A stretch of DNA of 51,635 bases, taken from a virus. The notes under the pieces were generated by a model. The model searched no databases, had not been told where the DNA came from, and saw only the letters and a list, made by a program, of their open reading frames with translations. This document shows, one piece after another, positions 1 through 51,635 of the stretch (positions within the stretch are counted from its first letter, which is position 1; the number at the start of each line of letters is the position of its first letter). The stretch covers positions 1 to 51,635 of the IMG/VR virus record IMGVR_UViG_3300001398_000005; one strand, written 5' to 3'. Both the position numbers and the translations under genes were made by a program.

Positions 1-223
1 CAAAGACTGAGTCGGTGACAGAGACAGAGTCAGAGAGGACCATACCGTATTCGAAACTGGTGGCGATACCGTCTGTGACAGCTACAGAGTCAGAGAGGAC
101 CCGAGCGAAAATAGTCTCAACTAGGGTCTGGTCTGTGACGCGGATGTCGTCGTCCAGGATCTCCGCATAGCCGGAGTTTGTGATGGTTCCGATTACATCT
201 GTTGCCAGTACGACATCGATCAC
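1..223 (-). CDS. Tail-fibre-like repeat protein, 5' part only
   Basis: The gene runs off the left edge, so only its first ~74 codons are visible. I start it at GTG 221-223 because a GGGAG Shine-Dalgarno lies six bases upstream; no ATG in this frame comes early enough. The N-terminus reads MIDVVLATDVIGTITNSG. After that the protein falls into a 20-residue period beginning ILDDDIRVTD, VLSDSVAVTD and VLSDSVSVTD. Serine/aspartate/threonine-rich LSDSVxVTD repeats are common in phage tail-fibre and fibre-like virion proteins. The gene follows the wedge-type protein at 235-1038 with an 11-base gap, the usual place for fibres in a myovirus tail cluster. Function is inferred from repeats and position only. 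Confidence 0.6.
   Translation of the reverse strand, partial: MIDVVLATDVIGTITNSGYAEILDDDIRVTDQTLVETIFARVLSDSVAVTDGIATSFEYGMVLSDSVSVTDSVF
11..101. repeat. 60-bp-period direct repeat in fibre gene
   Basis: Two 31-base copies, at 11-41 and 71-101, differ at three positions and lie exactly 60 bases apart. A third, more diverged copy follows at about 127-150. They encode the 20-residue protein repeat containing LSDSVxVTD and probably continue beyond the left edge. Confidence 0.75.
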
Positions 224-234
224 TGCTCACTCCC

Positions 235-1038
235 TTAGAAATCGTCCGAATGATCCTCGTCCGACACCTGGCGATTCATCTTCTGGCCCAAACGGTCACG
301 GTCTCTTATACCCGTCCAATAAGACCTATAATCCTCATAATGGTAGTCCGAGAGTCGCCAACGCAGGGCATCCAAGATCTTCCCTGAATTGGGCTTGTAG
401 TTATCCTTGAAAATGAACCTGATCTGGAACAGGGTGTGCGCCGGCCGGATGATATCGAGGATGATTCGAATCGAGGACTGCAGATCGAACAATCCCGGTG
501 GGAAGGTCCCATCGATGTTGATGTTGATTTGGAAGCCGAATTGATCTGAAATATCGAGGCCGGAAGCACCCGCTCGGGTCAATAGAAAGTTCTCAAGTAC
601 TTGGAAATCCTCAGAAATGAACAGAGACACGGCATCCTTGATGGACTCTGGTATCGACCCTTGGAAGTAGATCCTGATCAAAGATAGCAGGAAAGTACGG
701 AATTCAGTGTCGTCGAAATCAAGGGTTGGAAGCTTATTGCTCAGGAACGCCAAGTACCCAATGATGCTGTAGAGGAATTCAGAACGGGTGCGAGTGAAGT
801 CCCGATCCATGTCCACGTCTTCTAGAGCCAGCTCTATGCGGGCCATTTCGACCGCGACCGCTTTTAGCTCCACACTGTAATTCGGGCCGCAGATGGCACT
901 GACGTAGTTACTGGGCAATAAATTCAGTAGAGATGTAAAAATAGACTGAGAACGTTGCAGGACTCTGAGATTGTATTCCTTGCCGGATCTCTCCACAGAG
1001 AAATTTATCCGGTTGGGGTCGATTGTGAAACGAGCCAT
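235..1038 (-). CDS. Baseplate/tail protein, possibly gpI/gp7-like
   Basis: This 267-residue protein follows the BaseplateJ-like gene; its ATG overlaps the upstream stop (TGATG), and an AGGAG ribosome site lies upstream inside the J-like gene. The N-terminus MARFTIDPNRINFSV is followed by a mostly helical segment (about residues 25-150, with SIFTSLLNLLPSNYV and EFLYSIIGYLAFLSN) and a C-terminal part rich in beta and charged residues. In P2-like and T4-like phages the gene after the J/gp6 wedge protein is gpI or gp7, which joins the wedge to the fibres. I infer a similar role from position; no family signature is decisive. The C-terminus is very acidic (DEDHSDDF). Confidence 0.6.
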   Translation of the reverse strand: MARFTIDPNRINFSVERSGKEYNLRVLQRSQSIFTSLLNLLPSNYVSAICGPNYSVELKAVAVEMARIELALEDVDMDRDFTRTRSEFLYSIIGYLAFLSNKLPTLDFDDTEFRTFLLSLIRIYFQGSIPESIKDAVSLFISEDFQVLENFLLTRAGASGLDISDQFGFQININIDGTFPPGLFDLQSSIRIILDIIRPAHTLFQIRFIFKDNYKPNSGKILDALRWRLSDYHYEDYRSYWTGIRDRDRLGQKMNRQVSDEDHSDDF

Positions 1039-4000
1039 CAGGCGCTCCTGAGCGTCAAAGTCAGAGCACCTAGGTCAAGTGCCTCAACCTGTGTTGCCGT
1101 GATGTCGTGCGGCCCGATATCGCCACGAATGGTGTAGCTGACAGCGTACACGTGGTCGGAAGGGGCGTCTGGCGGGATCCCTGCTCCGGAGAGGCTCAAC
1201 AAGACGTGGTTCGCCGTCAAGCTTAGCCTCTCTGCTGCGACGATGGTCGCTGTCGTGAACCCTGCGGCGATCAAAGTGGCGTCGTCGCTGTAGCCGGCAA
1301 TGATTGCACCTTCCGAACCCAAGATGTAGGCCTGGTTCGAGAACTGGCCCACAGAAGGCATAGCGCCAGACAGAACCAGGGCCTCATCGTCCGAGAACAC
1401 TCCACGGTGCTCTGTTACCAGGCCGCCACCGTCTGTGGTGGGGAACTTCAACGAGTTGGTGAGGATAAAGACCTGGTTACCCCCGATGTCCAGGCTAGGG
1501 GTTCGGTTGGCGGTCGAGAGGATGCTCTCCCTAAGCTTCCTCGAACCATCGGCGTACCCCATTTTAGCCATGGGTATCACCTGGAAGTCCACGCCATCCG
1601 TAGAATCCACGGCATTGATGATGTCCGATTGAGCTACACCCTGGCCAATGAGCTTCTGATCCAACTCTATGGACACTGACGATCGGACGGCCGGGTCCAC
1701 CTTGTCTTTGGTAGCCCCTGGCTTGAGCTGAACCGTTGTCTCCAAGGCTACGTCATTGAGGATGGACTGCTTCACGAGCACGTCGGCAGTGGCGTGCCTG
1801 CGGCTACTGATCGTGCGTTGGAGCTGTTGCAGGAGGTCATTGATCACGTAGGTGGCCGTGAAGTTTTCGTCGTGGGTATAATCCACCGACACCGTCTGAC
1901 CGCTCACAATGTTCGAGGGATTAGTGCGCACGATCTTGACAGGCGTCGTCGAGGTACCTGCCACGATATCAAAGTCAGGAATAGCCGACCCAGGACCCGC
2001 GTATTCGATTGAGCGGGCCTGGTTGAACACCCTGATTGTCGTAGTGTTGATACCGATCGATGCTAAGGACTCCTCGAAGAAGCCTATGATCACGTGTTCT
2101 TCGTCGTTGACTGGGATCGATGCACCCGTAGGCACGCCACCTATTTGGTTGATGACTAAGTAGTCACTTGCGATCGTGCTCTCCCCGTTGAGTAGGGGGT
2201 CTTCCGTCTTGAACAAGCTGAACCCGGCGGTCACATCAAGGGCACCCGAGGCCTCGCCCACCACCGAGATCACCCTACGAACCGGCTGAAGCGTAAACTT
2301 GAACTGGTTTACAGAACGGAAACGGTAGTCAGCCGTCACGATGTCATCAATGGCAGTGACCGGTTGAGCTATAGAGGTATTGACCTGGAAGGTCTGGTAG
2401 TCGATGATCACTACCCCCGACAAATTGTAGTTCAATCCCTGAGTGGCGTTTCGAACGCCCTGGTTCTGGCTAAGATTGTCCAAAATCTCTACGATAGGAG
2501 AGTTGGGGGTCACACGGCTGTCAAGGACTCGGAAAATCAAGTTGGGTAGGTCTATGATCTGGCATCGGATGTCCGTGGCCAGATCGAAGGAGAAGGCGAA
2601 CCTCTCCACGACAGTGCGCTCCCGAAGACCTTGGATCCACACGTCTACCTTGCCGCCGATGTGCTTGTGGCGAACTTCGTCGTAGTCGCGCATCATCAAG
2701 GGGTCGCCCGACTTGACGATCTTGTTCTTGACGATACCGACCTGGCCCGCAGCTGTGGCGGTGTATCCGCCCTCAGTACCTGTGTCCACCGACACGAAGC
2801 CAAGCATTGCACGTGCGGCTAGGTCGCCGTTGCTCTCACGATCAGTACCGAAAACAGTTGATTCGGTGTTCGTGACCTGCATCCCACCAACAGAACTGAC
2901 GATGTTTACGATCTCGCCGGCTGAACGATTGCCATCACTGCCGATAGTCTGTGCGACCACATCTGCGATGATCTCGTAACGACGGGTGCTGAAGTTGTAG
3001 AAGGCGCCTGCCTGTGCTGCTGGGAGCACAAACGTACCACCAACCAAGTACCGCACTGAGGGCAAGTTGTTGGCTGGATCCGCGTCCGTAGACACGATAG
3101 ACCCGGAAGCAATCGTGATATCCAGAGTAGGCCTAGTTGGCGTGTAAAATACTACCTGACCCACCGCAGGGCGTCCCGGCAACCTAGGCTTCATGAAGTT
3201 GTTGGCCAACTTGTCGAACTGTACGTCAATAAGCTGTTGAACGGCGGCGTCGGTCTGAAGGCCTAATGCGGCTCTCAAAGCCTGCTTGTATGGGCTGCTG
3301 ACAACCGGATCGGACACTCCGTCGTTGTTAGTGTCGTCGATTTGTAGGAGCGTCAGGAAGCTCGAAGACTTGTGGACGAAATCGATGATGAACCAGAGGC
3401 GCTCAGCCTCACTGGCAAACGGGTCGATGGTGATGTCTCTGACGGTCGAGCCAGGAATCAAAGAGATCAGTTGGTCCGACGCTTGAATTCCAGACACGAA
3501 ATCCAGTAGGATCTGGAACTGAGTCCGCCCAGGGAGATCTTGGATTGAGGCGTCGATGGTGAGGGGCGTCCCCAATATTTCCTGACTGTAGGGAGTCTCC
3601 AGTTCCTGTGCCAAGGCCGTGTCATAGAAGACGCCAGTCACTACGTAGTAAAGAGGGGCCGAGGCGTCCACGTCAATGAACTGGTCCGCGTTGGCGCCCG
3701 TCGATCGGATGTGGTTAAAGTAGATGAATTGAGTCAGGGCACGGCTCTGCATAGAGCCAGTAAACTTCAGGGAACCGGTGAGGCCGAAGGTGTTGGCCGT
3801 ATTTGTGTAGACGGTCGTCGGTACCCCTGTGGCATCCTGTGTGGTTACGTTGACAGTAACCTCTTTTTGCGCAGTGAACACAGTGTTGGCGTCGAAGATG
3901 TCCAGCAAGTCCTCTTGGAACTGCGTCGACTGTGTGGTGACAGGGGTGGCATTGACTTTGAAGTATCCGTCAGTACCGCCAGCAGTGGCAGAAGCATAGA

Positions 4001-4451
4001 AGTTGAAGCCGACGAACTGAAACAAACCGCTCGAAGAAACCGGAACGGCAGCAAGGATGTCGACCGAGTCTCGTCTGCGGTTCGAGCGGATACCCGTAGG
4101 AATCAGAGCGTCAGAGCCGCTGATTTGAGCCACCATAGTCACAGTCGCCAAAGACACGGGGCTAACCCCACCCACAATGTCGATGGCTCGGATGGCAATT
4201 GTGTTTACGCCAAGGTCAAGGGTCAGACCGTCTGGGTAAGAAGCCGGGTTTGGGATCGTGAAAACTTGCCCATTGAGGCCGACCAAGCTGGGGTCTGACA
4301 CGAAGGACGCCCCATTGATCGACACCTGGATATCCACGGTATTGATGTCCACCGTGCCCGACAGGGAGATGAACTCAAGATTGGTAGTCAGAACCAGGTT
4401 TTGAGTAAACCCAGACCCGTCTCGAAGAGCTATTTGAGGTGCAGTTGCCAT
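1038..4451 (-). CDS. BaseplateJ/gp6-like baseplate wedge protein
   Basis: This 1137-residue protein has the BaseplateJ core at about residues 430-600. Visible hallmarks are GRPAVGQVVFYTPTRP, a hydrophobic strand YEIIADVVAQTIGSDGN, the sequence DRESNGDLAARAM and the GTEGGYTATAAGQVGIVKN segment, which matches the family pattern (ES-D-ALR-R ... GT--aY---A--V-GV). The C-terminal part (DVLVKQSILNDVALETTV, later SDIINAVDSTDGVDFQV) resembles the usual last wedge domain. J/gp6 proteins form the ring that closes the baseplate around the hub. The protein is two to three times the usual length because of an N-terminal Ig-like region (about residues 20-110) and further beta-rich insertions. The start ATG lies four bases after the stop of the preceding wedge gene; its ribosome site is weak. 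Confidence 0.85.
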   Translation of the reverse strand: MATAPQIALRDGSGFTQNLVLTTNLEFISLSGTVDINTVDIQVSINGASFVSDPSLVGLNGQVFTIPNPASYPDGLTLDLGVNTIAIRAIDIVGGVSPVSLATVTMVAQISGSDALIPTGIRSNRRRDSVDILAAVPVSSSGLFQFVGFNFYASATAGGTDGYFKVNATPVTTQSTQFQEDLLDIFDANTVFTAQKEVTVNVTTQDATGVPTTVYTNTANTFGLTGSLKFTGSMQSRALTQFIYFNHIRSTGANADQFIDVDASAPLYYVVTGVFYDTALAQELETPYSQEILGTPLTIDASIQDLPGRTQFQILLDFVSGIQASDQLISLIPGSTVRDITIDPFASEAERLWFIIDFVHKSSSFLTLLQIDDTNNDGVSDPVVSSPYKQALRAALGLQTDAAVQQLIDVQFDKLANNFMKPRLPGRPAVGQVVFYTPTRPTLDITIASGSIVSTDADPANNLPSVRYLVGGTFVLPAAQAGAFYNFSTRRYEIIADVVAQTIGSDGNRSAGEIVNIVSSVGGMQVTNTESTVFGTDRESNGDLAARAMLGFVSVDTGTEGGYTATAAGQVGIVKNKIVKSGDPLMMRDYDEVRHKHIGGKVDVWIQGLRERTVVERFAFSFDLATDIRCQIIDLPNLIFRVLDSRVTPNSPIVEILDNLSQNQGVRNATQGLNYNLSGVVIIDYQTFQVNTSIAQPVTAIDDIVTADYRFRSVNQFKFTLQPVRRVISVVGEASGALDVTAGFSLFKTEDPLLNGESTIASDYLVINQIGGVPTGASIPVNDEEHVIIGFFEESLASIGINTTTIRVFNQARSIEYAGPGSAIPDFDIVAGTSTTPVKIVRTNPSNIVSGQTVSVDYTHDENFTATYVINDLLQQLQRTISSRRHATADVLVKQSILNDVALETTVQLKPGATKDKVDPAVRSSVSIELDQKLIGQGVAQSDIINAVDSTDGVDFQVIPMAKMGYADGSRKLRESILSTANRTPSLDIGGNQVFILTNSLKFPTTDGGGLVTEHRGVFSDDEALVLSGAMPSVGQFSNQAYILGSEGAIIAGYSDDATLIAAGFTTATIVAAERLSLTANHVLLSLSGAGIPPDAPSDHVYAVSYTIRGDIGPHDITATQVEALDLGALTLTLRSA

Positions 4452-4454
4452 GGG

Positions 4455-5603
4455 TTACTTACCAAAGAGCTTGTTGTTGGGGATAGGCTGCTGAAAGAAG
4501 CCCTGTTGCTGCGAAGAGCCCAAGATGTTGGCGGGGCCAGGAATTCGAATCCCACGATCAATCTGAATAGGCTTGCTGGACCTATTCTGAATGGTGGCGT
4601 TGATGAAGATGACCGTTGGATCTTGATCACTTTGCTGCAAGATCACAGACGTGATCCTGAATGGGTACTCCTCGTCCGTCACCACCTGACCCACGTCCTC
4701 TTCCTGCTGGCGTTTGATCTGCTGCCAACGTTGAAAAGCGGTGTAGACCTCGGAGATAATGAGGTTCTGAGACACCCCTGCGGCGTCTTGTTTAGAGGCA
4801 ATAGAGTTGACGACGTTGGTCCCGTACCAGGTGTGGAAAGGATTAGACCCCTGGATGGTGTACGTAGCCTTGAGCATCTCCTGAATGAGGAGTGTCTCGT
4901 TCTGAGCTGTAATGAGCTGACCCCTGCCGTCGTAGCGCCAGTCGTTCTCAACGCCTAAGCCACCACAGCGACGGCATTCTTGCCGAATTGTCGTATAGTT
5001 GACCTCGACGTAATCCGCGAATCCCTTGAGGGGCTCGTCGAAAACAATGAGTCTGGTAGGCCGATCACTGAGGGTGTTTGGATCGTTGACGATAGACCAG
5101 CCAGGAACTGTGCTACGCCCCTGCCACCCACGATTGGTAGAGAAACCTAGAGTCGCTGCACCCGTGCTTCCCGTAGAAGCGATGAAGATCTTAGACCCCA
5201 TACCCGTGTTGGACGTTACCAGGCGAATCTGGTTCTTGGCGGTGACTGAGAACAGAGCGTCCCTGGTGATGTTGTTTAGGGAGTCCGTGATCGAAAGGGC
5301 GGAGATCTTGTTGCCAGAAGGTAGGTGCAAAGTCTGAGCTTGGCGGTCGTCCACCTTGATCACGAGCTGATCGTTGACACCACCCCGGATAGTGAACGGA
5401 GCCGACTTGAGCCCTGTTGCCTGAGCAGGGAGGTACACACCCTCCGAGGGCACGTAGTCCGTCCCGTTGTAACGCACCTTCACAGAACTGACTGCTGCGA
5501 TAGGTCGGAGAGGCCGCACCGTCTGGCGATCGGGGTTGAAGAACAGAGCCTCTTCGAGCACCATATGCGGACAGATCTGGTCTAGGCGACGATCGTAGCT
5601 CAT
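4455..5603 (-). CDS. Baseplate wedge protein, possible gp25-like, with inserted beta module
   Basis: This 382-residue protein lies just before the J-like gene, where gp25/gpW-type wedge proteins normally sit. Its ATG overlaps the upstream stop (ATGA). Residues 68-157 form a beta-rich module starting APFTIRGGVNDQL and ending TGAATLGFSTN; the same pattern recurs in the sheath (see findings). Residues 208-223 hold a short CxxCGGxG motif (ECRRCGGLGVENDWRYD) that could bind zinc with other cysteines. The C-terminal part, with ETLLIQEMLKATYTIQG and DEEYPFRITSVILQQ, could be the gp25-like fold, but I infer this mainly from synteny. The last ~40 residues are Gln/Pro/Asn-rich and probably flexible. 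Confidence 0.6.
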   Translation of the reverse strand: MSYDRRLDQICPHMVLEEALFFNPDRQTVRPLRPIAAVSSVKVRYNGTDYVPSEGVYLPAQATGLKSAPFTIRGGVNDQLVIKVDDRQAQTLHLPSGNKISALSITDSLNNITRDALFSVTAKNQIRLVTSNTGMGSKIFIASTGSTGAATLGFSTNRGWQGRSTVPGWSIVNDPNTLSDRPTRLIVFDEPLKGFADYVEVNYTTIRQECRRCGGLGVENDWRYDGRGQLITAQNETLLIQEMLKATYTIQGSNPFHTWYGTNVVNSIASKQDAAGVSQNLIISEVYTAFQRWQQIKRQQEEDVGQVVTDEEYPFRITSVILQQSDQDPTVIFINATIQNRSSKPIQIDRGIRIPGPANILGSSQQQGFFQQPIPNNKLFGK

Positions 5604-6331
5604 GCTCCGCTCTCCCCTGGTCCGACGAAGCCCGAGTTCTGGCGCTGTGCTGAACTCGAAGTGCCGTTCAAGACATCGTAAGAGCTGAACGGGGCGTAAA
5701 CATTGAAGCCGAAGGTGTCCCCGCCCGCGTCATCAAAGACGGCACGGTAGTTGTGATCCGTAAGGAACTGGTTGATCTGTACGGCGATGTACTCCAGGGA
5801 GCCCGAAATAGACGCTGCCATCTGGATGGTCTTTAGGTTGGCTACTTCCAACTGGAGCTGGTCAGAGTAGTCCACTGCCCTACGGATTTTCCGTTCAAGA
5901 GAGGCGAACCTGGCTTGCAGTGTATCGTCAATCCAAACCTGGGCCGATCGCATGAGTTCAGCGGTCGGGCTGTCGGACAACCCCTTGGCACCAATGACCT
6001 CGCCATTGCTCATGTATTGGGGGCCGTCGATTTCCGTCCCTCGAACGAGGAACACAGGGTCCGTGCGAAGTCTGACCCTAAGGTCGATGAAAGGGTTACC
6101 GCCCAGGACCTCGTAGGCACTAAGGAGCTTCCCCAAGTAGGACCCTGGATGGTCTGACTTGAATCCTTTGGGTACGCCCTTTTCGTATCGGAACGTGATC
6201 GTACCAATCCTAGCGATTTCAGCTTGAAGATGCTGAATTCGATCGGCGGCCAGAGGCAGTTGGGACCTCGCAAAAGCGAGGAAGCGTTCGAACTGACTGC
6301 GGTTGAACGTACCCAACAGATCATGCGCCAT
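5600..6331 (-). CDS. Virion structural protein (baseplate region)
   Basis: This 243-residue protein is of no family I recognise. It has an amphipathic N-terminal helix region (residues 8-45, RSQFERFLAFARSQLP), a middle beta-rich region including VRLRTDPVFLVRGTEIDG, and a long helical stretch at about 125-190 (LERKIRRAVDYSDQLQLEV). The last ~35 residues are Gly/Ser/Asn-rich. It overlaps the downstream wedge gene by four bases, and together with genes on either side it sits in the baseplate block, so a structural or assembly role is likely. The 70 bases upstream hold no clear promoter; a GAGG lies about 12 bases before the ATG. Confidence 0.65.
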   Translation of the reverse strand: MAHDLLGTFNRSQFERFLAFARSQLPLAADRIQHLQAEIARIGTITFRYEKGVPKGFKSDHPGSYLGKLLSAYEVLGGNPFIDLRVRLRTDPVFLVRGTEIDGPQYMSNGEVIGAKGLSDSPTAELMRSAQVWIDDTLQARFASLERKIRRAVDYSDQLQLEVANLKTIQMAASISGSLEYIAVQINQFLTDHNYRAVFDDAGGDTFGFNVYAPFSSYDVLNGTSSSAQRQNSGFVGPGESGA

Positions 6332-6401
6332 TGGTGGGATATCCTCTACATCTCATTGAAGGTACCTATGGACCCTCAAAAGTGGACTATGGGACGAAGA
6401 C

Positions 6402-8537
6402 TTACCCGAAGATAATGGAGAAAGCGTTCTTAAAAGCCGTGATGTCCGTAGCCACGTAGGCCAGACCGACACCCGAGGAGTACCCTCCAGGGCCACTGGG
6501 AGGGATCGTGCCACCGGCTGAATCAATGGCAGAGACCCAAGATTGGGACCCTCCCGTCAAGGACGGAACACTCAGGACGTAAGCCCCTAGTTGTAAGTTG
6601 GCGATAGTATTGAGTATGTTGATCAAGAACTCGATGAATCGCTCTAAGGCCGCAATTTTTCTCTCGATGAGGTCGATAAAGGTTTTGATTTCAGTCATGA
6701 CCCCGCCAAAAGCATCCAACAGAGCCTGGATCTTATCCATGAGGTCGTAGATCAGCTGCCCCGCCCACGGGATGATGTCTCGTAGGGGTTCCACGGAAAT
6801 CCAGTCGGCGCCTGTACCTCCCAGAGAGTAGACCTTCACGAACTGAATCCCAGCCAGAACATTGGAACGCACGCCCGCATCCGAGTACCCCGCCGCAAAG
6901 GTCTGGGCTCCGTTTGAGTCGGCATTGCCTTGGGCATCTAGGATTGTGAATCCTTTCACGAGGCCCTCCAGTGAGGTGACGCCTCGCAAATTAAATCCGG
7001 TAGAGACCGCACCTGCTGGTAGTGGGCCCTGCATGATACTTCGGAACCCGTTCAGGGCCTCTGGACCTGCTTGAAGCAAAGCCGAAGCAACAGCGTCAGC
7101 CAACCTGGCAGACTCCCTACGCAAGGCCGTGACCTGCCAAGGCAGGACTGGGCTGAGGCCAGTGATGGGGTCTGGACTGAAACCAAGGACTACCGTTGCC
7201 GCAGAGAGCAACTCGCCTACAACAGTGAACGCCTGGTAAACCGCCATAGACGCGGCCATAGCAGACAGGGATCCTCTACCTATTTGCGTGGGCGCTGTGC
7301 TCCCCTTGTCTGCTTGTAGTTGGAAGTCAAGCGAAAAGGCCGTTTGAAATAGGGCGCGAAGATCTCCGACAACATCAAAGTTTGCAGGGATTCCGATAGG
7401 CATCGTAGCCGACACCACCCCCGAGGACTTACCCACGATGACCGACTCATTGGGGACTGAAGACGGCCAGTAGAGCACTGGGTACGTTGAGTCAATAGCG
7501 GAAATCGGCCAAGCTACCTGGTCCCCCGCCAATGCCAAGGACCCACTGTAGGCCCGAACACGGTAGTAGTAAGTTGTCCCAGGGGTCACGTCGTGGTCGA
7601 TGTACCTGAACGTCCCTAGATCCCCTAAAATAGCGGTAATAGACGTGTTGCTCAGGACCCTGTATGTCCTGAATTTGATCACCGGATCCCTGTACTCGTC
7701 CAACAACGGACCCCTGCGCATCACGGGTTGTGACGAATTGCCAATATTGGTGTACGTCACCCTATTGAATGTGACCTGCCCCGATGCTGTAGCCGTGGCC
7801 ATGTCAGAAACGTCTATTTTTTTGGACGCGGGATTGACCACAGACCTCTCGATCAGATAGTTGGGGGGGATGGCCTCCTCAGCCACCTTCGTGACAAGGT
7901 CCGTAAACCCGGGATTCGGGGTTTCTACGCTACTCGCCAAGGTCCATTGTAGTTCGATTCCAGAAACAGCGCTGCCAGCGAATATCGAGGCCACCTTGAG
8001 GATGGGGTCCCCGTTGGACCCAACCAAAGAAGCCTTCAAGTTGACTGGAGGCTCGAATCTGGGCGATGTGAACTCGCGACCAAAGAAGCGCATCAACTGC
8101 TTGATTCGAGCCAGCAGAGCGTAAGGACTCTCGGCATCCACCACCAATAGAACGAAGCCGCTGCTATCCGACCCTATCTGAGGTTGAGGGCGATTGAAGT
8201 CCTTAGCGTCGAACAGGCTAGCTTTGAAGCGGGTGGTGAAAGCGGGGAAACCACCCGAGTAGTGATCAAAATTGGGGTCCGAGGTGGGGTCCGGCACGTC
8301 GAAGTATGCGAACACCCCGGATTGCTTCAGAGACGTGAACAGGGACTCAATCAGCTGGATCAGAGCTTGGACCAAAGCAACGACAGGGTTGCCGAAATCG
8401 ATCAAGAACACCTTGATGGTGTCCAAAATAGCCTTGAGTACGTCAAGGAACACCAGCAGTGTCTCAAGGGCACTGTCCACAGGTTGCAGCAAATTCTTGC
8501 CAGGTACCTGTATGTCGAACGATTTCCAATTGGCCAT
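6402..8537 (-). CDS. Large baseplate protein with fibronectin-III-like domain
   Basis: This 711-residue protein begins MANWKSFDIQVPGKNLL and has long hydrophobic amphipathic helices near both ends (residues 20-70, LLVFLDVLKAILDTIKVF; and about 590-640, IERKIAALERFIEFLINIL). Between them, around residues 280-340, is a fibronectin-type-III-like strand pattern (FRTYRVLSNTSITAIL ... PGTTYYYRVRAYSG). Such domains are frequent surface decorations of phage tail proteins. It is translated two bases after the small gene at 8540-8737. I assign it to the baseplate from gene order and composition. No enzyme motif is visible. Confidence 0.7.
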   Translation of the reverse strand: MANWKSFDIQVPGKNLLQPVDSALETLLVFLDVLKAILDTIKVFLIDFGNPVVALVQALIQLIESLFTSLKQSGVFAYFDVPDPTSDPNFDHYSGGFPAFTTRFKASLFDAKDFNRPQPQIGSDSSGFVLLVVDAESPYALLARIKQLMRFFGREFTSPRFEPPVNLKASLVGSNGDPILKVASIFAGSAVSGIELQWTLASSVETPNPGFTDLVTKVAEEAIPPNYLIERSVVNPASKKIDVSDMATATASGQVTFNRVTYTNIGNSSQPVMRRGPLLDEYRDPVIKFRTYRVLSNTSITAILGDLGTFRYIDHDVTPGTTYYYRVRAYSGSLALAGDQVAWPISAIDSTYPVLYWPSSVPNESVIVGKSSGVVSATMPIGIPANFDVVGDLRALFQTAFSLDFQLQADKGSTAPTQIGRGSLSAMAASMAVYQAFTVVGELLSAATVVLGFSPDPITGLSPVLPWQVTALRRESARLADAVASALLQAGPEALNGFRSIMQGPLPAGAVSTGFNLRGVTSLEGLVKGFTILDAQGNADSNGAQTFAAGYSDAGVRSNVLAGIQFVKVYSLGGTGADWISVEPLRDIIPWAGQLIYDLMDKIQALLDAFGGVMTEIKTFIDLIERKIAALERFIEFLINILNTIANLQLGAYVLSVPSLTGGSQSWVSAIDSAGGTIPPSGPGGYSSGVGLAYVATDITAFKNAFSIIFG

Positions 8538-8539
8538 TT

Positions 8540-8737
8540 TTAGCTACCGTACTGCAATTTTCTGAGCTTCTTCCGCGAGGCCCCCAGCTCTGCCTTCGCC
8601 GCCTCCAAGGACAACTTGACCACTTCGGTCATGCGATCGTGGATCCCAAGCCGTTCCTTGTACTCCCAAGCCGGAGCGGTCACGTCTGGACCGACAGAAG
8701 CTTCGTCATCTGGAGGATTCTCAGTAGATTCCGACAT
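8540..8737 (-). CDS. Small acidic protein between baseplate genes
   Basis: This encodes 65 residues. The open frame extends upstream to 8890, but I choose ATG 8735-8737 because GGGAG lies five bases before it, and the longer version would overlap the end of the 1965-residue gene. The N-terminal third is acidic and disordered (MSESTENPPDDEASVGPDV). The rest is a charged helix (MTEVVKLSLEAAKAELGAS, then basic KKLRKLQYGS). Its DEASVGPDV-coding segment is one copy of a 34-base repeat; the other lies at the end of the upstream gene. Function unknown; it could be a small baseplate chaperone or linker. Confidence 0.65.
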   Translation of the reverse strand: MSESTENPPDDEASVGPDVTAPAWEYKERLGIHDRMTEVVKLSLEAAKAELGASRKKLRKLQYGS

Positions 8738-8794
8738 CGTGTCTCCCTTTGTGTGGGTCTTCACGTCTGGACCGACAGAAGCTTCGTCAGCTGG
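8680..8794. repeat. 34-bp near-perfect direct repeat pair
   Basis: Copies lie at 8680-8713 and 8761-8794 and differ at one position (8709 versus 8790). Copy one is read as DEASVGPDV in the 65-residue gene; copy two is read in another frame as the last residues of the 1965-residue gene (QLTKLLSVQT). The intervening 47 bases hold the start and ribosome site of the small gene. Confidence 0.85.
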
Positions 8795-11700
8795 TTCAGG
8801 ATGTCCGCTTGGGCCTTGATCCGATTGACCCTTGCTATGTCCTTCTTGGCTAGGATTCCGTTCGTCAGGTTGATTCGAGCGTCGAGCCACACATACCTCC
8901 GATCATAAAGTCTGTCGCCAGAGGATAACTCGGCCTCCAAAGAGGCCACGTATCCTGTCGCCGATGTGATGGCTGTCCTACGAGCTGTAACCACTGCTTC
9001 CCTGGCGTTCAAATCCGTGGTCAATAGGCGCACAGCGTAGGCACCTGCATCCCCTACGACTGGGGCTAGAACAGTCACGAGGTTGAGAAACGGAGAAAGA
9101 GTAGCGTAGAAGATGCTCGAAGCCAAAGCCGTAGACAATATTCCCTGTAGAGGCTCTGCCGTAAGCCCAACTGTGGCTACGATCTGGAAAGTGATCCCTG
9201 TTGTATTGGTTGGAAACGTACCCTCAATGAGCAAAGAGGTCTGGCTCAGCACCTGCTGGACCTTGTAGACCCCAGCTGCCGCCCCGTTTCGAATGAACAA
9301 TAGGTCGGCGGTAGTAATCCCTGCGGTGATGAAGGTCTGGCCAGCTGACGTGAATGTGGACGTAGCCGACACGCCGTTCGTAGCCGTTACCAGAGTCGCC
9401 ATAGCCGTGTTGAAGAAAGAGTCGATGGAGGCTGTCTGATTGGCCACAACCACACCCTCCCCAGAAATGGCAGGGACCAGTTCAGCCACGACGATGGACT
9501 CCGAGACGCCCCCAAAGGTGCCTAGGGAATTGACTAGGCGGTAACCTTGAGCCGTGGCTGTGCTCGGGAAGGCTGTCACAGCCAAAACATGAGTAGAGAC
9601 CACTGCCGTGACTTGGCGGCGAAGGCCTGAAAGGGTGCCTGAGGTGATGACGATCGTCTGCCCTGGGACTACGCCCAAGGCAACGTAGTCCGCCGCGCTG
9701 TCAGTCAAAGTTGTAGTAGTGGACACGTCTCCCGTGCTCTGAACCAGATCGTTGCTCACCGTTACCGTGAACGAAAACCCACTGTCCACGGATGCAAAGG
9801 CTGGAGTCACCGTGGTCGTGTTCGAGGTATTGGCCGTGATCCTATGGTATCCAGAGAGGGCGTTTAGCCCAGTCCTAATCTCAACCAGGTCACCTATTTG
9901 AGGCGAAGGGCTGGGCCATGTCACTGAGTTCGTGATGATAGTCTTAGTCCCGTCCAAAGAACCCGTTCCCACGAATGTAGGAGTGGTGTGTACCCGCAAC
10001 GTTCCCGTAGAAGCGTTGATGACATTGAACTCTGTCGTTATGTATCCAGTGAGCCCATCCTCGGACACGACATCGGGGTTGAGGATCTGGAACTGCCTGT
10101 TGTTGTCATCGTCTTCGGTGCCACCGTCCAGGGCAGGGAACCTGTCAGGTGCCGTCAAAGTATTGACGATGGTTGCAGTCACATCCAGAACTTCACCGCC
10201 CCCAGAATTGGGGGGTGCTGGTTGAAGGGGTGTTGGCACCAGAGGATCGTTCCAAGGAGCGCTGGGAGCTTGATAGGTCAGTAGGCCCGCGTCCAGGTCC
10301 ACCCCAATGTCAATTCCTAGACGGTATTGCTTGAGGTAGGTCGTGTCTGCGGTCGACAAGCGTACCGTGGCTCCAATGGGGATGCTCACACCGACTCCAG
10401 CCGTCAATGTAATGGTGGTTGCCGAAAATCCTGATACCGTCATACCAGGGCTGTCCGCCACCAGGACCGCCCCATCCTGAGCGGTGATTGCTACCTTCAT
10501 GGTGTTGGCAAAAGACGGCCTAAGGAGGTCTGTAGAGCCAGTAGCGGCATCTACTGTGAGGACCGTACTACCAGCTCTGGCCAACTGGGTGGTCACAGCC
10601 CAGGGGAATCTCCGTTGGATTAATGGCACTGCCTTGAGACTCTTGGTCCCCGTATCCAGGATGGGATCCCCAGTCTTCAGCCCCACGGTCGGAACCGTAG
10701 CCCCGAACATGACCCGTTGTGTCGGGTAGAACCTACTGGTAGGTGCCGCCTTGTAGACTTCTTGGAAAGTGCCTACCGAGGTCACAACAAAAGGCGGACC
10801 CGTCACCGTATACGGGGCTGGGCTGATCTTGAAATTGTCGTCGATCTGGTTCGTCACAGCCGCGAAAGTTGCTCTGTACGGATTGTCAATGTTCCCGTCA
10901 AATAGGAAGCGGCCGTCATGGTCCCCCACTACCCTACCGTCGAAGTACTGGAGAGCGTCCTCCAGAGCATTCACAGAATCGTTATAGTACTTGAGGGTAG
11001 GCCGTGCTACCAAGTCCTCGTTGGACAGGTGACCTTCTTGGAAGAACACGGACTCACGGCCCTGCTCGAACAGCTTCGGGGAGGACGAGTTCTGTAGGAT
11101 GGGCCCTCCAGAGGGAGTGCTCGATTGGGCGTCCGACTCGTATTGCTGAGCTAGCTCTCCCCGGAAGTTGGTAAAGGTCTCCACACGCCAGAAGAAAGTG
11201 TCCGGAGCATATGTCGTGTAATCCGCCTTCAACGTCTGGTTCAAGAGCCCGTTCTGCTCAGTCGGAACGATTGTAAAGGTGTAGCTAGCTCGGAGCGAGC
11301 GCCCAGCATCAACAATAAGGTCTCCTGTGTAGAAAATCCCAATCTCCTCGTTCAGGCCCAGGGCAGAAACCACCGCCACGGACCCTGAGGCGTCGATCGT
11401 GTAGTCCGCAGGCGATGACAGGACTTTGCCCGACTGCCCATCGATCTTCCGAAAGACAGTGTAGACTTGCCCCAATTCAGGACTTCGCTTCGTCTGAACC
11501 TTGACTAAAGCCGTTGCCAGGATCGGGCGAACAGAACGCTTCAGATTCACACCTGAGTATTGCCTAGCCCCATTGGCGATGAAGGTGATCGTCGTCTTCT
11601 GAGCCTTAGCATCGTAAGTTGACCCAGCCACTAGATTGAAGTCCAGGAAGGTCGCCCCGTCTGTGATTTCCACGATCATTCCAGAGACGTAAGTCTTGGA

Positions 11701-14658
11701 CACGTCCCCTGACATCAGCATCTTAGCAGAGCCCCTGGAAATGGGGGCATAGGCTGTGATCTCAGTGGTGAAATAGGCCGGAAACGCTGTTGACCCTGTT
11801 AGGGGAGTCACTCCCGACGTAACTGCCAGCACCGGATTCTGGAAGTCAGATCGAAATAGCTGAAGGCTGGACAGTGTGACTGTGGTCAAACCCGTACCAG
11901 AGACGTACGCGGAGGACCCGATCAAATAGGTCTCAGTGCGATCCACCAACAGGAGGTGATTAGCCGCAAAGTCGGAAGTGCGATCCCCAACTAGAGTAAA
12001 CTGATTCGTGTCAGAGTTGACGATGATCGGGATCGTTTGGATCGGAGGTTGCAAAACCGTGAGATTTTGCTCTCCACCCATTGCCTGATAGATGTAGTAG
12101 TCAACGTATACGTTTTCATTGGGGTTGACCACAGGTCCAGAAGGCAGAGCATCTGTAGCTGTAGCCGCCCCAAAGAACGTGACCGTCGAAGCCGTCGTAT
12201 CGAAAGTGACCTGAGCAGAAGTCTGCGGCCGCCCACCACGATAAGCCTTCGGCGAAGGGTTGGCTGCTACTTCACGTGCATTTGGATTGAACGACAGCAC
12301 AGCAGTGGGGGTCGGATGATCTTGCGTCAGTTCTTTACGAACCAAGAAGGTAGCTCGTTCGGAGATCAGGTCTCCGTTCGCATCCTTGTACGTGATCTGT
12401 GCTTCCTCTAGTTCAAGAAAGCGATCCGAGAATTGAATGAAGCCTAAAGGAGCTTGGAGAGTGTAGCCCACCCCCAAGACTAGAGCCCTAGATCCAAATA
12501 CCGCGCCACCGGCCGTGACATCCACCTGACTGAAGTTCAAGTGTCCTGTTGCCAAGGAGACTTCTACCGTTCCGGAGGGTAACGACCCTGAGGCTGTGAA
12601 GCCGGCGTCGTTGCTGACGAGGGTAGTTGTCGTCGAGAACGTGCTGACCCCATAGCGAAAACGGTAAAACGAGGCCTGGTTAGGGTCAATACTGAGCCTG
12701 GGCGAGTTCTCTATGGTGCCCAGGGCACGGATTCGTTCGACTTTAGTGTTGGGGTCGACCGGAGGGACCTCACGGAAATATCGATCCGCAAGGATTTCCA
12801 CACCGGAGACGACTTCGTAGGAAAAACCAGATGAGGTGGCGCCGACAGCGTCCAAAACCAGGGTCGTCGTCCCTACGCTCACAATCGTGTAGACGCCTTT
12901 AGCCGGGCCCCCCTGAATGATTAGGAAGTCGCCTGGGGCTACGCCGGCTGTGGAAAAGTTCTGAGTAGCGTCCGTGAATGACGCCCCCGAGATAGCGCCG
13001 ACTACGCCAGTTACGACCTTTGAGCCGTCCGTAGACACCATCGTCACCAAGCCAGATCCAGCATCGAACAGGGCGTCGGTTCCAACCGTCAAGGTAGAGT
13101 ACAAGCCGCTGTTGGGTGCCGTCTCCAATTCCAACTTCAGCCCAGCAGCAAACACCAGGGGGTCTGCTAGCTGCACGCCACCGTAAGGAGTAGGTGCCGG
13201 AATCACCACATTGTCCTTACGCTGAGCGTAAATCAACTGCTTGTTGTCATAATCGAGGACGTAACCCAAACCAACTGGCGGCACCGCCACGTCCAACCTA
13301 GGCAAAGGCCCTACGAAAGAGCCCGTGCCCTGCTCAACATTGACGTTCAAAGTATCCGTATCGACAGGGATTGCAGGCAGTACCACGGTCGGTGAAGCGA
13401 TGATGGGTTGTGCCCAAATCGCTCCTTGGCTCACATAGAAGGCTGAGACATCTTTAAGGGTCGGGTCCGAGTCGTCCAGATTGACAGGATTCCGAAACAT
13501 CCTCAAGGAAATGCCCCGCTCAATGATCAAATCGGCTGTGATTGCTTGAGCCGTCTGAGCACCGTACTGTCCGATGTCCGCATTCGAGAACTGTACGAAT
13601 CCGTTGCTCCTACGAATTTGGACTACACCCTTCTTGCCAGGGGAAGTGACAGCATCGACGAACTGAGTCTGCTGGAATTGGACTACGCCAGGCACTCTGA
13701 AGAACGTGTCACTGCCCTCTGGGGGTACGGGTGACAAGCTCGCAGGGCTTGCGACTGTTCCCAGGCTGGTCGTGGGCAAGCTTTGATTGAAGGTGAAGGC
13801 GACCCCGTCGTAGTACACAGAACGTGCAGTGTTCGCGGCAATGTCCACTGAATTGAACTTCAGTCGGCCCGTGGCTACAGACCACTCCACGTGGCCAGAC
13901 GCCGGATTGCCAGAGAAGGCCCCGTCCGAAGCGACTTGGACGGGAATCAGATACGAGCCGTATCCGATCCGAATCAATGGGAACTGGCCCGTGGCGGGAA
14001 GTGGGTTCAGAAGTAGTGTGTTGTCGATGACGCCGATGTTGCCTTTGGAGGCATCGAAGGAGTAGAAGGTCTGGCGCTGAAAGAAAACCGGCTGCCCAGC
14101 GAAAGTCGTGAGGTCTGCTGTATTCCAGTTGAGATCGCCCGTAGCCATCGAGACTTGTACGGTCCCTGAGACAGGCGAGCCAAAGTCAGCATCCGTGAGA
14201 ACGGTGGATACGATGAAAGCGTTACCCGAGCCTACGGTCCCCAAAAACAAGCGTACAGGGTAAGCTGTCAGGTTCGAGTTGATAGGGGCGTCTACCTTGA
14301 GACGGGTGGTGTTGGCTGAGGCAGTGAGCGTCCCCACGGCAGTGGGGACAGCACCCGGCAAGGCCTTGAAGCGACCGTCTACCCCTGAATAATCGAATCT
14401 CTGCAAGACCTCGTTCTTAGTCCAAGCGAATTTGACCTCGACGAACGAGCTGTTATTGTTCGGGCCAGTGCCAGGGGTTCCTGAATCATTGAGGACAAGA
14501 ACGCAATACTCCGTCCTCGGAACCGACTCGTCTGATGGGTACGCCGTATTGAACGCCGACGGATTCGACACGTACACGTTGGGCGTGTACGTGTACGGGG
14601 AGTTCGATTGCCCAATGCGGGGTGGTTCGAGTAAAAAACCTTTGACCGATAGGCCCAT
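8761..14658 (-). CDS. Giant baseplate/fibre structural protein (1965 aa)
   Basis: This is the longest protein in the window. It starts MGLSVKGFLLEPPRIGQ, with GAAAGG about nine bases before the ATG. Nearly all of it is Thr/Ser/Val/Gly-rich beta sequence, typical of fibre or baseplate-decoration proteins. At least four copies of a ~65-residue repeat are visible, with consensus FTsAgqxFxtaGvxxGD followed by IxxGxxxGxYxVxxV. They are encoded at about 9180-9400, 9540-9735, 9760-9965 and 12790-13000. The last ~80 residues switch to charged helix (REAVVTARRTAITSATGYV, KKDIARVNRIKAQADIL), possibly a trimeric coiled coil or docking segment. The end of the ORF is formed by one copy of the 34-base duplication. 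No enzymatic motif is visible. The role is inferred from size, composition and position between spike and wedge genes. Confidence 0.75.
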   Translation of the reverse strand: MGLSVKGFLLEPPRIGQSNSPYTYTPNVYVSNPSAFNTAYPSDESVPRTEYCVLVLNDSGTPGTGPNNNSSFVEVKFAWTKNEVLQRFDYSGVDGRFKALPGAVPTAVGTLTASANTTRLKVDAPINSNLTAYPVRLFLGTVGSGNAFIVSTVLTDADFGSPVSGTVQVSMATGDLNWNTADLTTFAGQPVFFQRQTFYSFDASKGNIGVIDNTLLLNPLPATGQFPLIRIGYGSYLIPVQVASDGAFSGNPASGHVEWSVATGRLKFNSVDIAANTARSVYYDGVAFTFNQSLPTTSLGTVASPASLSPVPPEGSDTFFRVPGVVQFQQTQFVDAVTSPGKKGVVQIRRSNGFVQFSNADIGQYGAQTAQAITADLIIERGISLRMFRNPVNLDDSDPTLKDVSAFYVSQGAIWAQPIIASPTVVLPAIPVDTDTLNVNVEQGTGSFVGPLPRLDVAVPPVGLGYVLDYDNKQLIYAQRKDNVVIPAPTPYGGVQLADPLVFAAGLKLELETAPNSGLYSTLTVGTDALFDAGSGLVTMVSTDGSKVVTGVVGAISGASFTDATQNFSTAGVAPGDFLIIQGGPAKGVYTIVSVGTTTLVLDAVGATSSGFSYEVVSGVEILADRYFREVPPVDPNTKVERIRALGTIENSPRLSIDPNQASFYRFRYGVSTFSTTTTLVSNDAGFTASGSLPSGTVEVSLATGHLNFSQVDVTAGGAVFGSRALVLGVGYTLQAPLGFIQFSDRFLELEEAQITYKDANGDLISERATFLVRKELTQDHPTPTAVLSFNPNAREVAANPSPKAYRGGRPQTSAQVTFDTTASTVTFFGAATATDALPSGPVVNPNENVYVDYYIYQAMGGEQNLTVLQPPIQTIPIIVNSDTNQFTLVGDRTSDFAANHLLLVDRTETYLIGSSAYVSGTGLTTVTLSSLQLFRSDFQNPVLAVTSGVTPLTGSTAFPAYFTTEITAYAPISRGSAKMLMSGDVSKTYVSGMIVEITDGATFLDFNLVAGSTYDAKAQKTTITFIANGARQYSGVNLKRSVRPILATALVKVQTKRSPELGQVYTVFRKIDGQSGKVLSSPADYTIDASGSVAVVSALGLNEEIGIFYTGDLIVDAGRSLRASYTFTIVPTEQNGLLNQTLKADYTTYAPDTFFWRVETFTNFRGELAQQYESDAQSSTPSGGPILQNSSSPKLFEQGRESVFFQEGHLSNEDLVARPTLKYYNDSVNALEDALQYFDGRVVGDHDGRFLFDGNIDNPYRATFAAVTNQIDDNFKISPAPYTVTGPPFVVTSVGTFQEVYKAAPTSRFYPTQRVMFGATVPTVGLKTGDPILDTGTKSLKAVPLIQRRFPWAVTTQLARAGSTVLTVDAATGSTDLLRPSFANTMKVAITAQDGAVLVADSPGMTVSGFSATTITLTAGVGVSIPIGATVRLSTADTTYLKQYRLGIDIGVDLDAGLLTYQAPSAPWNDPLVPTPLQPAPPNSGGGEVLDVTATIVNTLTAPDRFPALDGGTEDDDNNRQFQILNPDVVSEDGLTGYITTEFNVINASTGTLRVHTTPTFVGTGSLDGTKTIITNSVTWPSPSPQIGDLVEIRTGLNALSGYHRITANTSNTTTVTPAFASVDSGFSFTVTVSNDLVQSTGDVSTTTTLTDSAADYVALGVVPGQTIVITSGTLSGLRRQVTAVVSTHVLAVTAFPSTATAQGYRLVNSLGTFGGVSESIVVAELVPAISGEGVVVANQTASIDSFFNTAMATLVTATNGVSATSTFTSAGQTFITAGITTADLLFIRNGAAAGVYKVQQVLSQTSLLIEGTFPTNTTGITFQIVATVGLTAEPLQGILSTALASSIFYATLSPFLNLVTVLAPVVGDAGAYAVRLLTTDLNAREAVVTARRTAITSATGYVASLEAELSSGDRLYDRRYVWLDARINLTNGILAKKDIARVNRIKAQADILNQLTKLLSVQT

Positions 14659-14670
14659 TTAAGTGGCCTT

Positions 14671-14877
14671 TCACGGAGCGAAGAAGTTGTCGGCTTCTTT
14701 CGGGGCGTCGACCCAGATTTCAAGGGTTTCCCCCATAGTGTTCTTCAGCTGAATCTTGAAGCGGGTCTTCATGTCCCCAGGTTCAAGGGAAGTGATAGTA
14801 CCCTCTTCATCCAGAACTCGCCGAATCTCACGAGCTTCGTGTATTTCAGTCACCACGCCAAAAGTTGCTTTACTCAT
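14671..14877 (-). CDS. Small conserved-looking baseplate-region protein
   Basis: This encodes 68 residues. I use ATG 14875-14877 (MSKATFGVVTEIHEARE) rather than the start at 14913, because GGAG lies six bases upstream of the inner ATG. It is a compact alpha/beta sequence with a strand-rich second half (TRFKIQLKNTMGETLEIWV) and no cysteine. It stands between the PAAR-position gene and the 1965-residue protein, 12 bases before the latter. I do not recognise the family. Confidence 0.6.
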   Translation of the reverse strand: MSKATFGVVTEIHEAREIRRVLDEEGTITSLEPGDMKTRFKIQLKNTMGETLEIWVDAPKEADNFFAP

Positions 14878-14927
14878 TTGCAATCTCCATGTTTTTTGGT
14901 TGATACGCGACATACGGTCGCCAAGAC

Positions 14928-15500
14928 TTACAGTATACTCCCAAATCCTACGCCAACCCCAGGCGACACAGATGGCGGGCCTACTATGGCAATGGGAATC
15001 AGTAAGCTAGCGAAAGTCCTATCCAGCCCGCTGGCCAAAGCCCTTGCAGCCCGTACCGAGCCAGGACCAGTCATCCCAGCCGCCGAAAATCCTGCTGATA
15101 TAGCTGCAAAAGCTGGAGGAGCTTGCATTCTTGCTACACCGGATCCGATGCCCACTACAGGATGGTTGGTCTTAATCAGCATCTGGAAAAAAGAAATGGC
15201 CAGCCCGGTCGAAAGGCCTGAAACGAAAGCGGGCATCATGATTCCGTGAAATCCTTGACTTAGCATGCCACTCAGCAAGTTCGCGTACAAAAGAGGGGTT
15301 GGCACTATCAAAGGCAGAGGCACGTTGGTACCTACCCCAGCGGTCCCTCCGTCTACTGTTGTGACTTTGACAAGGGGGATCCAGCGAACTAGGCCCTGAG
15401 CAACCCCGTTCGCGTACTTGGGAGTCCCCACTCCTATACAGGCACAAGAAACCAGGCTAGGGACTATAGCCCCAATGATGCCAGGAGGGGAGACGGGCAT
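14928..15500 (-). CDS. Hydrophobic protein at the spike-tip (PAAR) position
   Basis: This 190-residue protein is rich in Gly, Pro, Ala and Val and follows the central spike gene with a TGATG stop/start overlap. The N-terminus MPVSPPGIIGAIVPSL and the segments TTVDGGTAGVGTNVPLP and PVVGIGSGVARMQAPP are reminiscent of PAAR-type and related spike-tip proteins, which are Gly/Pro-rich and often encoded directly after VgrG/gp5. The familiar PAAR metal-binding histidines are not obvious, so this is a positional inference. Two hydrophobic stretches (LLYANLLSGMLSQGFHGI and STGLAISFFQMLI) could be mistaken for membrane segments. It is probably a virion or tail-assembly protein. Confidence 0.55.
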   Translation of the reverse strand: MPVSPPGIIGAIVPSLVSCACIGVGTPKYANGVAQGLVRWIPLVKVTTVDGGTAGVGTNVPLPLIVPTPLLYANLLSGMLSQGFHGIMMPAFVSGLSTGLAISFFQMLIKTNHPVVGIGSGVARMQAPPAFAAISAGFSAAGMTGPGSVRAARALASGLDRTFASLLIPIAIVGPPSVSPGVGVGFGSIL

Positions 15501-17677
15501 CAGAGAGACCTTACTAGGGCACTTCCTGGAAGTGGGATCCCAGTGATGATGTCCAAAGACGGAGACCCGGGTGGCATTGCCGGCACCCCTCTAACAACCC
15601 CTAGGACGGCCGCTGGGCCGCCAAAAAGTATCTGAGGGGCTATCATCGAGATGATGGTTGTAGCCGCCAAGTTAATGGCCAAACCAGCCGTCATCGATAT
15701 GGCACCAGCCCCTGCTGCCAAGGACATGACGCCCGCTCCTGTGGAGATGGTGACAGCCCCTGCTCCTGTGGTCATGGACATGGCCCCTACTCCAACCGTG
15801 ACCGAGTAGGCTCCTGCCGGGGCTGCAATAGAGACGGCTCCTGCCAAGGCACTATAAGAGATTGCTCCCGCAAGGACCGTCTGAGTCAAGCCACCAGCCA
15901 AAATTGTAGAAATCTTGCCACCCAAAGCGATGTTCTCTAGAACCTGAAGTGCAAAGTTCAACTGGGTCTTGCCGCTGACCATCTGATTGAGTTCACCGAA
16001 GTTTAGCGAGGCTCCCTGGAATGCATTCACACTGTAGCGGTCGGCATTCACCTGGTACTGGCCGCTAACGGTCGTCTGCTTCGAACCTTCGATGACCTTC
16101 CGCTCTGCTCCAGATATGTTCGATTCTTTGATGCCCCGTATTTCAAGGCTGGCTGTCACGTCGTCTTCGTTGGGATTTCCCTCGTAGACCGTTTTGGTCC
16201 CCGAGTGGTACCTCGTGGTGATAGCGTTGCCCTGGGCATCCCTACCGATGTCCAAATGCAACCCGCCTTCAAGGGTTATGTGTGCGGAGATGCGGTCAGG
16301 GTTCGAGGCTCCAATGAAGGCCTTGAGGGCGCCTTCTAGGCTCATCTCAACGGACACCTTCTTGGTACCGCTAGGGTAGTCTTCAACCGTAGAGGCGGGG
16401 ACATTCAAAAACAGCTTTCCTTGCTTGCTGACAGCCGCTACGAAAGCGTTGTCTCCAGTAGACCTAGGGGGGCGCACCTTAAAGTAGAAGGCCGCCGCAG
16501 AGGTTGCTACTTCAAGGTCTGGTGCCGTAGGGTTCCGATCGACAGCCTCAAGCGTGAATTTGCCTAAAGCGATAGACTGAAAGTCAGGGAAAAGCTTAGG
16601 CTTCAGGATTTTGCCGTACTGACGCTGCCCCCTAGTAGTCGATGAGTCATTGCCCACCACTGTCCCCATGACTCTTTCGATGTAGGGTGTATTCCGATCC
16701 AAGGAGAATCCGTCAATCTCCTCAATCACTTCTTGAGTCAAATCAGAAGTGTGGCCAAGCTCTAGGCGATCTTCGACGAAAGCGTCAGCAGACTCATTGG
16801 GATCTTCGATACTGACTGCTGGAGATGTCGGCGGATAGTGCACCCGACGACCATTGGAGTAGGTGACCGGGGGAAACGTGGTCGTGTCATTGAACAAACT
16901 GAGGGGTTTGCCAGCAGCGTTCGAAAACTTAGCCGCAGACCCCGAACCGATCCCTGGGCCCGCTATCTGCAAGGTGTCTCGGCCATAGTAGGCTGTGTCT
17001 GTGTCCCGTAGTGTCCCGTCAGCTTTGAGCAGGTCGTTCGGAATGAAGAAGGTCCCACGTCGGATAGGGCCTGAAATCCTCTTGATGCCGGCGTCACTCT
17101 CGACCCTGTGGATGGTCTGCGAGATGAGGGTGCGATCGGAGTCTCGTAGCTCGATGGAGTCCCCGGCGCGGTTCGCCATCCTCACATCTTTGCTGAGGAC
17201 TAGCTCAGACCCGGAAGCGGACATGCCACCCACATCACCAGGACGAAGGTTCAGACGCTTAAGACGCCTGGTCGTGCCAAGGACTTGAGCGAAGTTGTCC
17301 CTATCCTCAGCGCTGATTTCCCCAGGGTCTTCCGGGGAGTGGGGATCAAAGCGCAGGCCGGCACGATTGCCCGTAGGCAAGTAACCCAAGATCACAGCAT
17401 CGTACAGATGCTTGTGGATTCGACGGTACCCAACGACCACCAAGGAGTTGACCTCGGGGATACCACCCCAGAAGCTCCGTGGCCCTGCGATCCCCTGGGT
17501 CAGATCGATTTCGTACCGCTCACTGCTGCTGCTGAGAATCTTCAGATCGGCCTTCATGTTCACTTCGTCGACACGAATGACCATACCGATCTTGATCCCG
17601 CTGATATCCGCGGTATCAACAAAGTCCTTGCCGGGGGTAGAGCCCTGGACGTGTTTAGGGGTCCTGCTCATAGGCAT
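15500..17677 (-). CDS. Central tail spike, gp5/VgrG-like
   Basis: This 725-residue protein has an N-terminal OB-fold-like region (about residues 25-110, IKIGMVIRVDEVNMKADLK and NSLVVVGYRRIHKHLYDAV), as in gp5/gpV/VgrG proteins that cap the hub. A long middle domain follows. Near the C-terminus, residues 602-664 form seven consecutive nine-residue repeats of the type xAGAxSxxx, comparable to the short-period repeats of the gp5 C-terminal beta-helix needle. The gene lies between the gp27-like hub and the PAAR-position gene, with one-base stop/start overlaps on both sides. I see no lysozyme motif. The role as membrane-puncturing spike is inferred from fold hints, repeats and order. Confidence 0.8.
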   Translation of the reverse strand: MPMSRTPKHVQGSTPGKDFVDTADISGIKIGMVIRVDEVNMKADLKILSSSSERYEIDLTQGIAGPRSFWGGIPEVNSLVVVGYRRIHKHLYDAVILGYLPTGNRAGLRFDPHSPEDPGEISAEDRDNFAQVLGTTRRLKRLNLRPGDVGGMSASGSELVLSKDVRMANRAGDSIELRDSDRTLISQTIHRVESDAGIKRISGPIRRGTFFIPNDLLKADGTLRDTDTAYYGRDTLQIAGPGIGSGSAAKFSNAAGKPLSLFNDTTTFPPVTYSNGRRVHYPPTSPAVSIEDPNESADAFVEDRLELGHTSDLTQEVIEEIDGFSLDRNTPYIERVMGTVVGNDSSTTRGQRQYGKILKPKLFPDFQSIALGKFTLEAVDRNPTAPDLEVATSAAAFYFKVRPPRSTGDNAFVAAVSKQGKLFLNVPASTVEDYPSGTKKVSVEMSLEGALKAFIGASNPDRISAHITLEGGLHLDIGRDAQGNAITTRYHSGTKTVYEGNPNEDDVTASLEIRGIKESNISGAERKVIEGSKQTTVSGQYQVNADRYSVNAFQGASLNFGELNQMVSGKTQLNFALQVLENIALGGKISTILAGGLTQTVLAGAISYSALAGAVSIAAPAGAYSVTVGVGAMSMTTGAGAVTISTGAGVMSLAAGAGAISMTAGLAINLAATTIISMIAPQILFGGPAAVLGVVRGVPAMPPGSPSLDIITGIPLPGSALVRSL
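15686..15874 (-). repeat. Seven tandem 27-bp units (nonapeptide xAGAxSxxx)
   Basis: The units read LAGAISYSA, LAGAVSIAA, PAGAYSVTV, GVGAMSMTT, GAGAVTIST, GAGVMSLAA and GAGAISMTA without gaps. At DNA level they are visible as recurring gctcctgc-type words on the plus strand. The strict nine-residue period fits one turn or side of a beta-helix. Confidence 0.85.
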
Positions 17678-20600
17678 TACGAGGGCACCTTCTGGCTGAG
17701 GACGCTCAATTGGGCCTGCTTGTTAGCGAGATCCTGCTCTTTCTGAGCAAGATCCGCATTGACCTGAGCCAATTGAGTCGTAGCGTTAGGGGCTCCAACG
17801 ATGACACTGTGCGTGGCCACGGCTGCCTCAAGGCTGAACTGCTGCGCTTGCAGGGTAGTGATGTCAGTCTGGTCCTTGTTGATCTGCCCCTGAAGAAGTG
17901 TTTGAGTGGCATTCGTCTTCAGCTTATTACCGAAAGCTGACCAAGCATTAGAAGCTTGGTTCAATGAGGTTTTTGCCTGAAGAGCTATGACATTGGGGTC
18001 TCCACCTGCCGCTCGCTCAGGAATGGAGTATGGAGGAGCGAATGGAGACTCTGTAGATGGGTTGGAACCGAATCGGACATCTCCAGGGGAGGCCGTCGGA
18101 ACCACCATGAGTTCACCACGCAGCTCCCTTTCGAACTGCTGGTGCGGGTCGTCCAACGCCTTGTAGAGGTTCGCCAGAAAGGTCTCTACCCTAGTAGCGA
18201 GCTGGTCACGACTTGGAGTGACCGCTGAAGCTGACACAGGTGTGCCATCGTCAATAGCCGTTTGGATCAAATTCTGACGGGCTATTTCATTCGTAACCGG
18301 CACTGGCTGTTGTGTGGTATCCGCTGTCGTAGGCCGAATCACTTTGACCTGGTAACCGATGTTCAAGAACGCCAGATCTGCGCGACCTGTCAGGCATATG
18401 CAGTCGTCTTTGGGGGCTAGGTCCTCTTTGACTTGCATTTCAGCCAGGGTTAGTGCCCTGGACAGCTGAGAGACCTCAACGCTAGGTGACGCCCCCTTTT
18501 GCTCAGGAGAGTTCAAGGTAGCGGTGTCTATGAAGGATGTACTCGTGTTCGTGAACTGCGGCTTATGGGTATCTGGATTGATCATACCCGCTGTCTGAAG
18601 ATCGTCCGGAGCCAAACGAGCAATAGCATCCGCCGGATCCAAGTACTGATTGGAGATCGTCGTCAACCCCTGTGACTGGGCCTGCAAGGTCTCAAAGAGG
18701 CTTCCGCCCAATGCTATCTGTGTTCCGATGTTCGCCTGTGAGTTGGGCCTGTTGGCATTCAGAATCAGTGACCCGTCTCGCAAGGACACCCCGCGGCCGT
18801 AGCGATGATGTCCGATGACCTCGAAGCCTCGCTCGTCCGAGACGGGCCTGATCATGCCTGTAGAGCCCTCAAACTTCAGACTGCTCTTACCGAAGTCAAT
18901 ATTTTTACTGGGGAGGAGCAACATCTCCTTCACTACCTTGGACGTATCGTGGAGGTACGTGTAAACGCCCGCAGAGTTTATGCCGTAGCTGTAGCGATTG
19001 TTGAGGTGTTTCTCCCTCAGGGCGTCTGTTGCGTCCGCTGTATGAGAGGCGTTAGCGATATCGGTGAGTTGCTGCGGAGCCGCTTTATTGAAGTCCGCTA
19101 TTTTACTTTGAGCCACACGTGCTGCTTTGGCGGCGGCCTGACCAGAAAGTTTTGCCATGGTGGCCTCTGGCACATTCTGGAACGGACGGGTATAGGCCAT
19201 CACCACATTAGGGTACCCTACTAGACGGCCCGTCTTTGGGTGCCTCAGCTCAAGAGGTGCATATGGATCGTCATCACCAGGATTGACTGGAGCATTGACT
19301 GGAGGCAACTCAGCAGCGGCACCTACCTTTGCTTGGAACTGCCCTCCAGCCGACAGCTGCTGGGTGGTCAGGGTGACCTTCTCCGTAGCCAAGATCTTCC
19401 TTGCCGGCGTAGTCTTGTCTCCTTTGAATCCCGTAAGAGCTATCGTGCCGATACCTTTTGGGGCAACGAATTTGGTGCGTTTAGCCGTAAGGCTCAGAGT
19501 AGTTGTGGCCCGGCCGCCGAAAGTGACGTTGTGGTTGATCCCTTGGATGTACCAGACCTGATCCTTCGGAGCCAAGTAGATCGGGAATCCCAGACGAAGC
19601 TCGGGACGATGGGGGATGGTGATGTTTGCTCGGAAACGCTTAGCATTCAAGCGATCCAGCAAATCCAAGCCCACGTAGAACATCTGGATAGGGCTCGCCA
19701 TGAACTCCGAGTTGTACGGCTGGGAGCGCCAACCGTATTTACGAAGCAGGTGGTAGTCGGTCACGGATGTGAAGGGTGTCGTCTCTTCAGTGGACCCGTA
19801 GTCCACCGCCCCATTCATGTTGCCCTGCAACTGGATCTGCGTCACGACCTCAGCCTCCGACTCCGAGAGGTCCCAGTCGATGATGTCGATGTCTTGGATC
19901 CAGGAGATGGGCTTGTTGCTGATGATGTCGAGGTTGTAGAACGGAGGCTTGAAAACGATATCTCCTGTCACGTCCATGTAGAACTCGAAACCGATAGCTT
20001 CCTTGGCAGCGTTAGCTAGTTCTAGCTTGGTCTGGTATTCGCTCTGCCAGAGGTTCACGACGCCTGCCTTGGAGAACTGAGTGCGAAACGCCACTACAGA
20101 GGGATCCGTAACGTCAATGTCCATCTGAGCCGAATCGTTGCCGTTCGCTTGGCGAACTAGTTGACTAGCGAACGGCTTCTTGAAGGTGGACTTGCCCGAC
20201 TGATACGCTGCCTGGATTACATCGCCTCGAACGGCTGTGCCTGTGGTTCCGTACAGGAGGAGGTTCGAGCGTATTTTGCTGAACCTTTGGTTCCAGTACT
20301 GCATGATGTCGTTAAGGACGGCAGCGAACGTGGCCTTTTGCTGGGGCTCCTTGTGGAAGCTGATCAAAGAACCGGTACCTACGATCACGTCACCGAATGA
20401 CTGCTGGGCGAGCGTCCAAATGATGTCGTACGGGTTCGTGCCGAAGAACACGTTTCCGAAGATGCTCTTGCCCGCCTGACCTGTTGCCTGAGTAAAGGCA
20501 GGGTTGATGTTCATCTTGCAGATTTCCCACCACTTGAGGATATCTGAGCAACTGATCGAAAATGAGTGCTCTCCGGCCGAGTAACTGTCCCCTACCTCTG

Positions 20601-20955
20601 TGACCATCCCCCAAAAAATAGGGTAATACTGAGGCAATCCCTCTATGGTGTAGTACCCCTTCGAGTAGATCTCAACTTCCATCATCGGAGAAATGAGCGG
20701 CACACCGTCATAGTAGAATTCGTCCACCGAATGCCTGGGGACAGAGAGGTTGATGGATGCCGAGCCTGGAGAACTTTCGACGCTCAAGTCCACGGTAACG
20801 GATGTGATGTACTTGTTCCAGTCGAATCGACGGCGACATGACTGGCACCCAAGGATGTCCGCTTCGCCATTGATGAAGACAAGCGTGTCCGGCGCCGTCA
20901 CCACTGTGGGGCGTATCCCTTGCTGCCACGTACCTTGATAGGGGCCTCTTGCCAT
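17677..20955 (-). CDS. Baseplate hub protein, gp27/gpD-like, with C-terminal extension
   Basis: This 1092-residue protein is likely the hub to which the spike binds. The N-terminal ~500 residues show the beta-barrel pattern of late-control-D/gp27 proteins: ITSVTVDLSVESSPGSASI, MMEVEIYSKGYYTIEG, YPIFWGMVTEVGDSY, SFSISCSDILKWWEICK, and later RANITIPHRPELRLGFPIY and IQGINHNVTFGG. A CxxC pair (ILGCQSCRRRFD) near residue 37 is unusual. The second half is Gln/Ala/Pro-rich. The final ~100 residues form a long coiled coil (DITTLQAQQFSLEAAV, LAQKEQDLANKQAQLSVL). Both gene junctions are TAATG one-base overlaps, suggesting coupled translation with the 605-residue gene and the spike. Confidence 0.75.
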   Translation of the reverse strand: MARGPYQGTWQQGIRPTVVTAPDTLVFINGEADILGCQSCRRRFDWNKYITSVTVDLSVESSPGSASINLSVPRHSVDEFYYDGVPLISPMMEVEIYSKGYYTIEGLPQYYPIFWGMVTEVGDSYSAGEHSFSISCSDILKWWEICKMNINPAFTQATGQAGKSIFGNVFFGTNPYDIIWTLAQQSFGDVIVGTGSLISFHKEPQQKATFAAVLNDIMQYWNQRFSKIRSNLLLYGTTGTAVRGDVIQAAYQSGKSTFKKPFASQLVRQANGNDSAQMDIDVTDPSVVAFRTQFSKAGVVNLWQSEYQTKLELANAAKEAIGFEFYMDVTGDIVFKPPFYNLDIISNKPISWIQDIDIIDWDLSESEAEVVTQIQLQGNMNGAVDYGSTEETTPFTSVTDYHLLRKYGWRSQPYNSEFMASPIQMFYVGLDLLDRLNAKRFRANITIPHRPELRLGFPIYLAPKDQVWYIQGINHNVTFGGRATTTLSLTAKRTKFVAPKGIGTIALTGFKGDKTTPARKILATEKVTLTTQQLSAGGQFQAKVGAAAELPPVNAPVNPGDDDPYAPLELRHPKTGRLVGYPNVVMAYTRPFQNVPEATMAKLSGQAAAKAARVAQSKIADFNKAAPQQLTDIANASHTADATDALREKHLNNRYSYGINSAGVYTYLHDTSKVVKEMLLLPSKNIDFGKSSLKFEGSTGMIRPVSDERGFEVIGHHRYGRGVSLRDGSLILNANRPNSQANIGTQIALGGSLFETLQAQSQGLTTISNQYLDPADAIARLAPDDLQTAGMINPDTHKPQFTNTSTSFIDTATLNSPEQKGASPSVEVSQLSRALTLAEMQVKEDLAPKDDCICLTGRADLAFLNIGYQVKVIRPTTADTTQQPVPVTNEIARQNLIQTAIDDGTPVSASAVTPSRDQLATRVETFLANLYKALDDPHQQFERELRGELMVVPTASPGDVRFGSNPSTESPFAPPYSIPERAAGGDPNVIALQAKTSLNQASNAWSAFGNKLKTNATQTLLQGQINKDQTDITTLQAQQFSLEAAVATHSVIVGAPNATTQLAQVNADLAQKEQDLANKQAQLSVLSQKVPS

Positions 20956-22772
20956 TAGAACGGTCCGTTGATTCCGGTGAGTGCTTGAGCTGTGATCGTA
21001 GTGGGAACAGTCGGCTGAGCAATAGCGACAACGTCAGCTTCCGCCCTCGCGTCAGCCCCTAATAGGGTCTGCGAATTCGCGGCGGAAGTCGTCTGAATCA
21101 ACGAGGCCGAGTTCGGGACAGTGGACCCCGCATTCGGGTCAGTAACTCTACCATAAGTCAGGGTGTCTGGCTGGTCTAATAGGAAGGCTGCCCTAACAGT
21201 GAAGTCGTAGCTGTAATCCATCGAAAAAGGAGCGGCATCGTCCTCTGAAAGGCTGAAATTGTCGAAGGACCCGATGTACAGGATGTTGTCGTAGTAGATG
21301 TAGATTGAGCCCACCAAAGCCAGGTTCACCTGGTTGCTGCCAGAGGCGAAGTCCTTGGTGTAAAGGGCACCGTTGTTCTTGTAGAACAGGTACAGGCTCT
21401 GGAAGTTCTGCCAGGCTTGCGAGAAATTCCTAGCCATCCTGGTAAGGCCAGGGCCGCCAGCATCCTCGATGCTAACCGCATAGAAGCCAGAGACCTTGCC
21501 CGAGGCAGAGATTTTATCCTGGTTGTTGCCCCAGTGCTCGATGATCGGCCCGTTGCGACCCCAGCTACCGTCAGAAACAATCTTCTCGCCCTTCACGCTG
21601 AAGGACTTGGGATTGACCAGCATCCTCAACGGAGGGGAGTTAGCCATGGCGTCCAAAGCCCCCTTGACAGCTAGGTATTGTGCGCGTTGGGCCGCCTGAA
21701 AGGCCTGACCTGCTGCATCCGCAATCAGAGGGGTATTGGCAAGCTTCTGCTGTTGCTTCCTAGCTGCGTCCGCCTTGTCGCCGGTCCAGGCAGTTGATTT
21801 GCCGTCGGCGGCAACCCCATTTTGGGCATCGTTGGGCAAACGAATATCATCAACCAATTGCCCCTTCTTCGCAGCATCGGCAAGAACCGAGGCTAAGGGC
21901 AGAATCCGCTGAATTTGGCGCTCACCCATAAATGGGGTCGAATCAGGGGTGCCCGCCGGCACTATGTCCCCGTCACTGTTCTTGTAGGTGATGTCCCTAG
22001 TGAACTCGTTGCCCCCTGGCTGTCCGTATTCTCCAGTCTTCAACTGTGTGACGTTGCCGCCACTGTCCACAGTCTGGCTGAGGACTACGATGGTGTGCAG
22101 GTCGTGGGCCGTAGGCTTATTCCAAATGAATATGGTATCCCCAGTGTTGTACTGCGTCTTTGAGCTGATTCCCTTACTCAGCCTATTGAAGGCTAGATTC
22201 GTGGAATTTTGCCCTGGCTTGTAGGTAGCGTCTGTGTTCTCTACCCTATTGATGATGTCCGACCGAACACCTAAATTGTACAACATCCACTGAGGCAGTT
22301 CCCCACAGGAGCTGTACGCCTTATTGGTGTCGTTGTTGCGACCCTCCACCACCGTCTGATAGGTGGGGTCAGACGTGCTTCTGCCTTTAGGCGGGTTAGT
22401 AGCCCAATCCACCATGTCCTTTATGTAGGTGCTGCGATCGGCGGCAACCCCAGCGACAGTGCCCACGTACGTCTGGCCAGCCCCCGTGGTAGCATCGTCG
22501 ACCGCAGTAGAGGCAGTACTAGAGAGCTTCCTGTCGAGGAGGTTGCCCGTCAGGTTCACCGCGGGTGGGATCACCCCGATGGCAAACAGCTTCGGGTTGA
22601 CCCCTCGTTGAGCGACGGCCGACAGCGGAATGTAATAGGCCGCCAGCGGGTCCTCAGCTACGGTCAGGTCGTTGTAGTAGGTGAGAAAAGTCGAGGGACT
22701 GAAGGCGTAGGTACCTGGAGGATTGAAGTCAGCAGTCGACTCAATTTGGGCGTATACCTTAGGATCCGGCAT
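20955..22772 (-). CDS. Baseplate protein with NlpC/CHAP-like lysin domain
   Basis: This 605-residue protein has two parts. Residues ~100-240 look like a papain-like peptidoglycan hydrolase: Cys156 in AYSSCGELPQWMLYNLG stands at the start of a helix, and GDTIFIWNKPTAHDLHTIVV (His226) matches the NlpC/CHAP pattern of a GD turn followed by a catalytic His before a strand. Residues ~375-545 resemble the small protein encoded next (22772-23629): both show VNPxSF, a WG/HWG turn, LFYxNNG and a late strand YIGSFDNFSL / YLGTFRTFEM. A tail-tip lysin would locally open the cell wall during injection. The catalytic call is inferred, and a third catalytic residue is not assigned. Confidence 0.6.
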   Translation of the reverse strand: MPDPKVYAQIESTADFNPPGTYAFSPSTFLTYYNDLTVAEDPLAAYYIPLSAVAQRGVNPKLFAIGVIPPAVNLTGNLLDRKLSSTASTAVDDATTGAGQTYVGTVAGVAADRSTYIKDMVDWATNPPKGRSTSDPTYQTVVEGRNNDTNKAYSSCGELPQWMLYNLGVRSDIINRVENTDATYKPGQNSTNLAFNRLSKGISSKTQYNTGDTIFIWNKPTAHDLHTIVVLSQTVDSGGNVTQLKTGEYGQPGGNEFTRDITYKNSDGDIVPAGTPDSTPFMGERQIQRILPLASVLADAAKKGQLVDDIRLPNDAQNGVAADGKSTAWTGDKADAARKQQQKLANTPLIADAAGQAFQAAQRAQYLAVKGALDAMANSPPLRMLVNPKSFSVKGEKIVSDGSWGRNGPIIEHWGNNQDKISASGKVSGFYAVSIEDAGGPGLTRMARNFSQAWQNFQSLYLFYKNNGALYTKDFASGSNQVNLALVGSIYIYYDNILYIGSFDNFSLSEDDAAPFSMDYSYDFTVRAAFLLDQPDTLTYGRVTDPNAGSTVPNSASLIQTTSAANSQTLLGADARAEADVVAIAQPTVPTTITAQALTGINGPF

Positions 22773-23629
22773 TAGGGCCTGCCCTTTGGACGTGTATCAA
22801 TAGTGAATGAATCCAGCACGTTCGGATTATGGGTCAGACTATTGATTTGATTGAATGAGTCAATATCCTTAAACGTACTCTCGGATAGTGTTACAAGTCC
22901 AGGGGATGGGACTACGGGCTGAGTATTGGCGAACCCCGCTGCTGGAGGCGGAACTACCAATTGCTGAGTAGTCGGAGCCGGTGAGGGGGAGGTTCCTTGT
23001 AGGGCATTCTGCTTTTGGAAGCTCGGGCCAGTCCCTGTGCTGAACTGTGGCGCCATATACAGCAGTGTCTTCTCCACCTTGAAAGTCCAAGTGATGTGGA
23101 AGGCAAATGGGGTATCGTCCGTCTCCTCCATTTCGAAAGTACGGAAAGTGCCCAGATAGTTGCCTCGGTCGTACATCAGCAAGACATTCCCTTGGAGGAC
23201 GATGTTGCCGTATGGGTCGTAGACAGATCCGTTGTTGTAGAACAGGTCGTGCAGGTCTCGGTAGCGATCCCAAGCAATCGTCTTTTGCCGGAGGATACTG
23301 GTGAGTCCAGTATAGATGTTCATGAACGCTCCCGTAGAAGCGTCCGCTGAGATCTCGGTTAGTTCCGATCCCCAGTGCTGCTCGACGAAGCCGCCTCTGG
23401 TCTGAAAGCGCTCTATTTTCTGAGTGTAACTCTCTTGGAATGAAGACGGATTGACGTGCATGACCAAGGCGTGCGGCATCAACAACGTGCTTCGATTGAA
23501 CGGAGAGGTCACCTGGAAGGCCATGGGAATTGGGCCCTTCCGCGTAGCCGCTGGGTGGACGTAGGCATCCTCAGACGAAGGGGTGTTGATCGCCTTAAAA
23601 TCAGCGTTGGCGGAAGCAATTCTAGCCAT
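22772..23629 (-). CDS. Baseplate/tail-hub protein, paralogue of the 605-aa protein's C-half
   Basis: This 285-residue protein directly follows the tape measure (TAATG overlap). Residues ~50-190 contain ALVMHVNPSSFQESY, GGFVEQHWGSELTEI, HDLFYNNGSVYDPYG and GNYLGTFRTFEMEETDD, which line up with the C-half of the downstream 605-residue protein. This suggests an internal duplication within the module. Proteins in this position in myoviruses (gp53/LysM-type or hub-cap proteins) join the tube to the baseplate. The last ~80 residues are Pro/Gln/Ser-rich and probably disordered. I infer a structural role; the family name is uncertain. Confidence 0.65.
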   Translation of the reverse strand: MARIASANADFKAINTPSSEDAYVHPAATRKGPIPMAFQVTSPFNRSTLLMPHALVMHVNPSSFQESYTQKIERFQTRGGFVEQHWGSELTEISADASTGAFMNIYTGLTSILRQKTIAWDRYRDLHDLFYNNGSVYDPYGNIVLQGNVLLMYDRGNYLGTFRTFEMEETDDTPFAFHITWTFKVEKTLLYMAPQFSTGTGPSFQKQNALQGTSPSPAPTTQQLVVPPPAAGFANTQPVVPSPGLVTLSESTFKDIDSFNQINSLTHNPNVLDSFTIDTRPKGRP

Positions 23630-26600
23630 TAGGGAGTGAATCTCTCACGGCGCTTGTACTCGTAAATGCCGTCGATGACCTTGGCCTGGATGACCTTGGC
23701 CAGGTCGTCCCCACCGACGCCGTTCACGTTGACAGTGATTGGGCCAGTCCCACCACCGCCAGCGCCCTTGGGGATGATGCGCTCGCCCTTGCCGATAGAC
23801 GCCAAGCCTTCGCCAGCTGCCGCCGTCACAGCCATGCCATTGGCAATGCCGGTGACCATACCGCCCGAGGCGTGCGCAGGGGCAGCGGGAACTCCGTTCA
23901 TGAAGTTCACCTGCTGCTGTCCAGTCCGACCTGCATTTGCACCTGTCGAGTACGACTGGCTGTAAGAGGCGCCATTCATTCCTCCAGACATGGCCTTCAC
24001 CACATCCTCCTGCTTCAAGTCCTTGTACATGTAGTACTCGAACAACGCCGTACGCACCGCCTTGAGAACGCTGTCTCCCATGGTATCCTTGTAAGGACCC
24101 TTAAGGAAGGTGGTATCCATCTTGAACTTGTCCATCTGATTGTCGATAGACCTCAGGGTCTTAGTCTGTTCTGTAGACATGCTAAGCGAGTCCGTAGCCG
24201 TCTCCGCTGCCTTGGCCGCGGTCGCTGCCGGAGCCGCTGAAGAGGGGGCTTGCTGGGCTGAGGGAGCTGGAGGACCGTAGCCAGACGATGCAGGTGCCGC
24301 GTCCCATGAGGAAGGTAGGCCCCCGCCAGTGCTTGCCTGGGCGTCCGCGTTAGCGTCAGCTGCCGGCACCACAACTTTACTGAACAGCTTGGGCAACTCC
24401 GTTGGGCTCAACATGCCAGCTATCTGATGCATGAATGCCGCTCTCTTATCGTCATCTATATTGAGGTTCTTAAGTTTGTCAACTAGGTCTATTTGGTCAA
24501 GAGTCGCTTCACTGAGTCGCTCGATAGTCTTATCGTCTAAACCGGCGCCCTCAGCCGCCGAAGTGACCATGTCTGAAGTGCCGTTACGCTTAAAGCCTTC
24601 GGAAATCTGTTCTTCCACGTCTCCTTTTTTGTCCCCCTTTAACGCCTTCAATAGGCTGACACTGAAGGTCGACCCCTGCTTGAACAGAGCCTTTTGGAAA
24701 TCGGCGTTAACCCCTGCCGATTCCTGCATGATCTTAGTCAGTTCAGGCGACTTCGCTGCCGCGACATCGGCCTTAGCCCCCATCTCGCCGGTCCCAAACA
24801 ACTTCGAATGGGCTAAGAGTTCGTAGATGTCCAACAACACCTGGAACAACGAATTCATGGCCCAGTCGACGAACATGTCGAACTTCTTCTGCCAGGACTG
24901 AGTCAGGTCATTCTGCTTGAGGGCAGCGTCCAAGATATTCTGCTGATCAGTCTTGTCGGGCTTGTCTTGATCGATCTCGTTCAAGGTGTTAGTCAGATCC
25001 CCCACGCCAGCTTTATTCACTTTCTCGATCAGACCTTCGAGACTATCGGCTTCGATGCCCGCCGATTTAAGAGACTCTTTGGCCTCATTCTGATCATTTT
25101 TATCTGACGATGTCAGCTTCTTCTTGAGCATCTTGCGCTGCATTTCCGCTGAGTTCTCAAGCTTGCCGAAATCCATTACCGTGTCGTTTGAGAACCCCTG
25201 TCCATTGTTAGCCTGAGCGTACAGCCCTAAGCCACCCTTACTCATGGCTTCTGTCAGATTTTTCGCATTCGACAATTTTAACAAGCGGTCGTAATTAGAC
25301 TGAAGAACCGCGGTCGTATCCATATTACCAGAGGCGTTCGCCACTCCTACAGCGCCCTTAGTAGCATTCTGGGCCTTCATGATTTTCCGCTGATAGAGGG
25401 CGCCTCTAGCCTCCCCCCGCTGCTTAGGGTCGAGCGCCTTGACGGCGTCCTCCAGCTCGTCCTCACTCATAGTGTTGATGTCTCTGTCCCCTAACTTCAA
25501 GGTCTTTGCGAGCGCTTTCTCTGATCTCTTGATGCTCTGGGCGTTCAACTTTCGTGTTTCTTCGATACCCACCATCATAGTCTGCTGTACTAAGTCTACC
25601 TGATTCTTCCCCTTGTTTCCTTGTATCAACGTAGCCATGAACTTGCTGGCATTCCTGGGGCTCATCGCAGTGCCTAGTTTCCCCAGCAACTTCACAGCAG
25701 AGTCCATGCGAGTCGTCCACAAGGACAAGTCAGAACTCACCCCTCGGATCATGTCGAAGAAGGTGCCCACCGCGATATCAGACTTGGAAGCCTCCTTGTA
25801 CATCTCCTCGAAGGCTTTGCCCGTGTGCTCCAAGGAAACGCCCATCTCCTTGAACATCTCACCTTGGAGCTGATTGATCGCCTGGAGGGGCACGCCGAAG
25901 GCACGTGAGTACGCCACTGAAACGTGGGCCAACTCGGTCTGGAAGTCCTCGACCGCTTTCGTGTTGCCTTCAAACGATTCCGTGTAGGTCTTGTTGGCCT
26001 TAGCTGCGTCGATTGCGCTGCGCTCAATCGTCTGGAGGCTGACGCCCTCTTGATTCAAGACGTTCACAATGGCTGTGTGCTCTTCAGGGCTGATGCCCCA
26101 CTTGATGTTGTCGAACGATATGGCGGCTTTGCGAATACCCGTCAAGGTAGACTTCACGTGGTCAAAGGCGCCGTCGACATCACCGCCAGAAGCTGCCAGG
26201 AATTCGGCATTGCTGGCCGTCTTCATGATGTCAGCATTGAAGGCTTTAGACTTCGCGTCCAAGTCCAGGAACAGGGCGACAATGCCCATCACAGCCGTTC
26301 CTACCAAGCCTAGTATTGGGCCCAGCTTGGACAACCCCTCTACTAGCTCGCCCACCTTACTTGCTCCAGCGCCAACACCCTTCAAAGCAGAACCGGCAGC
26401 ACTCATAGCCTTGCCAGAGAGCCCTCCCCTTGCAGACCCCCTGTTCTGTAGTTCCATCCCCTTATCACGAAACGACTTCCCGCCCACTGACGCTAACTTC
26501 AGACTCTTGACAAGAGTCTTCATCCCCGATTCGGCCAGCTTTTTGAAGTCCTTGTGAAAGAAGGCCTTGAATGCCTCCTTAGCTTCCTCCCGAACGCTTT

Positions 26601-27012
26601 CCTTGCCCTTCGAGAACTTCTCGTCGTTCGCGGCTCGGCCCTTAAGGCCCTTAGCCTTCTCAGAGCGCATCTTCTTGAGTTGCTCGACCTGCTCCTCAAT
26701 GTTGGCGACCTCTTCTGCGCTAGCCTTGTTGGCCTTCTTGCTGAGGGCCGTCATCATCGCTTCCATCTTGGTGATTTCATCACCCTCGGACTTGTAGGCT
26801 TTCTTCAGGTCATCGAGATTGTCTGTCCATAGCCGTGTGTCCTTCTGAGCCTGCTTGGTGACATCCTCGTTCTTTTTGCCCATAGCTTCGACGGCATCCC
26901 CAATGCCCTTCATCGCTACAGTGAGTGCACGCTCGAACTTGGAGAAGTCGGTGATCGCTCCCTTGGTATCAACCCCGATCTCTAGGATCTCTTTGTTCTT
27001 GTTGTCAGCCAT
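23629..27012 (-). CDS. Tail tape measure protein
   Basis: This 1127-residue protein sits between the tail-assembly genes and the baseplate. The N-terminal ~180 residues are highly charged helix (NEDVTKQAQKDTRLWTDNL, EEVANIEEQVEQLKKMRS). A hydrophobic stretch at about 235-260 (LGPILGLVGTAVMGIVALF) is typical of tape measures. The C-terminus has an Ala/Pro/Gln linker and then the common tail GEGLASIGKGERIIPKG followed by ITVNVNGVGG. By the usual rule of about 0.15 nm per residue, the tail would be roughly 170 nm long. The length is in the range of large myoviruses. Its ATG follows the upstream stop by a few bases. Confidence 0.85.
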   Translation of the reverse strand: MADNKNKEILEIGVDTKGAITDFSKFERALTVAMKGIGDAVEAMGKKNEDVTKQAQKDTRLWTDNLDDLKKAYKSEGDEITKMEAMMTALSKKANKASAEEVANIEEQVEQLKKMRSEKAKGLKGRAANDEKFSKGKESVREEAKEAFKAFFHKDFKKLAESGMKTLVKSLKLASVGGKSFRDKGMELQNRGSARGGLSGKAMSAAGSALKGVGAGASKVGELVEGLSKLGPILGLVGTAVMGIVALFLDLDAKSKAFNADIMKTASNAEFLAASGGDVDGAFDHVKSTLTGIRKAAISFDNIKWGISPEEHTAIVNVLNQEGVSLQTIERSAIDAAKANKTYTESFEGNTKAVEDFQTELAHVSVAYSRAFGVPLQAINQLQGEMFKEMGVSLEHTGKAFEEMYKEASKSDIAVGTFFDMIRGVSSDLSLWTTRMDSAVKLLGKLGTAMSPRNASKFMATLIQGNKGKNQVDLVQQTMMVGIEETRKLNAQSIKRSEKALAKTLKLGDRDINTMSEDELEDAVKALDPKQRGEARGALYQRKIMKAQNATKGAVGVANASGNMDTTAVLQSNYDRLLKLSNAKNLTEAMSKGGLGLYAQANNGQGFSNDTVMDFGKLENSAEMQRKMLKKKLTSSDKNDQNEAKESLKSAGIEADSLEGLIEKVNKAGVGDLTNTLNEIDQDKPDKTDQQNILDAALKQNDLTQSWQKKFDMFVDWAMNSLFQVLLDIYELLAHSKLFGTGEMGAKADVAAAKSPELTKIMQESAGVNADFQKALFKQGSTFSVSLLKALKGDKKGDVEEQISEGFKRNGTSDMVTSAAEGAGLDDKTIERLSEATLDQIDLVDKLKNLNIDDDKRAAFMHQIAGMLSPTELPKLFSKVVVPAADANADAQASTGGGLPSSWDAAPASSGYGPPAPSAQQAPSSAAPAATAAKAAETATDSLSMSTEQTKTLRSIDNQMDKFKMDTTFLKGPYKDTMGDSVLKAVRTALFEYYMYKDLKQEDVVKAMSGGMNGASYSQSYSTGANAGRTGQQQVNFMNGVPAAPAHASGGMVTGIANGMAVTAAAGEGLASIGKGERIIPKGAGGGGTGPITVNVNGVGGDDLAKVIQAKVIDGIYEYKRRERFTP

Positions 27013-27018
27013 GGGTCA

Positions 27019-28278
27019 TCACTTCTTCCTGCCAAATGGCACGCCCGGAGTTCGGGTAGCCGTCGACAATAAAGGTACTTCGGCAGGGTCCCGATTAGAC
27101 ATAGACTTGGCATTCCCCCACTTGTCCGTAAAGTCGGCTGCCTTAGGGTCCAGTAGTTCCGGGTAGACCTGTTGTGACGAAAGGCGTTGGGCTAGAAGCT
27201 GGCGGCGGCGGTCAATCTGAAACTTAACCTCATCCGAAGTGAGCCCGTCCTTGATGTTAGTTCCACCAGAGATGTTCTGTGTACCGTACTGGTCGTCATA
27301 GCTCTGCTGCATCTCACGAATGTGGGCCTCCCGTTGACGGCTCTGCTCCTTCACTCGATTCTCGTAGGCTTCAACCACCATATCGTGCATGTCCTTCTCA
27401 CCACTAAGATCCTTGTGGAGCTGGGCCTGCAATTCTTCTACCGTACGAGCAACCTTGATTGCCCCTACCTGGGTGCCGGCTTGATCCATGGACTCACCTA
27501 GAAGTGCGAAACGAATGATCCTGTCTCGTCGTTCGAGCTGATCGGTCTGTTCCTGCTCGCGCCTCCGCCGGTCCTGGTTGTGGATCTTGGTCATGCCCTT
27601 CCCAGCCATGGCGGATGCCACGAATTTGGCGTTTTCCCACTCCCTTTCAGCCCCCTCCTTGAGGTCGGCGTAGTGATTGACCGCTCTCCAGGTGAGCTGG
27701 GCCCAGTTCATCCCCAGACTAGAAGAACCCTGAATCCCAGTGACCGAGGTGGATGTCAGGTCAGCCCCCTTGAGCTGAGCCCACCGTAACCTGGAAATGG
27801 TGTCTAAACAGAAGGCTTCGGTCAAAATCGTAGCCTGATTGGCTCGACGATTGATCTCGCTGAGGTAGCGTATCACCTTCTTTTTAGGGCCATCTTCCAT
27901 GGTGTCGAAGAAGTCGATGAGCTGCGGTAGCCACCGGTCGCGATCCACTAGGATGTTGTCATGCCCCAACATGAACACCCCATATGCCAGAAACATCGAG
28001 TAAAATCGATTTACAGCCTTGTGACTGACGGCCTCTTTAGGGTTCATGAGGTTCAGCATCGAGAATTCGTGCTGATTCAGGGACTTGAATATGAATTGTA
28101 CCTCATTGATCTCGCCAGGCATGTGCAGGAACCCCTTGAATAAGAGGGGTTCCACATCCTTGTAGATCTCCGGATTGACCTCTGGGATCTTGAAGGAATC
28201 CACATGGAGGTCATCTGCTTCCCCTTCAAACTGTCCTCGGAGGCGGTCCTGATCCTGATCGTAATCGGGATCGGCCAT
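27019..28278 (-). CDS. Putative tail-assembly protein 2 (before tape measure)
   Basis: This 419-residue protein is encoded three bases after the previous gene and six before the tape measure, the position of the second tail-assembly chaperone in contractile phages. The acidic start (MADPDYDQDQDRLRG) leads into a helical region with PLLFKGFLHMPGEINEVQF and RFYSMFLAYGVFMLGHDNI. A charged coiled-coil region follows at about 230-350 (DRRRREQEQTDQLERRDRI). No frameshift overlap with the preceding gene exists, so the classical G/GT fusion is not used here. The role is inferred from position and composition. Confidence 0.6.
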   Translation of the reverse strand: MADPDYDQDQDRLRGQFEGEADDLHVDSFKIPEVNPEIYKDVEPLLFKGFLHMPGEINEVQFIFKSLNQHEFSMLNLMNPKEAVSHKAVNRFYSMFLAYGVFMLGHDNILVDRDRWLPQLIDFFDTMEDGPKKKVIRYLSEINRRANQATILTEAFCLDTISRLRWAQLKGADLTSTSVTGIQGSSSLGMNWAQLTWRAVNHYADLKEGAEREWENAKFVASAMAGKGMTKIHNQDRRRREQEQTDQLERRDRIIRFALLGESMDQAGTQVGAIKVARTVEELQAQLHKDLSGEKDMHDMVVEAYENRVKEQSRQREAHIREMQQSYDDQYGTQNISGGTNIKDGLTSDEVKFQIDRRRQLLAQRLSSQQVYPELLDPKAADFTDKWGNAKSMSNRDPAEVPLLSTATRTPGVPFGRKK

Positions 28279-28281
28279 AGA

Positions 28282-29499
28282 TTAACCCCTCGGAATTGGG
28301 CGGTACTTCGGATTGAGGCCTACAGTTGGGGGCTGATTGAGTATAGTCTTCACGCCTTTGCCATCAACCGCTGCCTGGGGACGGTTCAGTTCAGCTACGC
28401 CTTTGGTCAATTGAGCCACTCGCTGCTCTTCCACGGCACCCAATAAACTAGGATCCAGTTGTGCTTCCAGAGCCGCTATTTCCGTAGCCCTGTCAGAAGC
28501 TACCGTAGTCGCGGCATCTCGTATTTGAGAAGGTGCTCTGACGGAATCAGACTTTGACACCACTGGGACTGGAGCCGTGAAGCCTCCCTGGTTCATGGGC
28601 TGACGACTCTTCATCAGTTCCGCCGCTGCCTGTCTAGAAGACCCTGCAGCCCTCATAGCAACCTCAGGGTCTGGTTGAAGCTCTGGAGGCAATGCCCTCC
28701 CCTCACGCAGCGGAAGAGCCTCCAAGAGTGCCTCCTCTTCTTGCTCTTGAGCCTGTTCGGCAGCTTGAACCCGAGCGGCCTGTTGCTCAGCGAAGACCCG
28801 GGCGTTCTCCTTGATCTGATCCAGCTCAGCTTCAGTGGACAGTGGTGAATACCCGACATCGTCCAAAATCTTTCGAATCATGTCGTCAGGCAAGTCGCTC
28901 TCTAGTTCCTTGGCTTCGGCCAGAAGGCGGCGGAACTTCTCCTCCGCGCTCTCATCCAGCATCTGGAACTTAACGCCCTCTTTTGCCTTGACTTCAGCCT
29001 TGACGACAAGCTCAGCGTACTTTCGATAGGCGACAAGCAGAGCTTCCCTACCCCAAGAAGCCACTCGCTGCCTCATCCACTCAGCTTTTTCAAGCTTGAC
29101 GGTCTTGACTTCGCCTCCCTCTTCTGGAGGCTCTACTGTCAATTTGATGCCGACTTCAGCCAAAACGTCACGAGCCTTATTGGCCTTAACTTCATTGCTG
29201 ACAGTAGCTGAGAGAAGGTACGCGCCAGTCGGCACATCATCTTCAACGAACTGGACATCTCGAAGATCAACCCCTTCGATCTCAACTACAGACCTACTCA
29301 CGTGAGCGATCTGGTAGGCATGCAAATACTCCGCACCGTCGAGGTCTGCTGTCTCCTGAGTGATCAGGTCGTAGTCCTCAGGGGCCAGATTTTGAAGGAC
29401 TAGGGCACAGCCATCAATGGTGACCGCCTCCTCAACTCGCCCTACATTCCGTGCCTTTTGAAGGGCGCCTTGAAGCCTCTTCGCTTTCAGTGTTGCCAT
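28282..29499 (-). CDS. Putative tail-assembly chaperone 1
   Basis: This 405-residue protein starts at ATG 29497-29499 behind a very good ribosome site (AAGGAG, seven bases upstream). The N-terminal ~170 residues are a compact domain (VTIDGCALVLQNLAPEDYD, HAYQIAHVSRSVVEIEGVD, RVASWGREALLVAYRKYAE), as in tail-assembly chaperones that bind the tape measure. The rest is helical and Ala/Glu/Gln-rich with likely disorder. It is the first gene after the terminator-like hairpin downstream of the tube gene. Assignment rests mainly on gene order. Confidence 0.6.
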   Translation of the reverse strand: MATLKAKRLQGALQKARNVGRVEEAVTIDGCALVLQNLAPEDYDLITQETADLDGAEYLHAYQIAHVSRSVVEIEGVDLRDVQFVEDDVPTGAYLLSATVSNEVKANKARDVLAEVGIKLTVEPPEEGGEVKTVKLEKAEWMRQRVASWGREALLVAYRKYAELVVKAEVKAKEGVKFQMLDESAEEKFRRLLAEAKELESDLPDDMIRKILDDVGYSPLSTEAELDQIKENARVFAEQQAARVQAAEQAQEQEEEALLEALPLREGRALPPELQPDPEVAMRAAGSSRQAAAELMKSRQPMNQGGFTAPVPVVSKSDSVRAPSQIRDAATTVASDRATEIAALEAQLDPSLLGAVEEQRVAQLTKGVAELNRPQAAVDGKGVKTILNQPPTVGLNPKYRPIPRG

Positions 29500-29530
29500 A
29501 TTTATCTCCTTTAATTTGGGTGTATTCCAA

Positions 29531-29568
29531 AGAGAAGCCTCTTAGGCCTGTTACCTAAGAGGCTCTCT
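29531..29568 (-). terminator. Hairpin after tail tube gene
   Basis: A perfect 11-base stem (29536-29546 with 29554-29564) encloses a 7-base loop. After one bulged base at 29535, four more pairs extend it (29531-29534 with 29565-29568). On the minus strand it is followed by a modest T-rich stretch. It lies 28 bases after the tube stop and before the ribosome site of the next gene, so it may trim tube-rich transcripts or allow partial read-through. Confidence 0.75.
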
Positions 29569-29595
29569 TCTTCGACGCCTTGAAGGCGCTTAGTA

Positions 29596-30318
29596 TCAGT
29601 GGTTCGGCGTGCCGACCGACGCGCTGTTGCCAGCGAAGCGGAGGGAGTATCCAGCACCTGCCGTACCATTCGCTTGAACCGGCGACAGACCGGTGTCAAC
29701 GAACTCGCCGTATTGGCTGCGACCGTCGATGATGTCGGTCACAGTCACGCTTGAGTTCTCTGCGATGATAGCCGCATCCGAAGTCGTGCTCTTCGAGTAG
29801 CTGTTGATCCAGCAACCTTCGAAGAAGGTGAAGAGGGCACGAATTGGAGTCAGGAACTGATCTCCGTTCGCCTGAACAGATGCATTCGGAGCAGCCGAAA
29901 CGGTGACACCATCGAGGTCTTGGCTCGAAGCAATCTCCGAGATGACCATCTCTTGCTTGATGTCGAAGGGCCAACGGTGGTGCTTGAGCGAGCGCACGAG
30001 GCCGCTCACGCCGCCACGGTAGCCGACAGCTTGGAACACATCCACCGCGTAGAGGAGGGTCTTGTTCACGGTCAGTGTCATCGGCTCAGTCACCGACGGC
30101 ACTAGTTCGGCAACCTGATCACCGAAGCCGACGCCACGTACCGGATCGATGGTACGGGACTCGTCTTGACCGAACTCCGAAAGAGCACCGATCTGACGGA
30201 ACTCTTTCATTCCCACCATGAATGAAAAGACCTTGTTTTTTTGCGAAATTGCAGCACGAGTGGAAGGTGCTGTCCCTTGGCGATATATGTAGTTTGTGCT
30301 GTCAGATGGTTTGCCCAT
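29596..30318 (-). CDS. Tail tube protein
   Basis: This 240-residue protein has the size and position of a contractile-tail tube subunit: downstream of the sheath and upstream of the tail-assembly and tape-measure genes. Recognisable features are a strand-rich N-half (NKVFSFMVGMKEFRQIG, VTEPMTLTVNKTLLYAV), RWPFDIKQEMVISEIAS, and the typical segment FFEGCWINSYSKSTTSD near the C-terminus. The strong ribosome site AAGGAG lies 7-8 bases before the ATG, within the last codons of the HNH gene, and the two coding regions overlap by 17 bases. A hairpin terminator follows. High expression is expected for a tube protein and fits the strong ribosome site. Confidence 0.8.
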   Translation of the reverse strand: MGKPSDSTNYIYRQGTAPSTRAAISQKNKVFSFMVGMKEFRQIGALSEFGQDESRTIDPVRGVGFGDQVAELVPSVTEPMTLTVNKTLLYAVDVFQAVGYRGGVSGLVRSLKHHRWPFDIKQEMVISEIASSQDLDGVTVSAAPNASVQANGDQFLTPIRALFTFFEGCWINSYSKSTTSDAAIIAENSSVTVTDIIDGRSQYGEFVDTGLSPVQANGTAGAGYSLRFAGNSASVGTPNH

Positions 30319-31111
30319 GACTAATCTCCTTCACATTCAGCATGACCCAAATAGGTCTAGCGTGCTTAGTACTGTTGCAAGACTTACAAGCTGGTACAAC
30401 GTTCTCTGCCGTATGCGGGCCACCCTTTGATACAGGGATCACGTGGTCCATTGTGAGCTTAGTTTCAGCGAAACAGTAGGCACACTTATGATCGAACCAT
30501 TCAAGGATCCTCAACCACTCAGGCGCAGTCAACGTTTTTTCGACACGAGCCATATAGGCTGCACGGCGTGTCCATCCAGGACTCTTAACCTGATAACGCT
30601 TCTGGATCTTTCGGAAAGCTATCGGATTAGCAGCAATCCAAAGAGCATTTGATTGCCGATGACGCTTCTGATTGGTTCGGTACCAGCTCCTAGCTCGCTC
30701 CGCTGCTTCACGCTTTTGTTCGTTTGAACGTGAGGTCGAAGCCCACTGATCTCGTCTACGCTCAAGAATCTCTTCACGTTGAGGCCCATTAACATAGGCC
30801 TTACTAGCTTTGCCCTCGCACTCAAGACACCAACTGGATCGTCCATACAGCCCCCTGGCCTTCACTCGGAAGTCCGTAAGAGCCTTGTCGACATCACACT
30901 TAGGGCAGACCTTGTGGTCTGGTATCAGCACAAGCCGACGGCGCCTTCGACGTTCGACTTTCAAAGCCTCATACGCTACTGGGTCTTTCTTACGAAGACT
31001 TTGAGCGATCATAGTGCAAGACTTGCAAATCGATGCCGCACCAGTCCTAGGGTGGCGATAGAAGTCGTCCTTCTCGGACTTCTCCTTCAGGCAGTCTTCG
31101 CAAGTCTTCAT
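30302..31111 (-). CDS. HNH homing-type endonuclease with two zinc knuckles
   Basis: This 269-residue protein has two N-terminal treble-clef-like CxxC...CxxC units (about residues 4-32 and 71-100), a basic helical middle (EALKVERRRRRRLVLIPD) and a C-terminal HNH domain. The HNH signature reads CAYCFAETKLTMDHVIPVSK, then TAENVVPACKSCNSTKHAR, with the DH pair near residues 222-223, a central Asn and a CxxC zinc pair, so it looks catalytically complete. Free-standing HNH genes between virion genes are typical phage homing elements that cut related genomes near their own locus. It has no clear ribosome site of its own and lies 20 bases after the upstream gene. Confidence 0.88.
   Translation of the reverse strand: MKTCEDCLKEKSEKDDFYRHPRTGAASICKSCTMIAQSLRKKDPVAYEALKVERRRRRRLVLIPDHKVCPKCDVDKALTDFRVKARGLYGRSSWCLECEGKASKAYVNGPQREEILERRRDQWASTSRSNEQKREAAERARSWYRTNQKRHRQSNALWIAANPIAFRKIQKRYQVKSPGWTRRAAYMARVEKTLTAPEWLRILEWFDHKCAYCFAETKLTMDHVIPVSKGGPHTAENVVPACKSCNSTKHARPIWVMLNVKEISHGQTI
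30326..30331 (-). promoter_or_regulatory. Tube gene ribosome site inside the HNH gene
   Basis: AAGGAG on the minus strand, eight bases before the tube ATG (30316-30318), lies within the last codons of the upstream HNH endonuclease. The nuclease gene therefore carries the translation signal of an essential gene. Confidence 0.75.
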
Positions 31112-31130
31112 CTGGTTTTGGGATAGGCTA

Positions 31131-31976
31131 TCAGACCTTGGCGGCTGCGAACAGACCGTGGAGTTCTTCGGCGCGAGCGGCGAGTTTGGTGAGGTCTGCT
31201 TTCACCCAGCCAGCAGTGAGGTCGGCCTTGAGGATGCCAGCTACCTTGTCGGCAACGGACTTCACATCAGACTGCGCCTTGGAAGCGTTGAATTTGCGAC
31301 CCGACTTGGCGAGCTTGGCAATCTTCTGCGAAGTCTCTTCCGACTGGGCAATGATGGCTGTGGCCAATTCCGTGTTCGCTTGGTAGGTGTCGAACGACAA
31401 CCCAGTGCCCTCGGAAGCGGCTTTGTCGCCGACTTCGTGAACCTGGGGAGCACCCAAATTGTAGTAAGTTTGGTTTTTGCTCTGATTCGGCGACTTGATC
31501 TTGCCGGCCAGCTTGAACAAGAGCTTGATTCCGTCCTGGAGGTTCGAAGCCTTCTTGGCTCCGGCTTCCTTGAGGGCGGCCATGTGGGTTTCGAGGGCTG
31601 TCAGGTCTTCAAAAATCGTGCTCATGATAGGATTCCTTGTGGCTATGCCGGACTTTGGTGTAGAGATATCCAGATTGCTCAGTACGCTGAGACTATGGCC
31701 CCTCAAGAGTGGGGTAATGATAGAAGAACTAACGTCCGCAGACCAACGAGCCCTATGTGGGGCCAATAGCGTCCACATCTTGTCGGGGTCGACGGACAAT
31801 TGGGCCTCTTTCCCAGACAGGAAGGTGTCCAGGACTCTCTTGGCTTGACTGCGAGGCACAAGCCCAGAAACCAGCCGTAGGGCTGATACCGGGCCCAAAT
31901 TGAAGCGCTGTCCTTCTGTTTTGATCCAATCGGTAACGCCATCGCTACCAATGGTCACAGTCGTTCGTGTAGACAC
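31131..31976 (-). CDS. Unknown two-part protein with strong internal start
   Basis: The open frame codes for 281 residues from GTG 31974-31976 (MSTRTTVTIGSDGVTDW). Residues 1-116 form a small domain (FNLGPVSALRLVSGLVPRS, LSGKEAQLSVDPDKMWTLL). At residue 118 is an internal ATG (31623-31625) with AAGGA about eight bases upstream. The product from there, 164 residues, is Lys/Ala-rich helix (MSTIFEDLTALETHMAALKE, AKLAKSGRKFNASKAQSDV). Either one fused protein is made or both long and short forms are. The gene lies between the disturbed accessory region and the HNH/tube pair. I do not recognise the family. Confidence 0.6.
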   Translation of the reverse strand: MSTRTTVTIGSDGVTDWIKTEGQRFNLGPVSALRLVSGLVPRSQAKRVLDTFLSGKEAQLSVDPDKMWTLLAPHRARWSADVSSSIITPLLRGHSLSVLSNLDISTPKSGIATRNPIMSTIFEDLTALETHMAALKEAGAKKASNLQDGIKLLFKLAGKIKSPNQSKNQTYYNLGAPQVHEVGDKAASEGTGLSFDTYQANTELATAIIAQSEETSQKIAKLAKSGRKFNASKAQSDVKSVADKVAGILKADLTAGWVKADLTKLAARAEELHGLFAAAKV

Positions 31977-32061
31977 TACCTAGGGTAGGGCACGAAAGCT
32001 CTATTGGAGGTCAGTCACAGTATTTGAACCCCTGTGTGGGTGATTGAGCATCTTACACCAA

Positions 32062-32228
32062 TCAGAACGGAAAGTCGTCTTCGTCCAGATCAACATCAGG
32101 AATTTCTTGGGTTTCTACCCACCAACCAAAGACATGGCCGTGGGTCTTCCCCGAACTCTTCGACACTGACCTTTTCGACCAACTGTTCCATGTCCCTATA
32201 GAACGGCTTGGGACGCCGAAATTTAAGA
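32062..32228 (-). pseudogene. Small frameshifted gene with SSB-like acidic tail
   Basis: Two overlapping frames each look coding. From just after the stop at 32229, one frame reads FRRPKPFYRDMEQLVEKV and SVEEFGEDP (possible ATG 32189-32191). Near 32130 the coding sense moves to another frame reading HVFGWWVETQEIPDVDLDEDDFPF up to the stop at 32062, split here as HVFGWWVETQEI and PDVDLDEDDFPF. One base gained or lost near 32120-32140 would join them. The end DEDDFPF resembles the DDDIPF tips of single-stranded-DNA-binding proteins. The remainder is too short to identify. Confidence 0.45.
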
Positions 32229-33065
32229 CTACAGTCGGACTAGAAGTTGCGTCAAGGCCGAAATAGGGATCAAAGTCCCTTCCGGTGGGGACTTCAACCA
32301 CAGCCCCTTCTCACAGGACCACTCAGCAGGCTCCCCAATGCTGTCCTCTGCCTCATTGAGGGCCGAGGCCGCCTTGTTCAGGTCCAAGGACAAATACAGG
32401 CTTTTACGAGCCCCTAGCACCAATCTCCGCTGGGTATCCTTGTGCATTGGACTGAAGGTGGCTCCCCGTAGGTATCCCTCTCGGTACAGCTCCTCCCAGC
32501 CAAATTCTAGGGACGGCCAGCTCCAGCGTTGTATTTCAGCCAGCACGAAACCGTTAGTCCCACGATCGATGATTGAGGGTTGAGGCTCGTCCGGGATCAA
32601 AGCAGGCAGAGAGCCTCGATCTATGTATTCAGCCAGCCATCCCAAGGCAGTATCCAACTTGATCTGGGACGCTCCCTTTGGGATCTCAGACAGAAACGAC
32701 TTCAGGACTCGAAAAAAGCGTGCCAAGTCTCGATCGACGTGGGCCAGCCCGCTCACGCCGTAATTGTCCACTAGGTCGACTGCCGCAATCAGCCCTGGCA
32801 TTGCAGGATGAATAGCCAACTCCCGTCTGAGGAATAGGGCCATTGCCACGAAGACCCCTAAATTGGGGATCCCCTTAGATACAAATTCCAAGGGTAGGGG
32901 CCGTCCCAAAATCAGGTCCCTAAAGAACCTGGGTAGTTCCAGTGGGTTGTAAATAGCCGTCTCAATAGTCTCATCCTCGGTAGTGAAATCCCCAAAAGCC
33001 ACTACCGACTTGACGACTGACCCTATGGCCGGGTCTAGGACGACTTTGAGCTGTATTTCTTCCAC
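32229..33065 (-). CDS. Unknown conserved-looking phage protein
   Basis: This 278-residue protein is of no family I can name. It has a strand-rich N-terminus (MEEIQLKVVLDPAIGS, KSVVAFGDFTTEDETIETA), then helical segments containing NPLELPRFFRDLILGRPLP, AIHPAMPGLIAAVDLVDNYG and SGLAHVDRDLARFFRVLKS. The Asp/His-rich central motifs (AAVDLVDNYG, LAHVDRDL) could bind metal, but I cannot link them to an enzyme. A C-terminal region contains DRGTNGFVLAEIQRWSW. The frame is intact although the genes on both sides are broken. The start ATG lies 18 bases after the frameshift-corrected end of the upstream gene. Confidence 0.65.
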   Translation of the reverse strand: MEEIQLKVVLDPAIGSVVKSVVAFGDFTTEDETIETAIYNPLELPRFFRDLILGRPLPLEFVSKGIPNLGVFVAMALFLRRELAIHPAMPGLIAAVDLVDNYGVSGLAHVDRDLARFFRVLKSFLSEIPKGASQIKLDTALGWLAEYIDRGSLPALIPDEPQPSIIDRGTNGFVLAEIQRWSWPSLEFGWEELYREGYLRGATFSPMHKDTQRRLVLGARKSLYLSLDLNKAASALNEAEDSIGEPAEWSCEKGLWLKSPPEGTLIPISALTQLLVRL

Positions 33066-33083
33066 CTACACAGTCTACACCAA

Positions 33084-33351
33084 TTAGGATCGGTCGTAGT
33101 CCTGATCCGCGTACCGTGGGCCGCCGCCACCCCCCGCCATTTTTCAGCAGGTCAATCAAGTAGCTCGCCTGTCGACCGGTCAGCCGCCGAAGGCCATCCT
33201 TCGTGAAAGGGAAAGGCAAGCTCGGGAACTTGGAGGCATAGGGTGCCCATTGGTCCTTCGTCTTGATTCTGGAAGCCAAGAACCAAATGTAGTTGACCTG
33301 CTTGTCTGAAGGGCCCTGGCCACCAGTAGGAGCGTTCTCAGAAGAGGGTGG
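33084..33351 (-). pseudogene. 5'-truncated phage gene with frameshift at a G6 run
   Basis: The open frame begins without a start at the junction with the transposase fragment (PPSSENAPTGGQGPSDK). It continues with KQVNYIWFLASRIKTKD and LRRLTGRQASYLIDLLKNGG. This pattern (KQ--YI--L--R ... LT--EAS-LI--L) is familiar from small C-terminal domains of phage DNA-metabolism proteins. At a run of six G around 33130-33135 the frame runs on into the next gene. Removing one G gives a glycine stretch followed by PRYADQDYDRS and a stop at 33084, which leaves a normal spacer to the next gene. The 5' part is missing, presumably replaced by the mobile cassette. Confidence 0.6.
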
Positions 33352-33757
33352 TCAGCTGGATCCGGCCGTCCACGCGGGCCGCCAAATCTAGCATGAAATG
33401 GTTGGCGCAGTAGGCATCGCGGGCGCCGATGTACCAGGTGATCATGAGCTTGGTATCCGCGTCGATCGCGGTCCAGGTCCAGATTGAGCCGACGCCGGGC
33501 GTGTCCTTGAGTCGAGCCGGGACGTTCTTCTCTTTGGCGTAGCAGAACGACCAGATTTCGTCAGCCTGCACGCGCTTCGTAGACAGCCCGCGGAGCGCCC
33601 CGTCCTGGAACGCATCGCAGGCCGCGCCAAGCTCGGTCAAGAGCTTCAGAACCGTGTTCATGGCCACGCCCGTCATGCGGCACGTGGAGCGCAGCGAGCA
33701 GCCCTCGACCAAGCACGAGATCACGCGGGCGCGGGTTGCTGTATCGAGCCGGTTCAT
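33338..33757 (-). pseudogene. IS1-like transposase, C-terminally truncated
   Basis: I start it at ATG 33755-33757 (MNRLDTATRARVISCLVEG); a longer frame from a TTG at 33793 is open. The 139 residues follow the well-known family order: helix-turn-helix with GCSLRSTCRMTGVAMNTV, then RVQADEIWSFCYAKEKNV, then WTWTAIDADTKLMITW and the IGARDAYCANHF block, ending GRIQLTT. First and second catalytic Asp regions (ADEIW, IDADTK) are present. The final third, including the later catalytic Asp/Glu region, is absent because the frame ends two codons after QLTT where phage sequence resumes. It is therefore a dead remnant. It lies downstream of, and in the same direction as, the methyltransferase. Confidence 0.82.
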
Positions 33758-33800
33758 GCTCAACACTATGCGTGAGCGGTCGCGCATGAGCAACCGCAGC

Positions 33801-33819
33801 TAGGACAGGTAATGTCCTA
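33801..33819. repeat. Short inverted repeat between methyltransferase and transposase
   Basis: Arms TAGGACA and TGTCCTA (33801-33807 and 33813-33819) are perfect complements around a five-base spacer; the second arm includes the methyltransferase stop codon. It may be an insertion-sequence end or a weak terminator. No matching copy was seen at the other junction (about 33345). Confidence 0.45.
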
Positions 33820-35085
33820 CTTGGCCAGTCCCCGAGGCGCCTTTTTGGCGGCCTTTATAGCGGGTGACTGTTTCGCTCTGGAGACGATAGCAGTCATCAA
33901 CGAGCGAGCGTCCTTGCCGTCAGCGGCCAATGTGGCGGGCGCCAGAACGGTCAACGAATCGGCAGCCATCGGCGCAAGGCGCTTGATAGATGTCAGGATT
34001 GCATCCTTGCTGTTATCCACGCCGACCCATCGCCGATCCAATGCTTGCGCTGCGGCAAGAGTGGTCCCGGACCCGCAAAAGCAATCCAACACCAAATCCC
34101 CCTTGTTGGTCGATGCGCGCACAATTCTGTCCAATATCGTTTCGTTCTTCTCGGTTGGATAGCCAGTAATCTTCACGTTTTGATTGTGAGCATCACGGCA
34201 ATCCATCCAAAGGTTGCTGACCGAAACACCCTTGCTTTCGTCTAGGTATACCTTCTTGCGCGGGTTTCCGGTGGAAGACCAGTAGATCTCGCCCTTGGCG
34301 TCCAGCGCCTCGAGCTTCGCTGGAGTAGTCTTCCAATGCCTGCCTGCCGGCGGAGCCATGCCGCGCCATGGCTTTCCACAAGGACCATTGCGAACGCCAG
34401 GCGCATGCAGCGGCACTTTTTTGAAGCGGCGTTCCGTAGTTTCTTCAGCGTACGGGTACTCTCGGTCAGCGTGCTCATCGGTCCAAGGGGCAACCGGTCG
34501 GTTCCATACATATTGCGCGCTCTTCGTGTAGAAAAGAATGTAGTCGGAGACATCACCATATGTTTTATGCGTGTAGTTCTTCGAGCTGCATTTCCGGCGA
34601 GTGATGAAGCTGCGGAAGTTCTTTGCTCCGAAGATCTCATCCATCATCACCTTGGCGTGAAACACCATAGTCTCGTCCAGATGGACGTAGATTGACCCAT
34701 CGTCAGCCAGCATGCCCCGAAGCAGCTCAAGGCGCGCACGGAGGAATAACAGATAGCGCTCGCCCGTCAGCACGTCCGCGTAGGCCGGCTTCATTGCCTT
34801 GGACTGAAATACGCTGTTCGTGGCGTAAGGCGGATCAATATAGATCAGCCGGACCTTTCCGCAGATAGAGGAGTCGTTGCTCAGGCTACTGAGCACATCG
34901 AGATTGTCTGCCCAGTAGAGCCGGCTCTCTAGCTTTCCAGTGGCGGCGCTTCGCAGCCGAGTGAACGCTGGATCGCCCTTGCGTCGCGATCGCTCGCGAT
35001 CGAAGTCAACGAGCTTGCCTCGCTGCCCGGATAGAACGACGGAAGGGTCATTGAGCCACTCAATTTTTGGTACGCCGGTTGCCAT
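33817..35085 (-). CDS. DNA adenine methyltransferase, beta class (DPPY)
   Basis: This 422-residue protein is an N6-adenine (or N4-cytosine) DNA methyltransferase. The catalytic motif IDPPYATNS lies at residues 83-91 and the SAM-binding motif DCFCGSGTT at 334-342, so motif IV precedes motif I, as in beta-class enzymes such as type III Mod and many orphan phage methylases. Other expected pieces are GSIYVHLDE, DYILFYTKS and WVGVDNS. No restriction gene is adjacent, suggesting an orphan enzyme that protects phage DNA or a transferred cassette. Base composition looks richer in CG dinucleotides than the neighbouring tail genes. It is followed by the truncated transposase and preceded by a broken small gene whose stop is four bases upstream. 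Confidence 0.92.
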   Translation of the reverse strand: MATGVPKIEWLNDPSVVLSGQRGKLVDFDRERSRRKGDPAFTRLRSAATGKLESRLYWADNLDVLSSLSNDSSICGKVRLIYIDPPYATNSVFQSKAMKPAYADVLTGERYLLFLRARLELLRGMLADDGSIYVHLDETMVFHAKVMMDEIFGAKNFRSFITRRKCSSKNYTHKTYGDVSDYILFYTKSAQYVWNRPVAPWTDEHADREYPYAEETTERRFKKVPLHAPGVRNGPCGKPWRGMAPPAGRHWKTTPAKLEALDAKGEIYWSSTGNPRKKVYLDESKGVSVSNLWMDCRDAHNQNVKITGYPTEKNETILDRIVRASTNKGDLVLDCFCGSGTTLAAAQALDRRWVGVDNSKDAILTSIKRLAPMAADSLTVLAPATLAADGKDARSLMTAIVSRAKQSPAIKAAKKAPRGLAK

Positions 35086-35089
35086 GATT

Positions 35090-35285
35090 TTAGTTCCAGG
35101 TGTTCAGGACCGCAGCCATTCGACCGATAGACGTGTTCTCAGCATTTTGAGCGTTGCCACCAAGATCCTCTTCGGCCAGCCGAGTACCGCATGTACGTGT
35201 CAAGAGCCAGCAGGAAAACGATGTACTCCGCGACCTGGAATTCGCCGATCTGCTCTTCTTCTGCCGCTTCAAGCCAACGATCCAT
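35090..35285 (-). pseudogene. Frameshifted small gene before the methyltransferase
   Basis: From ATG 35283-35285 one frame reads MDRWLEAAEEEQIGEFQV then AEYIVFLLALDTYM, and would stop at 35139 after unlikely sequence. From about 35190 another frame reads TRLAEEDLGGNAQNAENTSI then GRMAAVLNTWN, ending at 35090, just before the methyltransferase. A single-base change near 35185-35195 (around the codons for DTYM) would restore one product of about 64 residues. No family recognised. It may be a cargo gene of the same cassette or a sequencing error. Confidence 0.5.
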
Positions 35286-35339
35286 GGTCACATCCTATAC
35301 GGCTAGCCATTACGGGACTTTAGCCCTGCATCTCAGATT

Positions 35340-36095
35340 TCAGATAATAAGACTACACCAGGATCCATTATCCTGGATCGAGAACACCTTCGTCCATGAG
35401 GCGAGCCTGAAGGTAGGCCACGTCTGTGAAAGGTTCGTCCTCGCGCACCTCAAAGTAGCGGAGGTCGGAGTCAAGCCCTTGGACCAAGAGGGCCTTCCTT
35501 TCATGGCTGCCGCTGCATTAGCCACTCGCGGGTCGGTTTCCTTAGTGAGCCCACGGTTCCAGCCAGCACCTGCTGACATCTTGGCCCGTGTCTCGGCACT
35601 TCTGACTAAGCCCTTAAGGGCTGTTTTATCTCGAACCGCTGACCGTTCTGCGATTATTCGGCCAGGGTAACATCCCACCAATTCAGGGTGAACACTCCTG
35701 ATGTGGCTCGTCAGATTCTCCGCTTTGTGGCCGCAGACACAGATAACGTAGTCCAACCCTTCGGTTTTAGTGGCCCAAAAGGCTTCTTCCTCCTTAGCCT
35801 TATCCAAGATCCTACACGAAGAACACCTAGGATCCTTCACCGCCGAAGTGCGACCCACCTCATAGGAGAGTCCACACGGGCAGACTACCGTTTTCTTCTG
35901 TCCTGCACGCGAGTTCTCTGCGTGGGCTTTTACTAAAGCAGATTTACGCTTCTCCGTACCAGCTTCGGAGAGAACGTGAGCACCCGGGTATTGGGCCCGA
36001 TATGTCACAGCCGTGATCCCATGAACCGCTTTGATGTGGCGGCCCAGGGTCACGGCTGTGTGTCCGCAAATCAAGCAACTGACAGTGTTTTCCAC
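35340..36095 (-). pseudogene. Decayed homing-endonuclease-like gene (zinc fingers plus NUMOD-like)
   Basis: The frame starts at GTG 36093-36095. It codes for two Ros/MucR-type fingers (CLICGHTAVTLGRHIKAVH and CVCGHKAENLTSHIRSVH), a CPCG...CSSC pair between them, and then NUMOD-like motifs (SAETRAKMSAGAGWNRGLTK and a second unit ending GRPSWSKGLT). These modules recur at the N-termini or linkers of phage homing endonucleases, but no catalytic domain follows. After about 35480 the annotated frame becomes unlikely, while another frame reads LDSDLRYFEVREDEPFTDVA then YLQARLMDEGVLDPG and stops at 35368. The gene therefore appears frameshifted, truncated or fused to the tail of a lost gene. It lies directly after the sheath gene. 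Confidence 0.6.
35358..35376. terminator. Possible hairpin at the end of the decayed endonuclease
   Basis: Arms CCAGGAT and ATCCTGG (35358-35364, 35370-35376) are perfect complements with a five-base loop. On the minus strand it is followed by a partly T-rich stretch. It overlaps the stop codon (35368-35370) of the alternative C-terminal frame of the gene above. Confidence 0.4.
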
Positions 36096-36159
36096 AAACC
36101 CAGGTTAACCCAGGATTATTAGAGTGTCAAGTGCTATGAATTCAATACTGATAGGACGT

Positions 36160-39100
36160 TCAGATCCTTGCCCTGAGGTTGAACGTACAGACAATGTAAA
36201 GAAGAGGAAATATGGGCTGGAAGTAAGAAACGAAGTTCATCACTGTTGGGTCGATGGCGTCGATAGAAGCCGAGATCCCCGTGAAGGCACCCACGATTTC
36301 AGCCTGAACCAGTTGCTTGAACAAGGCCGTCATCGAGACTTCGACTTCGTTCGTACGGCTAGCCAAGAACTTGGTACCAACGAAGGCGTCCAAGGTCACG
36401 CGGCTTTGCTGCTGGACATAGTCCGAGATCTGGGTAACCGTCGGGAGACGGGTCAGAACTGTGGAGATGTCCGTGGTGAGGCCCTGGCGGATGCGGATGA
36501 GGGGGTCCAAGTCCTCAACCAAGGTGATGCCCGCGACTGCCGTTTGGTTCGCCGTAACCGGATCAAGAATCCGGGGAATACGGGTGAACCCTTGAATGCG
36601 GCGACGGGTGTAGGGGGTCGCCACGTCCACTGCCGGAGAGCAAGCTGCACCAGCAATTGCTGCTGCGATGAACGAACCGTCCACCAAGCTCTCGAAGCTG
36701 TCCCCCAGTTCGTCAGACAGGGTGATGACGGCCGAATCCGGGTAGAAGGCAATCATACGACTCGAAACAAGGCTCCGTGCCACTGCCTGAGCGGTAGTCG
36801 GAGACGTGCCTGAAGCAAACCCGACGAAGCCCATACGCTCTGACTGGTTGCGCTCATTAGACTGCACTTCGCAGTGTTGCATGAGAACCGAGAAGACAGT
36901 CGAGCTGTTCGTAAGAGGAACTAGCACGTCTGGCTTAACGTTACCGGGAAGCGGGATGGCCAGTTCGTTGATCGCTTGGATGAACGTCTGATCATTGGCT
37001 TGGTTCGTGTTCGGAACCTTGAGCACCTGCTTGATACCAACGAGGACGGCCCCGTTGAGAATCATGAGATAGGCACCCAAGCTGACCTTGTTTTCGGCAG
37101 TAAGCGGACCGAAGTTGGCCTCGATCGTCTTGAACTGCTGGTACAGCTGCGTCGAGAAGTCCTGCTTCATGAAGTTGTAACTCACGAAGTAGAAGTCGCC
37201 GATTGCAGGCTCCAATCCAGCAGGATTGAAGGTCTGGACCGTCGCAGTGTCGTTGACGCCGATACCGACAGTGTCTGTGACCACAACTTCCGTACCGGGA
37301 ATCGAGAGGTACGGGACCGCGGGATTGACCTTCCAGGTCGGGCTGACTTCGAGGGTGAAAGCACCCGCGGAATCATAGTGGCCTTCCTTGGCCGGAAGCA
37401 CCGTGAAGCGGAGGCTGGTGACGGCATCCGTGTAGGTCTGGCCGGGGATGCCCGTGCCCGCCGAACCACTTGCGTTGTTCGAGCTGACCACGAACTTGTC
37501 TTGAGCGTCCGCCCCGTTGTCACCACTGACCCCTGGGACAATCCCGGTGCCTGTGGTGGTGTTGAAGGCCGAAGCCGTACCGCTGACGAACACGATAGAC
37601 GAAGTCGAGGCACCTGTGGTGAGCGACTCAATCGTAACGTAATCCGAGCCCTGAATCGAGCTGTCGTACGCAACGCCGTGGGTCGAGAAACCCGAGGTAG
37701 CGTTAAGTGCGTCAACCACTTCAGAAGCCAGCACCAGCGTTTGGCTGGCAGTAGCACCTTCAGTGTAGCCCAAGACATCGTTGGCAGTCCCTCCCAGAAT
37801 CACAATGCTGGAGCTGGGGTCGGCAACGCCACTGGTCAAACGGATCTTACCAACATGGGCGAGAGTGCCGTTGGAGGCAACCCCACTCAAACCTGGCACT
37901 GTGTTGATGGCCGTGACCACTGCCGAAGCAGCGACCGTAGCGCCCGTAGGCAAAGACACCGTGTAATCGATGCCATTGAGACGGAATTTCAACTGGTCGT
38001 TCAAACCAGAGGTGATCGAGAACGGGCCAGCGACTGTGCCCAGCATGGTGGCCGGCTTGTTGACAGCGCCTGAAGTGCCTTGAGCCGACTGGAAGGTGCT
38101 GAACCCAAGGACGTTCTCGACAGTGCCCTGTGCCACAGCAACCGTCGACACGTTGTCGAAGCCACCTGGCAAAGAGGCCGGAACCGAGTACGACTTGACG
38201 ATGAAGAACACATCACCGTTGACGCCACCAACCTGGACGAAAGACGCCAGAGCGTTCGGTGCCGTGGCGCTGAAAGCGCCATTGGCATCGATTGCAGTGT
38301 TGATATCCGCAACAATTTGCGTCGGAGTCCGGGTACCAGCCGTTACGGCCACGGCAACAGCCACGCCATCAATGACGAGATTTAGTACGTTGGCCGGAGA
38401 TGCTGGGATCGTGATGGTGTTCGAACCGCTTGTGGGAGTGCGATCCGAAACCAGGTAGCCAGCGACTGCCGCGCTCAGGTCGGTGACCAGAGCGGTTCCG
38501 TTTACGGTCGTCCTCCAGTTGTTGGAGTACGTGCTGAAGAAAGAGTACGGGGACGGTCCTTCGTTGGTGTAGACCGCGTTCTCCGCAACCGTAGACCCAA
38601 AGGTCACAGTCACAGTTTCGGCGACCGGGGTTCCGGCTCCCGTGTGGAAGCCGTCCGTGACTTGCTCAACGCCGCGGGGCCACTGAACGATCTCGGAAAG
38701 AGCCGATTTGGTTCCGAATCGAACCTGGTGTAGGTTCTTAGCGGTAACCGTGTCCAACACCTCGAATTGACCCGTACCGACCGGCCCTGCGACCTTGTTG
38801 GTGAGAATGAAGGTGTCATCCGTCAGACGGCTGTACCAGAAGGTGCAGAATGCCTTGTGATCCGGGGGTACATCACTCTTCAGCGTGATCTTGCGATTGG
38901 GACCATCCACCACAGTTACGACCGCGGCAGCACGACCCATAGCATCCACGTAGTCACGGCCAGTGTGCACCGTTACCAGGTCCGGACGATTGGTGTCGAG
39001 ACCAATGCGACCGTTTGCGGCTGCATTGTATACGGTGGCACCCAGAGGCGTGTCACGACCGTTACCAGTGGTGGGGACCTCGGGGAGCAGAAACTGGTTA

Positions 39101-40425
39101 GAGGACACGAAGGCCGGGATCACCGTTGTATCGACAACACGAGCCGCTTCGACAGACCACAGACGGTCATCCACCAAAGTCGGGATGATCTGGGTGTCGT
39201 CGAAGGACGTGGAACCTGCCGTATGAAGGGCAGGGGCAACCACGAAGCTCGAACCCCAGTGAAGGATCGAAACGTCCGGTGACGGGTTCGAAACCACGAA
39301 GTCCTGGCCCTGGATGTAATCGTTACGGCCCGTTGCGAAACCGCAGCGGATAACGGATGTCACCAAGGTGTTGGGGAGGTAGTCGAACGTGTCCTGCCAG
39401 GTGTTGGCGAAGTAGGTAAGCTTGACCGTCGAACCATTCGCCGGAGCGAAGGGCAGGGTGACCAGACCGTTGGTACCGTCAACCGCCGAAACAACAACTT
39501 GAACGTTGTTGACAACAGCAACCACCTTCGTGGGGTCAGTCGTGGTGATGCCACCATCGGTACCGTCCACGATCGGACGCTGGAAGACACGGAACACAGC
39601 ATTGCGGGCTGTGGAGGTATTGGCAGAAAAGCCTAGTGAGCCGTTCGCATTACCCGTGCCGATTGACAAGCTCTTGGCGGCCGTCAACATGAGGTGGTCG
39701 TGGCCCTGGGCATCCGTCGAAACGGAAGTAGCCAGACCAGAGACAGCGGCTGCGTCGATGAGGCTCTTGAGCCCAACGGCTGTGTAAGAACCGGCGCCGA
39801 AGCGGATGGTCGAGGGAACGGCGTCCACACTGAGCACGAAAGTGTCAGTCGAACCAGCCACGACCACGAACGGGGCATACCCTGGAGTGGTCAAAGAAGC
39901 TGGTGTCGGGGTCACCTGGCTCGACACATCATCCGTGAAGCTGGTGTCCGAACGGTGGAAGAAGTAGGTGCAACGGACGTTGTCGCCCGGCTGGGGTGGG
40001 ATCTGGAGGAAAATGGAACCGCTGGCGCCTTGCACGGAACCTACAGCCACCGGCACACCATTGACGGTCACCGACACCGAGCGAAGATCATTGGAGACCT
40101 TGCCGATACCCTGGCCCGTAACGATGGGGGAGTTTCTGACCTTGAACTGGGTAACCACTCCATTGACCACCCCAAGAACTGGGATGTTGGGGTTCGTCCC
40201 GTCCACTACGAAGCGAGCACTCACGTCCTCGTTGACGATCTGCTGATCCAGGTTTGCGCTAGAACCACGAACCATCTCAAGGTCGAGCTGCGACAGCTCC
40301 TCTTGGCCTACCCCGATTTCGACGGGGATCCGAAGACCCGCTACGAGGTTCGCAGCATTGGCATCCGTGAGGGTGCGAGTGTAAACGCCTGGAGGCACAT
40401 AAGTTGTGTACGGCCCAAATGACAT
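36160..40425 (-). CDS. Tail sheath protein, very long (1421 aa)
   Basis: This is the contractile sheath. The N-terminus has the family signature YVPPGVYTRTLTDANAANL. The C-terminal ~250 residues have the conserved core and polymerisation parts: GSFIAAAIAGAACSPAVD, TPYTRRRIQGFTRIP, VTANQTAVAGITLVED, RIRQGLTTDISTVLTRLP and the final strand region before LRARI. T4 gp18 is about 660 residues and many sheaths are shorter, so about 700 extra residues are inserted between the ends. At least three of these insertions (about residues 183-268, 664-778 and 799-890; perhaps also 893-962) are versions of one beta module ending in LGF/LGY. They would decorate the tail surface. A GAGG ribosome site precedes the ATG; the 75-base gap upstream is A+T-rich but shows no clear promoter. 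Confidence 0.92.
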   Translation of the reverse strand: MSFGPYTTYVPPGVYTRTLTDANAANLVAGLRIPVEIGVGQEELSQLDLEMVRGSSANLDQQIVNEDVSARFVVDGTNPNIPVLGVVNGVVTQFKVRNSPIVTGQGIGKVSNDLRSVSVTVNGVPVAVGSVQGASGSIFLQIPPQPGDNVRCTYFFHRSDTSFTDDVSSQVTPTPASLTTPGYAPFVVVAGSTDTFVLSVDAVPSTIRFGAGSYTAVGLKSLIDAAAVSGLATSVSTDAQGHDHLMLTAAKSLSIGTGNANGSLGFSANTSTARNAVFRVFQRPIVDGTDGGITTTDPTKVVAVVNNVQVVVSAVDGTNGLVTLPFAPANGSTVKLTYFANTWQDTFDYLPNTLVTSVIRCGFATGRNDYIQGQDFVVSNPSPDVSILHWGSSFVVAPALHTAGSTSFDDTQIIPTLVDDRLWSVEAARVVDTTVIPAFVSSNQFLLPEVPTTGNGRDTPLGATVYNAAANGRIGLDTNRPDLVTVHTGRDYVDAMGRAAAVVTVVDGPNRKITLKSDVPPDHKAFCTFWYSRLTDDTFILTNKVAGPVGTGQFEVLDTVTAKNLHQVRFGTKSALSEIVQWPRGVEQVTDGFHTGAGTPVAETVTVTFGSTVAENAVYTNEGPSPYSFFSTYSNNWRTTVNGTALVTDLSAAVAGYLVSDRTPTSGSNTITIPASPANVLNLVIDGVAVAVAVTAGTRTPTQIVADINTAIDANGAFSATAPNALASFVQVGGVNGDVFFIVKSYSVPASLPGGFDNVSTVAVAQGTVENVLGFSTFQSAQGTSGAVNKPATMLGTVAGPFSITSGLNDQLKFRLNGIDYTVSLPTGATVAASAVVTAINTVPGLSGVASNGTLAHVGKIRLTSGVADPSSSIVILGGTANDVLGYTEGATASQTLVLASEVVDALNATSGFSTHGVAYDSSIQGSDYVTIESLTTGASTSSIVFVSGTASAFNTTTGTGIVPGVSGDNGADAQDKFVVSSNNASGSAGTGIPGQTYTDAVTSLRFTVLPAKEGHYDSAGAFTLEVSPTWKVNPAVPYLSIPGTEVVVTDTVGIGVNDTATVQTFNPAGLEPAIGDFYFVSYNFMKQDFSTQLYQQFKTIEANFGPLTAENKVSLGAYLMILNGAVLVGIKQVLKVPNTNQANDQTFIQAINELAIPLPGNVKPDVLVPLTNSSTVFSVLMQHCEVQSNERNQSERMGFVGFASGTSPTTAQAVARSLVSSRMIAFYPDSAVITLSDELGDSFESLVDGSFIAAAIAGAACSPAVDVATPYTRRRIQGFTRIPRILDPVTANQTAVAGITLVEDLDPLIRIRQGLTTDISTVLTRLPTVTQISDYVQQQSRVTLDAFVGTKFLASRTNEVEVSMTALFKQLVQAEIVGAFTGISASIDAIDPTVMNFVSYFQPIFPLLYIVCTFNLRARI

Positions 40426-40500
40426 GGAAAACCTCGAATTGATTAGGGTTTTTGTTTTTACATATGGGTAGCTTGGATCTGGGTCTGAATCTGGTTCTAT

Positions 40501-41262
40501 CTAGGGTTTGAGCACAAGAGGAGTAGCGACAGGAAAAGCGTATCTGTATTGTCGAGTACGATTTCTCTCGGACATCTTAGACTTCTCCTGAATGAGCCTC
40601 TCTAGGTCCCACGTCCAGCGTCGAATAGTTGGCCTAGGAATACCGTATTGCCGTTCGGCGGCTCGAAAACCGTGCTCTAGGGCATATGCCGTAACTTCAG
40701 TGACTACCTCATCAGAGTACTTACGCTTCGAAGCGCTCAACTTTGCCCTGGAGGCATCGGATAAAGGGGGCCTATTACGACTCCCCTCGGCCTGCTTCAA
40801 CCTAGTCTCAAGACTAGAGACAGACCCTCGTTTAGTGTGGCTGACTTTCTCCCGCAATGCCTTGGCTTTCTGGTCATCAGATGCATGCCAAGCCTTAAGA
40901 GTCTGGCTAATCTGCTCCAAGACACTGTCGGGAGCACGCACCCCTAATGACCCCTCCCCACCACTAGTGCTGTTGTAACCTTTCTGAGGATTGCGTGTGT
41001 CATATTGCTGGATAAGTGCGATTTCCCTAGCACAAGCAGCTTGCCAGGTTGGTACATGGGCCACTACTTCCCAAACAAAGGCATTGGCACCGTACTTCCG
41101 CAAGGCTCGATGGAAGTAGTAGGGGGAACCCCTACTAGCTGAATTGAGGTGTGCTCTTTTGCGCACCTTCAGATTTTTGGACGTAATGCCAATGTAGATC
41201 TTGCCGTTAACAGAGCATGTTGCCACGTACACAACAGCCTCACCATCGGCGGCCCCTCTCAT
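40501..41262 (-). CDS. GIY-YIG homing endonuclease
   Basis: I start this gene at ATG 41260-41262, which overlaps the upstream stop (TGATG); a TTG one codon earlier is also open. The N-terminal ~95 residues are a GIY-YIG nuclease: VVYVATCSVNGKIYIGITS holds the two tyrosine motifs (first one degenerate), the catalytic Arg is likely in KVRKRAHLNSA, and the catalytic Glu lies in ACAREIALIQQY, followed by GYNSTSGGEG. The C-half carries a NUMOD3-like segment (LSDASRAKLSASKRKYSD) and a helix-turn-helix (GFRAAERQYGIPRPTIRRW) that would read the target DNA. Free-standing enzymes of this type move by cutting homologous sites. It sits between a zinc-ribbon protein and the sheath gene. Confidence 0.9.
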   Translation of the reverse strand: MRGAADGEAVVYVATCSVNGKIYIGITSKNLKVRKRAHLNSASRGSPYYFHRALRKYGANAFVWEVVAHVPTWQAACAREIALIQQYDTRNPQKGYNSTSGGEGSLGVRAPDSVLEQISQTLKAWHASDDQKAKALREKVSHTKRGSVSSLETRLKQAEGSRNRPPLSDASRAKLSASKRKYSDEVVTEVTAYALEHGFRAAERQYGIPRPTIRRWTWDLERLIQEKSKMSERNRTRQYRYAFPVATPLVLKP

Positions 41263-41684
41263 CAAGTCTCGCCTTTTTGTTTGGCACGAATCTCTTTGAC
41301 CTCTTTGGCCAGACCCTTTCGGCCCTTGATGAGGCCATCTGACCCGGCCTTGTATTCGATGTAGTCTTTGCCGGTTTCCCGAATCAAAGCGTGGGTTCCA
41401 CCCTTTTTCCGTACCTTGGACTTCACCACTTCCCTGGCAGCATGCTCCTGCCAGCGCTTATCCGCGTCACTGCCCACAGCATAATCCGCCGTAGGATAGT
41501 CATGCTTGGACACCCCAGAGTTGGCCGGGGCCTTACCTCCTGGGGCAAAAGCGAACCCAAAGCCCTCCCAAACCCTAGTGGCGTCTTTGCCACAAGCAGG
41601 GCACTCATGGGTCTTGTGCTCACCCATCTTTAGGGTGCGGGTAAATTGGGTCTCGCAGGCACACTCAAAAGTGAATTTCGGCAT
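41262..41684 (-). CDS. Small zinc-ribbon protein
   Basis: This 140-residue protein begins with a zinc ribbon of the FmdB/phage type: FECACETQFTRTLKMGE, then CPACGKDATRVWEGFGFAF. Four cysteines (positions about 8, 10, 28, 31) can hold one zinc ion. The C-terminal half is Lys/Arg-rich helix (EVVKSKVRKKGGTHALI, GRKGLAKEVKEIRAKQ). It is coupled to the genes on both sides by one-base stop/start overlaps. It could be an assembly factor or a nucleic-acid-binding protein. Its place between the putative tail terminator and the sheath suggests a tail-assembly role. Confidence 0.65.
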   Translation of the reverse strand: MPKFTFECACETQFTRTLKMGEHKTHECPACGKDATRVWEGFGFAFAPGGKAPANSGVSKHDYPTADYAVGSDADKRWQEHAAREVVKSKVRKKGGTHALIRETGKDYIEYKAGSDGLIKGRKGLAKEVKEIRAKQKGET

Positions 41685-42847
41685 CAGGCAATCCTCTCAT
41701 AATCATCATTTCTGCCCTCAAATACCGGGTGCGTCTGGAAGAACACCTCCGAGGCTATCGCCTGAATACCCGAGGGATTGTTTGAGTCACTCGCAGAATC
41801 TACGCGGCTAATCACTAGGGGTAGAGGCACATGGACTTCCCAATCCGCCCGCAATTGAAGGGACATCGAAGCCTGGTAGAAGAAGTTCTCCCCCGTTTCG
41901 TCGGCTATTTCCTCACCCTCACTGCCCATCGAAATGTCAAGTATTTCGATCCCCTCAAATTCAAGCCGACTCTTCTTGTCAGAGATTAGGTACATTGTCA
42001 CAAGGTCTGCGATCTCTTCCATTTGAACGGGATCCCTTGCGATCACATCAAAGTCGAAGGAGACCTCGAACTTGCCGCCAAAGGCCTGGGCAGAGTCCAC
42101 ACGGTCCTGATACACGACTACAGCGACCTTCTGGCCTGCCCTAGATCGTTTACCAAAAGCAAGGACAGCCCCGGGTAACGTCTTCCAATCCGCCTGATTC
42201 CAGAAAAACTCAATCGGGCCTATAGAGGTACCCGCCCAACGATAGTCCGCGGTCACCTGAGTCCCTTGAGGGAGGCTTGTCAAGAACTCTACAGACCCCG
42301 TCGTGTAATCCACGGTGTAGTCCAAACCCTCTTTGAGTTGGAAATTACCGTTCGCGTAGAGGCGAAGGGTGTGATTGAGTGGCACGTGCTCTAACTGAGC
42401 CTCTTGGAGGATGCCCGAGCGAACGACAGACAACAGACGATCCAAGACCGTGTACATGGGGTCCATGGCGTAGTGCCCCGCCTCCCCCACAACTGTAGGC
42501 GCCGTCAAGATCTCGATCAGATAGACCCCAGGAGGGACGGGCATTTTCCCCCCACTTGCACGCACAGCTCGACTGTCCTCTCGAACCCATTCAATGGGGT
42601 ATTCGGGTTGACCTACGTACGCCAACATCACATGGCTTTCAATAGTGCCCATGTAGTTGTCGGCAGCTAAAGACACCTTGTTCGTGCTGGAACCCTTGAC
42701 TACAATCCCGTACTGGGGTCGCTCGTCAAACGCAAAACGGTTCTCGATGAAGGGAACGATCTTGTTGTATACGGGGTGATTCGAAAAACTGTCCTTGAGT
42801 TCAAGGATGACTCTGCGCTTCAGGGCCCCTACGAGATTAAAGTACAT
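41684..42847 (-). CDS. Virion protein upstream of sheath, possible tail terminator
   Basis: This 387-residue protein has a helical N-terminus (MYFNLVGALKRRVILELKD) and a middle region of strands (PVPPGVYLIEILTAPTVVG, GLDYTVDYTTGSVEFLTS, QVTADYRWAGTS). The C-terminal domain (SFDFDVIARDPVQMEEIAD, LVTMYLISDKKSRLEFEGI, LQLRADWEVHVPLPLVI) resembles the compact alpha/beta fold of tail terminators and connector proteins. In myoviruses the terminator is encoded just before the sheath, as here. I infer this from order and predicted strands only. It starts four bases after the actin-like gene and ends in a TGATG overlap with the zinc-ribbon gene. Confidence 0.6.
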   Translation of the reverse strand: MYFNLVGALKRRVILELKDSFSNHPVYNKIVPFIENRFAFDERPQYGIVVKGSSTNKVSLAADNYMGTIESHVMLAYVGQPEYPIEWVREDSRAVRASGGKMPVPPGVYLIEILTAPTVVGEAGHYAMDPMYTVLDRLLSVVRSGILQEAQLEHVPLNHTLRLYANGNFQLKEGLDYTVDYTTGSVEFLTSLPQGTQVTADYRWAGTSIGPIEFFWNQADWKTLPGAVLAFGKRSRAGQKVAVVVYQDRVDSAQAFGGKFEVSFDFDVIARDPVQMEEIADLVTMYLISDKKSRLEFEGIEILDISMGSEGEEIADETGENFFYQASMSLQLRADWEVHVPLPLVISRVDSASDSNNPSGIQAIASEVFFQTHPVFEGRNDDYERIA

Positions 42848-42853
42848 CCGGCC

Positions 42854-43882
42854 TCACTTGTCGGATTCGTGTTCTTCCGAAGCCAGTACTAGCATGCCCT
42901 CAGCCACCGCCGTCATCGGGTCCTTGGCGATACGGATCTCGCTGATCTGAATCGGGAACCTCTTCTTGACGGTATCGAACTCTTCCTTGAATATTTCGAG
43001 AAAGCCTGCCGCCTTAGTGGTACCGCCGGAGACGATGAAGGGGATGGGCTCTGGAAGGCTGACATCGTTCTGCACCTTCTTGAATTGAGCCGCCACGTTC
43101 TGTAGGGTGTAGTTGATGAGGGCCCTCACGTAGAGAACGATGGCCTGCTCCTCACGTCCGTTGGGCGTGCGAAGGTCGACACCCTTCTCTTTGATGGCGC
43201 ACATCTGGGAAGCCGTCTTACCCATGGCCTTGGCCGACTGAGCATCGATCCAATCCCCACCACGAGCTAGGGCGAACTCCAATGCCTTGTTCGCCTGGTA
43301 GGACAGGGCGATGTTCGCCATACCAGCACCGAAGCTCACGGCCAGTCCGGAGAAGCTCTCCTCGGCACACTGGCTGTAGATGATGGCCATGGCCTCGTTC
43401 ATGGGGTGGGCCGAAAAGCCCGCGTCACGGACGATCTTACGGAAGACTTCCGTGTGATAGATCACGTCCTGTGAAGGGTCATCGATAGGGGCCGCAGGGA
43501 CGCTGTAGAAGCAGTGTTCACTGTCCACCTGAGGGTCGCCCAAGACCTGATTGATCAAGAGGCTCAAGACCTCCTGGGCGTCTATTTCACCAGCGGCGAT
43601 GAGACCGCGGCTGAGGGGTCGACGAGCCTCCCGCTTGAACAAGTTTGCCATCGTCAAAGCTGAGTCACCCAGTACCAACAATACGTTGTCAGATTCTCGC
43701 TCCACATAATCGACCTTGGACATCTTCAAGCTGCGCTTGGCGTCAGGGTCGAGGTCCAAGAAGGCGTCACGGACACGCTTGGTGACAACGCCGTTTTCCT
43801 TGGTCCTGGCGGACACAATATTCATTGTGCCGATGTCTAAGCCAATTCCTAGAGTGTTTCCTGGCTTTGCTTCATTTTTCAT
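42854..43882 (-). CDS. Actin/MreB-like ATPase
   Basis: This 342-residue protein belongs to the actin/Hsp70/MreB ATPase superfamily. The phosphate-1 loop is GIGLDIGTMNIVSA (residues 12-25), the connect region contains NEAMAIIYS (about 162-170), phosphate-2 is AVSFGAGMANIALS (181-194), GGDWID follows at 208-213, and the adenosine motif is PFIVSGGTTKAAGF (281-294). The end DPMTAVAEGMLVLA matches the MreB-type last motif. All nucleotide-binding elements therefore look intact. The length matches MreB or ParM rather than Hsp70. Phage actin homologues form filaments (for example in DNA segregation), but one inside a neck/tail operon beside a Dps-like gene is unusual. An AGGA site lies eight bases before the ATG. 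Confidence 0.85.
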   Translation of the reverse strand: MKNEAKPGNTLGIGLDIGTMNIVSARTKENGVVTKRVRDAFLDLDPDAKRSLKMSKVDYVERESDNVLLVLGDSALTMANLFKREARRPLSRGLIAAGEIDAQEVLSLLINQVLGDPQVDSEHCFYSVPAAPIDDPSQDVIYHTEVFRKIVRDAGFSAHPMNEAMAIIYSQCAEESFSGLAVSFGAGMANIALSYQANKALEFALARGGDWIDAQSAKAMGKTASQMCAIKEKGVDLRTPNGREEQAIVLYVRALINYTLQNVAAQFKKVQNDVSLPEPIPFIVSGGTTKAAGFLEIFKEEFDTVKKRFPIQISEIRIAKDPMTAVAEGMLVLASEEHESDK

Positions 43883-43904
43883 GTTCTTTTCCTATGGGTT
43901 TGAT

Positions 43905-44561
43905 TCAACGGAAGTCGTAGGACTCCGTCTTAGAGCGCTGACTGAGCAAATACACGAAGGTCTCGTGCTTGTCGGCAATGTCTTCAAGGAGCTTAGAAAT
44001 CCCATGACTTAGGGTTCCGTCTGCTGTTTTACTTGCAATGAGCTGTGCAACTGCGGCCACACAGGAGGTCTCTGCGGCCAGACTGATTGCGATCATGTCC
44101 GTAGGGAGGCCCCCTACCCCTAACGAACCCAGGATACGGCTCATGATGCCTACTTGAAAGGCGGCACCGATGTTCGGAGTGTCCCCCGAACCCACAATTC
44201 TCTCCGCCAACTGATCAATAAGTTCGAGAGACTCGTTGTAGAGCCTCTCGAAAAGCAAGTGGTCTTGGAAGAAGCTAGCGCCCGACGTGCTCCAATGATG
44301 CGATTGATGGAGCATGGCCAATGCCTGAAGCATCGCCAGCATCGAGGTCATAGACGTTTCGTATTCGGCCGTAATTAAGGCCGCCTTCTTGACCAGGCCC
44401 TGGATTTCGCCACGTTGCTGGCTGCTGAGTTTTACAGGCTCGTAGGATGCCTTGGGAAGATAGGGCGGGCCGTGTCGCAAGGGGTCGAACTGCGTCGGCT
44501 CATGCCAGACCACACGAACGCTCTCTTCATGAGGATCCTGGGCATTTACACGTTTTGACAT
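43905..44561 (-). CDS. Dps/ferritin-like protein with ferroxidase ligands
   Basis: This 218-residue protein has a ~55-residue Pro-rich N-terminal extension and then a four-helix Dps-type domain. Residues 89-122 align without gaps to the Dps signature as I recall it: HWSTSGASFFQDHLLFERLY then NESLELIDQLAERI. The ferroxidase ligands correspond to His89, His101, Glu105 (Asp in most Dps), Asp116 and Glu120. The last helix (ASKTADGTLSHGISKLLEDI, then ADKHETFVYLLSQR) also fits the family. Dps proteins form 12-subunit shells that oxidise and store iron and may coat DNA. It lies 22 bases before the actin-like gene and 31 after a coiled-coil gene. A structural role in the virion after loss of activity is possible, but the ligands are conserved. 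Confidence 0.8.
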   Translation of the reverse strand: MSKRVNAQDPHEESVRVVWHEPTQFDPLRHGPPYLPKASYEPVKLSSQQRGEIQGLVKKAALITAEYETSMTSMLAMLQALAMLHQSHHWSTSGASFFQDHLLFERLYNESLELIDQLAERIVGSGDTPNIGAAFQVGIMSRILGSLGVGGLPTDMIAISLAAETSCVAAVAQLIASKTADGTLSHGISKLLEDIADKHETFVYLLSQRSKTESYDFR

Positions 44562-44592
44562 GGCTTACCCTAGTGATTTCGAATCAAAAGAA

Positions 44593-45192
44593 TCAGCCTT
44601 TAGCCTTCTTACGGAACTCCCGAAGCTTGCTGGCGGCCCCTCCGACACCCTCGGAAGAAGTGCTCTCCGTGATGTTGATTCGGGCCTCCCCCAGGTCCTG
44701 GCTCAAGTCTGGCAAGAACATGGGGGCATCTCCACCCACCACTTCGCTGACCGGAGTCATAGGGCTCATTCCAGGAACTGTTGTACCTACCGTGTTCACC
44801 ACCTGCTGAATGACCTTTGGGGCTGCCTCGATACGACCCAAGGCTAAGAGCACGGCTGACATTTGATCCTGTAAAGCCCCCATGCCCGACTTCAAGTCGG
44901 CATTCTGCTGATTTGCCTGCTCCAAGGCTTCCTTGAGGCGGGCATTCTCTAGTTCCAGTTGAGCCAGTTTATCAGCGTCCACGGACGACCCCACGTTCTC
45001 TTGCTGACCCATCACACTGTCGAGTTTGAAGATCATGCCCGAATTGATGGCTCGGTGCAGATCCTTAGACTTCAAGTACTTCTCGATCGGGACATAGACC
45101 CCGACTTTGTGGGGGATCATCATCTGGATGTCCGTCACGAAATGGCCACCTGAGGTCAAGCCCACGACTGATACTCCGCCTACATCGTTCAT
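44593..45192 (-). CDS. Coiled-coil virion-region protein
   Basis: This 199-residue protein overlaps the preceding gene by four bases (ATGA). The first ~60 residues are a small alpha/beta region (GLTSGGHFVTDIQMMIPHK, EKYLKSKDLHRAINSGMIF). Residues ~70-125 form a clear coiled coil (DADKLAQLELENARLKEALE, QANQQNADLKSGMGALQD). The rest is Pro/Gly/Ser-rich with a basic C-terminal tip (LREFRKKAKG). It is directly upstream of the Dps-like gene. I know no family for it. A linker, scaffold or assembly role is plausible from the coil and location. Confidence 0.6.
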   Translation of the reverse strand: MNDVGGVSVVGLTSGGHFVTDIQMMIPHKVGVYVPIEKYLKSKDLHRAINSGMIFKLDSVMGQQENVGSSVDADKLAQLELENARLKEALEQANQQNADLKSGMGALQDQMSAVLLALGRIEAAPKVIQQVVNTVGTTVPGMSPMTPVSEVVGGDAPMFLPDLSQDLGEARINITESTSSEGVGGAASKLREFRKKAKG

Positions 45193-45689
45193 TTGATTCT
45201 CGCTAGGGAGGTTTGAAGTTGTTTTCTGAGCTGCTTCCCGAGTCTGTCCTTGATCACCGTCCTGGCAGCATCTTTTGCCTTGTCAAGGATGTGTGTGGAC
45301 TCCCTTTGGGGATGGTACCAACGACCTCGGGCCATAGACCTGGGGGTCGCCGACCTGAAGATCAACTCCCCTGTATCCGTAATGATAGGGATCGGCTTCT
45401 TAGCCTTCGTAAGCCAAGTCATCTGCTGCCTGGACTTGCCCTCCAAAAGAGGGAAGAAGGCAGGATGGTGGGCAGTCACCGTAATACTGCTCTCAGCGAT
45501 CTTGGTAGAGAGGGCTTTCTTCAAAGCTCGTTTCGCCCTAGGAGAGAAGGCGGACTCTTCGATCTTACCCCGAATCTCTTCAAGGATCTCCCGCTGCAAG
45601 GACTTCAGGACCTTCTTAGGGTCGAACTTGTCCAGGGCACCCTTGGGTACCAACGGCTTGTAATAGATCTTGAATTTAGGCAAAAACAT
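45189..45689 (-). CDS. HK97-gp10-like neck/tail-completion protein
   Basis: This 166-residue basic protein (FDPKKVLKSLQREILEEIRG, PRAKRALKKALSTKIAESS, ending DRLGKQLRKQLQTSLARIK) has long helices flanking a small strand region (TVTAHHPAFFPLLEGK, IITDTGELIFRSATPR, ARGRWYHPQRESTHILDKA). This layout, size and position match HK97-gp10-type or related tail-completion proteins, which sit at the neck. Similarity is by pattern only. The gene starts two bases after the stop of the upstream protein and overlaps the next by four bases. Confidence 0.55.
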   Translation of the reverse strand: MFLPKFKIYYKPLVPKGALDKFDPKKVLKSLQREILEEIRGKIEESAFSPRAKRALKKALSTKIAESSITVTAHHPAFFPLLEGKSRQQMTWLTKAKKPIPIITDTGELIFRSATPRSMARGRWYHPQRESTHILDKAKDAARTVIKDRLGKQLRKQLQTSLARIK

Positions 45690-45691
45690 AG

Positions 45692-47056
45692 TTAATATAC
45701 GATGTTAGCCCATGTGATCGTGCGGCCGCGAAGCTCCCGTTCATCAGGGATCTCAGGCTTGTCTGTAATCTGAGCTGGGGAATTCAATGGAGGCACCGAC
45801 AACTGAGCCTGGTTAGGCAGGCCTCTGCTAGGGTTGTCCATCGGGACTAGGTAGCGAATGTCCTTCTCATCCAAGTGGCCAATGTTGAAGTGTTGCTGCA
45901 ACACCATACCACGATTAGTTGGCATCCTCACAGGGCCTATGGCATAGCGATCTCCGTTGATCTTGACAATGAAGTCTCGTTGGGAGAGCAATGGACTAGG
46001 GCCGCTCCAAACTTCGTAGGCGTGCTCTACGGTCCTACCAGTATTCTGCTGAGCGACCTTCCGCTCCATGTCGTCAGGAGCAATGATCAAATCGTAGGGC
46101 CCTTCGTAACCTCCCACAATGCCTGTATAGTAGCAGATCTGGCAGTCCCCCAGAGGCTGATGGTGCGTAGTCGTGTTGTAGCAAGGACAGATAGTGCCAA
46201 CGTTCTTCTTGATGAAGACCTTCACGCGCTCGCCACCTTGATCCAAAATCCAGTGATTTCTGCGAACAGCCTCCCGCCAGGCCCAGTCGAGCTTTTCTAT
46301 TTCCGAGTTGCTCGTGAAAGCAGCCCTTGCCAACTGCGTCTCAAGAAGTTCCCGGGGATCTGAGGGTCCCGCACCGTCAGTGTTGATCATCGTACCCACC
46401 GTGGTCACTCGGTAGAAGATACGCTGAGCCAAGTCCGTTCTCAGCAACGACCTACTGTACCGATAGCTCACAGTTACGACACTGCTGGGGCCAGGTACTG
46501 TCCCCAGGTCTTCGGTCTGCGTTGTGACGTTAGGATACGGGTTCGGGTCTATCTCGACCTCCCAAGCCTCTCCAAACACTCTAGCGAGCCTCGCTGTCAT
46601 CCCGTCGATCTGAACCTCCACATCGGAGATGGCGTTCGCATAGACCGCTTGAGAGCCTTCCTTGACGATCGGCCCCAACTGTGTGCGGAAGACGTACCTG
46701 GGGGCGTTCATCCCCGCTGCAACGTCTTCGCCACGCATGACCCACATGTCGTCAGTCACGACCTCATCAATGACCAAGGCGTTCTCTGTCTGGTCCCTCC
46801 AAAATGTACCCCCTAGAGGGTATTGGTTGATGCGGGTGTACGGCCCAAACTCGGAATCGAACGAGCGATAGATGTTGACGCCGCAAATCTGGAAATTGCC
46901 GTTGACGGCCAACTGAGAGGGGTCAGTCCACGACAGGTCGAAAACACCTGGCTTGTAGCCGCTCGTCATGAACAAGTTGAGCGGGGCCGCAGGTTCGGCG
47001 GCCTTTGTCAACTCAAGCGTGGACGGATTCCGGTCTCGGTTTGAGGCGTAGGACAT
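45692..47056 (-). CDS. Neck/virion protein with Fn3-like domain and CxC..CxxC cluster
   Basis: I start at ATG 47054-47056 (MSYASNRDRNPSTLELTK), the first ATG with a GAGAGG site upstream (11 bases). ATG 47075-47077 and TTG 47087-47089 are alternatives. The N-terminal ~100 residues form an Fn3-like domain (GVFDLSWTDPSQLAVNG, CGVNIYRSFDSEFGPYTRI). A central helical region follows (IEKLDWAWREAVRRNHWILD), then a cysteine cluster: TICPCYNTTTHHQPLGDCQI and CYYTGIVGGYEGPYDL, with Cys at about 290, 292, 305 and 308. This cluster probably binds zinc and recalls neck/head-closure proteins of large myoviruses. The Arg/Asn/Pro-rich C-terminus looks disordered. Role inferred from position. Confidence 0.65.
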   Translation of the reverse strand: MSYASNRDRNPSTLELTKAAEPAAPLNLFMTSGYKPGVFDLSWTDPSQLAVNGNFQICGVNIYRSFDSEFGPYTRINQYPLGGTFWRDQTENALVIDEVVTDDMWVMRGEDVAAGMNAPRYVFRTQLGPIVKEGSQAVYANAISDVEVQIDGMTARLARVFGEAWEVEIDPNPYPNVTTQTEDLGTVPGPSSVVTVSYRYSRSLLRTDLAQRIFYRVTTVGTMINTDGAGPSDPRELLETQLARAAFTSNSEIEKLDWAWREAVRRNHWILDQGGERVKVFIKKNVGTICPCYNTTTHHQPLGDCQICYYTGIVGGYEGPYDLIIAPDDMERKVAQQNTGRTVEHAYEVWSGPSPLLSQRDFIVKINGDRYAIGPVRMPTNRGMVLQQHFNIGHLDEKDIRYLVPMDNPSRGLPNQAQLSVPPLNSPAQITDKPEIPDERELRGRTITWANIVY

Positions 47057-47097
47057 GGCTGGGTGGAACCTCTCCATCCAGCCAACCAATAAGAAAA

Positions 47098-47406
47098 TCA
47101 GGCCTTACGAGTGGCCTTCCTTGGTTCATTGGGGGTCGCTTCCAGGATTACTTTGCCCGTCTTGGCGTCTATTTCCGCCCTGGCCCCGGCGCTAACCCCC
47201 CGATCAATGAGGCACCTTTCGAATAGACGGCCATGCTGGTCGTCGATCTTCCTAGCTGCTGCAAGGAGATGTATCTCCTCCAACCGCAAAGAAAGGAGGT
47301 TATCTGCGACGCCAGCCCTGGCTTCTTGGAGGCTCCGTAGTTCGTTGAGGGTCTCGGGGTCTACGGGGTCTTCCAAAGTCAGTCGCTTGGGTTCTTCGGT
47401 GCTCAT
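47098..47406 (-). CDS. Small helical virion-region protein
   Basis: This encodes 102 residues. ATG 47404-47406 is chosen because AGGAG lies five bases upstream; the frame is open to 47448 without such a site. The sequence is mostly helix (ETLNELRSLQEARAGVADN, LLSLRLEEIHLLAAARKIDD) with a basic end (NEPRKATRKA). No family recognised. It is the first virion gene after the nuclease block and probably belongs with the neck genes that follow. Confidence 0.65.
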   Translation of the reverse strand: MSTEEPKRLTLEDPVDPETLNELRSLQEARAGVADNLLSLRLEEIHLLAAARKIDDQHGRLFERCLIDRGVSAGARAEIDAKTGKVILEATPNEPRKATRKA

Positions 47407-47466
47407 CTGATCTCCTGTGTCACTACTCTTCAGGCGGTAGGCTGCCATTGGATCAAGGTGTTCGAG

Positions 47467-47754
47467 TCAATGTGTCAAAGGACTATGCACAATTTGGCGG
47501 TAGCGTCTAGCTAAAACACGCAACAACACCTCAAAGTCAGCAAGAGGGATGTCATGCCGTTCTAGAAGCCGCCTGCGATTCAAGTCCTCACCCTCATTTG
47601 GGCAATCCTGAACGTGCCGGTAGTAGCGCCTCTGACAGAGATTGCAGCGTCCTACCTGATTCTGCCAGACGGTACATGTTTTGTGGTGTGCAAGCAATTC
47701 GCTGTAGCTAGAACACTTGAAGCTACACGCGCACTTGCGTATTTGATGCGTCAT
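47467..47754 (-). CDS. Zinc-finger ORF, possible endonuclease remnant
   Basis: This encodes 95 residues from ATG 47752-47754. It contains CACSFKCSSYSELLAHHKTC, then a WQ motif, then CNLCQRRYYRHVQDC: paired C-x-C/CxxC and H-x-C spacings like those at the N-terminus of the larger nuclease just upstream (CQHC...H...C, ACLCGH...H...C). The second half is a basic helical segment (RRRLLERHDIPLADFEVLL). It could be a DNA-binding remnant of a second nuclease gene or a small regulator. No catalytic motif is present. Confidence 0.5.
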   Translation of the reverse strand: MTHQIRKCACSFKCSSYSELLAHHKTCTVWQNQVGRCNLCQRRYYRHVQDCPNEGEDLNRRRLLERHDIPLADFEVLLRVLARRYRQIVHSPLTH

Positions 47755-47776
47755 TCACCGGATCTACACCGAATCG

Positions 47777-49351
47777 TCAGACGCTGAGGAAAGTGTGTAC
47801 CCGTTCGTTGACTTCCTGCGGATTCTGCTTGAATTCTGACTCCCAGACGATCAGACACCGGTATCCAGATTCCGCATAAGCTGCAACCAGCTCCTGCTCG
47901 TGGTCAAAATCGGCCTTCCCCGTAAAAATCTTGGAGTGCCAGTAGTCCCCAAACAACTCAACAATCTTGGTCACACCCTTCTTTGGATGCTCCGAGTCTG
48001 GGCCGGGCAAGATGAAGTCAGGGTTCTTATGGTGCCCCAGTTTTGGTAGCCACCTCCAGTAGGCACCGTTGCCGACATACATCAAAGTGGGGTGCGCTGA
48101 GGCAAAGCGACGTTCGAGAAGATTTGGGCCTGGTCTCGACATCTTCTCTAAATGAGCCAAGGCGTATTCGCGATTCATCATCGGATGAGGTACGCCGTAC
48201 TTTGCAATATTGTCCTGTTTATGGGTATCTGAGCTAAGAAAATAGGGGCGGCCGTACCTATCGGTATTGGTCTGTCTTGATGCCTCTTTCACAAACTCTG
48301 CTTGAAAGACACAGTCAACCCCATATCGAACCCGCACTGTCTCAATCAAACGAGCGTAGACTTCAGGGCTCTGTAGGGGATTGTCGACGCCGTATCGTTC
48401 TTGACACGTTTCCCTACGTGCCTCTAAAAACTCAGCCAAAAGCAAAGGATGGGTGACTCCATACTTACGAACGAAGGTAGCCACCAACCTATCCCAAAAG
48501 CCGTCGATCTTTGCCGAATGATCCACACCATACTTTTCAACCAGGCGCTCTCGAATTACTGTACGTCCCACCTCTGAGGCAAAGAAATGGGATCCGTAGT
48601 TCTCAATCATCGTCTCCAATTGCTGCCTACGAATCTCTGGGTGCTGAGCCGTCCACTCGACCCCCCACCGCTCAAGATTGGTTTGCCTAGCCCTCTCCAC
48701 AACCCCTGGTGAGCATGATGGGGTAGGGCCACCATAGAGAGCCTCATTGGTAGCTTCAATTCGGCGTCTAATGGCCGGGGCTGCCAAAATCTCCTCTACG
48801 CCATACCTCTCCAAATTAGTCGCCTGAGTCTTTGAGCGTACTTCAGGACTCTGTTGAGGGTTCTCAACCCCAAACTTGTCTAGGTTTGTCTGTCGAATTT
48901 TCTCCTGAACCTCTGGCCAAGAGAACGGGTTAGCCTCTCCATACAGAGGTTTTCGATTGGCATCACCTGCCTCACGGACTTTAGTATACAGAGAAGACTC
49001 TCTACTGAATACGTTCTCTGCCCCATAGCGCTCCTTCAACGTTGCCTTCCGACGTGCCTCAGCCTCTGCAAGCTGCCTAGGATGGGCAACGTCTTGGCCA
49101 TAGTTTGCTTGAAGCGTCTTAGCCAAGCGGGCCATCTGCACCTCGCCCCTATCACGAGATTTCCACGAGGAGCACGTGGAGCGATGCCTCTTCATCTGAG
49201 TCATCGAAGTGGACTTGTGCCCGCACAGGCACGCCAAAGGCTTGACGGAGCCCACCTCTGATTGCCAGCCGGCACATACAGCCTTGTGGCGAGAGTTTAC
49301 GATATCGGAGTTAGGAAAGTGCTTTTGGCAGTGTTGGCAGACAGAAGGCAT
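47777..49351 (-). CDS. Repeat-array homing endonuclease with EDxHD/Vsr-like domain
   Basis: I start at ATG 49349-49351 (MPSVCQHCQKHFPNSD, 524 residues); the frame is open to a TTG at 49384. Two N-terminal Cys/His fingers are followed by about fourteen repeats of ~23 residues (residues ~78-404), with a consensus like TNLERYGVENPLQSPEVxxR. Repeats of this YGV type occur in phage homing-endonuclease-related proteins and probably lie along DNA. The C-terminal ~120 residues are a Vsr/EDxHD-type nuclease: NPDFILPG, then KIVELFGDYWHSKIF with the Asp/Trp/His pattern, then EQELVAAYAESGYRCLIVWE. All key parts seem present. The gene directly follows the C-terminal half of the split intein gene. Confidence 0.85.
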   Translation of the reverse strand: MPSVCQHCQKHFPNSDIVNSRHKAVCAGWQSEVGSVKPLACLCGHKSTSMTQMKRHRSTCSSWKSRDRGEVQMARLAKTLQANYGQDVAHPRQLAEAEARRKATLKERYGAENVFSRESSLYTKVREAGDANRKPLYGEANPFSWPEVQEKIRQTNLDKFGVENPQQSPEVRSKTQATNLERYGVEEILAAPAIRRRIEATNEALYGGPTPSCSPGVVERARQTNLERWGVEWTAQHPEIRRQQLETMIENYGSHFFASEVGRTVIRERLVEKYGVDHSAKIDGFWDRLVATFVRKYGVTHPLLLAEFLEARRETCQERYGVDNPLQSPEVYARLIETVRVRYGVDCVFQAEFVKEASRQTNTDRYGRPYFLSSDTHKQDNIAKYGVPHPMMNREYALAHLEKMSRPGPNLLERRFASAHPTLMYVGNGAYWRWLPKLGHHKNPDFILPGPDSEHPKKGVTKIVELFGDYWHSKIFTGKADFDHEQELVAAYAESGYRCLIVWESEFKQNPQEVNERVHTFLSV

Positions 49352-49400
49352 CCTGCATAGTAACCAAAACTCCAATAAAGTCAAGGAACTAAAAAAAACC

Positions 49401-50039
49401 TTAGAACCCTACGAACTGCCTGGGGCTTAGCACACCCCCACCTACATAGGGGCCAAAGCTGGATCGGATGCCAATCCCGAACTTGGGCTGCTGCAAGCCT
49501 CTGACGAACTTGACCGTGGCCTTGGCTTTGTCGAGCTGCGAATCGAACTGATCCTTCAGCGTCTGGTAGAGAGATTCATACTTGGATGCTTTTTCGATTT
49601 CCAGAGAAACGCCTCCAATAGAGTAGGAATTGTGGGCTAGGATACCGTTCGCAAGCACGAAGTTCTCTGGCCCGGGAACAGACAGATCGTAGGTGTGCTC
49701 TTGAGCTGGCAGTCTCTCCACGTTTGCCACAACAGCATCTTCTAGAACCCCGTCCACAGATGCGATCACATCTCCTACTCTTATCTCCTCAGCTTGTACC
49801 GGAGTCACACCATCACCGGATCTGAAAAACAGAGAGTGATCTACCGTCGTATCCACGAAACGTCCGTCCTGGACTGTAGTTCGGGTCATACTTTTATGTG
49901 AGGTGTTGTGCCGCATCACATCAGAGATTTTGCAAAGACTAGTAGTTCCAGATGTGGGGTCTACAGCCAAAACTCGAAGCTGTCCTGCCCTAAAAGCCTC
50001 ACGAATGGTGGTCTTACGTGTTTCTATGCATATTGTCAT
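49401..50039 (-). CDS. Split-intein C-half fused to C-extein of a virion protein
   Basis: This 212-residue protein starts with the C-terminal intein part (residues 1-137). Block B is TTVDHSLFF with His68. Block F/G is EHTYDLSVPGPENFVLANG followed by ILAHN, with the terminal His136-Asn137 pair and Ser138 as the +1 nucleophile. Early strands (LRVLAVDPTSGTTSLCKISD) and EEIRVGDVIASVDG complete the Hint fold, which lacks only block A. That block is encoded by the gene at 50986-51635. The C-extein (75 residues) begins SYSIGGVSLEIEKASKYESL and ends RQFVGF. Splicing would join it to ...INWVSDEF. The ATG overlaps the stop of the endonuclease gene (ATGA), so it should be translated by coupling. Confidence 0.88.
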   Translation of the reverse strand: MTICIETRKTTIREAFRAGQLRVLAVDPTSGTTSLCKISDVMRHNTSHKSMTRTTVQDGRFVDTTVDHSLFFRSGDGVTPVQAEEIRVGDVIASVDGVLEDAVVANVERLPAQEHTYDLSVPGPENFVLANGILAHNSYSIGGVSLEIEKASKYESLYQTLKDQFDSQLDKAKATVKFVRGLQQPKFGIGIRSSFGPYVGGGVLSPRQFVGF

Positions 50040-50989
50040 AAGACACCTCGTTCAGAGAGAGTTTTTACAGTCTCCGTAACTTTACGGATGCACCATTCTA
50101 AATCAGCCTTGATCTCATGCTCAAGGAGGCGGACAATAGTCCACCCACGATTGTTCAGATAGGTTGTTTTACTAGCATCGTACTGTTTGATGCGGCCCAC
50201 TCCCGGAAAGCCACACTCTCCACAGCCATGCCAGTAACACCCATCAATCTCTACAGCCAAACGTAGATCCGGGCGGGCCTCATCTATGGAGTAATACCCG
50301 GTCTCATATTCAGTAATGAACCCCACAAGGCCCGAGGCCTCAACAGCTTCTTTGACTCTTGCATGAGGTTTAGTGAATTTTCGCTTGATATGCCTACGGG
50401 CGTACGCAGCGGATTCGAGGACCTCCTCCCAATGCTCACCCATCCAAGCATTTTGGACAATAGGTACCTCTCCGGAAGCCCACCTAGCTTTAGTCTCTCT
50501 AGAACGAGCGGCTTTTTGCTGGGGGTCGCTATTAAGTGTACGGAGATGCTCCGAAGCCTGCTCACGGTAACCGGAAGCTTGCAATTTTAGAGCAGCCACT
50601 GCAATTTGCTTTCGAGTGACTTCCCCTGCCTCAGTCTTAAATCTCGCTTTGAGCAACTCAGATTGGGCTGTCTTCTGGGCTTCTGTTTTCGTCTTATTAC
50701 AAGACGCGGCCAGCAGAGCCGCTCCGGGGTGCGCATTCAAATACGCCTCTAGTGAGATACCTGCACAAGCTGAAAGATGCTTACTAGACAACTGGGTCTG
50801 AAATGCTCCACACTCCAGACACACTATGTAGTGCGTACCCTCAACAAGATCCTCAAAGCCCACTATTTTTGGACGAAGAGGGGTGCTATTTGAGGCTATT
50901 CTGAGAATACCGCTGTCAATTAGCGTGCCCACTGTCCTAAAGTTGAACCCGTATTGAAGACAGGCTTGTCTTTTAGACAGAAGTTTCAT
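50036..50989 (-). CDS. Vsr/EDxHD-like homing endonuclease within the split intein locus
   Basis: This 317-residue protein has an N-terminal DNA-binding helix region (LSKRQACLQYGFNFRTVGTL), a Ros/MucR-like finger (CLECGAFQTQLSSKHLSAC), a helical linker (AARSRETKARWASGEVPI), and a C-terminal Vsr-type nuclease. The nuclease motifs are SIDEARPDLRLAVEIDGCYW followed by HGCGECG, then KTTYLNNRGWTIVRLLEHEI. These contain the Asp/Glu and WHG residues of very-short-patch and EDxHD homing nucleases. Its ATG overlaps the stop of the intein N-half gene and its stop overlaps the ATG of the C-half gene, both ATGA. Dassa and co-workers described such fractured genes: a split intein whose halves flank a free-standing nuclease. 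It would spread the interrupted locus. Confidence 0.88.
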   Translation of the reverse strand: MKLLSKRQACLQYGFNFRTVGTLIDSGILRIASNSTPLRPKIVGFEDLVEGTHYIVCLECGAFQTQLSSKHLSACAGISLEAYLNAHPGAALLAASCNKTKTEAQKTAQSELLKARFKTEAGEVTRKQIAVAALKLQASGYREQASEHLRTLNSDPQQKAARSRETKARWASGEVPIVQNAWMGEHWEEVLESAAYARRHIKRKFTKPHARVKEAVEASGLVGFITEYETGYYSIDEARPDLRLAVEIDGCYWHGCGECGFPGVGRIKQYDASKTTYLNNRGWTIVRLLEHEIKADLEWCIRKVTETVKTLSERGVL

Positions 50990-51635
50990 GATTCCTCGTG
51001 GATTATAGCATAAAGTTCTTCAATAGGAAGAATGACTTCCTCCCCGTCGCCCAAGATGACTTTAACGGGTGTTTCGCCCCCAACGGAAAATTCATCCGAC
51101 ACCCAGTTGATTGCCAAAGCCAGCAAGGCGTACATCATGGCCCCGTTGATCACTAGCGTTCGCCATTCTGGGTAATCTCGAACCAAGATGTCGACGGTAG
51201 GGATGGGCGTTCGCGGAGGAGCAGCTGTGACCATGTCCAGAGACCTGATGAGGTACTCTCCTAGTTCCTCATCTTCCCAGATGTAGCCAAAGACCTTGTT
51301 GAATTGACTAATGGTTTCTTCGTGGGCCGGTGGACGAAAGTGGTAATTCCTCGAAGGATTCTGGTCTCTTAGGAGTATTCTCAAGCTTCTAATCAGTGCC
51401 GCCTCTGAGCAGTTGACGACAGACACCAAGCCCGAGGTCACCTTGTCGATGACATTGAATTGTTGAACTACCTGATTGACCTTACCACCCAAGGTCTCTC
51501 GGAACGTCCAACGAAGGTGGTAGTCGCCTATATTGGCGTCCAACGGGATGATAATGCTTGCATAGTACAGCCCCACCGAATCGTTGGCGGGGTCCCTACG
51601 AGGTACCCCCAATAAGACTTCACGACCTGTGGTCA
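50986..51635 (-). CDS. Virion protein N-extein with split-intein N-half (5' end outside window)
   Basis: The frame is open to the right edge (…TTGREVLLGVPRRDPA), so the true start lies outside. The visible extein has a strand-rich Ig-like part (DSVGLYYASIIIPLDANIG, YHLRWTFRETLGGKVNQVV) and a helical part (NGAMMYALLALAINWVSDEF). The last 33 residues (50989-51087) are intein block A: SVGGETPVKVILGDGEEVIL then PIEELYAIIHEES, matching the usual (C/S)xxGdTxVxvxdG...IeEL pattern but starting with Ser. The gene ends there, so the intein N-part is very short. With the C-half it would yield a spliced product of at least 257 residues. Extein function unknown; position suggests a neck or head-tail protein. 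Confidence 0.85.
   Translation of the reverse strand, partial: TTGREVLLGVPRRDPANDSVGLYYASIIIPLDANIGDYHLRWTFRETLGGKVNQVVQQFNVIDKVTSGLVSVVNCSEAALIRSLRILLRDQNPSRNYHFRPPAHEETISQFNKVFGYIWEDEELGEYLIRSLDMVTAAPPRTPIPTVDILVRDYPEWRTLVINGAMMYALLALAINWVSDEFSVGGETPVKVILGDGEEVILPIEELYAIIHEES

Follow-up and report, generated by a model that had tools for sequence, protein, structure and literature searches.

A Dps-type mini-ferritin with a conserved N-terminal motif is encoded beside an actin-like gene in a phage tail module

Phage Dps genes have so far been read as stress genes acquired at the side. Dps proteins of the E. coli DNA-binding type carry a lysine-rich N-terminal tail, a feature that does not define all Dps proteins, and encapsulin cargo ferritins, as in the EncA/B/C system of Myxococcus, carry a short terminal peptide for loading. 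Iron in phage tails is reportedly already under discussion in the form of the "Ferrojan" hypothesis. In the available parts of the respective papers, the Dps of Lactobacillus phages, which is encoded near DNA-metabolism genes (PMC6669764), and that of gut "Gratiaviridae" (PMC8008677) are both read as oxidative-stress enzymes. Mass spectrometry of purified virions of Proteus phage Privateer revealed a Dps-family protein (QIN94861), the function of which is described as unverified in the available part of that report (PMC7881722). Volactin of Haloferax volcanii forms dynamic filaments according to the available part of the corresponding paper, in which the words phage and virus are absent (PMC10869688). 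Judging by titles and the openings of abstracts, no paper in the literature collection searched describes phage tail genes in which a Dps or ferritin is encoded next to an actin.

Here, we analyze such an arrangement in a virus record of 51,635 bases (the window, i.e. the whole stretch of DNA under study; Table 1). A Pfam search of the 218-aa ORF, which might have returned a different helical family instead, gave Ferritin (PF00210) with E=2.7e-9 and 37.5 bits against a cut-off of 24.5 over residues 74-201, while the alternatives, MatP_C and DUF5856, stayed below their cut-offs. DUF5856 recurs in 26 of 38 relatives up to E=0.01, but reaches no better than 1.3e-5 there, against 1.4e-10 for the best match to Ferritin, which is found in 35 of the 38 relatives at E<=0.01. 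By sequence, the nearest PDB entries are Dps proteins (E=2.9e-8 and 4.9e-8), and the top PHROG is phrog_3636, a phage DNA-binding protein family (E=1.3e-13). Together with the predicted fold, the Ferritin and PDB matches bear out the original prediction of a Dps-like mini-ferritin, and we regard it as close to certain that the product is a Dps-type protein. Among named phages, all Dps relatives that a search returned were weak, and in a scan of genome contigs none of 81 pattern matches was confirmed and no host or cellular sister was found.

Table 1. Coordinates of the features discussed in the text, given as positions in the window.
Feature	Position	Strand	Basis
Dps-like mini-ferritin gene	43905..44561	-	ATG start, 218 aa; Pfam, PDB Dps matches, AlphaFold2 model, fold search
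Probable docking peptide: N-terminal motif W-x-[DE]-P-T-x-[YF]-D-x4-G-P-P-Y-L-P, residues 19-36	44454..44507	-	Conservation in 38 sequences
Ferroxidase ligand stretch, residues 89-120 (H89, H101, E105, D116, E120)	44202..44297	-	Conservation among relatives
Core of four helices plus a short BC helix (residues 69-213, approximate)	43923..44357	-	Model helices and aligned range in fold comparison
Actin-like gene (Volactin family)	42854..43882	-	22 bases downstream of Dps, co-oriented; Pfam PF25216 and model
Coiled-coil protein, upstream of Dps, conserved in module	44593..45192	-	Weak coiled-coil Pfam matches; in most loci
Tail completion/Neck1-like protein	45189..45689	-	L053 homologue matches phrog_5, E=4e-10
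Probable virion structural protein	45692..47089	-	phrog_1004 E=0.0011; homologues phrog_38102 E=1.7e-6, phrog_1004 E=1.2e-4
Probable structural protein of the module, encoded between actin and sheath	41684..42847	-	phrog_11431 virion structural E=1e-4; syntenic in loci
Tail sheath, 1421 aa	36160..40425	-	Distant homologues in L070 and L065 match phrog_2839, E=1e-28 and 3.4e-24

The AlphaFold2 model of the Dps, a single chain built from 38 relatives, has a mean pLDDT of 86.4, with ten-residue means of 87 to 97 over residues 71-210 and of 54 to 71 over the first 40 residues. Its helices (71-91, 97-124, 133-147, 153-181 and 186-211) form a four-helix bundle with a short BC helix and without a fifth C-terminal helix. 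Dps chains rank first in Foldseek, with E values down to 1.7e-4 and with many rows having a high rmsd over the full alignment. In VIA-align, Dps chains score Z 17.3 (139 aligned, rmsd 2.3) and below, nearly tied with a mini-bacterioferritin (Z 17.0) and bacterioferritins (16.1-16.2) and, therefore, it is the ligand pattern and not the fold that points to Dps. The model also has fold matches to three BFVD entries from uncultured phages (A0A6J7XDU5, A0A6J7WPK9 and A0A6J7WIS1) that carry, as names only, the designation "Prohead protease". Possibly these are Dps-protease fusions that would place Dps in heads, which would fit head delivery.

The five residues originally assigned to ferroxidase positions, H89, H101, E105, D116 and E120, are all found there in the 218-aa ORF, and their spacing, H-x11-H-x3-[DE]-x10-D-x3-E, is that of the Dps ferroxidase site. 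In a non-redundant set of 50 Dps ORFs that includes two truncated ones, and with counts made over the ORFs covering each position, H89 and H101 are each present in 48 of 48 and D116 and E120 each in 49 of 49, while position 105 is acidic in 41 of 48 (E 30, D 11) and non-acidic in seven (M 4, Q 2, A 1). S. aureus Dps has E at the equivalent position, too, in the alignment of PDB sequences. The unvaried ligands in relatives lend indirect support to the proposed iron/oxidation function and, as judged from the sequences, this Dps-type protein of the tail module is likely to have ferroxidase ability. According to the title of PDB entry 1qgh, the Dps ferroxidase site is shared between two subunits; therefore, residues 89, 101 and 105 and residues 116 and 120 of one chain need not touch, and the monomer model neither confirms nor refutes the site. 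The end of the core is also conserved (YLLxQR within residues 200-218, with Q208 and R209 invariant in 38 sequences), as is, often, a final Y-x-Y-x-R at the C-terminus.

The late structural setting of the gene, which had been proposed from the sequence of the window, is corroborated by the matches to sheath, tail completion/Neck1 and Baseplate_J, the last of these at 1038-4451 of the window. With the actin neighbor as query, 68 loci were found in viral contigs, four of which were truncated and left out. A Dps-like ORF lies directly upstream of the actin gene and on the same strand in 57 of the 64 usable loci (47 of 54 without duplicates), and most loci keep the order 45692 gene, 45189 gene, coiled-coil gene, Dps, actin, 41684 gene, zinc-ribbon gene and sheath. 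The longest contig has 512,571 bases among those with actin loci and 528,957 among those of the Dps search. Seven usable loci have no Dps by the actin (L034, L050, L053, L055, L065, L070 and L071). In two of these, the near relatives L034 and L050, a small, different protein occupies the Dps slot of an otherwise retained module, and no Dps was found genome-wide in their 398- and 412-kb records, which are possibly incomplete, either; thus, Dps does not appear to be essential there. The other five have more distant actins and, therefore, the actin in the tail module looks older than Dps there. A Dps profile run over 25 records matched in 18 and, in LR745208 and the record of L055, the match is far from the actin. 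A scan for promoters and terminators was uninformative, with one promoter-like site on the opposite strand and terminator-like sites at about twice the shuffled mean. The tail operon also contains GIY-YIG and HNH endonuclease genes, which are probable homing elements (40501-41265 and 30302-31111, minus strand), and the window has an intein splicing domain match at 49401-50039 (minus strand, E=3.6e-14).

The product of the actin-like gene matches Volactin (PF25216) with E=2.1e-75 and 254.6 bits. The closest solved structure to its model (pLDDT 92.5) is the MamK filament (Z 28.0), followed by other actins and by Hsp70 with scores of about 24 to 26. Its glycine motifs are presumably the nucleotide site of an actin-like protein, and these putative nucleotide-site glycines and D16 are invariant in 38 actin sequences. 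A PDB sequence search with the protein gave nothing significant, and a search of named phages gave two uncultured records. Volactin-family actins are present in giant-phage tail modules even without Dps (L004-L073). In nearly all loci, including distant Dps-less ones, a coiled-coil protein recognized by similarity or by eye is encoded upstream of the actin, of which it could possibly be a filament partner. Among the loci outside the tail module, L160, L161 and L163 have another actin 3.4 kb away from the Dps; in L160, a shorter-class Dps without the N-terminal motif (5884-6447) is separated by this distance from another Volactin-like actin (9894-10898), away from recognized tail genes. The locus L070 has a 706-aa actin ORF (6360-8477) with an insertion that resembles an intein by eye. 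The presence of an actin in a tail operon may outrank the Dps in interest.

What is new here is a gap-free motif in the N-terminal extension of the Dps that is linked to tail-module position. In its majority-residue form, W-x-D-P-T-x-Y-D-x4-G-P-P-Y-L-P, the motif has 39 distinct copies without indels, found with a search pattern that tolerated some length change. Averaged over positions in 38 sequences, the commonest residue has a share of 0.72 both within the motif and within residues 78-124, which hold the iron site, compared to 0.24 before the motif and 0.30 after it, and the linker between motif and core is 17 to 57 residues long among Dps relatives. Residues 1-69 have a net charge of 0 in the window Dps and a median of -2 (range -7 to 5) in the 38 relatives. 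The extension is thus about neutral and has no lysine-rich tail; on its charge we reject it as a DNA-binding tail, and the earlier suggestion that it targets the protein to DNA finds no support. The broader idea that the extension is a targeting element has been sharpened to a fixed 18-residue motif tied to tail-module position.

This tie was seen in a Dps profile search, from which the best 80 of 213 loci were sorted by their neighbors, odd cases were read and repeats of earlier loci dropped. With a loose pattern, the motif is found in 55 of the 58 tail-module Dps of this non-redundant set; no motif was detected in L032 and L036, and L150 is cut by the contig end. Outside the module, a label that covers some short loci and means that comparison with the proteins of the window revealed no sheath gene at a distance of up to about 6 kb, it is present in none of 14 Dps of this set (12 of a shorter class together with L074 and L092). 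The shorter-class Dps, which is encoded away from tail genes, keeps H89, H101, D116 and E120 without the motif and, therefore, iron handling does not need docking. In a small, midpoint-rooted tree of the cores of phage Dps alone, without cellular Dps, ten of the 12 short-class proteins form one clade inside the tail-module group, and L149, L169 and the pair L074/L092 fall elsewhere. Given these separate positions, the link between motif and module does not appear to be a single event.

Among all stop-to-stop ORFs of at least 40 aa in 74 loci, only Dps ORFs carry the motif, which excludes an address tag common to many phage proteins. Similarly, a motif profile run over 18 records gave a single strong match at the Dps in each of 14 (E 5e-14 to 5.5e-8) and four further matches with E 0.128 or worse; the four records without a strong match are that of L036, two without Dps and LR745208. 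We consider it likely that the motif has a dedicated partner, and the most probable reading is that this partner is a virion or assembly component. A small protein starting with MHPRQAS is encoded separately upstream of the Dps in L036 (7018-7317) and is fused in frame to the Dps in L068 (6918-7934).

Based on these data, we suggest a model, to which we give about an even chance of being correct, in which the gene encodes an iron-oxidizing mini-ferritin that is produced late, along with the products of the tail genes, and that its peptide attaches to a virion or assembly component; here, we infer the dodecamer, the ferroxidase activity, late expression, docking, the partner and presence in the virion. 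The protein would oxidize Fe(II) and store the product, probably as a dodecamer, and would be made late, together with the neck, actin and tail-sheath proteins of this giant-phage lineage. Through the N-terminal peptide, on its flexible linker, the cage would dock to a partner that only these phages have and that most likely belongs to the virion or the tail-assembly machinery. As a result, the docked Dps might remove free iron and peroxide at the site of virion building or travel in the particle. The model draws on the Dps profile, PDB and fold matches, the unvaried ligands, the position of the Dps directly upstream of the actin in a neck-to-sheath module, a motif that equals the iron-site helices in conservation, lies between variable flanks, goes with module position and has one strong match per genome in 14 of 18 records, and the precedent of the Privateer virions. 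Against this model, L032 and L036 lie in the module without the motif, and the motif could bind the cage itself. Moreover, the position of a phage gene alone does not show presence in the virion; the Dps of GAP52, a relative of Privateer, is encoded among DNA-metabolism genes.

Alternatively, the protein could be a soluble, intracellular Dps that lowers free iron and peroxide in the infected cell at a late stage of infection, with the tail operon providing late timing only and the motif packing on or steadying the cage. The shorter-class Dps, which keeps the main ligands without motif or tail context, is compatible with this, as is the role in oxidative stress that the authors, in the available parts of those papers, assign to the Dps of gut and Lactobacillus phages. 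However, in several branches the motif goes with a position in the module, a pattern not expected from self-packing, and we consider a soluble Dps possible but rather unlikely. Still less probable in our view is that the Dps is cargo of the phage actin, with the motif as a tether between the cage and either actin filaments or the coiled-coil partner and iron being buffered at the assembly site: the two genes are adjacent in 57 of 64 loci, the actin model is closest to filament-forming MamK and the putative nucleotide-site residues of the actin do not vary among 38 sequences, but the actin and coiled-coil genes also occur without Dps. Finally, the location of the gene between neck and sheath genes would suit a ferritin fold that was recruited as a structural neck or tail part and lost its iron chemistry. 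By contrast, H89, H101, D116 and E120 are unvaried in every sequence covering them, and the module of L034 and L050 is retained except for the Dps. A purely structural role is unlikely because the ferroxidase ligands are conserved, so that recruitment of the fold for structure alone, one of the two options of the original prediction, is disfavored, and we give it hardly any weight.

The combination of a Dps in the tail module, a fixed motif and an adjoining actin makes iron chemistry in phage particles directly testable, and the motif is a handle for finding the partner of the Dps. We also speculate, although we find it doubtful, that giant phages build a ferritin cage into the contractile tail or neck, or hang it there, via a dedicated peptide, that the actin-fold ATPase of the same operon aids assembly and that the particle carries an iron-handling device. 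If true, this device would stay with the particle outside or enter the next host with it, serving as protection or as an iron lure during entry.

Dps-type genes are carried by Lactobacillus phages and gut "Gratiaviridae", as by the window phage, and the phage Dps family seen in the window also includes Privateer and its relatives, e.g. Cronobacter phage GAP52. However, the GAP52 Dps is encoded beside DNA-metabolism genes and matches the window protein weakly (E=0.1), and the Dps-type gene of Synechococcus phage S-SRM01 does not adjoin annotated tail genes. Among bacterial Dps, those of S. aureus (2d5k) and Nostoc (Dps4, 5i4j/5hjh) match the window protein in sequence with E 3e-8 to 5e-8 and share with it the ligand spacing, the four-helix core with BC helix and the fold; unlike these, the window Dps is encoded by a phage gene in a tail module and has the W...GPPYLP motif on an extension that is neutral and not lysine-rich. 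By analogy only, the design resembles that of encapsulin cargo ferritins, in which a ferritin-like cage protein is combined with a short terminal peptide, while the peptide of the window Dps, unlike theirs, is N-terminal; no Pfam match to encapsulin was found at E<=0.01 (E<=1 for ten ORFs) among 36 window ORFs scanned. Volactin of Haloferax volcanii belongs to the same PF25216 family as the neighbor of the Dps in the window, but the window actin differs from it in being phage-encoded and embedded in tail genes.

What the first reader, a model, noticed from the sequence alone, without database searches (positions are those of the whole stretch)
49401..51635. Atypically split intein (33-residue N part, 137-residue C part) in a phage virion gene
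The gene ending at 50986 closes with intein block A; the gene starting at 50039 supplies the rest of the Hint fold, including block B (TTVDH) and the terminal HN|S. Joining the exteins gives a smooth sequence across NWVSDEF|SYSIGGVS. Most natural split inteins break near the endonuclease site, giving an N part of ~90 residues and a C part of ~35. Here the break follows block A, as in the few atypical ones described (AceL-TerL, VidaL type). The host protein is a virion protein of unknown function, not a terminase or replication enzyme.
Basis: partly seen in the sequence, partly recalled or inferred. Interest (0 to 1): 0.9.

Follow-up and report, generated by a model that had tools for sequence, protein, structure and literature searches.

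The report
Split intein breaking a phage gene
A phage particle gene is broken in two by a DNA-cutting gene, and the ends of the two protein pieces form a self-splicing element that should rejoin them; relatives in many other large phages show this breakage spreading, multiplying and healing.

Summary
Confirmed, and larger than reported. It is a Ser1/Ser+1 class-1 intein with motif NX His, TxxH and terminal HN. A contiguous relative aligned with the window's halves is predicted as one Hint fold (pLDDT 97.7, pTM 0.90). The host is a head-tail-connector-like virion protein; uninterrupted homologues read DEF|DYSIGG.

More than 20 phage contigs carry this intein at the same residue, with the endonuclease between the halves, fused to Int-C, degenerate or absent; one has the genes in swapped order. 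One contiguous form keeps the former ribosome-binding site and ATGATG of the Int-C gene inside its frame, so it descends from a split form. A second, Cys1 intein split at about the same point sits elsewhere in the same gene; five loci need two trans-splicing reactions. All carriers have Ser/Thr at +1 and Asp/Glu at +10; empty genes mostly have Asp at +1. Splicing and homing are inferred, not shown. New variant of the known 'fractured gene' arrangement.

The parts
51088..51633 (-). N-extein of the head-tail-connector-like protein, 182 residues present, 5' end cut off by the contig end
   Evidence: aligned to intact homologues L003-L005
50989..51087 (-). Int-N, 33 residues, Ser1, block A and N2 region; stop codon at 50988-50986
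50986..50989 (-). ATGA stop/start overlap of the Int-N gene and the endonuclease gene
50036..50989 (-). putative homing endonuclease, 317 aa, DUF559/MTES_1575/Vsr-like with Cys/His-rich N-terminal part
   Evidence: DUF559 5.6e-6; conserved residues; relatives sit in the same place
50036..50039 (-). ATGA stop/start overlap of the endonuclease gene and the Int-C gene
49629..50039 (-). Int-C, 137 residues, motif NX (VMRH), block B (TTVDH), blocks F and G ending HN
   Evidence: PF14890 3.6e-14
49401..49628 (-). C-extein SYSIGGVSLE..., 75 residues, and stop
   Evidence: 67% identical to the C part of intact homologues

Best explanation
This is a fractured virion gene. Two genes encode the N and C parts of one head-tail-connector-like protein, each carrying a fragment of a Ser1 class-1 intein split after residue 33. 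A putative homing endonuclease gene lies between them, with 4-base stop/start overlaps on both sides. Inferred by homology to characterised class-1 inteins: Int-N and Int-C associate; motif NX His and block B His activate Ser1; an N-O acyl shift is followed by transesterification to Ser+1; Asn cyclisation releases the intein and joins ...DEF-SYSIGG.... The endonuclease probably cuts intein-free alleles of co-infecting phages, so that repair copies the whole Int-N/endonuclease/Int-C cassette into them. Shown here: anatomy, conserved catalytic residues, predicted fold, intact and contiguous homologues, patchy distribution, and one contiguous form derived from a split form. Not shown: splicing, cutting, homing.
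For: PF14890 on the C gene 3.6e-14, joined halves 1.9e-15. Ser1, NX His, T-x-D-H and terminal His-Asn invariant in 22 family members. AF2 of contiguous relative L028 with the window's halves as alignment rows: pLDDT 97.7, pTM 0.90; Foldseek best hit TFIIB mini-intein 3.7e-10. Intact homologues across the joint. The same Int-N/endonuclease/Int-C order at the same residue in four relatives found from the endonuclease alone. L027 keeps intact halves with the C gene upstream of the N gene, which only trans-splicing could join. dN/dS 0.23 for Int-C and 0.22 for the endonuclease in L014/L031. Carriers scattered on the host tree, 15 changes, at least 13 forced by well-supported branches.
Against: No biochemical evidence. 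The window's N gene is truncated upstream, so an intact start is not seen. The match to Vsr-type nucleases is weak by sequence (Vsr 0.0045; I-Bth0305I 3r3p E 0.098). The scatter of carriers could also come from many losses rather than transfers.
Confidence: 0.93

Rival explanations
1. A decayed intein: insertion of the endonuclease gene ended splicing, and the two fragments act as separate subunits or the protein is dispensable.
For: Genes broken by an endonuclease without splicing are known in phage (a ribonucleotide reductase, cited in PMC10448857). The endonuclease interrupts the intein itself.
Against: All catalytic residues are invariant in 22 members. Int-C evolves under constraint, dN/dS 0.23 and 0.27 in two pairs. 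+1 is Ser or Thr in every carrier, against Asp in 56 of 61 empty genes, which makes sense only if +1 acts as a nucleophile.
Confidence: 0.05
2. The +1/+10 pattern is not compensation in the host protein but co-conversion: the intein brings a few dozen bases of flanking DNA with it at each transfer, and with them Ser at +1 and Asp at +10.
For: Both positions lie within 30 bases of the insertion. In close empty/carrier pairs identity drops in the first 60 bases after the junction. L020/L025 show a real replacement tract around these sites.
Against: The drop is about what the two changed codons alone would give (my estimate). Position +7 and the codon choice vary among carriers. Five empty genes keep acidic +10 with Asn or Ser at +1; no gene has acidic residues at both or at neither.
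Confidence: 0.4
3. Contiguous forms are ancestral, and split forms arose from them repeatedly by endonuclease insertion, so the present contiguous forms are not healed fractures.
For: Contiguous forms are scattered among split ones (4 changes on a weakly resolved tree). Endonucleases of two families occupy about the same point in two related inteins, which suggests repeated insertion.
Against: Contiguous L109 contains at its seam the ribosome-binding-site-like sequence and ATGATG of the Int-C gene of its split relatives L104 and L108, so at least that one is derived from a split form. L020 (contiguous) and L025 (split) share a 99% identical Int-C. Both directions may occur.
Confidence: 0.25

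Closest known systems
Fractured genes with split inteins and free-standing endonucleases (Dassa et al. 2009, doi 10.1093/nar/gkp095; text not held, content recalled)
   Same: A gene broken by a split intein with an endonuclease gene between the halves; mainly phage; Vsr-related endonucleases in about half of the loci (recalled).
   Different: Those hosts were DNA synthesis and repair enzymes (recalled); here a virion protein. Here the break is near residue 33 of the intein, the intein is Ser1, and fused, swapped, doubled and healed forms exist.
PolB16 OarG split intein (PMC10189870)
   Same: Atypically split, Ser1/Ser+1, motif NX His, phage-type metagenomic source.
   Different: Int-N of 15 aa against 33 here; polymerase host; only a distant sequence match (8cpn, profile E 1.7e-4); no endonuclease is mentioned in that paper.
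AceL-TerL and VidaL atypically split inteins (VidaL: PDB 6vgv)
   Same: Short Int-N, long Int-C; same fold (6vgv found at 4.6e-7).
   Different: Published atypical Int-N fragments are given as 15-25 aa (PMC11923092); Ser1 here; hosts differ (recalled).
MIJ3 jumbo phage PolB split intein (PMC6892783)
   Same: Jumbo phage, Ser1-type block A, endonuclease gene between the halves.
   Different: Its Int-N includes blocks A, N2, B and N4 (typical split point); HNH endonuclease; polymerase host.
Archaeal TFIIB mini-inteins (PDB 5o9i, 5o9j)
   Same: Closest solved Hint domains by sequence and among the closest by fold.
   Different: Contiguous natural inteins whose endonuclease domain sits at the canonical site.

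Membership tests
Class 1 intein | Hint fold | tested here: met
   AF2 of contiguous relative with window halves aligned, pLDDT 97.7; Foldseek hits to inteins
Class 1 intein | Nucleophile at 1, TxxH in block B, terminal His-Asn, nucleophile at +1 | tested here: met
   S1, TVDH, HN, S+1 in the window; invariant in 22 members apart from S/T at +1
Cysteine-independent (Ser1) inteins | Motif NX histidine preceded by Arg or Lys | tested here: met
   VMRH in the window; His in 22 of 22, preceded by R or K in most and Q in a few; motif defined in PMC10189870
Split (trans-splicing) intein | Two separate reading frames that together hold all motifs | tested here: met
Split (trans-splicing) intein | Ligation of the exteins in trans | not testable with these tools
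   needs expression; L027's swapped gene order is indirect support
Atypically split intein | Int-N far shorter than about 100 aa, with the break near block A | tested here: met
   33 aa, break after the N2 region; slightly beyond the published 15-25 aa
Fractured gene (Dassa 2009) | Free-standing endonuclease gene between the halves of a split intein | tested here: met
   50989-50036
Fractured gene (Dassa 2009) | Host is a DNA synthesis or repair enzyme (recalled as the known set) | tested here: not met
   host matches head-tail connector phrog_17327; this widens the kind rather than excluding it
Vsr-related homing endonuclease | Sequence membership | tested here: inconclusive
   DUF559 7 of 7 members, best 5e-8; Vsr 2 of 7, best 0.0034, below cut-off
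Homing endonuclease | Cuts the intein-free allele at the insertion site | not testable with these tools
   needs a cleavage assay
Head-tail connector protein | Sequence and fold membership | tested here: inconclusive
   phrog_17327 in 13 of 35 members, best 3.2e-5; fold like phage G gp165; PDB matches weak

The most novel reading that the evidence does not exclude
One phage structural gene is a live record of intein fracture. Endonucleases of two families entered two related inteins at about the same non-canonical point (residues 30-37), tolerated because the chain is broken there. The broken gene then passes through further states: endonuclease fused to Int-C, swapped gene order, two fractures giving three polypeptides, and healing to a contiguous intein by deletion through the Int-C ribosome-binding site. 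The host protein shifted an acidic residue from +1 to +10 so that the intein can have its Ser/Thr nucleophile.
Probability: 0.5. Interest if true: 0.85.

Novelty: new variant of a known kind. Interest (0 to 1): 0.75.

Why it matters
Two open questions become testable: how split inteins arise and whether they can revert, and why endonucleases in inteins sit at one conserved site (called puzzling in PMC6801210). Here is a family with the endonuclease at another site, always with a chain break between Int-N and the endonuclease, and with a sequence scar that gives the direction split to contiguous. It also supplies more than 20 natural Ser1 inteins with short Int-N fragments and natural Cys1/Ser1 pairs within one protein, useful for protein ligation, and a clear case of a host protein matched to its intein at +1/+10.

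Tried and rejected
Frameshift or read-through joining of the halves: rejected, 950 bases of a separate conserved gene lie between. Chance Hint similarity: rejected by E-values and 22 family members. Terminase or replication enzyme as host: rejected, the extein matches neither. A single reading frame holding Int-N, endonuclease and Int-C was looked for: none among the carriers found. A long co-conversion tract at the junction was sought by sliding identity: only a dip in the first 60 bases, not decisive. A PDB sequence search with the host profile gave nothing. Hits of the endonuclease profile to papillomavirus E6 zinc-binding chains were taken as a spurious match of the Cys-rich part. Dassa 2009 is not held. 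The endonuclease has only three weak matches among deposited phage records.

Full report
Observation. The minus strand at the window's right end carries three genes in order: 51633-50986 (N-extein and a 33-residue Int-N, 5' end cut by the contig), 50989-50036 (317 aa), and 50039-49401 (137-residue Int-C and a 75-residue C-extein). Each neighbouring pair overlaps by ATGA. A 4-base overlap (GTGA, ATGA) also occurs at both junctions in L010 and at the second junction in L011, which suggests translational coupling.

The intein. Pfam Intein_splicing matches the C gene at 3.6e-14 and the joined halves at 1.9e-15. The nearest solved structures by sequence are archaeal TFIIB inteins. It is a Ser1/Ser+1 intein. 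It has the motif NX histidine (VMRH) described as specific to cysteine-independent inteins and critical there (PMC10189870). In an alignment of 22 family members Ser1, the NX His, T-x-D-H of block B and the terminal His-Asn never vary. AlphaFold2 on the contiguous relative L028, with the window's and other split halves as separate alignment rows, gives pLDDT 97.7 and pTM 0.90. Foldseek places it with the TFIIB Mvu mini-intein (E 3.7e-10), Aes123 PolB1, VidaL and other inteins. The split falls in the loop between helices 22-30 and 36-42, after the N2 region. Published atypical Int-N fragments are given as about 15-25 aa (PMC11923092), so 33 is a little longer.

The endonuclease. The 317-aa protein matches DUF559 (5.6e-6), MTES_1575 and, weakly, Vsr. 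Invariant across relatives are CxxC...H...C near the N end, then D236-E237, E247, G250-C251, H254, C256, C259, D271 and K274. This fits a Vsr-like nuclease with a zinc-binding N-terminal part, by family resemblance; activity is not shown. With the window's own endonuclease as query, all four relatives first found sat at the same residue of the same gene, between Int-N and Int-C or fused to Int-C.

The host. Intact homologues (296 aa in L003 and L005) read NWIADEF|DYSIGGVSL. Relatives include a 'head-tail connector' of phage Tunturi_5 and phage G gp165. PHROG phrog_17327 (head-tail connector) matches 13 of 35 aligned members, best 3.2e-5. The predicted structure is a beta domain plus helices of moderate confidence (pLDDT 75.7, pTM 0.48), related by fold to gp165. 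Its role as a connector is likely but not settled.

The family. A scan with the C-gene profile gave 79 loci. Of 82 rows analysed, site b (the window's site) is filled in 21 and empty in 61. States of site b: split with the endonuclease between (window, L009-L011, L015, L016, L018, L022, L024, L025, L029 and others); endonuclease fused in frame to Int-C (L012, L030, and L092 with a shortened endonuclease); only a relic of the endonuclease (L021); split with none (L026); the C gene upstream of the N gene (L027); contiguous (L017, L020, L028). L043 has a contiguous intein of this family at a third site (GPF|SGRG) of the same gene. Further scans added L099, L101, L104, L108 and L109. No reading frame holds all three parts.

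A second intein in the same gene. Site a (RDN|CPDR or SPDR) carries a Cys1 intein. In 12 of 13 loci it is split with an Int-N of 30-37 aa; L059 is contiguous. The endonuclease gene found there in most loci is of another family: the L006 copy matches TnsA-like PF08722 at 1.2e-9. In L015, L021, L026, L099 and L108 both sites are split, so three polypeptides must be joined by two reactions.

Direction. L104 and L108 (split) and L109 (contiguous) share nearly the same intein. In L109 the Int-N codons ...AAAGAGGAG run straight into CGTATGATGGAT. In the split forms CGTATGATGGAC follows AAAGGAG, the apparent ribosome-binding site of the Int-C gene, and holds its ATGATG starts. The contiguous form therefore arose by deletion between two AAAGGAG-like stretches, and former start codons now encode internal Met-Met. 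L020 and L025 are 98-99% identical phages around this gene: L025 has site a empty and b split, L020 has a filled and b contiguous. The stretch from site a through Int-N is only 81% identical while Int-C is 99% identical, as expected of a replacement tract.

Host adaptation. All 21 carriers have Ser or Thr at +1 and Asp or Glu at +10. Of 61 empty genes, 56 have Asp at +1 and a non-acidic residue at +10; the other five have Asn or Ser at +1 and Asp at +10. The six carriers added later fit too. In 13 of 13 independent contrasts on the host tree the two positions change together (sign test p 0.00024). In the host model +10 (residue 231) starts a long helix, but the loop before it is of low confidence. 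Compensation or co-conversion can explain the pattern; I lean slightly to compensation, with the five swapped empty genes as possible former carriers.

Distribution and selection. Carriers are scattered over the host-gene tree: 15 changes, at least 13 forced by well-supported branches, shuffled mean 18.5. That fits frequent gain and loss. For the pair L014/L031, dN/dS is 0.23 for Int-C, 0.22 for the endonuclease and 0.24 for the N-extein.

Known and new. The arrangement is the 'fractured gene' of Dassa et al. 2009 (not held; recalled). Cysteine-less and atypically split inteins are known singly (PMC10189870, PMC11923092). A split intein with an HNH gene is known in a jumbo phage polymerase (PMC6892783). 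Several intein sites in one gene are known in haloarchaeal MCM (PMC10643990). New here, as far as the held literature shows, are the virion host gene, the endonuclease at the residue-33 site in two intein families of one gene, the endonuclease-Int-C fusions, the swapped order, the double fractures, the healing scar and the +1/+10 swap. PMC6801210 states that all endonuclease domains in inteins occupy one site and calls this puzzling; the endonucleases here sit elsewhere, but never within an unbroken chain.

Limits. All relatives are metagenomic contigs or phage records; assembly was not checked independently. Nothing biochemical was tested. The intein tree is weakly resolved (3 starred branches of 18). 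Several loci are the same or nearly the same contig fetched twice (for example L010 and L013, L018 and L019), so counts of loci exceed counts of phages.

Noticed in passing
47777-49384: A second endonuclease-like gene (DUF7487 6.8e-44; PHROG homing endonuclease 6.6e-36) lies directly downstream of the C gene. The same family sits in the same place in L005, L006 and L009 but not in L003, L004 or L010.
   Followed up: partly
L010:8205-10841: The homologue of window gene 45692-47089 (virion-like) carries a further contiguous intein with AP2 and LAGLIDADG domains; the window's copy has none.
   Followed up: partly
42854-43882: Strong match to Volactin (PF25216, 2.1e-75), a viral actin family.
   Followed up: no
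30302-31111 and 40501-41265: Further endonuclease genes among the structural genes: HNH (3.7e-13) and GIY-YIG (2e-11).
   Followed up: no
33338-35085: A DNA methylase (N6_N4_Mtase 1.9e-44) beside a short reading frame that looks like an IS1-type transposase remnant by eye; no Pfam match for the latter.
   Followed up: no
L092: A contig binned as a Candidatus Altiarchaeales MAG carries the same fractured phage gene, with a shortened endonuclease fused to Int-C; phage DNA in the bin, or a virus of that host.
   Followed up: partly
L012:7665-10559: A 964-aa protein with many DUF7487-like repeats follows the fractured gene on the opposite strand; by eye only.
   Followed up: no
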